Positions 1 to 64,000 of a stretch of DNA of 64,000 nt are shown piece after piece. The stretch lies in the NCBI GenBank assembly GCA_026770025.1, contig JAMXDE010000018.1, forward strand, positions 186,001-250,000. The letters run 5' to 3'. Position 1 is the first letter of the stretch; every line of letters starts with the position of its first letter. The notes under the pieces were generated by a model, which was not told the origin of the DNA, searched no databases, and saw only the letters and a program-made list of their open reading frames with translations. The translations under genes and the position numbers were made by a program. Source of the DNA: Craspedostauros australis (taxonomy: Eukaryota > Bacillariophyta > Bacillariophyceae > Mastogloiales > Achnanthaceae).

Positions 1-27
1 AGCTGCACTCGCGATCAAAACCTCTGC

Positions 28-1641
28 ATGGGTGGTGGCGACAGCGTTGGCCTCACAAGAGGCCACAGACTGCATTGCCGCCGTATGGGTGCATCATCCA
101 AAGCGGAGTGGATCGAGTTGTGCGGAGACAGAGTAACGTACGAGGACAAGGGGAGATCGGGAGGAGGCAACTTCCGAATCAGCGGTTCCTCCGGAAGCTC
201 TTCGACGGATTCCTCCGTCGTCTTTGGGTTCTTGATGTTCATCTTCATCTGTCTGAGAGTGGCGCTGCTCATTGCAAGGTGCAACAGGTACAATGCAGCC
301 AGACGATACCGACAAGTCAGGGCAAGCGCAGCAAGCCCGGCGACGACGAACATTGCCAACTCCGTGGAATTGGAGCTCTTCACCATGGCAGGAAGAGAGG
401 CGCCACGCCAGGGTACCGAAGTCCTTCTTGATGACCATATTGTGGACTTCACATTTCACGAACCGAGCGGCAACGATCCGCGGGCAACAGCATTGAAACA
501 GGCGGTGATCAACAATAATTGGAAGATGATATCAAACGACCTACGAGCATCGTGGGCGGGACAGGGTCGCGGCGCGGAGAGTGCATCAACGATGGCGAAG
601 GCGTCGGGAGAGAAACCGGGAGTCAAAGGCAACGAACATGACATCGACACGTTCTACGTTGGTGTTGTCGTGAGCAAAATCGCAGAACATTGGACTACGG
701 CGTTCCTGGAAACCGAAGCAACGTCAATGAGCACCATGCTGAACGAATGGGTGCAAGCAGAACCATCCTCACTGCAATGCCGCGTCGTCCGCATGGAGGC
801 ATTCATGCGATGGGCCTGGAAAGCAAGGACCGACGCGGTCATCCAGAGGGTGTCACAACGCCAAGCGCTTGCCTTCGTCATGCGGCTTCAACATGCGCTG
901 GCTGAGCTGAAGTGCCTGTTCGATCTGGGACATCGGATGCATCCATTGGTCGTGGCCGGCCAGATTACGATTGGCATGGGTCTGGGACGTCGACAATCGC
1001 AGATCGATGTCCGCACTGTGTTGGTAAACTACGAACAGCAGCCACACAGGACCACGGATGATATCTGGAACTATTCGATCTACGTCCGGGCGCTGCAGTA
1101 CTTTTGCGCCAAGTGGCATGGCAGCCACGAGCAGATGTTCGCTCTTGCACGGTCAGTCGTGGCACGGCTCCCGCCTGGGCACTTCCTGTGGGTGCTCATT
1201 CCAATGGCCCATTTCGAACGAGCATTCGGTGCGGACGTGATCGAGACTCCGTACTGGAAGTCGCCCAGTCTTCAGCAGGAGGTCGGGCATGCGTACCACC
1301 AGGCATTTCCACCCGATTCTCATGAAACAAGTTGGCGATACGACGAACAGCTCCACCCAGCCGAACACAGTGTGGAACGCACCACGAGAACCTGGTTTCT
1401 GTACGCCATGTTCATGATGGGCAAGTACGAGGAAGCTCGCAGGCAGGTCCGATTGGTCGGGAAACGACCATCCAATGGTGCTCCTTTTCACACCATCGCG
1501 AAGTATCGTCGTGTCGCGACCGGATTGGGGTTTGGAACGGAGGTGGTGGCAGAGGTGGTTGGCGAGGACAGCACGACCCCGACGGCAGAGGCGGTTGGCG
1601 AGGACAGTACGATCCCGATTGCAGAGGCAACGCTCGTTTGA
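28..1641 (+). CDS. Hypothetical single-span membrane protein, possibly 5' partial
   Basis: Open frame of 537 residues that I do not recognise with certainty. The nine codons between the window edge and the first ATG at 28 are also open, so the gene may begin outside the window. One strongly hydrophobic segment lies near residues 64-83 (VVFGFLMFIFICLRVALLIA), followed by basic residues. The C-terminal half is rich in Trp, Tyr and His and has helical-repeat character; the stretch near WNYSIYVRALQYFCAKWHGS faintly recalls bacterial DUF4034 proteins, which is inference only. The tail has two imperfect copies of an Ala-Glu-Val-Val-Gly-Glu-Asp-Ser-Thr unit. Function unknown. The N-terminal 60 residues could be untranslated, with a later Met as the true start. 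Confidence 0.6.
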   Translation: MGGGDSVGLTRGHRLHCRRMGASSKAEWIELCGDRVTYEDKGRSGGGNFRISGSSGSSSTDSSVVFGFLMFIFICLRVALLIARCNRYNAARRYRQVRASAASPATTNIANSVELELFTMAGREAPRQGTEVLLDDHIVDFTFHEPSGNDPRATALKQAVINNNWKMISNDLRASWAGQGRGAESASTMAKASGEKPGVKGNEHDIDTFYVGVVVSKIAEHWTTAFLETEATSMSTMLNEWVQAEPSSLQCRVVRMEAFMRWAWKARTDAVIQRVSQRQALAFVMRLQHALAELKCLFDLGHRMHPLVVAGQITIGMGLGRRQSQIDVRTVLVNYEQQPHRTTDDIWNYSIYVRALQYFCAKWHGSHEQMFALARSVVARLPPGHFLWVLIPMAHFERAFGADVIETPYWKSPSLQQEVGHAYHQAFPPDSHETSWRYDEQLHPAEHSVERTTRTWFLYAMFMMGKYEEARRQVRLVGKRPSNGAPFHTIAKYRRVATGLGFGTEVVAEVVGEDSTTPTAEAVGEDSTIPIAEATLV

Positions 1642-2783
1642 TGATACGATTGATAGCAGTATGTGTCGGAAGGGGTAACTGTACGATCCATTATATTATA
1701 CGAGCTGGGACAGGGAGCAGATGTGAGAATCTTGCAGTCCAAAGTGACGGCGATCCAGCCAAGCACAAACAGGCGGACGCAAACAAGTGTAATGCTCACT
1801 GCCACTCTCCCACATCGATGCGCAGAAGTGCCAACCCATCACAACGCTCACTCGATCTTATTGTATGATACCATGCAGCTACTTGCATCCACCATGAATG
1901 TGAAAAAGAAGATAGAGTCCACTCTTTCTAGTAATACGTACTCCAGTCCAGGATCTGATCGAGGACCAATGGCTCGTACGGAAGCGACCCGTCCGCAGGC
2001 ATATCAGACAACAACGATACGTCACCTCGCTCGTCTCCCCAAGTCAGACATCGTAGTCCGGAGCAGTCCTGGTCTTGTCTTGGGTCGTTGGCACATCAGT
2101 TCTCAACCTGTCTTGCTCCATCCTTTACCTCGGCGTTTGCTGTTCACATGCATCGTCACACTCCACAATTCCACGATCGTGGCACACGATGCTCCCAAAC
2201 GAGCAACAAATCGTGGAGACGGAGTCGAGACCCACGTGATCGATTGTGACGCCGTGCTCGTGCCCACATGCATGCGGCAACCGACGAGGAAGCACGCATT
2301 TAGCCTCCGTCTTGTTGGCTGGTGCGGAAGGATCATCATGGGGATGGGAAGGCCGGTGTCAAACAGAACAGAGCTCGGTGGGCAAAAAATTGTGACTTTG
2401 AGTGAGCGGCAGTCGGAATGATCCGTTTTGATGCAACTCGGCAACCGCTTTCACCTCGGACTTGCTTTCGGTTAGTTCTTCGTCTTTGGTTGGACTGTCG
2501 CTGTTCTTGTCCTCATCGTGTTCTTGTCATTGGTGTTGCGCAGTGATCGGGATGGCAAGCACAAAGACGCGAGCAAGAGAGAGAGAGAGAGGGAGATCAG
2601 GAGTGTTGAAGCCTGTTGCAACTTCTTGTGGCGTTGACAGTCCTTCCGCGACCTACGACTATTTGCACCCAAGCCAGTTGAGCCACATTGTTGCATGGCA
2701 TCTTGGATTTGTGTCGCAGATCTGTCGACGGCTCTTTTGGTTTGTTGTTACGGCTCCTCTTTTCTCCCATCCTGCATACAGTA
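1642..2783. other. Intergenic stretch
   Basis: No gene I can support. A 252-codon open frame on the plus strand (1663-2421) has neither domain-like composition nor recognisable motifs and probably is chance. A short GA-rich tract lies near 2577-2593. Confidence 0.5.
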
Positions 2784-3882
2784 GAGGCCTATCGCATTTC
2801 ACATTCACACCCCTGTGCTCATGTCACATGTGGCACTCACGTTCGGATTTCACATTGGTACTCGTGACTAGTTCGTGATCTACTCAGAAAGACGACCAAC
2901 ATGACTGAATCGGCTTCTCTTCTGTAGAATAGAGCTCTAGTTTAGACTGCTCTGATATGAATGCTCCTTGCATGTTATCGCATCACTTGTTGAGACCAAA
3001 GGTTGATAGGATCATTAATGGGTGTGCTCTGAGTTGCACGCAACGCACATCCCTCTTTCTTCTCTTAGGAGCTTCGTGTTCTGAGAGTTTCGCTGCCATC
3101 TCTTCTGTCTCAACTTTGCTACTAACAGAGGTCCGGTAACATATGCGCAAGCACTTTGTCCCTGCTGATTCATAGCTTGTTCAAGGCTCTGTTGCCAATA
3201 TCGATGACAGAGACCTCTTGATCACTGTATCATGGAGATGGATCAGCAGTTTGTTGTCCAATAGAAGGTCTCCACGCAGTCTACACAGAACTATTGCGAT
3301 TGCGCGTTGGGTTGGTTGGAGACCAACAACGACTTCCGATATGGCAGTCAGGATCTCCAAAAGATGCAAAATGCGCGTTGGTCGAAGTCCCTGGTCGTAT
3401 CTGACTACACTAGTCCTCAGAGCATCAGGAACACGCCGTGGATGTTGTATCGGGTGAACTAGGATATGAGCAAAGATTCCTCAGCTGGATCATGAAGGGG
3501 TCCTTTTATATTTGCGCGTAGATATCATATGTGAAGCTTACAGGCATATTCGACATCTTAATCGCTCTCTATCGCTCCATGCACCTCTCATTCGGAATGC
3601 TAGTTTCATCATCACTAGCATCTCAAAAAAATATCATTGTTACGACAAGGACGACTCAACATTTCTGCAAATGAAGAGAAATGATTGGCCATTCGTTTCG
3701 TTCCAACACGTGGAAGGTTGGATTGCCGGGACTGCAATGTGAAACTCAATTGTGTTTTTGGCTCCTAAAACGCAATCGAGTTTCACTTTCCGAGGGGGAA
3801 GTTCGCATGTTGCCCCTCTAAAAATATCATTATCAGGTTATTTTGTACCGTGGGACTCCCAATGTGAAATGCGATAGGCCTC
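2784..3882. mobile_element. TA-flanked inverted-repeat element (non-autonomous, Tc1/mariner-like), copy 1
   Basis: A 1,099 bp unit starts with GAGGCCTATCGCATTTCAC and ends with its reverse complement; the terminal inverted repeat is about 22 bp. Both ends are flanked by TA (2782-2783 and 3883-3884), the target duplication typical of Tc1/mariner elements. The longest internal frames are 60-79 codons, so it encodes no transposase and would need one in trans. A second copy of identical length lies at 18774-19872. All lines I compared, and the four small internal frames, are identical, so the mobilisation is recent. Confidence 0.85.
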
Positions 3883-3884
3883 TA

Positions 3885-5092
3885 GTTAGGCGATTGTTGA
3901 AAGGAAATGCAGCAGGCCTTGAGCAAGTACTCTTAAAATCTCCGCCGTCTGTGCTTGATGAATGGGACGCGCCAAGAATTCATGTGGTTTACGATGTATT
4001 TCTATTGTGAAGAACACGGCTTATTTGTTGGTGGAAAGCAACACGTACACTGTGTCCTATCGAGAAATGTTGTCGGGCGAGGCGATTAATTCTTTGCAGA
4101 CATCAACCAATGACTATTGCCGGTGTGATAAGTTGATATTAAATAGCACATGAATGACGATAGCGCGCTTTTGCACGGTATCGCAAACACAACTCCGCAC
4201 ACGTGATTGAAGAAGCCTCAAACTCCTGCCACAAGAAGCGAATTCAAAGAAGCGCGCAGTTCTGCTATCTTGAGCAGAAGGTGGGCGCAACTGATCCATC
4301 AAAAGGGGAAACATGAGAGGCAACGGCACGGCAACTCCGCAGATGAGCGGAACTGTTGTCGATCAGCAGCGCCGGCCATTGTGGTTGTGCTGATAGCAAC
4401 AACATCGAAGGCAACAGCAACAAAATCGTCGAGAGGGTTCACAACAATCAGAAAGGCAAGAGAGACACGTACAGACACCAATGCAATAGAAACAAGAGAG
4501 GTGAGTAGCATGCCTTGTTCATGATGTGTGGGAGATGTGCGCACACGATGCGAACCGATGTCATGAAGTGGACCGCCTTGATGGTGTTGGTGCTGTTGGT
4601 GTTGGTAGGGTGCGATCGCGGGTGCTATTGCAATTGCGAGTTCGAGGGAAAGTTGGAGCAACTCTTGTGATGATGCCTCCGAAATAACCACAACCGAACG
4701 ACTCTTGGGGAAGGCGCAAGGTCGATCACGGCGCACTTCTTGAGCGCAAAGGTGGCGATTCCGTGCATGTAACAGGCGGATCCACCCACCAAGGACATAA
4801 ACGGCGCCCACTCACTCACTCACCCACATGCTTCGCTTCCATTCTTCGTCCCTTCTTCGCAAACACCAATTGGCGCTCTCATTTGTCCTCTGACCCTTTC
4901 ATCAACAGGCAGGGCCAAGCAGACTCGCATCCAACTTCTCAGACCGCCCATAACACATCTCATCACAGCGTTGCATTGCATTCGGTGGAGTGTCAGCGAT
5001 CGAAAGTTGAAGACGAAGCGCTCACAAAAGAGTTGAGAAAGTCTGTCGAGACGGCATCATCAGCAGGAAACCACAGTCGAAACATCAACATC
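3885..5092. other. Intergenic stretch and probable 5' UTR of the next gene
   Basis: No supported gene. The frame of the downstream gene stays open back to an ATG at 4763, but the residues it would encode there (Thr/His/Ser-rich, no structure) look like untranslated leader. A minus-strand frame at 4299-4811 contains one hydrophobic stretch but no other coding sign. Confidence 0.45.
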
Positions 5093-6061
5093 ATGTGTGA
5101 ACATCAACATCAACATCAACAGCAGCAACAGCAGCTTCAACCAGAACAACAGAGGGTTGTTCGTTTCTGCGACAGCAAGGACAAGATCCACGAGATCCTG
5201 TCCTGCGATGACTACACACCAGACGAGCTGTATCATTGCTGGTACACCCCGGATGAGCTGCTCGACATCTTGGACGATATCGAAAGCACCGTGCGTCAAG
5301 CCAGCGGCGACACTTGCCACAACGGTGGCGACTCCGATCAACGACACCACGACAAGAATGTTTGCCGACGACCGCTGAGCGATCTTGACAGCGAACATGC
5401 GGATGCAGCCGAGAACCATACTCAACTGGAACATGCCGCTGGCATTGCTTGCGACGAGCTGTGCACACGCGGTTTGGAGAGATGCGTCTCCCACGGCAGC
5501 ATGCTGACGAAGAAACGGGTGAGGCGTGCGTGCATGGCAGTCATGGCCATGCAAGAGATCCACATGGAGGAGAATGGGGAATTGGACGATGAGGAGATCG
5601 CGGATGTCTACCTCGATTTTACAGAGGAGAGCATCGAGGAAGCCATCCAGCTTGCCGAACAGGACGCAGTTGATGCGCGGCAGATCGCAAGCTGTCGTGA
5701 TTGGGAGCGCGCTGCAATGTCAACTTGTTCGGGTCGTGCGAACGAGTTTGGAAATTATCCACCGCAGCAGCAACATGTGCAAGAGGAAGGGCAGTTGGTG
5801 GACGCGCAAGAGATCTGCGCGCGCGATTGTACGACAATGAAGACGATGTCATTGTCATCTCGCATGCCAACGTGCGTGGAGATCAAGATGCACGCCAACG
5901 ACGGTATCGACATCAGAAGCAGCCATCTGGAAATGCCTCACATGATGGCACCGCTGGATTCGGACAGCGATTCCACAAGCAGCGAGTTCACACTGTCGGA
6001 GCACCGGCGAAGCGCCAACAGCGACATCATCCGTTTCGTCTCTGCCATCGCGGCTGCGTAG
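5093..6061 (+). CDS. Acidic diatom-type protein with YTPDE/CWYT motif, function unknown
   Basis: 322 residues from the ATG at 5093; an in-frame ATG at 4763 would give 432 residues, but its extra 110 residues look like leader. After a His/Gln-rich start comes a valine-arginine-phenylalanine block, then two cues, DYTPDELYHCWYTPDELLDI and later a TRGLE motif followed by a basic-to-acidic helix (KKRVRRACMAVMAMQE). I recall many diatom proteins with this order (VRF, YTPDE/CWY, RGLE), a lineage-specific family without known function. The C-terminal third is acidic and Ser-rich and looks disordered. No signal peptide or membrane span. It ends 416 bp from the convergent oxidoreductase gene. Confidence 0.75.
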   Translation: MCEHQHQHQQQQQQLQPEQQRVVRFCDSKDKIHEILSCDDYTPDELYHCWYTPDELLDILDDIESTVRQASGDTCHNGGDSDQRHHDKNVCRRPLSDLDSEHADAAENHTQLEHAAGIACDELCTRGLERCVSHGSMLTKKRVRRACMAVMAMQEIHMEENGELDDEEIADVYLDFTEESIEEAIQLAEQDAVDARQIASCRDWERAAMSTCSGRANEFGNYPPQQQHVQEEGQLVDAQEICARDCTTMKTMSLSSRMPTCVEIKMHANDGIDIRSSHLEMPHMMAPLDSDSDSTSSEFTLSEHRRSANSDIIRFVSAIAAA

Positions 6062-6477
6062 AGAGCGGATGGGATCAGGCGAGATTCGAATTCGATGACT
6101 GCCTCTTCGATACAAGTAGAACAGGATGGACATGCTCCATTGCTCCTGCAGTTTTGGTGGAGGGGAGACGAGATCCAAACTGAGTTAAGTCGAGCAAAAT
6201 GAGCACAGCTGCTATAATACTATATGTTACAAACATCGTGCCACACTTTGGCGAATTAGACAGTGCATTTGTGCATGCACACAAGTGTAATAGGTTGCAA
6301 TGGAAATCATTGCCTTGAAGACTGGGGGTACTCTGCTTGTCCAATTTTCGTTTGGTATCGTGCACGGATGCCACGCTTTTGTAAAGTTTGTTGCTAACGG
6401 ATCAATGGTGTCCTGGGAGCACATGAAACCAGATCTTATTGCAAGATCTGACTGCATCATCATGCGACTGTGCCCGC
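6062..6477. other. Convergent intergenic spacer
   Basis: Spacer of 416 bp between the 3' ends of two convergent genes; presumably both 3' UTRs. No repeat or RNA gene seen. Confidence 0.5.
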
Positions 6478-7269
6478 CTACTGCACGAACCGCCGAATGT
6501 GCTCCGGCAGCAGAAGCTTCTTCGCGTTGGCAAACGATTCATCCTCCAAGACGGCGGTCTGGATCATGGACTCGCGCACGGCCTCGACCGACACCATGCT
6601 AGATGCCTCCGTCCCCACGAAGGGAATGGATTGGATGGCAGATGACAGCGGCCCCATCTTGGTGCACACGAAATGAGCTGGTTCGCCGATGAGCCCGAGA
6701 TTGACCATGACGCCCATGGGCGTGGGGCGGCTGCCGTAGATGAATCCCGGGCGCACGATGATGTGATTGTCGGCGTAGGCATCCTTCAGCGCATCCTCGG
6801 CCTTCGTCTTGCCCTTGTAATACCCGTAGAGCGGGAAGCTGGTGCTGGCCGACTCTAGGTTGAACTTGCCGACCTGCGCCGAGCTGACGAAGCCAAAGCG
6901 CTTGACGCCGACCTCGACGGCAGTGTCGATGGCCTCCACGTTGGAATCGCCGCAAATGCGCTCCATGAAGTCGTTGGAACCGAATGCTCCGACGGTCGAG
7001 ATGATGGCATCGGCGCCCGCGAAGATCTCCTTGCGCTTCTCCTTGTCGAAGATGTCGCCCTCGTGCCATTCCACCTTCTGCAGCGACGAGGCCAGATGCG
7101 TGCTGGTCATCTCCTTCGACGGACGTCCGCTTCTGCTCATGGAGGACACCACATCGTACTGGCCGGAGGCGATCGCGGCATGGCAGAGGTTCTGCCCGAC
7201 GTATCCGTTGCCACCCAGCACGAGCAAACGTCGCGTGGCGGAGGCTGCTGCTTTCGTTGGAGCGGCCAT
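6478..7269 (-). CDS. NAD(P)-binding atypical SDR protein (COQ11 / At1g32220-like)
   Basis: 263 residues from the Met beginning MAAPTKAAASATRRLL. The Rossmann nucleotide loop VLGGNGYVGQNLC sits within the first 30 residues, followed by SSMSRSGRPS, a GDIFD motif, AIISTVGAFGSNDFMERI and RPGFIYGSRP. This order matches the atypical short-chain dehydrogenases represented by yeast Coq11 (coenzyme Q synthesis, mitochondrion) and plant At1g32220 (plastid). A classical YxxxK pair is partly visible in YGYYKGKTKAE, so catalysis may be retained, or it may only bind nucleotide. The frame is open upstream to an ATG at 7377, but that extension is Pro/His-rich and looks like leader. Organelle targeting is unresolved. 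Confidence 0.85.
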   Translation of the reverse strand: MAAPTKAAASATRRLLVLGGNGYVGQNLCHAAIASGQYDVVSSMSRSGRPSKEMTSTHLASSLQKVEWHEGDIFDKEKRKEIFAGADAIISTVGAFGSNDFMERICGDSNVEAIDTAVEVGVKRFGFVSSAQVGKFNLESASTSFPLYGYYKGKTKAEDALKDAYADNHIIVRPGFIYGSRPTPMGVMVNLGLIGEPAHFVCTKMGPLSSAIQSIPFVGTEASSMVSVEAVRESMIQTAVLEDESFANAKKLLLPEHIRRFVQ

Positions 7270-8481
7270 GACAACGTTGATGCTGCTTGTCTTGCTTCTC
7301 CTTCTTCTCTTTTGGGAAGCTGCGGTTGGTGGAGGATGTGGAGGATGTGGAAGATGTGCGGTACCATGCCACGCCATGCTATGCCGTCCAACGCCATTCC
7401 GTGCCTGACGAAACGGGTCGTTGCGTCAGAAGGTGGCGCCAAAGATGATGTGGACAACGCACTCGTTTCCAACTTCGCTTTATCGTGACTCATCTTTCTC
7501 AATGAAACACGATTCATTGTGGTCAACGGATTCACATTTCCAGGTGTCCGTTTACTGGTTCGTGATGAACACTCGCATAATATTTCAATAATACGTTTTT
7601 ACCGTATATCCTTGAGTGTTGCGTCGTCATCATTCGAATGAGTCGGTTGTGAGTCAATGGCTGTTTCTTCGTGTTGTGACAAGCGAGTTCTTCGATCATC
7701 CGAATACCAGTATGGGCCGTTGAGTTGATTGTTGCCGGTGGTCGATCATACAGCTGAAGAGCAAATGGTAGTGCAGAAAGTCAGTAGTAGAGTATATCAC
7801 AAGATATGTGCACTATTGGGTTGGTGTGTAGCATGCGTTGCATGTGTAATACCATGTCAGTTCATGCTGTTATTGGAGCTGGATGCGATGTCGTATGTTG
7901 ACTAGAGTTCGGCGTGTAGGTTTTGGTCCCCATGTAGCGAATGCTACTCTGAGTATGACCGCAGCCTTCCGGCATCGAACCAGTCCACCGGTTGTACCGG
8001 CTTTTGACGAATCTATCCCAACTCCATGTTATGCACTTCCTGATCCCCCGGGGCAGGACACCCCGCAGACGCACCAGCGCAACAATCGCCAACGCAGGAA
8101 GGCCCAGGGCGGGAGGGCGAGGCAAAAAGGAAGAGAGGAGATCAGCAGTGAAGTTTCATGCAGTACTGTGCGCCGTGATCATGCGACGACAGTGACTGAT
8201 GAATTCCTGTGATCTTATGTGCTTGTGTTGTGACTTTCTGATGTTGGCCTTGCATGGTTGTTGTTGTTGTTGATAGTTCCAGTAGGCCTGCCCCTATTAG
8301 GCCTAGTGTCAGGAAAGGGCAGTGTGCCATCTGTTCGTTGATTGGCCTGTTGGAGTACCATACGTGGGTCGTGCATCCAGTCTGTTGAGTCGATCGGGTC
8401 AAACACTCTGATGTAAAAGCCTGCTTGATTGATGATTCGTGATGAATGCTAATTGCGAAACGAGGATTCTCTCGCTGGAAC
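7270..8481. other. Intergenic stretch
   Basis: Upstream region of the minus-strand oxidoreductase gene followed by about 900 bp without supported genes. Several 60-140 codon frames overlap on both strands but none has coding character. Confidence 0.5.
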
Positions 8482-9415
8482 AAACGAAAAGTGCACACGT
8501 ACAAAGACATAGGACTGACAATATCACGACATAGCTGTTCTTCTTCTTTTGAGCTTAGGAACATGGCAACAGCTCCAGCTGTTAATCAATGCGGAAACAC
8601 AACCTGCAAAGCGTTTTCGGCTGTTCCAGCGGTTCAAAGCTCCACCAATCAGAGACCGGTTTGGCTTTTTGTCAACGTGATGCAAACATCGCTTTCTTGT
8701 GTGAGGGTGAAGGCGCGATAATTCCGAACCGCGAACGAGCAAATCACAGGAAACAAATGTCAACGACTTCGGCGGGGTTTGCGATGGCGAAAGAATGCCA
8801 CGAGGACAAACAATCAGGTGTTCACAAAGTCTCGGTGACATCCCCATCGCAATAAATATGGCGATTGAGCGTTAGGAACGTTATTACAATTAATGTCGGG
8901 TGAGGCACGAAACAAGTGTGGCGATCATGGATCCATAAGAATCGCGCGCGCCGCGTCGCAATTTAGTCCAACAGAAAATTGAATGAAAATGTTGACTGGA
9001 ACTCTTGTGATTTCTCTTGCTCACGCTTTTTGGACGCCACACGCGAGAAGAGAATTCGGTGACGAGAGCTGACCCAAAGTCTGAAGGTTTGGCGTGGAAC
9101 AACAACGGAAACTGGTGGATGCTAACCGCACTGATGCGGCCAGCACCTTCGGAGATTTGCGCGATACACGAACCTGGATCCTCCGTAGATGCGTGCCATC
9201 TGACGCAAACCAACCGACACACGGTCATCTGCAACAAGCACCAAAGGACGTCCACACTCACTGGTTTTGTGTGCTCTGGCTGGTGAGGTGCAGACATCAT
9301 CTTCTGTTGTTGCATCGTCCTCCAACTCGCTCCGAAGTCGTCACAAAATTTTGAGACCGCAAGTCGTGACCGCAACTTCACTCGACTCCACTCTGCTCCA
9401 CAGCAAAATCCCACC

Positions 9416-12400
9416 ATGAAGCTGTTCGCCGCAGCATCGTTGCTCGCCATGAGCTCCGCCTGGAGTGCTGCCTTTGTTGCAGCCGAGGTAAGCCACCACC
9501 ATGTGATGCATGCCGACACTGCGAACCATGTGGAGGACGATGGTGGTTCCAATGCTGGAATCAACATGGAATCAACATGGGCCAACATGCAAGAGGATGT
9601 CCATGATGCGCTGCGATGATCCATCAATCGACGGACAGATGACCACAAATGAAGCACGCACATCAGCAGATCAACCCATCAAACACATCAAATACATCAC
9701 CAATGCTTCATGCGATGTCATGTCATTTGATGGAGAATTCCGATGCGCTCGACGTCGATGGCCATTCTCACTCTCTCCTCTTCTGTCCTTACGATCTATA
9801 ATATATATATATCTCTATCTCTCTCGCATTGCCACACTCTCACTGCTAACCATCACTTCACCGGCAGGAGTACACGCTGCTAGCTCCATGTGTCATCACA
9901 CAAAAGCATGTTTCGTACAGGGACCGCGCACCATCCCGTGTGGCCAAGTGCAAGCTGCATGGAGTCGACGCCGCAAAGTTCGGAGGAGTCCACCTCAACA
10001 TCGAGGGATTGACGCCAGAATGGATCGACGAGAATGACGTCGTCCCATCCCCCCTGGCCATGCACACCCTCTTCATCGAGGGTGCCGTCATGAACAACGA
10101 TGACTACACCCTCCGACTGCCGGAAGGCAAGACCATCGAGGACATGGCCATCGACATCAACGGCGTTGAGACCAGCAACCGCAGGCTCAGAGATTCCGAC
10201 ACCTCTCGTCAGCTCGAAGACCTGCCCTCGCAACTTGCGATGGGCGACAAGACCTTCCTCATCATCCGCGTTCTGACCAACAGCGGCGCGACGAGCGTCC
10301 CGCGGCAGGATATCATCGACAACTGCCTGGGCAAGTCGCCAAACTTCATCCAGCAATTTTCCGACATGTCCTTCGGCAAGCTCACCTTGATGGCGGAAAA
10401 CACCAACGGATCTTCCGATGGCATTCTGGACATCACCATCGCGCGTGCAATCAACGGTGCAAACGGGGACAGCATCGAAGCGGATGTCACCACAGCCCTC
10501 GCCAACATTGGCATTGACGAAGACACCTACGATCATCTCCTTTACACCTTCCCGTATGGTTCCATCAGCGGCGGCGATGTGGACTGGCTTGGTAAGCCCA
10601 CCGAGTTTGTCTGTATGCTGTCGTGACGTAGTGTTTGTTTGTTTGTTTGTTTGTTTGTTTGTTTGTTTCGCTTGGCTTGGTTTCACTTCACCGTTGGTGG
10701 CTCGCCTGCGCCATGTGCATTTGCCAACACCAAGGGAGGCCCGCTTTGTTCTTCACGATGCAAACACCACGCACACCTTCTCACCCTCCTCACAAACCAT
10801 GCTACTACATGCCAACATGTGCGCGCTTTGGTATTGCGCGAATATTCCACTCTCACTGTTCCAATCTCTGCTCCCTTCGATAATAAATGGGCTTGCTCCT
10901 GTCGCAGCCTACGCAGATACACCGGGTTCCATCACTGTCTACAACGGCATCAACGACCCCCCTGGCGAGCACCACCTTTACGACATATCCACCATCACCC
11001 ACGAAATCGGACACAACTACAACCTTGATCACAGTAGTCAAGGAGGAGAGGAATATGGTGACACCTCGTAAGTGCTCTGCCTTCCTGCGTCGGCTTCGTC
11101 TTGAATGTGGTTGGGTGTGCAATTCATTCACACGTGAGCTCGCCATGCAATTTTTGCATCGGATGGGCGCGAGCCAGTCCAACTCCAGGAATGGATGCTC
11201 TCTACCATTCTGCCTCCCCTATGCGTATGTGCGCACAAACCACAAACCCCATCATGCCACCTCCTCACCGTGTGCTTTTCTCTTCGTCTTGCTCCCCTTC
11301 GTCCTATTCCTTCATGTACTCCTCGAATAACCATCGCGATCAACCATTTTGGGGCATCTTCTTCGCTTTCCAGTGGCATAATGGGTGGCGCTATCGGCGT
11401 ACAGGACAGTTTGGACGAGATCAAAGGCTACAACGGTACGTCGCCTGCCAGAACAAAATGAACAAATGCACGGGTGCTCCTGCCTCCAAAAATGCCTGCG
11501 AATAACTACGTGTCTGGTCTGCTCGCAGGCAACTGTCTTCCTCCCACTTCGCTGATCACTCCTCTCACCCATTCGCAATGTCGTCACCGCTTTGCCCCGA
11601 ACATTCGTTCCTCGCCACTCGTTTCGTGGCAACGGAACCGCCGTGGCTGTTCCATGCTCACACTATTTGAACATCAACGGTCACGCCGACGATCATCACA
11701 TCATATCTGCTGTCGCGTTTTCATCGTGCACTGCAACCAAACAGGAGCCAAGAGCTTCGAGATTGGCTGGTATTCTGACCGAATGCTCGACCTGACTTCG
11801 GCGGGCGATAGCTACGAAGGCGTGATGTGCGGCGTGGTCGACTACAACCCATCCGACACCAGCTACATCGTGGGCCTCAGAATCAGAGATACGGGCAACT
11901 CGCAGGACTACTACGTCGCTTTCAACAGGGCCTCTGGCTTCAACAAAGACAGCACCGAAGGCAGGAACCAGGTTCTCGTGACGACAGCCCCGGCCTTCAC
12001 TGGCACCACTACACAGTCCGTGTTGCTGTCGAGGCTCGACGCAGGAGGTTCGTTCAGAAACGCCGACCCATCGTCGCTCGGTGGCATCAGCGTGTACGTG
12101 GACAGCATCGACCGTCTCTTCGTCAACGACAGGGTTTGCGCGACCGTCAAGGTCCAGTATGGCGAATTCTCTCCAGCGGCAACATCCGCGCCGAGTGCCT
12201 CCCCAGCGCTAACCAACGCTGCGCAAGCGTGGTATAGCACAACCGTGACAGACACATTCACCAATGTCATCGAATCGTTCCGATTCGACCTGACCATCAC
12301 TGCTGATGTGAGAATCACGGGCATGCGGTTGATCTTGGCCAACCGCTCGCAACAGGCATACTCCATCTATTTCCGGTCCAGCACCTGGAATGCCGATGGA

Positions 12401-13384
12401 ACCTGGATGCAGATTGCCTCTGGTAACATCATGCCCGAAGGCCTCGGTCGATTCACTGACGAGATCACATTCAACGCCCCGATTGAATTGTCCGCCGCTG
12501 ACGGTACTGTTGCGTTCCGCATCGACTCGCCAACCAAACTTCTGACTGAGTTTCAAAATACCTTCGCGGCTCATCCAGCCAACGGTTTCAGCTGTCCAAA
12601 CTGCCCATTCAATGTCTTCTACGGACAAGCTGGCGTAGTTGCATCCGATAGCCAGAACAACTCTTTTGATTTTGCCGGATATCCTTTCGTCGGAGCCATC
12701 TTATTCCAAAACATCGTGATGGTCGCACCTACCAGTGCACCGACCAGCGCTCCTACTTCGGCGCCCACATCGGCCCCGACAAGCAATCCGACGTCTGTCC
12801 CCACATCGGCGCCCACATCCGCACCAACATCGGCCCCGACAAGCAATCCAACGGCGTCGCCTACTGCGCCTGCACCAACCAGCGCACCAACGTCGGCTCC
12901 AACCAGTGCACCGACTTCCTCACCGACGTCGGCGCCCACATCTCAGCCAAATGCCAATCCAACATCGGCGCCGACAAGTGCTCCGACCAGCGCACCGACA
13001 TCAGCCCCGACCAGCGCACCGACGTCTGCCCCAACATCGGCACCCACCGCTGCGGTTCCAGTACCAACCAGCGCTCCGACATCAGCCCCGACAAGCTCAC
13101 CGACGTCTGCCCCAACATCGGCTCCGACCAGCGCCCCGACTTCCTCACCGACGTCAGCACCGACAGCTCAGCCAAACAACAATCCAACCGCGGCGCCGAC
13201 CAGCGCCCCGACGTGGATGCCAACACGATCCCCGACTTCGTCACCGACATTCGCACCAAGCGAGACCGTGGTGATGAAGAAGACGAAGAGCTTCGTCGAT
13301 CCTGACGAGAAGAAATCGAAGAATAACATGATGACTTCCGACGACAGCGATACCAAGAAAACCAAGAACATGCTGAGAGTCTAA
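9416..13384 (+). CDS. Secreted M11 (gametolysin-type) zinc metalloprotease with APTS-repeat linker, paralogue A
   Basis: Five exons by GT..AG borders and continuous frame: 9416-9487, 9868-10591, 10908-11067, 11374-11435, 11745-13384, giving 885 residues. Exon 1 is a signal peptide (MKLFAAASLLAMSSAWSAAF). The zinc site is THEIGHNYNLDHS, with H297, E298, H301 and H307 (HExxHxxxxxH), and the Met-turn follows in DTSGIMGG (M322); this pattern and YNGAKSFEIGWYS fit MEROPS family M11, whose type member digests algal cell walls. A beta-rich region of unknown family follows, then about 175 residues of Ala-Pro-Thr-Ser repeats, and a Lys/Asp-rich 40-residue tail. Likely secreted or cell-wall attached. 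The nearly identical paralogue is at 26660-30582. Exon borders are identical in both copies, which supports the model. Confidence 0.87.
10633..10668 (+). repeat. (GTTT)9 microsatellite in intron 2 of paralogue A
   Basis: Nine tandem GTTT units just after the intron 2 donor. The matching place in paralogue B (27899-27910) has three units, so the tract changed length after the duplication. Confidence 0.9.
12725..13258 (+). repeat. 12-bp minisatellite encoding Ala-Pro-Thr-Ser repeats, copy A
   Basis: About 44 degenerate 12-bp units of the form GCNCCNACNAGY/TCN, all in frame within exon 5, encoding APTS with NPTS, QPNANPTS and SPTS variants. Such linkers are common between domains of diatom surface proteins and would be extended and heavily O-glycosylated. 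The unit order is the same as in copy B (29926-30459). Confidence 0.92.
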
Positions 13385-14707
13385 ACGACTCGCGGACGCA
13401 TGTGCTTGTGCCACATTCGTTTGCATGTACGTGGATGTCCAAGTGCGAGGATGCTTGCATGGTGCATCGTGCCACCTGCAATCCCGTACCCACACCCTCA
13501 GATCGAGTCTCTCAATGCCACAAGTGCGGCGAGAGACCTCAATGCTTGGACATACAGGTACCAGAAAGGCCATCAATACTAAGGATGCCATGTTTACATA
13601 TTTGTGAAAGCATCCTCGTGCACTGCAACAGCAGCGTCGCTGATCGTTTCATCTCTGTGCATACTGTTGAATCGTATGATATATAATATGCTGCACGTTT
13701 GTTGTGTGGTAGTTGTCGAACGAATGTGCAGAAGAGAGAGAGAGAGAGAGAGAGAGAACAGTTATCGACAGGCAGCAGCCGAGTGCTGCGAACGACAAGA
13801 GACATGACATGGCCACAACGACCACCGTTCGCTCCCCAACCACAAAAGAGCCACGAAGATCCAAGCATGCGGCAGCGAGCAGAGGCGAGGCAGAGCACAA
13901 GATGGTGCAGCAAAGTGTGAGATGACACCGCACGTCAACGTGTTCATCCACGTTCGGCGTGAATGAGAGAGACAGGAGAGTAACCCAATCATTCAAGAGC
14001 CACGATCCTGGCTGCGAAGTTGTCACTGTCGGAAGCATCACCGCAGCATCAACCAAGGCACGACACCCATGTACGTACCATGGTGCTTCTTTTGAAGTCC
14101 GTCCATGATGTCCGCTCGTCGCACAGTGCTGTTCCATCTCTCTCCAGACAAGAATCCGTCACGTAGATCGCACCCCAAAGATATCACCGAAAAGAAGCTG
14201 ATCTCGCAGTCACCATGGTGGTCTCGGATGGTTGCTCGTTCGGGTTCGACAGCGCGCAGATCCTCAGCAAGGGGATGGCACTCTCTCGGGCGTTTCGCTT
14301 CAACGCATCCGGAGCTAGCAAGGACATCTACCTCGAAACAATGGTCGGTTGTGGCAAGCACAGGACTGCGGCCTGTCAACAACGAGATGGACACGGAGAT
14401 ACATGTAGCATCGAACACATACCCAAGATAAGCTGCAGAAAGGCCTGTTCATGCTATTTCGAGTAAGTGTCATGGCGTCACTCCTACCATGCACATCGAT
14501 GAATCCTCACCAGCGATTGCTCTCGCCGGAACTTGGTTGCCACAGACACGATGTTGGCGCGCCTGTGGCCTATCTCCCTGGTTGTGAATGGCCGAACTCC
14601 TGCGCAATTCAGGCCTGGCCGATAGAGGCCGATAAAGGCCGGAAACATTGCCACACCAACCAAACAACCAACCCAAGTGAGAAGCCTGTGCCACAAAGTA
14701 GACCATG
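13385..14707. other. Downstream flank of unit A, no supported gene
   Basis: Matches 30583-31938 in unit B. It has a (GA)n tract near 13734-13757. Two overlapping frames around 14038-14466 are open in one or both units (a 126-codon minus-strand frame is open in both), but without domain signal; they could be remnants of a neighbouring gene co-duplicated with the protease. Confidence 0.4.
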
Positions 14708-14894
14708 TGTGAGATTATAGGAGATTAGATGATATGCTTGGTACTCACACTACTTAAGTAGGCAATTACTCCGTTTCATCAACGGAGTGGGCTAGGGCTA
14801 CCGGTTTCGGGTGCAATCCCCGGGCATTCCAGATTTCGTCGTCTGGGGTTCGATTCCTTTCTCTTTGCCATTTTCTGTTTATCCTAACACCATG
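14708..14894 (+). mobile_element. 187 bp SINE-like insertion with tRNA-type promoter boxes
   Basis: Unit A contains 187 bp here that are absent from unit B (unbroken at 31939-31950). The insertion is bounded by the direct repeat ACCATG (14702-14707 and 14889-14894), as expected of a target-site duplication. Inside are a good RNA polymerase III B-box, GGTTCGATTCC near 14847, and a weaker A-box-like TGGGCTAGGG some 57 bp upstream, a spacing seen in tRNA-derived SINEs. A 7-bp stem (CTCCGTT/AACGGAG) precedes them. I do not see a full tRNA cloverleaf or a clear A-tail, so the class is inferred. Confidence 0.55.
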
Positions 14895-15181
14895 ATGCCC
14901 ACGATGCATTACGATCTACGAGTCAGCTCGCACATCGAGTAAGAGAAGAGCGCCCACACCCCTCGCACACTTGCAACATCCACAGCAACTCCCATGCCCC
15001 TCGTCTCTGATCGAGGAAGGAAGAACCGCCCGGCTCTCCACCAATTCCGATGGTTAGGCGGCTTTGGCACTGATTCCAATGTCACCAGCTTCCACTTCAA
15101 CAACAGACATCCAGCAAGACTACTCGGAGGGCTGATTGCATCTCCGAAAACGCGAGAGCCGATGATGTGATGGGCAGTATC

Positions 15182-15984
15182 TGTTGGCAAGTTCCGTACA
15201 TGGAAGCCTATGATCGTGGAAGACAGTGGTGGTTGATAGTTGTTTCGTTTACTATTTCATTACGTTGGCACTCCAATCCTCTCAGTGTCTCCATTCTCTT
15301 GCCCGATGCTCTCGGCACGTTTGTCAGTTTTGTAGATTGAGTCTCCAACTATGAGTTGGTATGTGAGATCCTCTCTCGTTCCTCTCTGTATTCTCTCTCT
15401 CTCTCTCTCAACATCGTGTGCTCGTGCCATACGATACTCCGTGTTCGATGCGTACTCCGCATTCAACACTCCGTTCGTTCACTACTGGTTCCTACTCCAT
15501 GAGCACTTACCATTTGAAGTTCACCTTCAGTATCCATGATCTTCATGGGTCATTGCATCTTCGCCTCCTGCTCTGACTTGGAGACAGCTGTCGACGTGGT
15601 GACATGATGACATCCTGTCAACGTCAGTAGGCGTCCTTCTGCTCTCCAGATGTCACGTTCCATTGGTGATGCAGTGGTCTGTCAGATGATATCGTCATCT
15701 GAGGTTTAGTTGGGAGGTACCTCAAGATTCGCTTGGTACCATACGTCTCCATTGATGGATGGACGGACGATCTTCCAATTCTCTCAGAAATCGTCGATTG
15801 CAAATTTCCTCCAGAAATCTTGCTCTTTTTCGTGTGTTCCATTTCCGCTGTAATTCTGACGAATCACAGCATACTATTGACACGAGTGTAGTTATACCGT
15901 CCAAGTGCGTATGAGAGAATAATGGGTGAACGATGCACATATACACGTACATCTCGACATATACTCACATGTACATCTCGACAA
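15182..15984. other. Unique spacer between duplication unit A and truncated transposon
   Basis: About 800 bp without supported genes. It includes a CT-rich tract near 15392-15410 and, next to the transposon break, two direct copies of GTACATCTCGACA (around 15949 and 15971). Confidence 0.45.
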
Positions 15985-17912
15985 TCCTCCATAAGCAACG
16001 TGACGAAAGGGACATATTGGTCATCCACAAAACGCATCACCCCTGCACAACGGATACATACTCCAGTGTGTTGTTTGTCTGTGGTGGCGCAAGGCTGTTC
16101 GTTGTTGGCAGTGGTGGTGTCATTGGCAGCAGTATCTGTCACAAAAGTGAGGTCTGGAATATCAATTGTGACGGTTGGAGTGTCATTGGTGGAAAAAGCC
16201 ACGTCGTTTGTTCCAGTGATCTTCTTCCTGAGCTTGTGCTTGTTCGTACGTGTTCTGGTTGGTTGGGATTGTTTTGTCGTTGTCTTCTTCTCCTCATTGG
16301 GTGTGAGCGCGAATTGAGCCAAGTGCAGTGGGTCATCACACTCCATCTGCATGTGTGATGCTGTGAATTCCCATTTGACGAAGACCACAAGAAGTTCCAA
16401 TGAGTACAAAAGAGACTTGGCCGTGCGCAGATGCCGGGAAATCACGTCATTCTCGTCCTCAGCGCCATTTGTTGTGGGATACTTAGCCTTCAAAAGTGTG
16501 ACGAGGCGCGAGATCGTGCGTTTGAGAGTAAGCATCGCCAGCAAGAAGTGACTCTCGAAAGACGACAGCCCTGTGTTGACTTTGCCACGTCGTGTTAGTA
16601 GCTGCGTCATCTCTTTGAATGCTGGTTCGCCCACTGGGTTGGTAGTCGTTGTCTTGTACATGTCGAATAGCGCCATGATGTTTTTGCCTCCACGATCGAA
16701 GACTGGAACGTTGCCGAATACCACGCCTTCCCACTCCATTGCGTGGCACAAGCCAGCCTTTTACGTGGTCGTAGTGCAGAGAAACGACACCACACCAGAC
16801 AAAGCACATGCAGTCACACGGTATTGAAGAACTTTGGGAGGAATGGTTTCCCCATCGCTCAACATGTCATGGTAACGATGCAATGTGTTATTTTGGCTTT
16901 TTGTGACAGTTAATCGATTACCATGTACACGCATGCGTTCTTCCTCCGGCAATCCATTGACATATCCAGTGAGAATGTCTGTGCATGTTGTTGGAGACGC
17001 AGACTGCGCGAGAACAGCTCTCGCGCAGGGGTGCATGAGCTTGCTCCCTCCAACACATATGCGGTACAGATTTGGTGCAAGTGTCGTTGGTGGCAGTGGT
17101 TGACCAGCTCGGACAAATTGCACCACCTCATGCATCTGGCAAGTCGGTGTCGGTTGCTTTGGGAGCAACACATCCCAGAGCGCAGAAGCAATTGGTGCCC
17201 ACAGCCGTTTGATGTTGCTCCAAACTTGCCGATCGTGTTTTCCGCCGAGTACGAAGCCCGTCTTCGGCATAGAGTCGAACACTTTTGGAGATAGGCCCGA
17301 CTTGACCAACCCCGCGACGCCGGCCAACGCATCGCGACGCCATCCTCTCACCGTTTTCTTGATGATTCTGTTGCGGCCTGTTCGTTTCTTCCTGCGATCA
17401 CGGCCATCCACGTAGTCGTCGTCGCTGTCAACATCAACTTGCTCGGAAGCGCCTCCAGCGACAGCGTTTGCGTGTCGTGCAGTGCTTGCGCGGGTAGTTG
17501 GTTTGGCAGGAGACTCAACGGGCAGTGGCACGTTCACACTGATGTCTACCACTGTGATAGCACCGACACCTTGTCCAACTGTACGCAGTGTGACCGTTGG
17601 TGTATCAAAGATGACACCAGCCACACTGGACAGGCGCACGTCAACGCGCAGGTTAGCGGCATCGACATGCGCCAAAGTTGGAACAAGGTTGCTGTCCACC
17701 GGAAGCATCGGCTTCACCTCGATCGCGTGAGTGATGTCGGTGGGCTTCCGCAATCCAGTAGACAGCTTGTCAGGCAACAGTTGCTCACGAGTAGGTGCCA
17801 AGTTGCCATCCGAATCAAAAGGAGAATCGAGAGGGGCAGCACAGGATCGAGGCTTCTTACGAGGAGATGGGTTTTCGCCCTTGATTGTTGCTTTGGCGGG
17901 GATGGAGGACAT
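15985..17912 (-). pseudogene. Broken transposase gene of the truncated DDE element
   Basis: Begins MSSIPAKATIKGENPSPRKK at 17912. The frame is open to an in-frame stop near 16760, where the intact copy has Tyr; a second open part continues to about 15985 and then runs into unrelated sequence. It retains the N-terminal basic region (RDRRKKRTGRNR), the conserved helical region and the Cys pair CIRC, but none of the DDE residues. Plain DNA transposon coding remnant, not functional. Confidence 0.82.
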
Positions 17913-18530
17913 GGTGTTGATGGTAGCAAAGGAGGTTGATTGATTGATTGATTGATCGATGAATGGCACTGTAGAATGCTGAATGAAAGCGGGTGGAGGA
18001 GGTGATGCCGATAGAGGTGTTGGATGCAGCAGCGAGAACAACAACCGCCAATGTCACTAGTGCTCTCACCACTCATACTACAACCGCAGCACAACAGAAA
18101 CAATGAGCATCGCATCGGCGGAGGCACCTTTGGAATGAAGCAAAAAATGTGACGGTTTTTGTGTCGGGGTGTGATGTCTGCAAGTGGAAAATGTCATTCG
18201 ATTCCGGAGCAGCTAACGGTGTATAACGTGTTCCAAACGAACGAGGAGGAAGGAAAAAGCTGGAGACACCAACGTGAATGGGCACCAATCGTTATTAACT
18301 CGGAACACAAAAGAACCTTCGGAAAACTACATCGTGGAAGGCTACGTTTGACCCCTACGACTCCAAATATTTGATGGTCCATAAAACTTAAACTATGAAC
18401 TTTAAGTTTCTGGGTAATTTTCCTGTTGCTATGGACACTATAATGAGTAGGTTAGTATGCTTAGTTCTGTTTTAATCGAAGAAAAAGTTCCACTCTACTT
18501 TACAAACGGTTGGTCGACTCACTCACATGG
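15985..18530 (-). mobile_element. Truncated copy of unnamed DDE-type DNA transposon
   Basis: Homologous on the minus strand to the left part of the full element at 31995-36530. Only one terminal repeat remains (18375-18530, matching 31995-32148). Homology stops near 15985, inside the coding region just after the CxxC region, so the catalytic domain and the other end are missing. The right end coincides with the first base of duplication unit B. It is a decayed, immobile copy of a plain DNA transposon. Confidence 0.85.
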
Positions 18531-18773
18531 CTCATAAACGACAAGTGGACACGTGCAAAGACATGGGACTGACAATATCTCGACATAGCTGTTCTTCTTC
18601 TATCGAGCTGAGGAACATGGCAACAGCTCCAGTTATTGGTCAATGCGGGAAAAAATGCGAGACGTTTGGGCGGCTGCGGTGGGTGGAAGCTCGACCAATC
18701 AGAGCCTGGTTTGGCCTGATGCCACCGTGATGGAAAGATCGCTTAGTTGTGTGAGGTTGGAGGCGCGATACTA

Positions 18774-19872
18774 GAGGCCTATCGCATTTCACATTCACAC
18801 CCCTGTGCTCATGTCACATGTGGCACTCACGTTCGGATTTCACATTGGTACTCGTGACTAGTTCGTGATCTACTCAGAAAGACGACCAACATGACTGAAT
18901 CGGCTTCTCTTCTGTAGAATAGAGCTCTAGTTTAGACTGCTCTGATATGAATGCTCCTTGCATGTTATCGCATCACTTGTTGAGACCAAAGGTTGATAGG
19001 ATCATTAATGGGTGTGCTCTGAGTTGCACGCAACGCACATCCCTCTTTCTTCTCTTAGGAGCTTCGTGTTCTGAGAGTTTCGCTGCCATCTCTTCTGTCT
19101 CAACTTTGCTACTAACAGAGGTCCGGTAACATATGCGCAAGCACTTTGTCCCTGCTGATTCATAGCTTGTTCAAGGCTCTGTTGCCAATATCGATGACAG
19201 AGACCTCTTGATCACTGTATCATGGAGATGGATCAGCAGTTTGTTGTCCAATAGAAGGTCTCCACGCAGTCTACACAGAACTATTGCGATTGCGCGTTGG
19301 GTTGGTTGGAGACCAACAACGACTTCCGATATGGCAGTCAGGATCTCCAAAAGATGCAAAATGCGCGTTGGTCGAAGTCCCTGGTCGTATCTGACTACAC
19401 TAGTCCTCAGAGCATCAGGAACACGCCGTGGATGTTGTATCGGGTGAACTAGGATATGAGCAAAGATTCCTCAGCTGGATCATGAAGGGGTCCTTTTATA
19501 TTTGCGCGTAGATATCATATGTGAAGCTTACAGGCATATTCGACATCTTAATCGCTCTCTATCGCTCCATGCACCTCTCATTCGGAATGCTAGTTTCATC
19601 ATCACTAGCATCTCAAAAAAATATCATTGTTACGACAAGGACGACTCAACATTTCTGCAAATGAAGAGAAATGATTGGCCATTCGTTTCGTTCCAACACG
19701 TGGAAGGTTGGATTGCCGGGACTGCAATGTGAAACTCAATTGTGTTTTTGGCTCCTAAAACGCAATCGAGTTTCACTTTCCGAGGGGGAAGTTCGCATGT
19801 TGCCCCTCTAAAAATATCATTATCAGGTTATTTTGTACCGTGGGACTCCCAATGTGAAATGCGATAGGCCTC
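18774..19872. mobile_element. TA-flanked inverted-repeat element, copy 2
   Basis: Same 1,099 bp as 2784-3882, same orientation, again flanked by TA (18772-18773 and 19873-19874). It interrupts the upstream part of duplication unit B; the counterpart in unit A (about 8722, GGCGCGATAATTCCGAA) is unoccupied. No transposase inside. Identity to copy 1 appears complete. Confidence 0.9.
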
Positions 19873-20173
19873 TACTCCCGAAGCGTGCGTTTTACAATTG
19901 GCACGAAACCAATGTCAATGACTTTGGCGGGGGTTGTGTGTTGGTAGCGTGATGGGAGAACGGCGCGAGGACAAACAATCAGGCGTGCACGAAGTCTCGG
20001 TGACATCCACATCGCAATAAACATGGCGATTGAGCGTTAGGAACGTTATTACAATTAATGACGATGAGGCACGAAACAATTGTGGCGATCCTGGATCCAG
20101 AAGAAGTGCGCGTGCCGCGTTGCGATTTGGTCCAACAGAAAATTGGATGAAAAGTCTCCACTTCACCTCCCTG

Positions 20174-20221
20174 GGAGTTGTCGGAAAAGGAGAAAAGCTT
20201 ACTTTTTATGTCGGAATTGGC
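20174..20221 (+). repeat. Left terminal inverted repeat of the Harbinger-like element
   Basis: GGAGTTGTCGGAAAAGGAG then an AAAA run, a T-rich stretch and TGTCGGA. About three quarters of the 48 positions match the right end in reverse complement, with the first 15 bases perfect. Confidence 0.88.
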
Positions 20222-20558
20222 AAGACTAGGTACTTGATTAGACATAAATATGTGATGTGCACCCATCATGGTACTTTGTTTGTTCCTACTACTATGGAGT
20301 ACTTAGTTAGTGCTCTCCTTTGTGTTTCTGTTTCTGTTGTTTTCGTTGTTTTTTGGTGTTTGTTTTGGTTTTGTTCGTGCTGTTGTCGTTATTCTGTGTG
20401 ATCTACTCTGGGGAGTAGCGCTCTCTGTCTGTGATGTCTGCCTGCTTTGCTGGTTCTCGTGTGATGTTCCTGTTGTTGACGCATTCACGCTGATGCGGTG
20501 TTGTTGTTGTTGTTGTTGACGCATCCAGGCTGATGCGGTGTACTGCGTTGCGCTGCAC

Positions 20559-22685
20559 TTAGGCGTTCACAGTGTGCCCTGTTGCATCGGCAGACACAAC
20601 ACTGCCATTCACTCCATCAGGCATTCCTGCTGCAGCTCCGCCTGATACCTCATCCACTTTCAGGCGGAGCACATCATCACGACGTGGGGCGTCCTCGCCA
20701 TTGCGGGGGCGCACTGATCCTGTCAGAGGTGTCATCTCCATCTCGACAGTGGGGATGGAGCTCCCAGCACTGCTGGATTGAGAAGAGCTCCAGACTGGGT
20801 CGGGAACGCCACCACCAGGCAACCCGCTGGAGCTGTGGGCAGCCAGGGATGCGTTGGTGTGAGCTTGACGGAGCTGCGCCTCAAGCTCAGCCAACCGGGC
20901 CTGCGCATGCTGCTCGCGAGCATGAGCTTCGTTGCGCATGGCCTCGAACTGGGCCCGAGCTTCATGCTCAATTCGGGCCTTGGCCTGAGCATCCAGCTGG
21001 GAGCGCTCTTTTGCCGCACGCAAGAGAGCCTCGCATTCGGCCCGTTCCTTGCGAGCTAACTCTTGCGCTCGAGCAACTTGGGCCGCGGCCTCGCGCTCCA
21101 TCTGCTGGCGGATCGCAGCAGTCTGCGCAGCAGTCTGGGCAGCATTCTGGGTGGCTGCTGCAGGGCTGGCAAACCTGCCACCAGGATTTGGAATCGGAGA
21201 TTCGAACGGAGCAGGATGATGGTTGCCGCTGGCGCCGCCTGGCTGGGCTGGGGAAGGATGGCCAAAGGGGTGGGAGCTGAATCCTTGCGCGGTCGGGATG
21301 GCAGGCGCAGGCATGGTGGGATTGAAGGAGTACACCATCCCATCCAAGCCTCGGACGCCACGACGACCAGCCGTCCCGAACTGCTGCTGATTGAAGCTCT
21401 CTTGGAAAAAGCAGAAAGTCACCAGCGTGGTGGTTCCGAGGTAGTTCTCCACGATCTCGAAGTTGGGCTCCTCGAGGTCCTTGGTCTTGACGTTGCGGAA
21501 GAGACTGTCGATCTTCCTTGGGAGGCTGAACTGGCAGCTGACAACGAGCTCGCCTGCATCATCGGTGACCTTCCGGGCGAGGTCCTGGAAATAATTCTTA
21601 GCTGCCGCAAGGCTTGTAGAAAAACCCTTATCATAACCATAGACTCCGTAGATGCACTCTGCTGTGAAGTACATCTTTGGCACTTTGTAGGTCAGCTTCA
21701 GTGTCCATCCTTCATCCTCCGTAGACAGCGCCACAGAATCCGGATCCACCTTTGCATCCAGGACCACGAACATGTGAATCCCCTCCCTGTAGCGCCCTGT
21801 TCCGTTTGCAGCTGTCAATGGATCAAAAGCACGTTCAGTGAATGATCCGAGCTTGACCATGTCCAGTGCAGGGCTCATGGCGCGATCTGCACTGCGGATT
21901 CCCATCTTGTTCATGGCATCCACGATGGTCTTGTCGTTGGGTGTGGCGTCGCGCTTGGGGGCAGGAGGAGGTGTTGGTTTGCTCACGTCTCGGACAGGGG
22001 GTCCACGAGGGCCTTGAACTCCACGACGAGGCATAATGAATGGTGGGGTAGCTTGAGAGAGATCGTCGTCAACGAATCCTGGGTCGAGCTCCAAGCTGTC
22101 TGAAGATACAGCAGAACCAAGACGATCAGAATGAACAGAAGGAAGGTAACTTTCGTCGTCGTCCGAAGAAGAACCGCGAGCAAGATCAGCAGCAGGAGGG
22201 TGATTGGCATTGGTGTTGTTGACAGCGCCTTGTGCTGGTCGGTAGTTGAGATTGATCCCGCGTTCTTGACGCAACTCTGCGAGGCGTTCTGTGGAATCCA
22301 GACCGCACCTCTTGCGAAAATCAGATCCAAATCCTGTGCACAGCGAAGCAAATCAGAGCTGTGTGAGAAGAGATTTGGTCCACGAGCATGTCAGGACAGT
22401 CGGCGATCACAATAATAGTCACAACAGGCAACATCACAAAACGGACGCACCTTTTCCACTCTCAAGGAACTTCAGCAGACGGGCCCAACAATTGAGAAAA
22501 TTCTTCTTCGTGTTCTTCTGGCTGTAGAGACTGTGCCACTCAACGTGCGACTCCCAGAAGTTCGAGAAGCCTTCCTTGGTTGGTTGGAAGCGAGGGGGAT
22601 TGGAGATGAAACCTTTGATGATGTATGCAGCGTGATCTCCTGCGGGTGACCACCTTTGAGCTCGAGCAACTTGGATTTGTGCCAT
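20559..22685 (-). CDS. Harbinger-like companion protein (probable DNA-binding N-terminus, coiled-coil C-terminus)
   Basis: Two exons, 22451-22685 and 20559-22333, joined in phase across a 117 bp GT..AG intron, give 669 residues. The N-terminal 75 residues are Trp-rich (RWSPAGDHAAYIIKGF, FWESHVEWHSLY, NFLNCWARLLKFL) and basic at the end, which resembles the Myb/SANT-like partner proteins of Harbinger elements, needed with the transposase for nuclear import and end recognition; this is inference. A central compact domain (about residues 230-400, including CQFSLPRKID) is unrecognised. Residues about 490-570 form an Ala/Glu/Arg coiled coil. The gene is divergent from the transposase and shares a promoter region with it. 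No break seen. Confidence 0.7.
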
Positions 22686-23416
22686 CTTGGAGGTAAGCTG
22701 AATTGTGGGATTGTGATGGACACCCCTGCTACAGCAGATACTGCGAGTGCAACGCTTCAAACAACTCGACCAATGCTGGGAGATGGTATCATCGATCGAT
22801 CAATCAGCTGTCTATTCAATTCAAGCACGCAGGTAGGAGCAACGCAGCCAGACTACGGCAAGCATCCAGGCTGTCACATCCGTCATTGCCTGTTTCAATC
22901 AGCAGTATTGCACAGATGAAGAGGATCGTGGTGCGTACATGAGGGCATGAGGTGCCATCATCCTGTTTGGTTCGGAATGCAACTTCCTCGTGGGTCGAAT
23001 TTGCTTTTTGTGGGAGCTCAGTTGGATTTGGTGAGCATACTCAGCTTCATGTGCTTTGGACGGCTCGCTTGGAACGATGTCTTCAAATCTGTATATTGAC
23101 CCTCCGACAAGAAATTCTTAGGAACCGACGGTATTCGTTTTTGGGGGGACAAGTACCTGGTTTTCGCCGACAAGTCTCATGTGTGCTTTCCTACGCAACA
23201 GTCAGTAGTAGCTCACGTAGAAATCAAAAGATAGAATTTGTGGTTCGCCATTTCTACTCCGACGAGTCAAAAGTTCTAGTCCGACGGTTACAAAAACGTT
23301 ACTTTCCTTGCCTATTTAGTATCTGTCGGATGGAAATCGTGTACTTGTCGGATGCGGATTGCGTACTTGTCGGACGCCTTTTTGAAATGGTGTGGAGTAG
23401 AGTACTCGACTCTACT
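22686..23416. promoter_or_regulatory. Shared divergent promoter region of the transposon with GTCGGA motifs
   Basis: Between the two divergent transposon genes. A cluster of GTCGG/CCGAC motifs occupies about 23103-23375 (five CCGAC, three GTCGG by eye), the same core as in the terminal repeats (TTGTCGG). Possibly binding sites for the element's own DNA-binding protein. Confidence 0.4.
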
Positions 23417-24016
23417 TGTCATTGGCTTGTGTCGAAGCCAGTCCCACCAAACAGCATGTTGACCCTGTCGCAGGACAGCTCATCGCAGAGGTGCGCTTTG
23501 GCCGATCGGCCTGTTCTTCGATTTGCGTTGCCACATGCAACGGAAGCAGACACACGAACCAAGGGTGCTTCACAACGACGATCCAAGCCGAGCACCAACA
23601 TCTCTTGCTCCTCTCTCCTGTGTTGAGTTCAGACGAAGGAAGAACACCATCCAACCCTTCCAAAGGTGATCTCTTGGTGGCGGACATCATCAACTGGGGT
23701 ACTCCAGTCACCACAGAACCATGCTCTTTGGTCTTCGCATCACCATCATCGCACAGCCAAAATGAATCAACGACTACGAAAACAACGTGATGCTCTGTGT
23801 CCAACGATTCAAATGCAGAGGGGTGCGAATGGTTCCATGCCAGTGGGTGCACCTACTGGTGAGAGCCAGCAACCATGGGCAAAAGAAGGCAGATGAAGCA
23901 GACAGCCCCATCATCGGACACAGAATCTCCAGTTGGCCGATTCTACATGATTTGGAGAGGCAGGGACAGCCACTTCTTCAGCTCCAACTTCTTCCTTCGA
24001 TCCAATCCCCCAACTG

Positions 24017-25007
24017 ATGTTGAATGGCGCCTACGCTCATCGGTACTCCATCGGCAGCGTGCAAGACTTTCTTGATCTTGCACGCTACATCCTTCTCACC
24101 CCTGGCCAGTGCATCACCAATCTACGATGCCGATCAAGTGCATTCGGGGAGGACTTTACCGTTGCATTTGGGATTTCGCCTCATCTCTGCTCTGTGCTGT
24201 GGGCACTTGCAGCACGTCGTGGGGACCTGAAGCCAAAGCATCTCCTTTGGGCCCTGTACTACATGCGGCACTACCCATCCGTGCGCATGGCATGCGTCTT
24301 CCTTTGGACCACAGACAAGACTCTCAAGCTCCATATCTGGTCAGCAATCAAGGCTGTAGCAGATTTGAAAAATGATGTGGTAAGTCCAAGGGGAATGCAT
24401 TTCACTCACAATTGCTTCAGCAACAAACAAGCTCACATCTTTTGCACTGCTTGTCTCTCTTCGACGTTGCCATGAAAAGATCCTGTGGGAGAACCGATAC
24501 TCTGGGGATTTGAACAGATCGTGCCTGGTCACGGTTGATGGCACTGATTTCAAGATCAACGAGCCAACCCCATTCGATCGCAAGTGGTATTCGCACAAGT
24601 TCCGATCGGCTGGAATCAGATATGAGATCGCTGTGTCGATCCAAAAGGGAGATATCGTATGGATGAATGGTCCATTTGCTTGTGGGCGGCACCCAGACCT
24701 CAAGATCTTCCGCTCTTTGCTGAAACAGTACTTGGATGATGGTGAGATGGTGGAGGCTGATCGTGGATACCGCGGTGATGAAGCTGTCCGGACATCCGAT
24801 GATTTTGTTACAGAAGCAGAGAAGCAAGCAAAAAGCCAAGCTCGTGCTCGCCATGAGACTGTGAATGGCCGCTTCAAGAATTGGAAGATCCTGGAGCATC
24901 GTTTCCGCCATGACCTGATGTTGCACAAGCATGTGATGAAAGCAATTGTCACTATAACCCAGCTTCAAATCGAACATGGCAACTCTCTATTCCAAGTACA
25001 ATACTAG
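24017..25007 (+). CDS. DDE transposase of the Harbinger-like element (DDE_Tnp_4 type)
   Basis: Exons 24017-24379 and 24480-25007 (100 bp intron, phase 0) give at least 296 residues; the 5' end is not settled, since the same frame is open back to 23951 and further exons may lie upstream. Exon 1 ends with the helical region PKHLLWALYYMRHYPS. Exon 2 has the catalytic residues in VTVDGTDFKI, EADRGYRG and RHETVNGRFK, spaced D-x73-D-x31-E, followed by FRHDLMLHKHVMKAI. The motifs WYSHKFRSAGIRYEI and IVWMNGPFACG are typical of the IS5/Harbinger-type DDE_Tnp_4 family. It would cut and rejoin the element ends in the nucleus. The catalytic part looks intact. Confidence 0.82.
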
Positions 25008-26162
25008 ATTATACAAGTTTCAACAATACTGAGGGATTCGTGGTCTGGAACGCATCTTGCAACAGCAACCAGGAGAGTGAATCGCGTCGAATCCGGCAAA
25101 TAGAAGAGCACTGCACCACCACTCATATACTATAATTGCATTAGATCCATTCTCAACTATTCTATTGACCAGATACACCACACCTTGTCCTAAACTGTGA
25201 GACGATGCAGCAATTCTGGGATGGATAGGACGTCAACGAGCATGTAAGCGCAGCACGATGAGAAAGTACTGCACTACTCTGCGTGCGCAAAATTGTGTGA
25301 GCTCTTCAGACAGTCAACTCGAGAACAAAGCGCAGCGAAGGAGACCCAATCGAGGAACACCTTTCGCTTGAGTGTGTACAACAATGCTTCGTATTCAACG
25401 ATACGAGACTCAACAACGCGACCATGGAGGTACGATCTCTCTCTCTCTCTCCAGAGGGAGTATGCTGCGGTGTGCGTGCGCGGTCTGCACATGTTGCAAC
25501 AAAATGTAGCGTGTTGGCGCGTGATCAGCTCTGATATCATTGCATGGGACAAGGATTCATACTCTATCAACATCGATTGGGCTGCTACTCCTTGAGTCTG
25601 CTGCTATCAATGTTGCACAAAGATGGATGAGAGTGACACCCAGTGCATAGTGATGTGGAGAGTGACGATTGGTGGTTGGTCATCAGGCCACCTCGCATTG
25701 TGGTGATTTTTTGCCGTGCGATACTGCTGGTGGATTCCTTGCGCTCTACCCTGCAGGCAACTCTCACTGATGGGAATCAAACGCATCACATCGTCAAGAA
25801 GGTAAATGGCGTGGGGTCAGGAACGATACTCGATCGTCCCTGGTGGGCTTTTGATGAGTTCAATATAACAGTAGTACAAGCCAACAAACCAGAAGACAAG
25901 GACTTGTTCTGCCAACCAAGAAGACGGTGCTTTTTCCGGACCACCGCAGCAAAGTGTGACGAGAATGAGCAACACCAAAACAATGCCGCAGCGAGGAAAT
26001 CCCATCTCCACACCCGCAACAATGCGGGACTCAGAAATGATCGTTTGCTCTCGTGAACCAACTCGGCATTCTTGTAGTAGTCGTATGAGTCGAACATCTC
26101 GAATCGAGTGCGCTCCATCACGTGTGGCGAACTGGCAACTGGCAGTTTCTTGTCATTTGCGA
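25008..26162. other. Non-coding right part of the Harbinger-like element
   Basis: About 1.15 kb between the transposase stop and the right terminal repeat with no supported gene. A plus-strand frame of 137 codons at 25643-26056 has no recognisable motif. Confidence 0.5.
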
Positions 26163-26210
26163 ACAGACTCCGACACAAAAAACGTGATTTTCTCTTTTTC
26201 CGACAACTCC
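26163..26210 (-). repeat. Right terminal inverted repeat of the Harbinger-like element
   Basis: Ends TTTTCCGACAACTCC, reverse complement of the left end, with the inner TCCGACA repeat at the matching distance. Confidence 0.88.
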
Positions 26211-26659
26211 CTGTGGTTTCTCTTGCTCACGCTTTTTGGACGCCACACGCGAGAAGAGAATTCGGTGATGACGGACGCGAGGAGAGCTAACCCAAAGTCT
26301 GAAGGTTTGGCGTGGAACAACAACGGAAACTGGTGGATGCCAACCGGAGCCGCCACCGCACTGATGCTGGTGATCTTCTGCGGTCGGCACCTCCGGAGAT
26401 TTGTGCGACACACGAGCCTGGATCCTTCGCAGATGCGTGACATCTGACGCAAACCAACCGACACACGGTCATCTGCAACAAGCACCAAAGGACGTCCACA
26501 CTCACTGGTTTTGTGTGCTCTGGCTGGTGAGGTGCAGACATCATCTTCTGTTGTTGCATCGTCCTCCAACTCGCTCAGAAGTCGTCATAAAATCTTGAGA
26601 CCGCAAGTCGCGACCGCAACTTCACTCGACTCCACTCTGCTCCACATCAAAATCCCACT

Positions 26660-29600
26660 ATGAAGCTGTTCGCCGCATCATCTTTGCTCGCCATGAGCTC
26701 CGCCTGGAGTGCTGCCTTTGTTGCAGCCGAGGTAAGCCACCACCATGTGATGCATGCCGAAACTGCGAACCATGTGGAGGACGATGGTGGTTCCAATGCT
26801 GGAATCAACATGGCACCGCCATGGAATCAACATGGAGTCAACATGGGCCACATGCAAAAGGATGTCCATGATGCGCTGCGATGATCCATCAATCGACGGA
26901 CAGATGACAACAAATGAAGCTCGCACATCAGCAGATCCACCCATCAAACACATCAAATACATCACCAATGCTTCATGCCATGCCATGTCATTTGATGGAG
27001 AATTCCGATGCGCTCGACGTCGATGGCCATTCTCACTCTCTCCTCTTCTCTGTCCCTACGATCTAAAACATGTCTCTCTCACTCTCTCTCGCATTGCCAC
27101 ACTCTCACTGCTAAACCATCACTTCACCGGCAGGAGTACACGCTGCTAGCGCCATGTGTCATCACGCAAAGGCATGTTTCGTACAGGGACCGCGCACCAT
27201 CCCGTGTGGCCAAGTGCAAGCTGCACGGAGTCGACGCCGCAAAGTTCGGAGGAGTCCACCTCAACATCGAGGGATTGACGCCAGAATGGATCGACGAGAA
27301 TGACGTCGTCCCATCCCCCCTGGCCATGCACACCCTCTTCATCGAGGGTGCCGTCATGAACAACGATGACTACACCCTCCGACTGCCGGAAGGCAAGACC
27401 ATCGAGGACATGGCCATCGACATCAACGGCGTTGAGACCAGCAACCGCAGGCTCAGAGATTCCGACACCTCTCGTCAGCTCGAAGACCTGCCCTCGCAAC
27501 TTGCGATGGGCGACAAGACCTTCCTCATCATCCGCGTTCTGACCAACAGCGGCGCGACGAGCGTCCCGCGGCAGGATATCATCGACAACTGCCTGGGCAA
27601 GTCGCCAAACTTCATCCAGCAATTTTCCGACATGTCCTTCGGCAAGCTCACCTTGACGGCGGAAAACACCAACGGATCTTCCGATGGCATTCTGGACATC
27701 ACCATCGCGCGTGCAATCAACGGTGCAAACGGGGACAACATCGAAGCGGATGTCACCACAGCCCTCGCCAACATTGGCATTGACGAAGACACCTTCGATC
27801 ATCTCCTTTACACCTTCCCGTACGGTTCCATGAGCGGCGGCGATGTGGACTGGCTTGGTAAGCCCACCGAGTTTGTCTGTATGCTGTCGTGACGTAGTGT
27901 TTGTTTGTTTCGCTTGGCTTCACTTCACCATTGGTGGCTCGCCTGCGCCATGTGCATTTGACAACACCACGCACACCTTCTCACCCTCGTCACACACCAT
28001 GCTACTATATGCCAACATGTGCGCGCTTTGGTATTGCGCGAATATTCCACTCTCACTGTTCCAATCTCTGCTCCCTTCGACAATATAAATGGGCTTGCTC
28101 CTGTCGCAGCCTACGCAGATACACCGGGTTCCACCGCTGTCTACAACGGCATCAACGACCCCCCTGGCGAGCACTACCTTTACGACATATCCACTGTCGT
28201 CCACGAAACCGGACACAACTACAACCTCGACCACAGTAATGAGGGAGCAGAGGAATATGGTGACACCTCGTAAGTGCTCTGCCTTCCTGCGTCGGCTTCG
28301 TCTTGAACATGGTTGGGTGTGCAATTCATTCACACGTGAGCTCGCCGTGCAATTTTGACATCGGATGGGCGCAACCAAGTCCAGGGATGGATACTCTCTG
28401 CCATTCTGCCTCCCCTATGTGTATGTGCGCACAACCCACAAACCCCATCATGCCACCTCCTCACCGCGCGCTTTGCTCTTCGTCTCGCTCCCCTTCGTCC
28501 TATTCCGTCATGTACTCCTCGAATAACCATCGCGATCAACCATTTTGGGGCATCTTCTTCGCTTTCCAGTGGCGCAATGGGTTTCGGTATCGGCGTACAG
28601 GACAGTTTGGACGAGATCAAAGGCTACAACGGTACGTCGCCTGCCAGAACAAAATGAACAAATGCACGGGTGCTGCTGCCTCCTATAATGTCTGGGAACA
28701 ACTACGTGTCTGGTCTGCTCGCAGGCAACTGTCTTCCTCCCACTTCGCTGATCACTCCTCTCACCCATTCGCAATGCCGTCACCGCGTTGCCCCGAACAT
28801 TCGTTCCTCGTCACTCGTTTCGTGGCAACGGAACCGCCGTGTCTTTTCCATGCTCACACTATTTGAACATCGACGGTCATGCCGACGATCATCACATCAT
28901 TATATCTGCACTGTCGCGTTTTCATCGTGCACTGCAACCAAACAGGAGCCAAGAGCTTCGAGATTGGCTGGTATTCTGACCGAATGCTCGACCTGACTTC
29001 GGCGGGCGATAGCTACGAAGGCGTGATGTGCGGCGTGGTCGACTACAACCCATCCGACACCAGCTACATCGTGGGCCTCAGAATCAGAGATACGGGCAAC
29101 TCGCAGGACTACTACGTCGCTTTCAACAGGGCCTCTGGCTTCAACAAAGACAGCACCGAAGGCAGGAACCAGGTTCTCGTGACGACAGCCCCGGCCTTCA
29201 CTGGCACCACTACACAGTCCGTGTTGCTGTCGAGGCTCGACGCAGGAGGTTCGTTCAGAAACGCCGACCCATCGTCGCTCGGTGGCATCAGCGTGTACGT
29301 GGACAGCATCGACCGTCTCTTCGTCAACGACAGGGTTTGCGCGACCGTCAAGGTCCAGTATGGCGAATTCTCTCCAGCGGCAACATCCGCGCCGAGTGCC
29401 TCCCCAGCGCTAACCAACGCTGCGCAAGCGTGGTATAGCACAACCGTGACAGACACATTCACCAATGTCATCGAATCGTTCCGATTCGACCTGACCATCA
29501 CTGCTGATGTGAGAATCACGGGCATGCGGTTGATCTTGGCCAACCGCTCGCAACAGGCATACTCCATCTATTTCCGGTCCAGCACCTGGAATGCCGATGG

Positions 29601-30582
29601 AACCTGGATGCAGATTGCCTCTGGTAACATCATGCCCGAAGGCCTCGGTCGGTTCACTGACGAGATCACATTCAACGCCCCGATTGAATTGTCCGCCGCT
29701 GACGGTACTGTTGCGTTCCGCATCGACTCGCCAACCAAACTTCTGACTGAGTTTCAAAATACCTTCGCGGCTCATCCAGCCAACGGTTTCAGCTGTCCAA
29801 ACTGCCCATTCAATGTCTTCTACGGACAAGCTGGCGTAGTTGCATCCGATAGCCAGAACAACTCTTTTGATTTTGCCGGATATCCTTTCGTCGGAGCCAT
29901 CTTATTCCAAAACATCGTGATGGTCGCACCTACCAGTGCACCGACCAGCGCTCCTACTTCGGCGCCCACATCGGCCCCGACAAGCAATCCGACGTCTGTC
30001 CCCACATCGGCGCCCACATCCGCACCAACATCGGCCCCGACAAGCAATCCAACGGCGTCGCCTACTGCGCCTGCACCAACCAGCGCACCAACGTCGGCTC
30101 CAACCAGTGCACCGACTTCCTCACCGACGTCGGCGCCCACATCTCAGCCAAATGCCAATCCAACATCGGCGCCGACAAGTGCTCCGACCAGCGCACCGAC
30201 ATCAGCCCCGACCAGCGCACCGACGTCTGCCCCAACATCGGCACCCACCGCTGCGGTTCCAGTACCAACCAGCGCTCCGACATCAGCCCCGACAAGCTCA
30301 CCGACGTCTGCCCCAACATCGGCTCCGACCAGCGCCCCGACTTCCTCACCGACGTCAGCACCGACAGCTCAGCCAAACAACAATCCAACCGCGGCGCCGA
30401 CCAGCGCCCCGACGTGGATGCCAACACGATCCCCGACTTCGTCACCGACATTCGCACCAAGCGAGACCGTGGTGATGAAGAAGACGAAGAGCTTCGTCGA
30501 TCCTGACGAGAAGAAATCGAAGAATAACATGATGACTTCCGACAGCGATACCAAGAAAACCAAGAACATGCTGAGAGTCTAA
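26660..30582 (+). CDS. Secreted M11 (gametolysin-type) zinc metalloprotease with APTS-repeat linker, paralogue B
   Basis: Same five-exon structure as paralogue A: 26660-26731, 27134-27857, 28110-28269, 28570-28631, 28946-30582, giving 884 residues. The signal peptide differs by one residue (MKLFAASSLLAMSS). The zinc site reads VHETGHNYNLDHS, keeping all three His and the Glu, and the Met-turn region reads SGAMGFG, so it should be active, but nine of 53 residues encoded by exon 3 differ from paralogue A. Exon 5, encoding the C-terminal beta-rich region, APTS repeats and tail, is nearly identical to A (one substitution and one lost Asp codon seen). Different active-site surroundings on the same outer part suggest different substrates or inhibitors, which is inference. 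Confidence 0.87.
29926..30459 (+). repeat. 12-bp minisatellite encoding Ala-Pro-Thr-Ser repeats, copy B
   Basis: Same array as at 12725-13258, same number and order of variant units as far as I can compare, which is unusual for a minisatellite in separate copies. Confidence 0.92.
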
Positions 30583-31974
30583 CCGGCTCGCGGACGCATG
30601 TGCTTGTGCCACATTCGTTTACATGTACGTGGATGTCCAAGTACGTGAATGCTTGCATGGTGCATCGTGCCACCTGCAATCCCGTACCCACACCCTCAGA
30701 TCGAGTCTGTCAATGCCACAAGTGCGGCGAGAGACCTCAATGCTTGGACATGCAGGTACCAGCAATGTACCAATAAGGCCATCAATACTTAGGATGCCAT
30801 GTTCACATATTTGTCCATGTTGTTGAATCGTACAGTAGAATATGATATATGATATGTCGAACGAATGTGTAGAAGAGAGAGAGAGAGAGAGAACAGTTAT
30901 CGATGAGTGCCAACCGAATGCTGCGAACGACAAGAGGCGCAATGTGACCACAACGACCACCGTCCGTTCCCCAACCACAAAAGAGCCACGAAGATCCAAG
31001 CATGCGGCAGCGAGCAGAGGCGAGGCAGAGCACAAGATGGTGCAACAGAGCGTGAGATGACACCGCACATCAATGTGTTCATCCACGTCCGGCGTGAATG
31101 AGAGAGACAGGAGAGTAACCCAATCATTGAAGAGCCACGATCCTGGCTGCGAGGTTGTCATCGTCGGAAGCATCACCGCAGCATCAACCAAGGCACGACG
31201 CCCATGTACGTACCATGGTGCTTCTTTTGAAGTCCGTCCATGATGTCCGCTCGTCGCACAGTGCTGTTCCATCTCTCTCCGGACAAGAATCCGTCACGTA
31301 GATCGCGCCCCAAAGGCATCGCCGAAAGGAAGCTGATCTCGCAGTCACCATGGTGGCCTCGGATGGTTGCTCGTTCGGGTTCGACAGTGCGCAGATCTTC
31401 AGCAAGGGGATGGCACTCTCTCGAGCGTTTCGCTTCAACGCATCCGGAGCCAGCAAGGACATCTGCCTCGAAACAATGGTCGGCTGCATCAAGCACAGGA
31501 CTGCGGCCTGTCAACAATGAGATGGACACGGAGATACATGTAGCATCGAACAAATACCCAAGCCAATCTGAAGAAAGGCCTGTTCATGTTATTGATGGCG
31601 CGACAAATGGCATGAAATCGGAATGGCCTGGCGATGTCTTGGAATGCCGATTGCCCGGCGCGAGATGGGAGAGGATGATACGAGCTACGGCTATTTCGAG
31701 TAAGTATCATGGCGTCACTCCTACCATGAACATCAATGCATCCTCACTAGCGATTGCTCTCGCCGGAACTTGGTTGCCACAGACACGATGTTGGCGCGCC
31801 TGTGGCCTATCTCCCTGGTTGTGAATGGCCGGGCTCCTGCGCAATTCAGGCCTGGCCGATAAAGGCCGATAAAGGCCGGAAACATTGCTACACCAACCAA
31901 ACAACCAACCCTAGTGAGAAGCCTGTGCCACAAAGTAGACCATGATGCCCACGATCCATTACGATCTCCGAGTC
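30583..31974. other. Downstream flank of unit B, no supported gene
   Basis: Counterpart of 13385-14935. A 194-codon plus-strand frame at 31240-31824 is only partly open in unit A, so I do not call it. A 126-codon minus-strand frame (31173-31553) is open in both units. Confidence 0.4.
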
Positions 31975-31994
31975 AGCTAGCATGTATGCTAGCT

Positions 31995-32148
31995 GAGTGA
32001 GTGAGTCGACCAACCTTTGGTAAAGTAGAGTGGCAATTTTTCTTCGATTACAACAGAACTAATCATACCAACCTACTCATTATAGTGTCTATAGCAACAG
32101 GAAAATTACCCAGAATCTTAAAGTTTATAGTTTAAGTTTTGTGGACCA
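31995..32148 (+). repeat. Left terminal inverted repeat of the DDE element
   Basis: Starts GAGTGAGTGAGTCGACCAAC and ends near TTTTGTGGACC. Matches the reverse complement of 36378-36530 and the right end of the truncated copy (18375-18530). Confidence 0.87.
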
Positions 32149-32650
32149 TCAAATATTTAGAGTCGTATGGGTCAAACGCAGCCTTCCACGATGTAGTTTC
32201 ATCGAAGGTTCTTTGGTGTTCCGAGTTAATAACGGAAGGTGTCCATTCACGTTTGTGTCTCCAGCTTTTTCCTTCCTCCTCGTTCGTTTGGAACACGTTA
32301 AACAACGTTAGCTGCTGCGGAATCGATTGACATTTTGTGCTTGTCAGCATCACACACATCATCACCACATGCGCACGCACACATCGTCGCCACGCAGACA
32401 CAAAACCCCGTCACATTTTTTGCTTCATTCCAAAGGTGCCTCCGCCGATGCGATGCTCATTGTATCTGTTGTGCTGCGGTTGTAGTATGAGTAGCGAGAG
32501 TACTAGTGACATTGGCGGTTGTTGTTCTCGGTGCTGCATCCAACACCTCTATCGGCATCACCTCCTCCACCCACTTTCATTCAGCGTTCTACAGTGCCAT
32601 TCATCGATCAATCAATCAATCAATCAACCTCCTTTGCTACCATCAACACC

Positions 32651-35600
32651 ATGTCCTCCATCCCTGCCAAAGCAACAATCAAGGGCGAAAACCCATCTCC
32701 TCGTAAGAAGCCTCGTTCCTGTGCTGCCCCTCTCGATTCTCCTTTTGATTCGGATGGCAACTTGGCACCTACTCGTGAGCAGCTGTTGCCTGACAAGCTG
32801 TCTACTGGATTGCGGAAGCCCACCGACATCACTCACGCAATCGAGGTCAATGCTTCCAGTGGACAGCAACCTTGTTCCAACTTTGGCGCATGTCGATGCC
32901 GCTAACCTGCGCGTTGACGTGCGCCTGTCCAGTGCGGCTGGTGTCATCTTTGATACACTAACGGTCACACTGCGTACAGTTGGACAAGGTGTCGGTGCTA
33001 TCACAGTGGTAGACATCAGTGTGAACGTGCCACCTCCCGTTGAGTCTCCTGCCAAACCAACTACCCGCGCAAGCACTGCACGACACGCAAACGCTGTCGC
33101 TGGAGGCGCTTTCGAGCAAGTTGATGTTGACAGTGATGACGACTACGTGGACGGCCGTGATCGCAGGAAGAAGCAAACAGGCCGCAACAGACTCATCCAG
33201 AAAACGGTGAGAGGATGGCGTCGCGATGCGTTGGTCCGCGTTGCAGGGTTGGTTAAGTCTGGGCTGCCTCCAAAAGTGTTCAACTCCATGCCGAAGACGG
33301 GATTCACACTTGGTGGAAAACACGATCGGCAAGTCTGGTGCAACATCAAACGGCTGTGGGCGCCAATTGCTTCTGCGCTCTGGGATGTGTTGCTCCCAAA
33401 AGAAGCGACACCAACTGGCCAGATGCATGAGGTGGTGCAATTTTTTCGGGCAGGGCAAGCACTGCCACCACTGATGCTTGCACCAAATTTGTACCGCATA
33501 TGTGTTGGAGGGAGCAAACTGATGCACCTCTGCGCGAGAGCCGTTCTCGCAGAGTCTGCCTCTCCAAAAGCATGCACAGATATTCTCACTGGGTACGCCA
33601 ATGGATTGCCGGAGGAAGAACGCGTGCATGTACATAGCAATCGACAAACCATCACTAAAAGCCAACAGAAGACATTGCAGCGCTACTACGACATGTTGAG
33701 TGATGGGGAGACCATTCCGCCCAAAATTCTCCAATACCGTGTGACTGCGTGTGCTTTGTCTGGTGTGGTGTCGTTTCTCTGCACTACAACCACGTACAAG
33801 GCTGGCTTGTGCCACGCAGTGGAGTGGGAAGGAGTCGTATTCGAGAAAGTTCCGGTCTTTGATCGTGGAGGCAAAAGCATCAAGGCGCTATTCGACATGT
33901 ACAAGACTACCACCACCAACCCAGTAGGCGAACCAGCATTCAAAGAGATGACGAAGCTACTAACACGACGTGGCAAAGTGAACACAGGGCTGTCTTCCTT
34001 CGAAAGCCACTTTTTGTTGGCAATGCTAACTCTCAAACGCACGATCTCGCGCCTCGTCACACTTTTGAAGGCTAAGTATCCCACAACAAACGGCGCTGAG
34101 GACGAGAATGACGTGATTTCCCGGCATCTGCGCACAGCGGAGTCTCTGTTGTACTCATTGGAGCTTCTTGTTGTCTTCGTCAAATGGGAATTCACTGCCT
34201 CTCACATGCAGATGGAGTGTGATGACCCAATGCACTCAGCTCAATTTGCGCTCATGCCCAACCAGAAGAAGACAACGACAAAACAATCCCAATCAACCAG
34301 AACGCGTACCAACAAGCACAAGCTCAGGAAGAAGATCACTCAAACCAATGACATTGCTTCTGCCACCAACGACACTCCAACCATCACAATTGATATTCCT
34401 GACATCACTTGTGTGACACATGCTGCTGCCAATGACACCACCACTGACAATAATGAACAGCCTTGCGCCACCACAGACAAACAACACACTGGAGTATGTA
34501 ACCGTTGTGCAGGGGTGATGCGTTTTGTGGACGGCCGATATGTCCCTTTCGTGACATCGCTTATGGAAGATCACCTTGCGGAACATGCGACAGAATTGGA
34601 GTCGATGCTCAATGCCGCACCAGGGTTCAACAACGAAATACTGTGGTACATGGCACACAAAGTGCGCAGCAAGGTTCAATTTGGACAAATTGAGCAGTAC
34701 CTCCGAAGTATCAACAACCGAGAGGATCGCGCACATGTGGTGCTGGACCACAAACAGAAAATTCTTCCGACTGGCCAAGGCGAAGCTCAACAAGAATACT
34801 GGGGCAAGAAGGGCATGTCTCTGTTGGGTGCGATGGTGATCACATGTCACAATGACACACTCACTTATCGCTTCATTGATATCATTGTGAAGGGGAGGCC
34901 AACTCAAGACACCCTCCAAGTTGGCAGGCTTCTCAAAATTGTGCAACAACAGGTGAGAAAAATTCTTCCATTGGTCACCGAAATTGTCATCCAATCCGAT
35001 AACGCGTCTTGTTTCGCGAGCCACGAGCACATCCCGCTGATCACATCAGTGCTGAACAAGAACCTTGGAACGCGAAATGTCCCCAAGATTGCGGCCTGGA
35101 TCTACACCGAAGCGCAAACAGGTAAAGGTCGCCTTGACACGCACTTTGCGTACATCACCGTTGTGTTGCGAGCCTACGTGCTGGAGGACAATGACATCAA
35201 GACGGAACACCAACTTTTCGATGCATTGGAAGCTGGCAACATTGCAGGAACAACCACAGTTTTGGTGGATGCAGAATGCCTTGAGGGGCGTGTCCTGAGT
35301 TTCCCCGGCATGCCAAAGAAGCGTGTCTGCGCGAAAGGGCAAAAGGTACGCCAAACGCACGAGGTCAAGTTCGGAGACGATGAGGCCAATTTGGTGGTGG
35401 CATCTGGTGTCACAGATGACATACTTGTCCCATGTGTGGAGTGGGAGGGATGGGAAATCAACCGGCTGGGTGTCCGCACGATCGCAACGCACACGTCAGG
35501 AAAGGAACCGTTCACCGCCGAATCGCCAAAGAAGAAGAAGAAGAAGGCGCGAAAGTGGGGTGCTACCGCGGTGGAGAGCAAGGCGCTCGTGTTTCGCGAT

Positions 35601-36257
35601 GCATTGGAGATGGGGCAAGGAGAGCTACCACACGACCACACCGCAAAATTGAAAGACCAGACCGCGGAAGCCGAAATCCCCCGACTCGCGGTGAAGGGCT
35701 GGGCAGTGAAAACAACGCGCAGCAACGCTGAGTTACCACGGTACGTACTGCAGAAATTGGATGAAATGAGCACGGCCGCCAAAAAGGACCCGAAAACCCG
35801 ACCAACAGAACACGAAGCGCACCGCCGATTGATGGAGCTGCAGGGAACAGAGACTGTTTGGTTCACGCAATTGCACGGAAGTCCAATGCGCGTGAAATCG
35901 CACCTGACCGCGGCGTACTACAGCTCACAACGAGACGCGAAGAAAACAGCCACAGCAGCAGGTACGACCAACAACAACAAAAAAACGGCATCAGGATCAT
36001 CACCATCACCATCACCACCATCACCAACAGCAACTGCTATGGAACCAACAGGTACGAAACCATCAGATAAGCAGAAGAGCCAAGAAGAGGAAGAGATGGA
36101 AGAAGAGGAAAGGGAGAATAGGATGTGGTGTGAGGCCAACACCACCAGGAGGCACGCGGAGAACGAAGAGATGGTCCCGCAAGAAGTGAGGGATGCGATT
36201 CGCACGAGGATGAGACGGAGACTGGCGGCGAAAATGGATGAACAAAATAAGGACTAA
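32651..36257 (+). pseudogene. Transposase-like gene of the DDE element, near complete but interrupted early
   Basis: The N-terminus MSSIPAKATIKGENPSPRKK starts at 32651 as in the truncated copy, but near 32848 this copy lacks five bases present in the other, so the start and the rest lie in different frames; from there an open frame runs to 36257 (over 1,100 codons). In order: an acidic-basic region (DSDDDYVDGRDRRKK), a helical domain, a Cys pair (VCNRCAGVMRF), then a DDE-like core with VVLDHKQKILP, VIQSDNASCF and YTEAQTGKGRLDTHF, spaced D-x83-D-x36-E. The tail is Lys/Glu-rich. I know the SDNA...EAQxGKG pattern only from uncharacterised eukaryotic proteins, so I name no superfamily. The ORF's apparent ATG at 32337 lies in leader sequence. 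Confidence 0.75.
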
Positions 36258-36377
36258 TTAATTCAAAATGTGAACAAATTCGCCAAAACCAAGAACACGA
36301 ACACGTTATTTTGGATCGAACTTGTCGGATGTCTATCGCTCAGTTTAGGAGTGGTCCAAAAAAGCGCACATTGACAG

Positions 36378-36530
36378 GTCCATAAAACCTAAACTACGGA
36401 CTCCAAGGCTCTGGGTAATTTTCCTGTTGCTATGGACACTATAATGAGTAGGATGGTATGCTTATTTTGGTTGTAATCGAAGAAAAAGTGCCACTCTACT
36501 TTACCAAAGGTTGGTCCACTCGCTCACCTG
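36378..36530 (-). repeat. Right terminal inverted repeat of the DDE element
   Basis: Runs from GGTCCATAAAACC to GGTTGGTCCACTCGCTCAC, the reverse complement of the left end with scattered differences. Confidence 0.87.
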
Positions 36531-36778
36531 GGTCATACACGAGAAGAGCGCCCACACCCCTCACACACTTGCAACATCCACAGCAACTCCCATGCCCCTC
36601 GTCTCTGATCGAGGAAGGAAGAACCGCCCGGCTCTCCACCAATTCCGATGGTTAGGCAGCTTTGGCACTGATTCCAATGTCACCAGCTTCCACTTCAACA
36701 ACAGACACTCGGCAAGACTGCTCGGAAGGCTGATTGCATCTCCGAAAACGCGAGAGCCGATGATGTGATGGGCAGTAT

Positions 36779-37793
36779 CCCAGCGCCAAATCCGACTTCG
36801 CACGACTATCGCCACCATCATCAGCCACCCAAGCCTTGTCTCCTCGACAACTTCAACGCCGAGCACGTGGTTTCCCCTACAGTGATGCCGAGAGCAAAAC
36901 GATTGACCTCGCACCAAGACCTCTGCCAGGTCCGATGGGACGCCCGCTGCGTGCCAATCGCCTGCGGAGGCCACAGACCTGCAAAGATACCATTGACGAT
37001 GCAAGTCCCCGTGATGCTGGGGCAAATGGAAGCGCACCGATGAATAGCGGCGAGACTGTCCTGCGAAGCTTCCGCCAACTATTGTGCGAGCTGTCCATCA
37101 AAGTATGCGCCTGCACCCGCCGAACGGGAGGCAGCGGAAGATTCTTCCTTTCATCCTTCGCCCGCCGCTCTACACGGAACATTGCAGCTCCCAAACGACC
37201 TGCTCATAGGTCGTGTTCTGCCATTCCAGCCCTGGAGGCGAGATGAAGGCGGCCGGTGAGTTCACAGAGCAGCTTTGTGTCCAAATCGAGAACCCTGGAA
37301 GATGGTCGCTACCTTGTGAGCGCAGATGTCCAGGTGTCCATGCTGCACAGAGTATAGCAGACAGCAACAACACTGGCGACTGCGGCAACCCGACGCGAAG
37401 CACCCAGCGCCTGACCTGTCAAGGGGGTTCCGTTCACCCTCCAGCTTCTTCACCGCTGGAGAAGGAGGAAGAGGATTGATGCGCGCAAAGAGGAAAGCAA
37501 GGAAGTTCTTCCAACTCCGGATCCTTTGTGAGTACGCATTAGGACGACACTCCGCCTCACCACAATGAATGCCAAAGGCACTGCCTCATGTTCCTTCGTG
37601 CTCTCCAGTGCGTCTGGTCTGCACACAAGCTCGTACTCGACATGTTCGTACACAACATCGACTTTAATTGACATTCACATATTGTCATAAAATCAACAAC
37701 CTCCGACGACGTAAACCGTCAACCGCAACAGACCACAACACATCGACCGCAATCTAATCTTCGCGTCTCCCACTTCTTCATCGCTTCTCAACC
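36779..37793. other. Intergenic stretch right of the duplication
   Basis: About 1 kb with several overlapping 60-136 codon frames and no recognisable product. The part nearest 37700 is probably the promoter and leader of the next gene. Confidence 0.45.
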
Positions 37794-38216
37794 ATGAACA
37801 AACAAATTGACAGCATCCTCATCTTCGCCATCCTCGCGGCAGCAGCCTTCATGAACGGCGCCTTCGTCGCTGCCGGGCCAAGCAATCGCCGTGACAGATA
37901 CGGTGCGAAGAAGACTGCGAACAAATACGGTGGCGGCGACAAGCGGAAGGGAAGGTACGGAGGCAAGATCAGTGCGCTTGGCTACAGAGAAGGTGACTTC
38001 GACTGCTCCGTGGCCTACAGCGGCACTGAGGAGCTCCTCTGCGATTTGCTGTGCAACAGCCTGAAATGCCACAGCCTCACCGACGATTCCCCTCAGTACC
38101 GGAACCGCCAGTGCGCCAAGACCCAGGAAAGGTTCACCGACGTGCATGGCGATGGTGCGCTTCCAAATTGCTTTCAAGAGGCGGCCAAGGATGAGCCATC
38201 TGCGGAAGCAGCATGA
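37794..38216 (+). CDS. Small secreted cysteine-containing protein, function unknown
   Basis: 140 residues. Residues 1-27 form a clear signal peptide (LIFAILAAAAFMNGAFVAAG). A basic, Gly/Tyr/Lys-rich segment follows (about 30-60, RYGAKKTANKYGGGDKRKGR), then a region with six cysteines in the pattern DC, LCDLLC, KC, QC, NC, enough for three disulphides. The short acidic Ala/Glu tail is unstructured. I recognise no family. The basic Lys/Gly/Tyr stretch recalls matrix or silica-associated peptides of diatoms, a weak inference. ATG context (AACCATGAAC) and the signal peptide support the start. Confidence 0.72.
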   Translation: MNKQIDSILIFAILAAAAFMNGAFVAAGPSNRRDRYGAKKTANKYGGGDKRKGRYGGKISALGYREGDFDCSVAYSGTEELLCDLLCNSLKCHSLTDDSPQYRNRQCAKTQERFTDVHGDGALPNCFQEAAKDEPSAEAA

Positions 38217-38773
38217 AAGAAGGGAACTACCTGAGGGAACAAGATCGGAAGGAATCAAGAGACCCCAAGGATGAGCGACGGCTTGGCCGACATGTCCGTA
38301 AGGTAGAGCACTCGTACAATAGTGATAGAAAGATGCATACTTGACTCTGTTCTACTCTACTCGTACATACGTCCTCTGCTCTCTGCTGGCAACTTGTCGA
38401 GACGACTTGGAATGAGAAATTTCCTCTTGCACCAGTCGTCCCAAGACAGACTTGCTCGCACATCACTTGGCGACGTGTATTCACCTGAGAACTTCGGGAC
38501 GAACATGCCTCTGCCATCATCAACTCCATCAGCCTTGCGAAGCAGTCCTGTGCGACCGTTCCCTCAGACATGAGAACTGACGCATCAAGGTTCCGCCCAC
38601 TTTGGTCGCTGGTTCTGCGGTTGATGCTGATGTTCCTTGCGCGACATTGAGTCGGTGATTCCTTTCTCTCTCTGAACAGAGCGAGAGATCGGTCCACCTC
38701 CGAGGCTGCGACCAACATCTCACGGACTCTCCTCTACAGACTTCACGATATTCGTGGAATACTATAGTTTTGA
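38217..38773. other. Intergenic spacer
   Basis: No supported gene. Contains two CTCGTAC motifs near 38308 and 38360. Confidence 0.45.
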
Positions 38774-40096
38774 TTGAGAAACAATCGTAGTTGCCGGGAG
38801 CCCCAAACACACATCAGCGATGAAGAGCGACCTCAGCATGCAAGCCTCTGTTCTCGTATGAGGAGGCCGTCATCATCGCTTTGGATGAAAATACACAGTC
38901 CCTTTTGCTGGTCTCAAGCCAACACGGCCACGCTGAAATCAGATGAGATCCAACTACTCCTCATACTCCTCTTGCATCTCGACATGCTCTTCCAACACGC
39001 GAACGAAATGAATAGAGTGGAGCAATCTGCATTTACCCTGCTCGACTCGTACACTGGTATTAAAGCCAACGAAGTACTCGTGTTGAGGCCAACATTTGCG
39101 AAAACGATGGAAATGTTCTCGGGTGGATCAAACGAGCCGCAAGCACCAGGCGAGCGGTACCATTTGAACGATCATGTTGTGGGCACCTGGAACCAGCACG
39201 TCAATACCGAGACTGTGGCTACTGCCAATCATTTCGGCACGTTCCTTGGCAACAGAAACGACCGCAGTTTGCTCTCAAGTGCAATCTCCCTTGCAAGCCC
39301 CCTGCACGAAGGCGCGGCCAGATGGAGCACCCACGACAGTCCTGTGCAAGTTGCCGAGCCATGGTTAGACGAATGTGATTCAGGCATAGTGGATCCACTC
39401 GATTATCTGACCCTGATATGCAGTCAGCAAGATCACGCCGCCAGTCTGAACGCAACCGCAGTCGCACACATACACGAAGAGGCAAGCGACGACATCACCT
39501 GCCCGAACAGCGACGCTGCTCCAAATCAAAGTACAATTGAACAGCACGTCACATTTCCGTCGTTCCCACCAGTGCGAGCAGCCCCGATGGCACGGACGAA
39601 GGACATAGCCACCGTCGCCAACGTTGCCATGACTTCATCCTCTCATGGCAACCAACGTTGCATCGACCACGCAGGTTGCAACACACCAAATGCGCCGCAC
39701 GATGTTCCCCATCGCAAATGCACCGTTGGGATAACAGAGAGCGAGGTGACCAACTATGACATCCTGTGTGGAAAGGGTGCGAAATGCAGCACTGCCATCG
39801 GATACAGACGTTACATTGGGGCAGTCAAGAATAGAATTGTTGCGTACTACGGTGGTGGGATGTCAAGACCAAGGAAGCTGAGCATAATTGCAGAAGTCAA
39901 GGAGATCGTTGTGAGCAGTGGTGGACGCTTCCTTTGCCTGAATCAAAGCACAGGAAAGTACGATGAATTGTCGCCACGATGCATCATCCGCAAGATCCAG
40001 AACTGTTTCCGTACTCTCAGACGCAACCAGCGAGCAAAGATGAAAACGCACCAGCGAGCTGCCCGCCATTCATCCCACGGAGCAATGCGTGTGTGA
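38774..40096 (+). CDS. DUF6824-type domain protein 1
   Basis: 440 residues from the first ATG; the true start is uncertain because the first ~110 residues look unstructured and other Met codons follow (for example MNRVEQSAF and MEMFSGGSN). The C-terminal ~100 residues read DILCGKGAKC, YRRYIGAVKNRIVAYY, RKLSIIAEVKEIV, GGRFLCLNQSTGKYDE, IIRKIQNCFRTLRRNQR. This order (DxLxGKG, RFREL-like helix, KxxIAxxI, GGRFLxxxxxxxYxE, KIxxxxR) matches DUF6824, a domain abundant in diatoms with unknown function, perhaps DNA binding given the basic ends. The rest is Ser/Thr/His-rich and probably disordered. A second DUF6824-type gene follows at 41273. Confidence 0.75.
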   Translation: MRNNRSCREPQTHISDEERPQHASLCSRMRRPSSSLWMKIHSPFCWSQANTATLKSDEIQLLLILLLHLDMLFQHANEMNRVEQSAFTLLDSYTGIKANEVLVLRPTFAKTMEMFSGGSNEPQAPGERYHLNDHVVGTWNQHVNTETVATANHFGTFLGNRNDRSLLSSAISLASPLHEGAARWSTHDSPVQVAEPWLDECDSGIVDPLDYLTLICSQQDHAASLNATAVAHIHEEASDDITCPNSDAAPNQSTIEQHVTFPSFPPVRAAPMARTKDIATVANVAMTSSSHGNQRCIDHAGCNTPNAPHDVPHRKCTVGITESEVTNYDILCGKGAKCSTAIGYRRYIGAVKNRIVAYYGGGMSRPRKLSIIAEVKEIVVSSGGRFLCLNQSTGKYDELSPRCIIRKIQNCFRTLRRNQRAKMKTHQRAARHSSHGAMRV

Positions 40097-41272
40097 TGGT
40101 TCCCACTCGTACGACTACTCTGGAGTATTGATCGCAGCCACCTTCACAAGGCACCACGCGTTCATTCCCATCTCCCGAGAATTTACAGAGTGCACCTGTT
40201 GTGCAATCGCACGAGAGAGTGGCTCGTACAGATACCACACTACGAGTCTACTCATACCATACGCACACCCAGTAGTGCGACCATGGATCCTGAAGTATTA
40301 CACTTAACTGTTCATTCCCTGTCTGAAGCTGATCATTCGACCAATAGCTCGTATAGTACTGTGTTGGAACATCATTCATACGTACGTGCCAGCAGAAGTG
40401 ATGGTGCGAACTGGTGTTGTGTTGTGACAGCATTGCTGGCTGATCAGCAAAGTCGCGGGGATGTCGTGTTTGCCAGGAATGACCCAAAAGGTATCTTTCG
40501 AAATGGAACTGGGCCTAACATAGTGCCAGAGCAATCTTCGCGCCACAAACGACCACTTCGATTCATGCTCAGCCAACGAAAATGTCCCAAGCGGAAGTTG
40601 AGGACGCTGTTTCACGAGTCGTGAGTCACGCGGACTTTTCCAAGTTTCTTCACCAGTTCTGTCCTTGTGCAACTGCCTGCCATCATGCTTTCGCGAAATC
40701 GGGACATGCCGACTCGTTGGGCACGCAAATGATGTCGGTGCCTGCGACTGTTCCTCTCCGTTGACACCCAGGAGAGAGATGAATGCCATGCTCGTCTGGG
40801 CCACAGACTGCACGAAAGAACAGATGATCATCTTCCGAAGCGGCTGGGGAAGCGAGATCAGTGGAGGAGACGTGCCTCTTGTTCTTTTCAGTGCCATCGC
40901 CCATCATCATCCATCATGTCCAACTGAGCGTTCGGCAAGTGAGCAACCAGAGGACTCGCAGAAAGAGAACAGAGATCGCGATCACGATTTCTCACATCCC
41001 AGAATCACAGGCATCGGCTTGGCTCTTGACGCGACGCCAACCAATGCGTTGAGCCAGACATCATCCTGGGCACTGCAACTTCTCCAACAGCCTCCAGAGA
41101 ACAACGCTCGACTTCAGCAGCAGCTTCCGCCATCATAGTTCGCGCCTTTCGCGAGAAGAACTCATAGCGCACAACATTAGAAGCACGCAGCTGCATCCTC
41201 TCTCGCAAGCGACCTCGACCTCGACCACATCCTCCAGAAAGTACAAGAAAGGCACCACACATCGCTACGAGT
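40097..41272. other. Intergenic stretch between two DUF6824-type genes
   Basis: About 1.2 kb. Plus-strand frames at 40190-40624 and 40665-41138 and a minus-strand frame at 40376-40897 overlap one another; none has a recognisable motif. Three CTCGTA-type motifs lie within the first 260 bp. Confidence 0.4.
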
Positions 41273-42382
41273 ATGATGTCACGCCCGTTACCACTCAACA
41301 ACATCGCACTGATCGATGTTCGCGCTGGAGACTACGAGAGAGAAGAGGCCATGATCCGAGCTTCCAATGATGCTTCCGAAGACGAGTGCAGTACCACCGT
41401 CTGCGAATCGGAGCCTGGCTCTTCGGATGAAGAGTTGTCAGTGGACGGATGCGATGGTGCTCAAGTGAGCATGGGCATTGCCGATGGCGGTGAGGATGAG
41501 AGTCGAGCTGGACAACATGCTGATCGCGACTGCGGTCTGCCTTCGGGTGAGAAGCTGGAGAAGGAGGAAGGAAAAGACGAAGATGACGATGAAGGAGACA
41601 CGAAGAACTCCGTCTGTCTTGATGCAGAGGATTGCGAAGGCATCGACAGCTTGGGAAACGCCACCGATGATAGCGATGAGGAAGAGGCCACAAAGGGCGA
41701 TGAAAATGATAACTTCGCAACAACGGAAGGAACCAGCAGCGATCTTGAAGAATTCGACGACACCGAAGAGGATCAGGCCCAACTGCGAAAGATCATCTCC
41801 AGCATGCTGGACGAGATGCTGAAGCGACACATCGCGGTTGGCTTCGCAACTCAAGCTGGGTTGTACAAGGTGGCGAAGAGCAGGCCCACGGACAGGCGCG
41901 CGCTCTTCGATGTCATCATTGGGAAAGGACCGGGACACCGCCGCAACGTGGGCAATCAGCTGCTCCTCGAGCACCTGCGGGACATGAAGAAGATTTGGCA
42001 GGGCATCTGGACCCACGACCGCCGAGTGTACGCAGAGAGGTTGATGCAGTGGGTGCATCATCGGGGTGGGAGGTTCTTCAAGTACAACCGTGACAGCCAA
42101 ACCTACGACGTGGCATCCGACAAGGAAGCATGCCGCGAGATCCATCACATCTTGCAGTCCAACATGTCGGTGAGGCGAAAGATGATCGTGCCATCGAAGA
42201 AGGGTGGGTGGATCCTGAAGAACGAGCCAGAAAACGAACGGCGCAACGTCAACAGAACCCACCTGGGCTTGTTGGATGCTGCCTTGGTCCTGGCATACAC
42301 GCATGAGGACAAGAAGTTCTCGGCAAGGCAGACCGGTCGCAGGAACATAAGCACGACCGCTGCTGCCATCGCCAATGATTAG
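41273..42382 (+). CDS. DUF6824-type domain protein 2, acidic N-terminus
   Basis: 369 residues. The first ~165 are very acidic and Ser-rich (KEEGKDEDDDEGD, DSDEEEATKGDEND), probably disordered. A DUF6824-type domain occupies about residues 205-300: FDVIIGKGPGHRRNVGNQLL, a central helix, YAERLMQWVHHRGGRFFKYN, QTYDVASDKEACREIHHIL. A basic stretch follows (MSVRRKMIVPSKKGGW). The acid-rich N-terminus with a basic domain suggests a nuclear regulator, which is inference. It is clearly diverged from the neighbour at 38774-40096, so the pair is old or unrelated by local duplication. The start is the first of two adjacent Met codons. Confidence 0.75.
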   Translation: MMSRPLPLNNIALIDVRAGDYEREEAMIRASNDASEDECSTTVCESEPGSSDEELSVDGCDGAQVSMGIADGGEDESRAGQHADRDCGLPSGEKLEKEEGKDEDDDEGDTKNSVCLDAEDCEGIDSLGNATDDSDEEEATKGDENDNFATTEGTSSDLEEFDDTEEDQAQLRKIISSMLDEMLKRHIAVGFATQAGLYKVAKSRPTDRRALFDVIIGKGPGHRRNVGNQLLLEHLRDMKKIWQGIWTHDRRVYAERLMQWVHHRGGRFFKYNRDSQTYDVASDKEACREIHHILQSNMSVRRKMIVPSKKGGWILKNEPENERRNVNRTHLGLLDAALVLAYTHEDKKFSARQTGRRNISTTAAAIAND

Positions 42383-43331
42383 GAGAATGGCGAATTATCG
42401 AACAAGTTGCCATCGATTGATAGCATCGATCACTCGTGATTGTGTTAGGAGGAGACGAAAATGCAACAACAGAAATGCCAGTGGCAGTGACAGCAACAGT
42501 GACAACGGCACTTGCAACACCATTGGTGGTGTTGGTGTTGGTGGATGCCAATGCCAATGAGGACAATCATGAATACACCAAAGGTGCCACCATCGTCACA
42601 GCCAAGGGTGGTGGGAGGAAAGGAAGTACCCGTCGCATCTCCAAACACAAACAACACCATTCCAGGTGCGTTGGCATCATGGCGCAGGATCTCATCGAGA
42701 CGTGGTGTATAAATTTTCGCAACAGAGGTGGGTAGAAGATGTCGCAGCACAAAACGACGTAGCGGCAGCACAAGAAGGAGGAAGAGAGCAACTACCACAC
42801 CAATATGTATGTATAGTATTCCATTGCAGAGTAATCAAGAACGATCTCCTCATTTCCGACGAACGTAAATGCAAGAACTTGGCCGAAGATGCGTGCGACC
42901 TTGAGGAATTTCTCGAATTCTGCCTGGAATGGAAGTTCTGCTCTTGACGTTGACGTCCATGTTCCTAGCATAGTTGTCTCATGCAAGTGGGAGAGATTCT
43001 ACAGGACAGAGCACGCAACATATGTCCTCTGCACAATTCTGATTGCGTGCCACCTCAGGACACCCAAAACGAGAAGCCACGAAGCGACCACAGAGATGCC
43101 TCCTTTGATCGCATGGGTATGCGAGTAGGCGTCAGCATTCACGATTGCGAATGGTACCACACATCATTCGAGAATGACGAGCCCGAATGCTTCTCTGTAA
43201 CTCCATCTACTTTATCTATTCTTACTGTTGAGTGGTGGCATGGTAGAGTTCACATGGTATGTCCGTATGTATGTCCACGGCATACATGCTCATCTTCGAA
43301 ACGATGCGAGAGCTCCTCACTTGGCCATTTC
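42383..43331. other. Intergenic stretch
   Basis: About 950 bp between the DUF6824-type gene and the 3' end of the membrane protease. Overlapping short frames only; GGTGTTGGTG-rich repetition near 42520-42545. Confidence 0.45.
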
Positions 43332-44656
43332 TCAAGGCGCCCTCAGGAACTGATTGATGAGGATGCGGAACTGATCATCCACATCGACAATGCAGAACTC
43401 ATCCTCGCACTCCATGGCGACCTCGCGCTCGAGCGCCACAATGTCCGCGTCGCTCATGCCGGAACCCTGGTCGAGTCTGCGGTCTTTCTCCTTATCCTTT
43501 TCCTTCTTATCTTCCTTGTCCTTGTTTCCTCCATTGTTGTTGCCACCGTTGTTGTTGTTCGTCGGTGGTTGCTGCGGCGGCGGCTGCGTTGGGTCCGACC
43601 CGGTCGACGCAACCGCTTCGCCATCCTTCGGCAGCGTCTTGGGATCGACTGCCAAAGGTTTGGCGGGCGTTCCGTACAGCTGGACCAGCAGATCCAAGTT
43701 GAATCTCCCAGGTACCTGGTTGTTGCGCGTGCGGATGGTGTAATCCATGCAGTCGCCGCGATCACGATTGAAGTGGTCCTCATCGGTGTGCGGGAGCCCA
43801 AAGCCTGTATGGATGATGACGGTAGTGGCGGCGGGTAGAGTAAAGCAGAGTAGCATAATTCGTTTGTGATAATTGTGTGGGCAAGAGCACGTGAGCCACG
43901 AAAGAAATTGGAATGATATCATGGTTCATGCACACATATACTCTATGCGCAAGCACAATCACAATCACAATCATTTTCTTGTCTGCAAACTCTCAGTGAC
44001 GTACCGTGTCCGTTCTCGTGGCACATGAGGTAGGTGCGATCGGCGTCATCATCCATGAACCTGTCATTGAGCTGCGATGTGGAGTGCACGATGGTGCCTT
44101 CGAACTTGTCGATGAGGATGATGTTGATCCCATGCCACGGCGTATCGCCGTAGTCGCTGTTGCAGACCTTGAGACGGCCGTTGCGCGGGGAGCACTGCGG
44201 ATCGACGGAAACCCGGGACGTCTTGAGGTTGAGAGCATCCGTCTCGTTCCATGCCTTGATGGAGGCCTCGAAGAATGGGTTCCAGTCGTCGGTGCAGGCA
44301 TTCTCCACCATGAGGGTCAATCCGGCAGTGGCATCCCATCGGTTGGCCTCGCTCTTGCCAGGAGGGTCCACGGGGACGAAGTAGCTGACAGGATTTGCGC
44401 GGCCTGTCAGGATGAGCGACAGTCCAACGATGACGCCGATCCCAATGAAGATGAAGAAGGCGATGCACTTGATGCGTGAGCAGAAGGTGGCCGGTGGCTC
44501 TTCGATCTGCTTGGCCTGCTGTTCCTTGGCGGCAGCCGCGGTGCCGTTGACTGGGGAGGGGGTGGCACGAGGGACGTATGCATGCTCGACTCCTTCCTCC
44601 ATGTCGCTTTCGCTGGTGTCGGACATGGTGTTCTTGATGACGATGTTGGGACTCAT
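43332..44656 (-). CDS. Type II membrane metzincin-like zinc protease
   Basis: Two exons, 44005-44656 and 43332-43804, with a 200 bp GT..AG intron, give 374 residues. The cytoplasmic N-terminus is acidic and Pro/Ala-rich; one membrane span lies near residues 62-85 (IKCIAFFIFIGIGVIVGLSLIL); the rest would be outside. The zinc site is CHENGHGFGLPHTDE, HExxHGxGxxH as in metzincins, and a downstream CMDYT may supply the Met-turn. The intron falls inside this motif, between the second His and the following Gly. Two upstream Cys-containing loops (ENACTDDW, DPQCSPRN, KVCNSDYG) suggest disulphides. The tail is Asn/Gly/Lys-rich then acidic. No close family recalled; unrelated in sequence to the M11 pair beyond the zinc motif. 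An alternative start is the Met of MSDTSESDME. Confidence 0.8.
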
Positions 44657-46610
44657 CGTTGCTATGTCTTGTGTTCAGTATTGCTATTGCTATTGCTATT
44701 GCTATTGAGTATTGCGATTGAGTATTGCGATTGAGTATTGCGATTGCTGTTGCTGGTGGCAGATGAGATGTTCGTTTGGTTGGATTGTGTTGTTGTTGTT
44801 GTTGTTGTTGCAAGTTTTATGAGACATCGACATCAAGGGAAGCTTGATGCTCCTGCAGCACCGTCCATGATGTAGAATACTGCCTACCCACTCTCCGAGT
44901 ATCCTGCGCCTCTTGCATCACACATCTCTGTTTGCGTTGGTCCTCGTGTGTGTGCCTCCTAACGACCTATTGTACCAACGAGTGCTTTCATTTGTCGAAC
45001 CGCAACAACTCTCGCGTCGAATAGACGACGCACTCGTGGAGTACGAATACGTGTTGATGTCCATGCAGAGTGGGTGGAGGCGATTCGCCTTGACATCATC
45101 ACCAATGCCGCGATTGTCATCACATCCCACCGTGTATTTGTGACCACGAAAGCCTCTTCTGCCTCTGTATCGTGTTGTATTCGGGAGGAGAAAGCCGATT
45201 ATGCACGACCAAAACCATTCGAATCCGGTCCATCCGTGTCACATTGGACATTGCCATCTGGAACTTCAACAACGCCACATCATCCTTTCCCAACTCCTTT
45301 CTTCATGTGCATCTCGATTATCTCCATCGCGCACCTTTGCACGTCTAAATTCACAACATTTCCGTTTCGATTCGATTTTCGCATCGAACGGAGCAACTTT
45401 GGAGCGGGACCATGATCTGGCATCCGGCACCTCGGGTTTGCCTCCAATCAACATCGACATCAACACGACTTATCATATCCGTTCTGCATGGTACATCAAC
45501 GGACGCACACGGGGTGAACAAGACCCACGTACTTCATTGTGTTCAGCACGTGCATACTCCAACTCGCGCCAGAAGCAACTTCTCCGACCCCTCCTTGGGT
45601 TTCTCCTGTGTCGGGTGTTTCGGAGATCTGTGATGCGTGATCTGCGATGTTGGGATGTCCAAGAATGATCGGGAGGAGACGCCGAGCTTCCATCGGATAC
45701 GTTTGGTGGAGTGTCGTCCGATGTTCATCCTTCTCTTGGGTTGGGAGATGGATTGCACACGATTCATCATCCATCTGTATTAGCCTTCTCCGTCTCACAG
45801 ATTGGGGTGTGGCGCGGATGCGTTTGGGCACCTCTTTGGTGATGTAGATCAGCCGCACTCGCAACTGTGGACCCACCTGCTCTCACAGTCACCAGTTGAA
45901 TGATGGACAGATCGTGTTGGTGACATGCAATGAGGCTGGATACGATGCTACGCACTTGCTCTTGCATCTCATCTCAGTCAACAACATTTCCATCAGTGCG
46001 TGCTCGATGCTCTCACAACATCAACGATACCTGTGATGCTCCACCTGTTGCCCATAGATGCGAGAAAGGTGTGATCAGCAGAGCGTGAAGATATCTTGTG
46101 TTCCTAAATGGTACGCTACCATGCAATTACCTGCGCACTATTTTGAGTACAGCTCCCACTTGTCCACTTCGCTTCCTGACGATGTCCATTCTGATATGAT
46201 CATTGATCCAAGTCCCACACCCAAAAGATGGTATGATTGCATTCGTTGCTTTCTTTGGAGAAACCGATTCAGGTACCGTGCCTCTCGGTCCCCTCTTCTC
46301 GTTCATTCCATTCGATTTGAAATTGAATCGTAGAGGACCGGCCAAGCTGGTTGTTCTCACCAACCGAGGAATCCACGGTGTTTCGTTGCTTGTCTTGTTC
46401 CTGTTGCTTCTCGTTTGTACCAGCACATATGACGCATCGTCCAAGCGTTTGGCATGGAGTGTGATGCTGTCCCTCTCCACTCACTCAATCTTTCACTCAC
46501 TTCCTCACTAACACACTCGCTCGCTCTCCACCCTTGTTTCTCGTCCTGCGGCTGTCTGTCCATAAAAACCGATGTTACGATTCCATCCTGGCGTGCGGAT
46601 AACTGCAGCC
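44657..46610. other. Long intergenic stretch
   Basis: About 2 kb. Near the protease start are short tandem repeats (TATTGC units at 44683-44750 and a GTTGTT run at 44789-44810). The rest has only overlapping frames below 160 codons without motifs; genes with many small exons cannot be excluded. Confidence 0.4.
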
Positions 46611-47153
46611 TTACACGCAGCAGCACGACTGCTGCTCGTTGATGTAGTTCTCTGGGGTCATGACGCCGTTACGGATCTCCTGGTGCAGGAAGAAGTGAGG
46701 GTAAGCGAAGCAGGCGGTGATGATCATGCCCACAATGTTGGCGCCGAAGAGATCGAATGCGAAGGTGACGCAGTAGCACACGAAGGCGACCAAGACGAGC
46801 GGGGAGTTGTACTTGATGGCTCCGAAGATGCCGCAGACGTAGCACGCCGACTGCACCAGGAGGACGGCGACGAGGACGCCGACAGGGGCATCGCTGAGTG
46901 CCTGCAGGCTTGTGATCGTCTCGTCATCGTCGGCGTTCTCCGCGGCCTGCGAGGCGACGCCCTTCGCGGCGGCGACTCCGAGGAGGCCGAGCAGGGTGAT
47001 GCAGAGCATGATGATGTTCACGATGATGGTGGCGCGACGCACATCGCAGCATCCTCCGCAGCAGACGTGGCCGCGCTTGACGCCTGGGGTTGGGATGGCG
47101 TTGATGGTGGCCTCGCCAGTGGCGACCTTGGTGGCTTCGTAGTTGTCAGACAT
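46611..47153 (-). CDS. Four-span membrane protein with cysteine motifs at both ends
   Basis: 180 residues. After a 25-residue soluble start comes the cysteine cluster HVCCGGCCDVRR, then four hydrophobic segments at about 38-62 (ATIIVNIIMLCITLLGLLG), 90-112 (VGVLVAVLLVQSACYVCGIFG), 118-133 (LVLVAFVCYCVTFAF) and 138-155 (ANIVGMIITACFAYPHFFL). The protein ends NYINEQQSCCCV, a typical palmitoylation-type Cys cluster. The layout resembles small tetraspan proteins such as LAPTM/tetraspanin-like families, but no diagnostic motif is present, so function is unknown. Membrane location is safe; which membrane is not. Confidence 0.75.
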   Translation of the reverse strand: MSDNYEATKVATGEATINAIPTPGVKRGHVCCGGCCDVRRATIIVNIIMLCITLLGLLGVAAAKGVASQAAENADDDETITSLQALSDAPVGVLVAVLLVQSACYVCGIFGAIKYNSPLVLVAFVCYCVTFAFDLFGANIVGMIITACFAYPHFFLHQEIRNGVMTPENYINEQQSCCCV

Positions 47154-48136
47154 GGTGGTAGGTTGGCTTGAGGTGGCTTTGTTCTTCTTGTGATCACAGA
47201 GTCAGTGATGTTGCTGATGCTGTTGATGTTGTTGATGTTGTGTCCACGAAACGAGAAGGGCGAGAGAAGATCTTCGTATCGCACCACCAGGTGCACGCTC
47301 TGCTCGTATTGCTTTCCCCATGTCATTCTCGGTGCGGGGCACAAGCTTCTCGTCACTTCATCGACATCGTTGCCGTTGCCACGCCATCAGAGCAAAGTTG
47401 GTTGCACCGATTGACACCACCACCTCGTTCACTCCCACTAGCAGAAGAATTGCTGATTTCATTCGTGTTTGTGATCCTCACATCACAGCAAAGATCATTG
47501 GAGAAAGTTTCGAATAATGTTTGGAGAAGATGCGACATGCATCCACGACACATCCCATAAGTAAACTTGATATACTATATTCATTGTTTAATACAAACAT
47601 ACCGACATTGGGAGTTGTTATTTGAATTCGCTCACATTCGACCGTTGCGTATTGAACTTCGAATGAGTCAATGTGATCAAACCGGATCGTGGAGTCGTGT
47701 TGATCTTGATTCATGCACGACTCGATTCTTCATGGAGATTCGCCATTGTCAGACCGTCGTGCGGGTATGCCGATGATGACGCACGCCCTGCTGAATCGGC
47801 AAACGCGAGGATTTCTCCGACGTCTCTCCCTCTCTTTCGCTCTTGACACGCGCCACCTGTGGTGACACCGCGCAGCCAATGGATGAGAACTGGGGCCAAC
47901 AGCCACCAACGAAGAGAGAGTTGCGTGTTTCTGCGCTATCTTTGGATTGCATTCTGCTCGAACTTTGCGGCTTTCGTGCAGATGGCCACTCAGAAATGAA
48001 GGCGTAATTTCATCGCCTCACCAGAGTGCGGAACAGCCCACCAATACGAACTGCGGGCGCTCGACTACTACTCCTTGGGGATGGCACAGCCCCTGTGATG
48101 TCATAAAATTAACTCTGCCAAGCAACAGAAGCAACC
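47154..48136. other. Divergent intergenic region
   Basis: About 980 bp between the starts of the tetraspan and peroxiredoxin genes, presumably both promoters. GTTGATGTT repetition at 47212-47240. No gene supported. Confidence 0.5.
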
Positions 48137-48724
48137 ATGAGAGTCCTTTCTCTTGCAACCGCCGCCCTCTCGGTGGCCTCCAGCCTCGCCTTCACCATCA
48201 AGGCCGGCGACAAGCTCCCAGCCGCCAGCCTCCACTCCGGCTTCCCTCCTGAGTTCGTCAAGATCGACGAGTACGCCGCCGACAAGAACATGATCATCGT
48301 CGGCCTCCCAGGAGCCTTCACCCCAACCTGATCTGCAATCCAGGTTCCAGGCTACCTTGAGAATCAAGACGCTCTCAAGGAGGCTGGAGTCGACGAGGTC
48401 CTCGTTTACTGCGTGAACGACGGAGCCGTCATGAAGGCTTGGGCCGCCGACCAGATCGGCGACGCCACCTACGCTGACAACATCGTCAAGTTCATGGGTG
48501 ACCCAGCCGCCGAGTTCACCAAGGAACTCGGCATGGAGATGACCCACCCAGGCCCACCCTCCGTCGGCATCATCGGACGCTCCAAGCGCTTCGCCATCCA
48601 CGTCGTCAACGGCGAGGTCAAGTACGTCGCCGTCTCCGAGTCCGAGGACGACCCAGCCGGTGACTCCGACCCAACCGACACCCTCCACGATGCCATGCTC
48701 GAGGCCATCAAGGCTGAAGCCTAG
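48137..48724 (+). CDS. Prx5-type peroxiredoxin with UGA at the peroxidatic position (probable selenoprotein)
   Basis: A single frame of 195 residues if UGA codon 65 (48329-48331) is read through. Both sides are clearly peroxiredoxin 5-like: upstream VGLPGAFTPT, downstream SAIQVPGYLENQDALKEAG, then VLVYCVNDGAVMKAWA and HPGPPSVGIIGRSKRF. In the family the motif is PGAFTPTCS, so UGA replaces exactly the peroxidatic Cys, as expected for selenocysteine. It would reduce peroxides using thiols. The N-terminus MRVLSLATAALSVASSLAF is a signal peptide ending in an Ala-Phe step, with the mature domain starting at once, so import through the plastid-surrounding ER, perhaps stopping outside the plastid stroma, is inferred. 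No intron can remove the UGA. I did not find a canonical SECIS by eye; a disabled gene or base error remains possible. Confidence 0.82.
48329..48331 (+). other. In-frame UGA, candidate selenocysteine codon (Sec65)
   Basis: TGA between ACC (Thr64) and TCT (Ser66). The frame stays open and conserved for 130 codons after it. Confidence 0.75.
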
Positions 48725-49598
48725 AGCTCCATTGGACCCCCTTTCCGGTGGGCACAGACATGCGCTGTCCTCAGCGCAGACATGGAGTCCCGTCGCACGT
48801 CCCAGGAGTTGGCATCCAAGGGGACTGCTTGCCATTCGGCATGTCCCGTCCCTGAGGAGACCTGGATGCTGTAGCTTCGCATTCCTCCCATCACGTCCCC
48901 TTCCCTCCAACACTTCCCTCTTCCCACACCTGTTAGGTATGAATGACGTTTGGTATGCATCGAGCTCGATTTCAAATTCTCCTTTGAATCTCTGATCGAG
49001 CCGTGCAAACCAGACTGAAGAACCACACCGTCTTTGCAGCTTTAGATACTGCGTCTTGGTATCTTGCAAAGACACACCACCAACAGGCACCTGGAATGGG
49101 AGATGGTCGGAAAGGCGACTCTGGCATAGGAATGCGATCAGCAACACGTTTGGGTTGCAGCATCCGCAGACCAATCTCGCTCATATCCGTTGCCGACATT
49201 GATCCACAGCTTCATTCATTTCCGAGTAGAGTGATGGAATGCATATGGTAACGATAACACAACATAGTTCACGAGAGTTGGTAGATTTGCGATCAAGACC
49301 AGAGCATGCTGTGGTGTTGTGTACAATAGTTGTTTGACAACCACATTCGAGTGGATGGATGTCTGATGCTCACACCAACATCAACTTGTCATGATTGCAT
49401 GACGTCTCAGTGCAAGTTCGATGACACAAGATGGTTCGACTCCAATCACCAACACCACCTCACACCTTGAGAGAAACAGCGTGCCGTCCATTACCTGCAC
49501 GATTAGCAGCACACTCGCACATCAACAAAGAAGTCTCTGGAGCAACACGTCGAGTATTCCAGCACTCAACACAAGACAATGCACTGCCGCAATCAAGA
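48725..49598. other. 3' region of the peroxiredoxin gene and convergent spacer
   Basis: No gene supported. Strong hairpins occur: GCGCTG/CAGCGC near 48763-48778, and an imperfect long one at 49030-49073 (9-bp outer stem GTCTTTGCA/TGCAAAGAC, 6-bp inner stem AGATAC/GTATCT, 9-nt loop). Neither shows the UGA/GA quartet of a canonical SECIS. The next gene is convergent. Confidence 0.5.
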
Positions 49599-50975
49599 TC
49601 AAATGCATAACTCTGTAATTACCATCATGACGGCACCCAGGACAGTTCCAAGACCGATGGACCACATCGTCTTCGCCGCATCCTTCCATTGCCCCATCCC
49701 ATGCCTCCAGGCCTCCGGATACAGCTCCACGAAGGCCACCGATATCATGATGCCCGCCACCGACGCCAGTATGCACTCCATCGACAGAAAGGCCGACGTC
49801 TGCATGCGCTTGCCGCTCGGCAGCACGCACAGCGCCAGGAAGGCACCCAGCGGTTCCGCCAATCCCGATCCGCTCGCCAGCAGGAAGGCCAGCCACGGCG
49901 AGTCGGGGCGCGCGGCCACGCACGGTACCGCGATCGCGATACCCTCGGGGATGTTGTGAATCAGGATGCCCACCGCCACGGTGATGCCGAGATGGCGCGA
50001 CTCCATTGTGCTGGCGGCCACGGCGAGGCCCTCGGGGAAGTTGTGGCATAAAAGCGAAACGAACAGGAGCATCGCGACGCGCCAGGATCGTTTGGCCTCG
50101 TCGGATTGGAGGTCCGCGCCGGAGGACCATTGGAAGACGGCGTGCGTGGATTTGGAGTGTTTCTGTTTTTGATTGGAATAGCTGCCCGCGCTCTTGTCGT
50201 CTTCGGAACGGCCGCACGGCGATTTGGGGGATTTGGGTGACCGCCTTTGACGTGCTTGGGCAGCATCCTTCTTGCGCGTTGCTGAGAATGCCTCCGCGCC
50301 GTCGCCATCGTCGCTGCTGAATGTGCTGGATCGGCGTGGCTGGAATTTGTCATTTGTAGTGGAAGTGTTGGATGATGGATGGGAACCGAATCCATCGGAA
50401 TCCGCTGGTCCCATGAGCTTTTGCATCTCGTAGTTCTCCTCCGTGAGCACATCTCGAGGTGATTTGCTGATTGCATGGCTGCTGTGTCCACCGATGCCGC
50501 CACCGCCACCGTGGGCATGATGACCGCCCTCACCACCGCCTTCGAGCACCAGATCCGTCGGTTCAGGAAATGCCAGCTTGGACAGGAGGATGTAACTGAT
50601 GCAACCACCAAAGAACCAGCAGAGCCTCGCGAAGAGCAGGTACATCGGCGTGAACGATGAGTCTTCCTCGTCCTCGTCGGCTGCAGCCTCATCCATCGTC
50701 CAGGCGATGCCGTTGAGGCATTCTGGCCCGATGCTGATGACGGAGACCGTGATCATGACGGATCCGGCCAACGCAAGGGAGAACGTCATGGTGTCGCGGA
50801 TGACCTCGGCGGAGAAGCAGAAGACCACGGCTGCGCCCACGCAGGTGGATGCACCCGCCAGGGTTGACAGCAGCAGCGGGAACTTCCATGCGGCGCCTTC
50901 ATCGTTGTCATCGAATATCTGCAGCATGGTGATGGGCTGCGCTGTGTTGTGTTGTGCTGAGTTGTTGTCACTCAA
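49599..50975 (-). CDS. ZIP-family divalent metal transporter
   Basis: 458 residues. About three hydrophobic segments lie in the N-terminal half, then a long soluble loop (about residues 135-300) with a Gly/His-rich stretch (GGGEGGHHAHGGGG) and Ser/Arg-rich sequence, then about five segments. The metal-binding signature is present twice as in ZIP proteins: LLCHNFPEGLAVAAS in TM4 and GILIHNIPEGIAIAVP in TM5. This arrangement fits the ZupT/ZIP11-like branch, which brings zinc or other divalent ions into the cytosol. The His-rich loop may sense metal. A later Met (MLQIFDDND, residue 17) is an alternative start. The gene is divergent from the prenyltransferase gene, 478 bp away. Confidence 0.92.
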   Translation of the reverse strand: MSDNNSAQHNTAQPITMLQIFDDNDEGAAWKFPLLLSTLAGASTCVGAAVVFCFSAEVIRDTMTFSLALAGSVMITVSVISIGPECLNGIAWTMDEAAADEDEEDSSFTPMYLLFARLCWFFGGCISYILLSKLAFPEPTDLVLEGGGEGGHHAHGGGGGIGGHSSHAISKSPRDVLTEENYEMQKLMGPADSDGFGSHPSSNTSTTNDKFQPRRSSTFSSDDGDGAEAFSATRKKDAAQARQRRSPKSPKSPCGRSEDDKSAGSYSNQKQKHSKSTHAVFQWSSGADLQSDEAKRSWRVAMLLFVSLLCHNFPEGLAVAASTMESRHLGITVAVGILIHNIPEGIAIAVPCVAARPDSPWLAFLLASGSGLAEPLGAFLALCVLPSGKRMQTSAFLSMECILASVAGIMISVAFVELYPEAWRHGMGQWKDAAKTMWSIGLGTVLGAVMMVITELCI

Positions 50976-51453
50976 CCGTGTGAGAGAGTGGGTTAGGATG
51001 CTCCTTTTTGCTCCTTGCTTACTGCACGTTTCACTTCTCCAACTCTCTCGAAGTATTTATGAGAATAGTATTCTACAACTATGATCTTTTGCTGATCAGT
51101 GATCGATGTGACAGAAAGAGAAAAAGATGTGAGAAAGCCATCTCTTCGTTTGCGCGAATTGCGACACAAAGCAGAAAAGTCATCTTGGGACCATTCTCCA
51201 CATGACCCCTTCGACTGTTCTTCTCTTGTGGCCTCTGCGCGATTTCTACCTGTTGTGTCGACCATCCGCAGTCGCCGTCGACCAAAGATACCACACGAAC
51301 CCAACCGAACAGAGACACGACCACAAGCAAGGACAGAAGAGGCCCTTTCGACCAGGAGAGCACATCTCCCAAAGCCCAAGCTCGGACAAAACCCATCCGC
51401 ACTCATACCTGCCACAACTTCCCACAACTTCCCACAGCTGTCCACGCCGGTCC
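50976..51453. promoter_or_regulatory. Shared divergent promoter region
   Basis: 478 bp between the start of the ZIP transporter (minus) and the prenyltransferase beta subunit (plus). The plus-strand frame is open from 51202, but the encoded sequence has no similarity to prenyltransferases and is taken as leader. No specific element recognised. Confidence 0.45.
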
Positions 51454-52877
51454 ATGCACAGAACCATGAGCCTGCCAACCTTCGATACGGAACGCCACAT
51501 TCGGTACTTTGCCTACTCTCTGCAGAAGCTGCCGGAGCCATACACCAAGTTGGACACGAACCGTCTCACCTTGGTCCATTTCGCGGTGCAGGCGCTGGAC
51601 TTGCTGGGCGTCTGGGATGACCCGGACCGTCTGCGACAGCTGCACCTGTCCAAGCCCGTGCTCATCGAATGGATCTACAGTCTGCAGCTGACGAGGCAAG
51701 GTGATGTCGCAGCTGGTGCAATTGACGATGGCCGTGACAATGACGACGGCGGCACCCCCGTCTCGACTGCCGATCAGGCCGGATTCCTGGGTGGCACATT
51801 CCTGGGCGAGAGTCCCAAACAGGAATACCTGCAAGGACACATCGCCATGACGTACACGGCGTTGGTCTCCCTGCGCACGCTGGGCGATGACCTGTCCCGC
51901 ATCAATGCCAGCGCCATCACGGCCTCGCTCAAATCCTTGCAGCAGCCCGATGGCAGCTTCAACTGCGTCTCGGGTCACAACACGGAGCACGATCTGCGCT
52001 TTCTATATTGCGCCTGCGTCATATCCTACGTCCTCCAGGATTGGTCCGGGTGCGACGTCGATCGTGCGGTGGACTACATCCGGTCGTGTCGCTCCTTTGA
52101 TGGTGCCATCGGGTTGATACCCGGTCAGGTGCGTACATTTGTTCTGTATCTCTATCTATCGATCTATCTATCTATGTACCTGCATCTATCTTTGTGTTCA
52201 CCCATTTTCAACGACGATGGTGGTTGTCAAGGTGTTCTTGTCAGTCATGATGCACGGGATGCGGAGCCATTGGGCAGCTCGCCTACTCCAAATATTGTGC
52301 GGAGCCACTCACTGCGTCGTACTAACACCACACTACACCACGCCACACCACATCGTTTCATGCAATACAATGTTCTACCTTCATGCTCTGATTCAAACGC
52401 CAACAGGAGGGACATGGTGGCTCGACATTCTGTGGCACAGCGGCGCTCACGCTCATGGGCAAATTGAACGAAGTTTTGGACGACGATGATGCTGGCATGA
52501 CCTGGCGACGAGATTTGGTGTCGTGGTGCGTGCGTCGTCAAATCGGTGGCATGCAGGGGCGTCCCGGCAAGGCGGAGGATACGTGCTACTCGTACTGGAT
52601 TGGCGGAACGCTGCGGTTGCTGGGGCAGGATCGGCTGTTGCAGCAGCTGCCATTGCGTAATTTCATCATGACCTGCCAGACACCGCGGTTTGGTGGATTC
52701 GGAAAGATGGTTGGAGCGTATCCCGACATGCTGCATGCCTTTTACAGCCTGGCGTGGCTTAGTCTGTCCAACGAAAACGTTGAGGAACACCAGCGGTCTC
52801 CAATCCATGCTTTGAATTGCACGCTGGGGGTTCGGCAAAAGACGGCGGATTTGCTCGGGGCCCACGAGTTGCCATGA
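51454..52877 (+). CDS. PGGT1B: Protein geranylgeranyltransferase type I, beta subunit
   Basis: Exons 51454-52128 and 52407-52877 with a 278 bp intron give 381 residues. It starts with RHIRYFAYSLQKLPEPYTKLDTNRLT, close to animal PGGT1B (by recall), and continues with IEWIYSLQ, GHIAMTYTALVSLRTLGDDLSR, LQQPDGSFNC, WSGCDVDRAVDYI, GHGGSTFCGTAAL, MGKLNE, QGRPGKAEDTCYSYWIGGTL, GGFGK and PDMLHAFY. The zinc ligands Asp and Cys (EDTCYSYW) and His (MLHAFY) are present. With an alpha subunit it would attach geranylgeranyl groups to CaaX proteins ending in Leu, such as Rho and Rab-like GTPases, in the cytosol. The splice falls at PGQ|EGHGG, in phase 0. A Met at 51466 is an alternative start. The intron holds a short TCTA/TCGA repeat. 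Confidence 0.95.
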
Positions 52878-53038
52878 GATGTAGAATGTATACTCATATA
52901 ATACGTACGAGTTGCCCTGTCCTGTCATGACGAACACGAAGAGTTTACGAGAGCAGACGAATGGACTTTGGGCACTCAACAATCAATCCAAACACTCGAG
53001 TAGACGATCTCCTGCGTCGTACAATACACACTAGCGTT

Positions 53039-56000
53039 TTAAAGCGTCTGCGAGGTGACGGGGAACTGCTGGAACATGGTATTCTCCCAATTCTCAGCCC
53101 AATGCTCCAGTCCCAGCGTGCGGTACAGCTCAATGACCTGCCGCGAAACTTCCTTGCGTTTCTTGGAACTCGCTGGCATGTCCTTTAACGCCTTGCGCAG
53201 ACCAGCCAGTGCGGCGGCTGGCTTGCCCTTGGCAATGTCGAGCTGCGCCGAAAGCAACGCGTATCCTTCCTTCTCTTCGTCGCCCGACAGATCGCTGGCG
53301 CCGCTGACCCATACCTTGCATTCCTTCATGGCGGTCACGAACTTTTCGTTGGCAGCCTCGACGTCTGCATCAGCGCTGCCCTCAGTGCTCTTCAGCTTCA
53401 TGAACGCCTTGCCCAGCGCGCTGGCCTTTTTGTACAGAGCTGAACGCAGCGTCTTGCGCTGATCGTCCATCTCCTTCTTGAGCTCCTTCGCCTTCTTCGT
53501 CTCTTCGCTGTCCTCCTCCTCATCTTCATCGATGGCGCTGCTGTTGCAGCCAAAGTACTGCGCCAGCTTGGCGGTGTCAATAGGACCGCCCTCTGCCGTC
53601 AAGGCATCCACGACCGTCGCGATCTCACCAGCTCGCCACGCATCTTCATCTTCCACATCTTCTGGTTTCTTGGCAGACTTTGCATACTCCAGCAATTCCT
53701 TCCTCAAACTCAGATCGTTTGGCTTCTCCTCCTTCAACGCGTCAGAGAGCTTGGCGTACGCCTCCGATTTGGAACGCAGCGTCTTGAGATGCTTCAGCTT
53801 GGCCTCGAAGATCGCCTTCTCCAATGCTTCCGCATCCTTCGCTTCGTCATCTTCATCCTTCTTGCTCTCAGACGACGACGATGATGATGATGATGATGAT
53901 GACTTGTCGTCAGACTTCTTGGCTGGTTTCGGTGGCAATTCGTAAATTAACGACATGCCTGACAGTGCGTTGTCCTTGTCGACGTAGAATGTTCCGGTCA
54001 TGACGTCGCCAGGTTGGATCCAGGTTGGCATCTTGCCCGTTGGGCGTGACACGTACAGACTTTTGTAGGTGCCCCGTTTCATGGTGCGCTTGCCGACCGC
54101 CTTGCGAGGGATGATGCCCTTGTCTTGCTTTGCGGTGACGGCAGGCGTCGATGCCGCATCAAATTCAGAGTACACGCTGCAGTCCAGCGCGTTGCTCCCC
54201 TTCAAGTCGAACATGAGACGCATCGGAATGTCCTTCAAAGCATCGAGCACCGCGCGTTCTGGATGACGCAGCAACAGGTTCAGCGAATACTTGCCCTTCT
54301 TGAGCGTGACGGCGGATGAGTCGTGCATGGCCCCGCCGTACTGGAGGATCTGCCCGTTGCAGTCCTTGAGTGCCCATAGCTGCGAGTCGATCGGGCTGTC
54401 GTAAAGCTGAAAGAAGAGGGACGCCAATCGTGGCGTGACGGACATGTCGTTTGCATCCAACTCGAATTCGTAATCCAAATGGGCTTGGTGAATGAGCGTG
54501 CCCACCGGTGGTTCATCGGCAGGAGCAGCGCGGACCTCGGCATCCGATGGCAGCAACACGTCGCGATCTGGAAGTGCGGTGGATATGGTGCACTTCTTCG
54601 GTCGGATGGTGCGATGGACGCTCTTCAAGGTGGCCTTCGGATTGATCATCTCTGTTCGCAGCGGCGCGCCAACCTCGGTACGTGCGAATTCCGTGGAGGA
54701 TCCAATACGAAGCGCGTGCGTGGCAAACATCGGTGCAGCCTTGAAGTTGTAGGAATGAAATTCCAGGGTCGTGTCCAGCTCGACCGGTTCTGGGTTGGAC
54801 AGCCATGAGAGCTGGATGCAAACCTCCAGAGTCGCTCCGCCTCGTGCCCTCAGCTTGACCTCGAGCGGATTTCCCATATCGTCTTCTCTCACCGTGAGGT
54901 ATCGCTTGGACTGGACCATGTCATGGTGCACGTCTGTGCTCGTGAATGGAATGGTGTGAACGATGATGCGATGAGGTCCCTTGTTGAGTTTGGATGACTT
55001 GGGTTTGCGGATTTTGAGAATGGCATATTCGACACCCTGCGGGACTGTGATGAAACGCCGTTCGGGGATGCCTGGCTTGAGCAAGAAAGGCATCGTCAAG
55101 TCAAATTCATTCTCCGTGGGTTCCACCACGCCCGGCGTTCCCGTGGTGGCATCCATGTTGTGCGGCACGATGACGGTGACTGGCACAGAGAACAGAGCGC
55201 CGCGGGCCGGATCCTTGGTTTCGATGGCCTGCACCTTGGCGTAATGCACGCCAGGAGACAACTTGGTGGGATCGATGCGAACGGCGAATGATTGCCCGCG
55301 TTCCCGTCCCGACAGCAAGGTCATGTGATCGGGACACGACACCCAATCCACGGCATCACCAATGTACGACTGCACCTTGAATTCCATGTCGAGCTCGAGA
55401 TTGACGATTTCATCCACCTCCTCTTCGGTGCGTTGCATGGCATGCTGAAATCGTGGCGTGACGCGCACATCAAAGGTCATTGGTCCATGCTGCAGCTCGG
55501 GGGCGTTGCGGATGTAAATTCCACGCGCCGTGTTGCTGTTGCCGCGGGATAATACGGCGACCTCGAAGTTGGTGTCCTGGCCTTGCTTGCCATGGTGCTG
55601 GAGGATGTAATCGACGGCATCGACCGCGGAGATCAAGCCCATGCCCTGCCCGAACGGCTCGGCGACATCAACTGGCTTGGCGGTGTTGAGGAGCGCACGC
55701 TTGAGTTCGTTTGGATTGACAATGATCTCTCCATCGCCGCCAGCGGCCTTGAGCTTTTGGAAGACGGCAGAAAGGACGCATGCTGCAACGCCGCAGGCGT
55801 TGGGAGACGACATGCTCGTGCCATGCTTCTGCGCCTTGCCTTGCAATGTGTGGCGTGGAATAGGCGCGATGGCGCCACCCGGAGCGCAGATGTCAGGAAA
55901 AGCACCATCCGGTGTTGGACCGCGCGACGTGAAGCTGTAGGATGTTTCTCGCAGCCCGATCGCTTCGTCGGGCTTGTCGGCGTCGTCTCCCAAAGGCAAG

Positions 56001-57715
56001 GTGGAGTACTGCTCCCTCATCATGGGTGGGGAGACGTAGGCACCGACGGTGATGGGCGCCGTGATGCCTCCTGGCGATCCCACGGTGGACAAGGCCGGTC
56101 CATTGTTGCCAGCGGATGTGAAGACAGTCATACCCCACTTGTAGACGGCATCCGCGAAAGTCTGCGCGACGCGTCCGTGTCCATTGTCAGGCTGCCAGGA
56201 TGGTTCACCGTAGGAGAGGTTGACGAGGTGGCAGTTGTACTTCTTGGCGGTGATGAGACCGCGCACCAGCGCCGTTCCAGTCTCCGTGGTGTCTACACGG
56301 CCGTCGCCAATCTTGAGCCCCACCAGCTGCGCGCCAGGAGCGACGCCGTTCTTTGGATTTGGTACCGGTGCCGTTGCGTCGCCATCCGTGGACGCGGCTG
56401 CTGCATTGGGATCATCAAAGTTTGCAGCCGCGATGCCCGCGACGTGCGTGCCGTGGGAACCACCGTCCGTGACGATGCTGAGGAGCTTGCCATCCTCGAA
56501 GAATTGGAAGCAGTAGGTGACGGCGGATCCGAAGCCCAAGGTGCCCATCTGGCGATCGACGGCGAAGGCCGCCATGGCGGGAGTGCCGGTGAGATCGCCG
56601 TCGGCATTGAGATCCAGCACGGCCCTCCACACGCCGCTGGCGTCCTTGAAGGAGATGACGTCCATGAGCGGCCCCGCATCGTCGTAGTCCTCCATGCTGG
56701 CCGTGAGCTGCTCCAGCAAGGTCTTGGCGTCGTTGAGCTGCAGCTTGGACGCGTCCTTCCCCTTGGCGGCTTCCTCGAGCGTCTTGATCTGGTCCTGCAC
56801 GCTGCAGGTGGAGGTGTGGTGCAGGGTCTGGAAGTAGGTCTTGCGCTCCGTGCGCACGCGCCTCGCCACGGTGCCCGGGATGATGTCGAAGAGACGCACG
56901 GCGCCCAGGTGAAGCTCGGTGGCGGATTCCGGCAGCCAGTCCGGGCTGAGCTTGAGGGTGCGTCCCGAGAGTCCCTTGACTGTGGGCGGCCCCGCAGCGT
57001 CCTCGGGACGCGTGATGTTGGCGGTCTTGGCCATGTCGACATCGCCGTCGCCGCTGCAGTCCAAGAAGTCTATGTACTTCGGCTGTCCCGTGGACGCGAT
57101 CTGCAGACCGGCAGCCGCCAGGTCGCAGCCGGAGTCCATGATGCCGATGACGATGCCGCGGCCATCGGCCTCCGGGCTCTTGCTCCAGAGATCCAGGATG
57201 CCCGTCTCGGCCTTGGGCAGGGTGCTGTCGATGGCGCCTGCGGCTGTTGCTGCGGCAGGGGACATGGCAGGGGGCATGGCAGGGGACATGGTGGAGAGGA
57301 AGTTGCTGCTGCCTGTACTGCTGCTGCTGCTGCTGATGCCGTGGGAGTTCTGACCAGGAAAGAGGCCGCGGCTGAGAGTGCGAGTCTGCTTTTGGGGATG
57401 GATGGCAAAGGCGAAGGCGAAGGGAGGCCTTGAGGTTGCTGATGCAGTGGCGGCGCCGTTGCGAGCAGAAGCAGCAGCAGAAGAAAGCGAGGTGATGGAG
57501 CGCCTGCACACGAAGGATGAGACGAAGAGGGGAAGCAGCGGCAGGTAGCGTCTCAATGGAAAGGCTGCGCTGTGTCTGTGTCTGCGTCTGCGGATGCTAG
57601 TGCTACTACTGGTGCTACTACTGAGGCTACCACTGAGACTACCACTGAGGCTACTACTGAGGCTTGATATCGTTCGTGTCCTTGTGCTTGAGTTGATGGC
57701 AGCGATCAAGGACAT
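53039..57715 (-). CDS. TPP2: Tripeptidyl-peptidase II (subtilase S8)
   Basis: No introns; 1,558 residues from the Met of MSLIAAINSS. The catalytic triad is visible: Asp in GIVIGIMDSGCD, His in DGGSHGTHVAGI, Ser in KHGTSMSSPNACG; the oxyanion Asn is in TSAGNNGPAL. A long insert between Asp and His and a ~700-residue C-terminal part are diagnostic of TPP II, a giant cytosolic peptidase that trims tripeptides from proteasome products. The core is 1,416 residues if started at MSPAMPP (57289), versus about 1,250 in animals and 1,380 in plants. The Ser/Arg-rich segment before it (YLPLLPLFVSSFVCRRS) could be a targeting sequence, or not translated. The frame is open further, to 58108, but that part looks non-coding. 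A Ser/Asp/Lys-rich acidic linker lies about 350 residues from the C-terminus. Confidence 0.95.
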   Translation of the reverse strand: MSLIAAINSSTRTRTISSLSSSLSGSLSGSLSSSTSSSTSIRRRRHRHSAAFPLRRYLPLLPLFVSSFVCRRSITSLSSAAASARNGAATASATSRPPFAFAFAIHPQKQTRTLSRGLFPGQNSHGISSSSSSTGSSNFLSTMSPAMPPAMSPAAATAAGAIDSTLPKAETGILDLWSKSPEADGRGIVIGIMDSGCDLAAAGLQIASTGQPKYIDFLDCSGDGDVDMAKTANITRPEDAAGPPTVKGLSGRTLKLSPDWLPESATELHLGAVRLFDIIPGTVARRVRTERKTYFQTLHHTSTCSVQDQIKTLEEAAKGKDASKLQLNDAKTLLEQLTASMEDYDDAGPLMDVISFKDASGVWRAVLDLNADGDLTGTPAMAAFAVDRQMGTLGFGSAVTYCFQFFEDGKLLSIVTDGGSHGTHVAGIAAANFDDPNAAAASTDGDATAPVPNPKNGVAPGAQLVGLKIGDGRVDTTETGTALVRGLITAKKYNCHLVNLSYGEPSWQPDNGHGRVAQTFADAVYKWGMTVFTSAGNNGPALSTVGSPGGITAPITVGAYVSPPMMREQYSTLPLGDDADKPDEAIGLRETSYSFTSRGPTPDGAFPDICAPGGAIAPIPRHTLQGKAQKHGTSMSSPNACGVAACVLSAVFQKLKAAGGDGEIIVNPNELKRALLNTAKPVDVAEPFGQGMGLISAVDAVDYILQHHGKQGQDTNFEVAVLSRGNSNTARGIYIRNAPELQHGPMTFDVRVTPRFQHAMQRTEEEVDEIVNLELDMEFKVQSYIGDAVDWVSCPDHMTLLSGRERGQSFAVRIDPTKLSPGVHYAKVQAIETKDPARGALFSVPVTVIVPHNMDATTGTPGVVEPTENEFDLTMPFLLKPGIPERRFITVPQGVEYAILKIRKPKSSKLNKGPHRIIVHTIPFTSTDVHHDMVQSKRYLTVREDDMGNPLEVKLRARGGATLEVCIQLSWLSNPEPVELDTTLEFHSYNFKAAPMFATHALRIGSSTEFARTEVGAPLRTEMINPKATLKSVHRTIRPKKCTISTALPDRDVLLPSDAEVRAAPADEPPVGTLIHQAHLDYEFELDANDMSVTPRLASLFFQLYDSPIDSQLWALKDCNGQILQYGGAMHDSSAVTLKKGKYSLNLLLRHPERAVLDALKDIPMRLMFDLKGSNALDCSVYSEFDAASTPAVTAKQDKGIIPRKAVGKRTMKRGTYKSLYVSRPTGKMPTWIQPGDVMTGTFYVDKDNALSGMSLIYELPPKPAKKSDDKSSSSSSSSSSSESKKDEDDEAKDAEALEKAIFEAKLKHLKTLRSKSEAYAKLSDALKEEKPNDLSLRKELLEYAKSAKKPEDVEDEDAWRAGEIATVVDALTAEGGPIDTAKLAQYFGCNSSAIDEDEEEDSEETKKAKELKKEMDDQRKTLRSALYKKASALGKAFMKLKSTEGSADADVEAANEKFVTAMKECKVWVSGASDLSGDEEKEGYALLSAQLDIAKGKPAAALAGLRKALKDMPASSKKRKEVSRQVIELYRTLGLEHWAENWENTMFQQFPVTSQTL

Positions 57716-58608
57716 TCTGCACTTGCTGCGGCGCTGTGGTTGTGTCAGCACCCGCTGTCGGTATCGAAGCAAGCTTTGGTTGTGGTTGCGCCGTTGTGTC
57801 TTGGTTGGAACCTGCAGGTGCGGTCGTGCTCCCAGGAGCGCAGTTGAGGTGAGCGTTGCGTGTGTCTCTACCAATGGCTCGCGCACGCTCCGCAGCAGCC
57901 GACGACCTACTCTTCTCTCTCCATTGTCGCTGATGCCAATCCACGTCCCATCACCACCGAACATCACCCAAAACGCGACGCGGATCCTGATTTTTCGGCC
58001 ATTGGCGAAGATTGTGGAAGGTTCTGCCGGTGACGTCAAACGGGATCCCTGTCCACTCGTGTGCCAAACTTCTTCTTCCTCCCGAAATGGAAGAGCTCTC
58101 GATACCATCCACGATTACGAGTATCAGGAGAGCAGCTGATGTGTGCAGCGCACTCGAATGGTCCTCGACGTGGATCGCAGCGTTCGCACTTGTAGCTTGT
58201 GTAATATTATGCTATACTTTAGTATTTAGTACGTGCAGTAGCTTATTTGACTGGTGATTTGCAGGCTCTCCATGGTTGGTCTGGAATCAACCTTGCGCTC
58301 CATGCATCCGTCCAGTTGTTTTTTCATTTAGTTTGCTTGCTTGGTTGCTTCGTTGATCGGTTGGTTGGTTGTTCATTTCAAGCCTCTTTCATCCATTCAT
58401 CCATTGATTCCTTCTTCTTTCTTTCATTGGTTCCCCTGTCCACGTACCATGATTGTGTGCATTGCAGCGCATAGCACCATGCATGCTGTTGCTTGAGTAT
58501 GTATGTACGTATGGTACGAGCATGGCGCAAGCAGCTCGCCCCCCTTGCTCAATCCATTGCCTGACTGCGCGGTCCATTTCATCCCATTCCATCCCATCCC
58601 ATCCCATC
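57716..58608. other. Upstream region of TPP II
   Basis: About 890 bp. Long plus and minus frames overlap here only because the upstream sequence happens to be open. Contains CATTCCATCCC-type repetition at 58579-58610 and a TACGAGTAT near 58116. Confidence 0.45.
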
Positions 58609-59478
58609 TCATTCCACACGCCGAAAGATCTGTTTGCAGGCGATATCCTTGCGATGATCATCGAATGTGATGATGCAGGACGAGATGAGCGTCTTCTGAT
58701 CATGCGACAATCTCCGCCGCACATCGACTCCATACCCCTGATTGATGGCGCGCTTCTGAACCTTGATCCCGATGATGGGATTGGCATCATCGTCGGATGC
58801 CCCTTTCGATGACCCCAATATCGCCGACGTCCCCGCATCGTCACGCCTCCAGTACGTCACGGCGTCCTCAAAGACGCGACCGCGCACCGCGCTGCGCACC
58901 GGCGGACCCTCGATGGTGTAGGTCGTCTGCGTTTCGATGATGCCCTCGATCTTGATCGTGAGCGCATTCCCGACGTGCGTGATGCGATGCGTCGGTCGCG
59001 CTGTGTTGGCCGCCGCGCGCAGCGCCCATGGCACGCCTTGGGCGCCGAGGAATGCTTCGTAATTGTGATTCTGCGTGAGCTTGTAGGCGCCGGATAGGCA
59101 CAGCGCGGACGCATCGTTGTCCTTCAGCGATCGCTTCTGTTCCTTCTGGCGCACCTGCAGCTCTCGTTCTTGCTGTTGTCGAATTCGCTCTTCCCGTTGC
59201 AACGCCACCTTGACTCGCAGTTCCTGCGCCTGCCAGCGTCGCCGTCTCCATTTCTGGAATTGCACAAGCAGGAACGCGAGCACGCCCAATCCGTACGCAG
59301 GAATGGCAACGTCGTTCACCACCCGCTTGCGTTGCACAGGTTCCACAGCGATGGCAAGGTAGTACACCAACCCGACGGCCGAAGCGATCGGGATCGGACT
59401 TGTCTTGCTGCTTTGGTTTCTGCTCATGTTGCCGGCTGATGAAGCGTTGGAAGGAGTCGGAATGAAATGAAACGACAT
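58609..59478 (-). CDS. Membrane-anchored calycin/FABP-like lipid-binding protein
   Basis: 289 residues; an alternative start is the Met of MSRNQSSK (residue 18). Two hydrophobic segments near residues 31-47 (IPIASAVGLVYYLAIAV) and 56-73 (DVAIPAYGLGVLAFLLVQF) are followed by a strongly basic, Gln/Glu-rich helix (about 75-120). The C-terminal ~160 residues resemble the calycin fold of intracellular lipid-binding proteins: SGAYKLTQNHNYEAFLGAQGV, then HRITHVGNALTIKIEG, TTYTIEGPPV, EDAVTYW and ending CIITFDDHRKDIACKQIFRR, with the start GxYKL..NxNYExFLxAxGV and FxR typical of that family. It may bind fatty acids or related ligands at a membrane. An insert of about 25 residues (SSKGASDDDANP) interrupts the domain. 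Confidence 0.72.
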   Translation of the reverse strand: MSFHFIPTPSNASSAGNMSRNQSSKTSPIPIASAVGLVYYLAIAVEPVQRKRVVNDVAIPAYGLGVLAFLLVQFQKWRRRRWQAQELRVKVALQREERIRQQQERELQVRQKEQKRSLKDNDASALCLSGAYKLTQNHNYEAFLGAQGVPWALRAAANTARPTHRITHVGNALTIKIEGIIETQTTYTIEGPPVRSAVRGRVFEDAVTYWRRDDAGTSAILGSSKGASDDDANPIIGIKVQKRAINQGYGVDVRRRLSHDQKTLISSCIITFDDHRKDIACKQIFRRVE

Positions 59479-60001
59479 GGAGCGTAGCGCAGTGCGGTGT
59501 CACCCCCGTGCCCCACGGAAACGATGAAGTGAAGCACCACACGGATAGTAGTACTCTGTTTCTCCTCTCCAGGATGCACCGAGAGAACCGGAGAGAGTGT
59601 GTTGCAGAGCGCATCTCCTTTGTGATCCTCGGTGACAAGAGTTGGTGTCACGCCCAATGACCAACGGGCGTCTGCGTCTCTCCAACTTTTCTCGTCTTTC
59701 GTTTGAATCGAACTGGTCCATCGGACTCATCCACAAAGATACTCTTTGTCGCCATCTCTCTGACTCGGTCGCTCTCTTGTGTTCTTGATTGCGCCCTCTG
59801 TCTCTCTGGTGTCACGAGTATCGTATCTTCGCCCTCCTCGTTGTGCACATGTTGCTTCGCGTTGCCTGCTTCCGCCGTCATCCACAATAGTCATAATAAC
59901 TGCATCGACGAGCAAGATCATCTTGCCACAAACAGTAACTTGATCTATTGCGATTGGATTCCCAACAGACACTGCTGAGAGACGCCATTGGAACGACCAA
60001 G
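59479..60001. promoter_or_regulatory. Divergent promoter region
   Basis: 523 bp between the starts of the calycin-like gene (minus) and the ABM-domain gene (plus). No specific site recognised. Confidence 0.45.
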
Positions 60002-61141
60002 ATGAAGCTGACCGAAACGACACTCATCGCAGCGCTCGTCGCTGTCACGTTGATGGGAACTGCCACTGCCTTTGCCGTTCCATCGCAATCGCAAGTGGCT
60101 TCGCTGGGGGCAGTTGCTCCAACGAGCAGCACCTCCCTGTTCTCCACCACAACCAGCGAAGCTTCCTCCACCGCGAAGGGCGCTGGCAATGAGAGCAATG
60201 AAGATGACGAGGATGACGACAGCAAGTTCACCGCGAAGGGACTGCTGAAACGAGATCGCTACATGGCCACCAACCGCTTCGCGGTGCGCAGCGGCAAAGG
60301 CGCCAAGTTCGAGAAGAGATGGGCCACGCGCAAGTCCAAGCTGGCCACGCTCGATGGGTTCCGCTACTTCCACCTCATGAGACGCGTGCAGCTTAACGAC
60401 GACGGTTCCTGCGCCTACGATGAGGGCACCGATGCCGACTCTGCCCAGGGAAACTACGTCTCCTTCACCATCTGGGAGAAGAAGTCCCACTTCTCCGCCT
60501 GGCGCAAGGGAGAGGCCTTCAAGGAGGCCCACGGCGGCACTTCCATCGGCGCCTTCCTTTCCACCATGGTCAACTCCGCCTTCATTCTGCGTGGACCACC
60601 GCGTCCTGCCTTCTACGACGGACTTCTCATGCAGTCCACGGCCCCGAACACATCGTACGACATCGTCGATGGCTGGCGCAGCGTCACTGCCGATGGTGTC
60701 ACCAACCTCCCCACCGAGTGCTTCGTCGCCCAGAATCAATTCTTCGTCCCACCCGAAAACGCACCTGCATTCGAGCAGCGATGGGCGCAACGCGAGAGCA
60801 AGCTCAAGGACTGCGATGGCTTCGTCACCTTCTCCATGCTGCGACGTGACGGACAGGCCAAGGGCCATGGCACCGTCGAGATGACCAACGAGGAACCGAC
60901 CTACCTCAGCACCACCATCTGGAAGGATCGCGCCAGTTTCCAGGCCTGGCGTGAGGGAACGGCGTTCCAGCAGGGCCATGGCGATGCCAAGCCACCCGCC
61001 GAGCAAGCCACGACCAAGGAGAGCGCCGCCAAGCCGCCCGCTGATGCTGCTGGTGGACCGCCGCAACCATTGTGGACCCGACCACCAAAGCCAGTCTTCT
61101 ACGAGGGTACTTTGGTCATCACCAGCGAGGAAGGCGCCTAA
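60002..61141 (+). CDS. Plastid-type protein with two ABM (heme-oxygenase-like monooxygenase) domains
   Basis: 379 residues from MKLTETTLIAAL. The signal peptide ends in GTATAFAVPS, the Ala-Phe-Ala-Pro type of motif used by algae with secondary plastids, and a Ser/Thr/Ala-rich transit segment follows, so it probably enters the plastid. Two homologous halves follow: NRFAVRSGKGAKFEKRWATRKSKL..DGFRYFHLMRR..YVSFTIWEKKSHFSAWRKGEAFKEAHG (about 95-190) and NQFFVPPENAPAFEQRWAQRESKL..DGFVTFSMLRR..YLSTTIWKDRASFQAWREGTAFQQGHG (about 240-330). This is the antibiotic-biosynthesis-monooxygenase fold, related to IsdG-type heme-degrading enzymes and algal LFO proteins. Each half is followed by a segment ending PxPxFYxGxL. 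Substrate unknown; heme or pigment breakdown is an inference. An ATG at 59948 is in frame but precedes the signal peptide. Confidence 0.85.
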   Translation: MKLTETTLIAALVAVTLMGTATAFAVPSQSQVASLGAVAPTSSTSLFSTTTSEASSTAKGAGNESNEDDEDDDSKFTAKGLLKRDRYMATNRFAVRSGKGAKFEKRWATRKSKLATLDGFRYFHLMRRVQLNDDGSCAYDEGTDADSAQGNYVSFTIWEKKSHFSAWRKGEAFKEAHGGTSIGAFLSTMVNSAFILRGPPRPAFYDGLLMQSTAPNTSYDIVDGWRSVTADGVTNLPTECFVAQNQFFVPPENAPAFEQRWAQRESKLKDCDGFVTFSMLRRDGQAKGHGTVEMTNEEPTYLSTTIWKDRASFQAWREGTAFQQGHGDAKPPAEQATTKESAAKPPADAAGGPPQPLWTRPPKPVFYEGTLVITSEEGA

Positions 61142-62344
61142 TACTCTACGAGTACGATACTAGCGAAAGAGCACTCAACATACGTCTTCTTCGTACCTAC
61201 TCGTATCACGCAGTGTCGGGCCTTCCCTGTTAACGCTCATTGCGCACATCGCGAACAGAGGTCAACGTTTCTATTCATGGAAACAGTGCAAGCCGTGCCA
61301 ACGTGTGATCGTCGCATGCGCTACGAGCACTCGTACGAATGGCCCAGATGATGTGGCCAAACCAAACCAAACCAAACCATCCAGTGCGGCAAGACAACAT
61401 TTGTTGCCAGCGGCGCAGCCATCCCTCTCGACAGCGCCAGCACGAACCAACCCAAGCGTAGATGCAATTGCAATTGTAGTCGCAAGACGGGCCACGGTAC
61501 CAAGATTTCGACAATCAAGGCCAACCTTCGCCGGCCAACCGTGGCCACGAACAAACAGGCGGAGTTCCTTTAGGTGCAACAACGGAGCTGCTCCACTTGC
61601 TGGCCACTCAACGTAGCAATTCCGCGCCGAGCTGCACATGCCATACAAACATTGGCTGAGCAAATGGAGAAAACTCTGCAATCTCACCCTTCGTGTTACA
61701 AGATCAATGCGAAATTAACGATGGGATGCCAGTCGTCGTGGAACGAATGCAGGCGCCACGGTGCATAGCATCGTGGATCGATCAAAGCCAAAGCGTAGAG
61801 AATCACGGAGATCATCCGACGGAAAGAGGAAGAAGTACGGCGCAGCGTTGAAATCAGATCACAATCTCCATCGACCTGATCCAACGACATATAATAGATT
61901 GTCATCGCAAGTCGCAGCAGTCATCACTCGAAGACGATCAAACCAGTTCCAATCCAAAGGCGATCCAGCAAGTGAGTGAGAAAAACACTGCGTATGGAAT
62001 AATGCATGTACTCCTATGGCACATGCGCGGAACCCCCGAAAGATGTCGACAGAGTATCAACCACAGATACCGCCATCGCCCATGCGAGTTGGCACTTCCC
62101 TTTCAATTGCTTTGAGTTTCGATTCGTTGTCTGGAGATGCACGTATCTCATGTCTGCCATGATAGTATTCTTCGAGCATCTCACTCACTCACTCTCCATG
62201 CATTCATCGTTCATTACAATTGATACGCGACCACCAATCAACGATTAAACGTATTTGTACGTTATCATCTAGTACCGAAACACTGATTCTCAAGTCTCGA
62301 AGTACCAACACCCAACCAATCATCGGAAGATCGATCACATCACC
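61142..62344. other. Intergenic stretch
   Basis: About 1.2 kb. Overlapping frames at 61271-61687 (minus) and 61305-61616 (plus) have no motifs. TACGAGTA-type words occur at 61145, 61195 and twice near 61323. Confidence 0.45.
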
Positions 62345-63064
62345 ATGCGAACTATTACAGGCATGAAACTCATCGACGCTGCGGAGGCAGGAAATTTGGA
62401 CGTCGTGAAGGAATGGAAGAAGCAGAATCCAGACGGCGACATCAACATGGTCAGACATTCGCATCGCGGAACTCCGCTGCATGCGGCATGTAGCAACGCG
62501 CAGATGGAGTGTATCCAGTTCCTGATTGGATCTTGCAATGTCGAGATCAATAGCAGAGACATAGATGGCAAGACCCCACTGCACCATTTGTGCTCTGCGG
62601 GCAAACTGGGATTGATCAAGATCCTCATTGAACAGTACCGTGCTGACGTCAGCAGCCAAGATATCTGCGGCCGATCTCTGCTCCACGAAGCATGCACCAG
62701 CGGCCACTTGGATTGCGCCAAGTACTTGGTGGAGGCGTGCAATGTCGATGTCAACATTCGCCGGTTGGGTGGAAACAGCCCGCTTCATGACGCATGCCGG
62801 CTGGGCCATCTGGGCTGTGCCAAGTATCTCGTGGAGGGCTGCAACATGGACATCAACAGCATGGACGACGATCACAGCACCTCGCTCCATCAGGCATGCT
62901 GGGGTCTCAGTCGCGATTGCATCGAGTATCTCATCAAGTCCTGCCATGCTGACGTCAATGCCCGTAATCGCTTCCACGAAACGCCTCGGGACGTCGCCAA
63001 GATCATGGGAGAGCCTGATCTCGTCCACACTTCTGTACACAGTCCTGCCAGCCTTCGTGTCTAA
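62345..63064 (+). CDS. Ankyrin-repeat protein
   Basis: 239 residues made almost wholly of six ankyrin repeats of about 33-35 residues. The hairpin motifs are TPLHAACSNAQMECIQFLI, TPLHHLCSAGKLGLIKILI, SLLHEACTSGHLDCAKYLV, SPLHDACRLGHLGCAKYLV and TSLHQACWGLSRDCIEYLI, preceded by MKLIDAAEAGNLDVVKEW. The repeats have an unusual link of the form xxCNVDVNxRxx between them. No other domain, signal or membrane span, so it is a likely cytosolic or nuclear binding scaffold; partners unknown. The second Met (MKLID, residue 7) is an alternative start. Confidence 0.9.
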   Translation: MRTITGMKLIDAAEAGNLDVVKEWKKQNPDGDINMVRHSHRGTPLHAACSNAQMECIQFLIGSCNVEINSRDIDGKTPLHHLCSAGKLGLIKILIEQYRADVSSQDICGRSLLHEACTSGHLDCAKYLVEACNVDVNIRRLGGNSPLHDACRLGHLGCAKYLVEGCNMDINSMDDDHSTSLHQACWGLSRDCIEYLIKSCHADVNARNRFHETPRDVAKIMGEPDLVHTSVHSPASLRV

Positions 63065-64000
63065 CGCCAACAGGAAAGAAGCGGCACATTACGAGTATCG
63101 CCAGAGCTGGAGTATTGTATCATAATATTTATTGTATTGTGCATCGCAACATGCCAGCCATCCCCACACAGACTCCAACTGCACCAAGACAGTTGCCGGC
63201 AGAACCGTATCCTTCTCTTGCAGGGTACGAGTATGGCCAATGACGTACCGAGGGACTTGTCAGATCTGTACATACGATTATTCCAACATCAATGTGGTGC
63301 CTGATGGAGCAACGCAATAGGTAAAGCAACACGTAATGGCTCGTAAGTGCGACGGACGCAGCGCGAGACACGTCTAGTAGAACGAAGATAGGAAATGAAT
63401 TTCTTCGATTTCGATGAGATGATATTCGTCTGGCCGTCTGACGCGGTAGTCACTTTTGCACGCGAGGGAGCGAGTGACCGGCCGGTGTAGGTAACGTGGT
63501 GCCCAATGTACGACCATGGCACCCATTTATTGTTTTTGGTGTTCCATGAAGGCTGTAAATTCCGTTGTCTTGCGTCCAGGATATTTAGAGGCATGGGTGT
63601 TGTGATGTGACATGGATTGACAGTTCAGCCTCTCCTTGGTTTCATGCCAGATTTTTGATTGGGTATGTGATGTCGCATCGTCACGCTTGGTGTCTTTGAA
63701 GGAATTAAGCAAGATGTCTGTTCGTGGTCGTCAGCCGGTGAAGGACTGACACAGTCGCGGCTCCTCCGCCTTGGTCTTTTTTGGCGCTGTGTGGCGATGA
63801 TGATGGCGGCAACCGATTTGATGCGAACGCTTCTGTGTCTACTCGTGATCGTGCTCGTGCTCGTGCTCGTAATGGGGCGGGATCAGCCGCGAATTGGGGA
63901 GTTGCAGTTCCACCTAAGAAAACGAAAGCACGGAGAGAAACATGGAAACGAGCACAGACACCACCCTCTTTGTGGAACCAGCCGCCCTCCTGCGCAGTTG
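63065..64000. other. Right edge of the window, possible partial gene
   Basis: No complete gene. From about 63730 to the edge a plus-strand frame stays open, reading GDDDGGNRFDANASVSTRDR, an Arg-Ala repeat and PPKKTKARRETWKRAQ; composition is protein-like but it has no start within view and no family I know. Two TACGAGTAT words lie at 63089 and 63224. Confidence 0.35.

Follow-up and report, generated by a model that had tools for sequence, protein, structure and literature searches.

A Prx5-type peroxiredoxin of the diatom Craspedostauros australis very probably uses selenocysteine as its catalytic residue

Peroxiredoxins containing selenocysteine (Sec) are already known in diatoms and other algae. 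Two peroxiredoxins are among the 16 selenoproteins of Thalassiosira pseudonana (Lobanov 2007, PMC2375036), Jiang 2020 (PMC7539508) counts PRX as one of the most widespread algal Sec families, and Prx is among the abbreviations of the selenoprotein figure for Aureococcus (PMC5917014), according to the accessible portions of these papers. The gene described here, Prx1, is a well-supported further example. The accessible portions of PMC2375036 and PMC7539508 bear out the earlier note on this DNA where it stated that algal selenoproteomes include peroxiredoxins, and weaken its suggestion that a lineage member of this kind merits description, two Sec peroxiredoxins having been reported in T. pseudonana in 2007. 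Within the same portions, those proteins and ours are alike in being algal (diatom) peroxiredoxins whose Sec is predicted from an in-frame TGA and a SECIS element; the likeness is one of Sec peroxiredoxin class, the Prx5 type not being stated there. What differs here is that three paralogs occur in one genome and that the SECIS candidate lacks an AA/CC element. Among the open-access texts (supplements aside) listed by searches on Sec peroxiredoxins and diatom selenoproteins, none is devoted to a diatom Sec-Prx5, and no such protein is named in the accessible portions of PMC9925728, PMC6627142, PMC5139114, PMC6254913, PMC3237563 and PMC10215577. The more original parts of this work are the SECIS variant and a set of homologs hidden behind an apparent Trp.

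The window, by which we mean the whole 64,000-nucleotide stretch analysed (C16, positions 186001-250000), belongs to a 74.8-Mb assembly of 90 contigs, and the searches for paralogs and Sec machinery covered that genome. Its plastid-type EF-Tu (tufA) shows 90-95% identity to the rows listed for it (at least 120), whose one named organism is the diatom Asterionellopsis; this sets the genome loosely near diatom plastids. The features of the locus, in window coordinates, are these:

48137..48724, + strand: Prx1 CDS, Prx5-type peroxiredoxin, single exon, 195 residues if TGA is decoded as Sec, ending in TAG
48137..48190, + strand: hydrophobic secretory-type presequence as judged from the sequence, codons 1-18, ending SSLA, followed by F19
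48329..48331, + strand: TGA codon 65, predicted Sec at the peroxidatic position, PGAFTPT-U-S
48410..48412, + strand: Cys92, possible resolving residue and the sole Cys of Prx1 besides position 65
48943..49018, + strand: SECIS candidate of the Prx1 3' region, starting after 218 nt of that region

The frame opens with ATG at 48137 and closes after 195 codons with TAG at 48722-48724; the only in-frame stop before its end is the TGA of codon 65 (context ACC-CCA-ACC-TGA-TCT), which replaces the peroxidatic Cys of PGAFTPT-C-S. With TGA read as a residue, Pfam Redoxin matches residues 22-171 (5.7e-23) and so spans both sides of codon 65; our rereading of the frame agrees with the earlier description of one Prx5 frame with TGA alone at codon 65, at the peroxidatic Cys. 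Prx1 is matched by 27 distinct solved sequences, mostly named peroxiredoxins, and Cys aligns with residue 65 in all three chains with printed alignments (3uma, 4f82, 1tp9). The gene thus combines an in-frame UGA aligned with the redox Cys of its homologs, the mark of a selenoprotein, with the domain, PxxxT(xx)C motif and conserved Arg of the Prx5 (Redoxin) type. We are highly confident that it encodes a selenoprotein, a Prx5-type peroxiredoxin with Sec as the catalytic (peroxidatic) residue.

The window also holds large repeats: 9000-14458 and 26205-31593 form a direct pair whose pieces are 92-97% identical, 15984-18526 and 31997-34571 form an inverted pair (91-92% identity), and a pair of 1103 bases lies at 2782-3884 and 18772-19874 with 100% identity. 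Other genes in the window include:

24510-25007, + strand: DDE_Tnp_4 transposase frame
49599-50975, - strand: ZIP zinc transporter, downstream of Prx1
53039-58108, - strand: tripeptidyl peptidase II, downstream of Prx1

The genome encodes most of the machinery for Sec insertion. The tRNA-Sec lies at C19:1132677-1132762 (76.6 bits, above the cut-off; called tRNA-SeC with anticodon TCA by ARAGORN), SepSecS has two matches on C4, both above the cut-off, and SPS2, also above it, is on C19 and carries its own TGA within LKG-U-ACKIP. The eEFSec gene, C2:164390-165433, came up in the selB family search with a score under the cut-off; Pfam euk_SelB_III and the best match among solved structures, eEFSec 7zjw/5izk (5.7e-97), confirm its identity. 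Of the Sec machinery, whose absence the earlier note had named as counting against a selenoprotein, most is thus present. PSTK is represented by a single weak profile match, with 24.9 bits where the cut-off is 382.35. Further genes carry TGA at Sec sites: two GPx genes (C1:449596 and C7:1388466; a third, on C11, has no TGA), SelT at C47:142927, and two SelU-like genes at C38:387796-388134 (L030) and C1:1476648-1476983 (L031), whose TGA falls within RRPG-U-xLCRE. Because this TGA precedes the matched stretch, no stop had been counted in the SelU genes by the family search. With SPS2, Prx1 and the two paralogs described below (Prx2 and Prx3), the TGA-bearing genes number nine in total. The names SelT, SelU and SPS2 rest on a Pfam or NCBIfam match together with Sec motifs which we take to be those of these families.

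The SECIS candidate of Prx1 has the core (A)ATGAC at 48942-48947, a stem starting from 48948/49015 with 12 bp in its first part, a long apical stem, and a 3' TGAA with its GA at 49017-49018; that is, an NTGA...GA quartet closes a long-stemmed hairpin 3' of the stop codon. We also searched with a descriptor ([AG]TGA, N, a stem of at least 9 bp, N, then GA, the inner part folding into a hairpin of 45-85 nt). On the sense strand, within 1.2 kb after the stop, it gave one match each in six of the nine selenoprotein genes (Prx1 -30.8, Prx2 -29.0, Prx3 -32.5, SelT -33.3, SPS2 -28.8 and SelUa -22.8 kcal/mol); on the antisense strand it matched none of the nine, and there were no matches in the 1.5 kb after the match to a Cys-encoding paralog, counted from the end of the match, not of the gene. 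SelUa was first matched as a background locus and only later seen to carry TGA in RRPG-U-SLC. GPxA, GPxB and SelUb had no match with the 9-bp descriptor; once the helix was relaxed to 5 bp and the loop allowed to be longer, each of these three showed an AATGAC match, which is not counted.

Five of the six descriptor elements start AATGAC, and that of Prx3 starts GATGAC. The longer string GAATGAC, which the Prx1 element has, is present in six of the first seven selenoprotein 3' regions, against 0.11 per kb in the background, and in both SelU regions seen later, a total of 8/9; since the string first drew attention in those earlier regions, the held-out test consists of the two SelU regions alone. 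As for the descriptor's background, both strands of the 64-kb window gave 17 matches including Prx1, three of them at -25 or below (ATGA 44118 at -34.6, Prx1, and ATGA 27830 at -25.9), so that the Prx1 hairpin is second by energy, and it is the sole AATGAC match there. Another 24 loci, partly overlapping and amounting to 160 kb (both strands), gave 12 matches, one at -25 or below, and at least two of the 12 fall in the SelUa locus. When the descriptor was ungapped and tolerated no more than one mismatch and two G-U pairs, Prx1 was the only one of eight matches below -25; with the G-U limit lifted, two of 16 matches are below it, Prx1 being one. The hairpin at 44118-44209 (+ strand), SECIS-like with GATGAT...GGAA and -34.6 kcal/mol, outscores that of Prx1 by energy alone.

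The Prx1 hairpin departs from the SECISearch rule, which asks for an unpaired AA (or CC) 10-13 nt after the quartet (PMC2375036, accessible portion): it has no AA/CC at that distance. A strict scan, which required one hairpin with AA/CC at a distance of 9-14 nt from the quartet, found no candidates in the 1.5 kb after each of Prx1-3, where shuffled sequences gave 0.18-0.28 on average. Rfam SECIS_1 found nothing with cmscan in the 64-kb window or in seven selenoprotein loci, and nothing in a genome search in which 133 of 967 first-look candidates were scored; because it misses the SPS2 and SelT elements too, its silence on Prx1 says little. The helices outside the quartet are weak in Prx1 (-4.5), Prx2 (-7.0), Prx3 (-5.2) and SelT (-1.1) and strong in SPS2 (-21.1). 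The SECIS check that the earlier note had proposed thus yielded a candidate hairpin in the 3' region, without the apical AA/CC and without an Rfam match. Those two gaps leave some room, though we think it unlikely, for Prx1 being a selenoprotein served by a different SECIS, for example farther downstream or in a spliced 3' UTR. Against this, 48943-49018 is the sole sense-strand descriptor match in the first 1.2 kb, and AATGAC...TGA[AC] or CGAA is common to the elements of Prx1, SelT, SPS2, SelUa and Prx2. The Sec reading of Prx1 does not depend on this hairpin alone.

Prx2 (C1:2136079-2136636) and Prx3 (C27:375092-376121, in two pieces) are Prx5 genes with TGA at the codon aligned with that of Prx1, and a fourth Prx5 gene (C10:1567597-1567869, the Cys-paralog) has TGC, in PGAFTPGC. 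Prx2 and Prx3 share 51-57% identity with Prx1 in the matched pieces. TGA aligns with TGA in all three pairs among Prx1-3; before the site 28/63, 26/64 and 31/65 residues are identical, and after it 69, 74 and 70 of 126 (55-59% amino acid identity), with third codon positions differing most. Since two paralogs in the same genome align TGA to it and the frame beyond is conserved, the Prx1 TGA is not due to chance.

Homologs elsewhere extend this picture. We listed the best 120 of 1659 and scored the residue aligned with position 65: W occurs in 87, C in 21, D in 3, S in 2, E in 2 and A in 1; 2 are gapped at the site and 2 start just after it. Gene callers print W for TGA under genetic code 4, and going by the protein letters rather than DNA we infer that W at this site stands for TGA; this is supported because Prx2 and Prx3, whose DNA reads TGA, sit in groups of W rows (plus one gapped row) with SH-aLRT 99. 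Named Prx homologs among the best 120 include those of Corethron, Eucampia, Cylindrotheca and Nitzschia. One of them, P0010, a transcriptome-predicted protein of the diatom Corethron hystrix (taxid 216773), has D at the site within ELSPPPDP, which by hand reasoning is a +1-frame reading of G-A-F-T-P-T-TGA-S, so that the D requires TGA. Scans with alignment A1 found at least 552 viral-contig and at least 588 bacterial relatives, and TGC or TGT occupies the site in 80/80 kept from each; a first viral-contig scan with a single protein as query had found no relative. The comparison of related genes at this codon that the earlier note called for has therefore been read from DNA in the paralogs and the 160 kept relatives, and from protein letters in the database homologs.

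In a quick tree of 128 rows, with W and D counted as Sec and five bacterial Cys rows as outgroup, Sec and Cys require at least 10 changes, and Prx1, Prx2 and Prx3 fall in separate starred groups. A small clade (P0031, P0068, P0069, P0075, P0121) carries Ser, Glu or Ala where the peroxidatic residue belongs and represents either frame-corrected gene calls or a subfamily in which the catalytic residue has been lost.

Could Prx1 instead be a decayed gene, or contain a sequencing error, with TGA falling by chance on the catalytic codon? The presence of one stop codon where many family members have Cys might suggest so, as might the 12-row group of Prx1 itself, in which nine rows are Cys forms (and two start after the site). 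We consider this very improbable: two diverged paralogs have TGA at the identical codon, the Prx1 frame has no other stop or frameshift, the frame 3' of TGA is conserved among Prx1-3, and the genome has both Sec machinery and further genes whose Sec sites read TGA. One codon struck three times with the rest spared is not what decay would be expected to produce, in line with the earlier argument that a decayed gene would not be expected to hit this codon alone. Hardly credible, too, is that TGA is an ordinary stop yielding a 64-residue product, or that leaky suppression or an altered code makes it another residue such as Trp or Cys; the W printed by gene calls in 87 of the best 120 of 1659 homologs would fit it, but the 64-residue piece would be without the catalytic residue, no TGA occurs in the frames matched for SepSecS and eEFSec, TGA stands at a redox Sec site in 9/9 TGA-bearing genes inspected, and Cys is the main alternative at the site on the tree. 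Trp at the peroxidatic position is expected to inactivate a peroxiredoxin. Among the 27 selB-family matches one, an EF-Tu-like piece at C4:2459859, shows TGA. Selenocysteine is by far the best explanation of the Prx1 TGA, and the earlier proposal of a probable selenoprotein is now backed by the paralog TGAs, the Sec machinery, the other genes with TGA at Sec sites and the SECIS candidate.

We infer the recoding of UGA 65, the peroxidase activity, the reductant and the compartment. In the mechanism we propose, the 3' UTR hairpin 48943-49018 of the mRNA would be bound by a SECIS-binding protein, which would recruit eEFSec with Sec-tRNA-Sec, so that UGA 65 would be decoded as Sec in place of a stop. 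The Sec65 selenolate would then attack hydrogen or organic peroxides, giving a selenenic acid to be reduced by glutathione/glutaredoxin or thioredoxin, possibly via Cys92. Pro58, Thr62 and Arg148, presumably the Prx active-site residues, are present in 118, 116 and 120, respectively, of the best 120 of 1659 homologs. With plant type II and animal Prx5 proteins (1tp9, 1oc3, 3uma, 4f82) Prx1 shares the PGAFTPT-CP-S motif (in the alignments of 3uma, 4f82 and 1tp9), and it differs from them in having Sec in place of CP. An AlphaFold model with Cys at position 65, built with 27 sequences, has a mean pLDDT of 84 and a pTM of 0.82, although the block 61-70, which includes the active site, averages only 62.

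The position of Cys92 is Cys in 97 of the best 120 of 1659 homologs and Ser in Prx3. Prx1 has no resolving Cys at the place known for atypical 2-Cys Prx5 proteins, and Cys92 is not aligned with the second Cys of plant 1tp9 but lies two residues beyond it. One homolog, P0046, has W (probably TGA) at the peroxidatic site and joins glutaredoxin to Redoxin in a single fused protein, as HI0572 (1nm3, matched by Prx1) is, we presume, a glutaredoxin-Prx5 hybrid; Prx1 itself, unlike these, is unfused. The P0046 fusion suggests, by analogy, glutathione/glutaredoxin as the reductant of Prx1.

The presequences of the three paralogs end differently, SSLAF in Prx1, VNA in Prx2 and RSFAS in Prx3. The ER-type presequence of the earlier note is a fair reading of the Prx1 sequence, but its SSLAF end resembles what we take to be the diatom ASAFAP plastid-import motif, making it a candidate plastid or periplastid import signal. 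By their letters, the Prx2 presequence appears secretory-like and that of Prx3 mitochondrion-like.

We suggest, as a proposal that could equally well prove right or wrong, that diatoms possess an old, multi-clade Sec-Prx5 family whose paralogs have different presequences (secretory or plastid-like in Prx1, secretory-like in Prx2, mitochondrion-like in Prx3), with repeated Sec/Cys exchange, a lineage-specific class of SECIS that starts GAATGAC and is able to dispense with the apical AA/CC, and members hidden as 'Trp' in public metagenome proteins. A Sec-containing Prx1 would tie diatom peroxide defence to selenium supply, and its SECIS candidate would give a testable signature for a lineage in which the Rfam model fails. 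Many database peroxiredoxins with an active-site Trp may likewise be selenoproteins, which would be a systematic misannotation with consequences for any survey of antioxidant enzymes in the sea.
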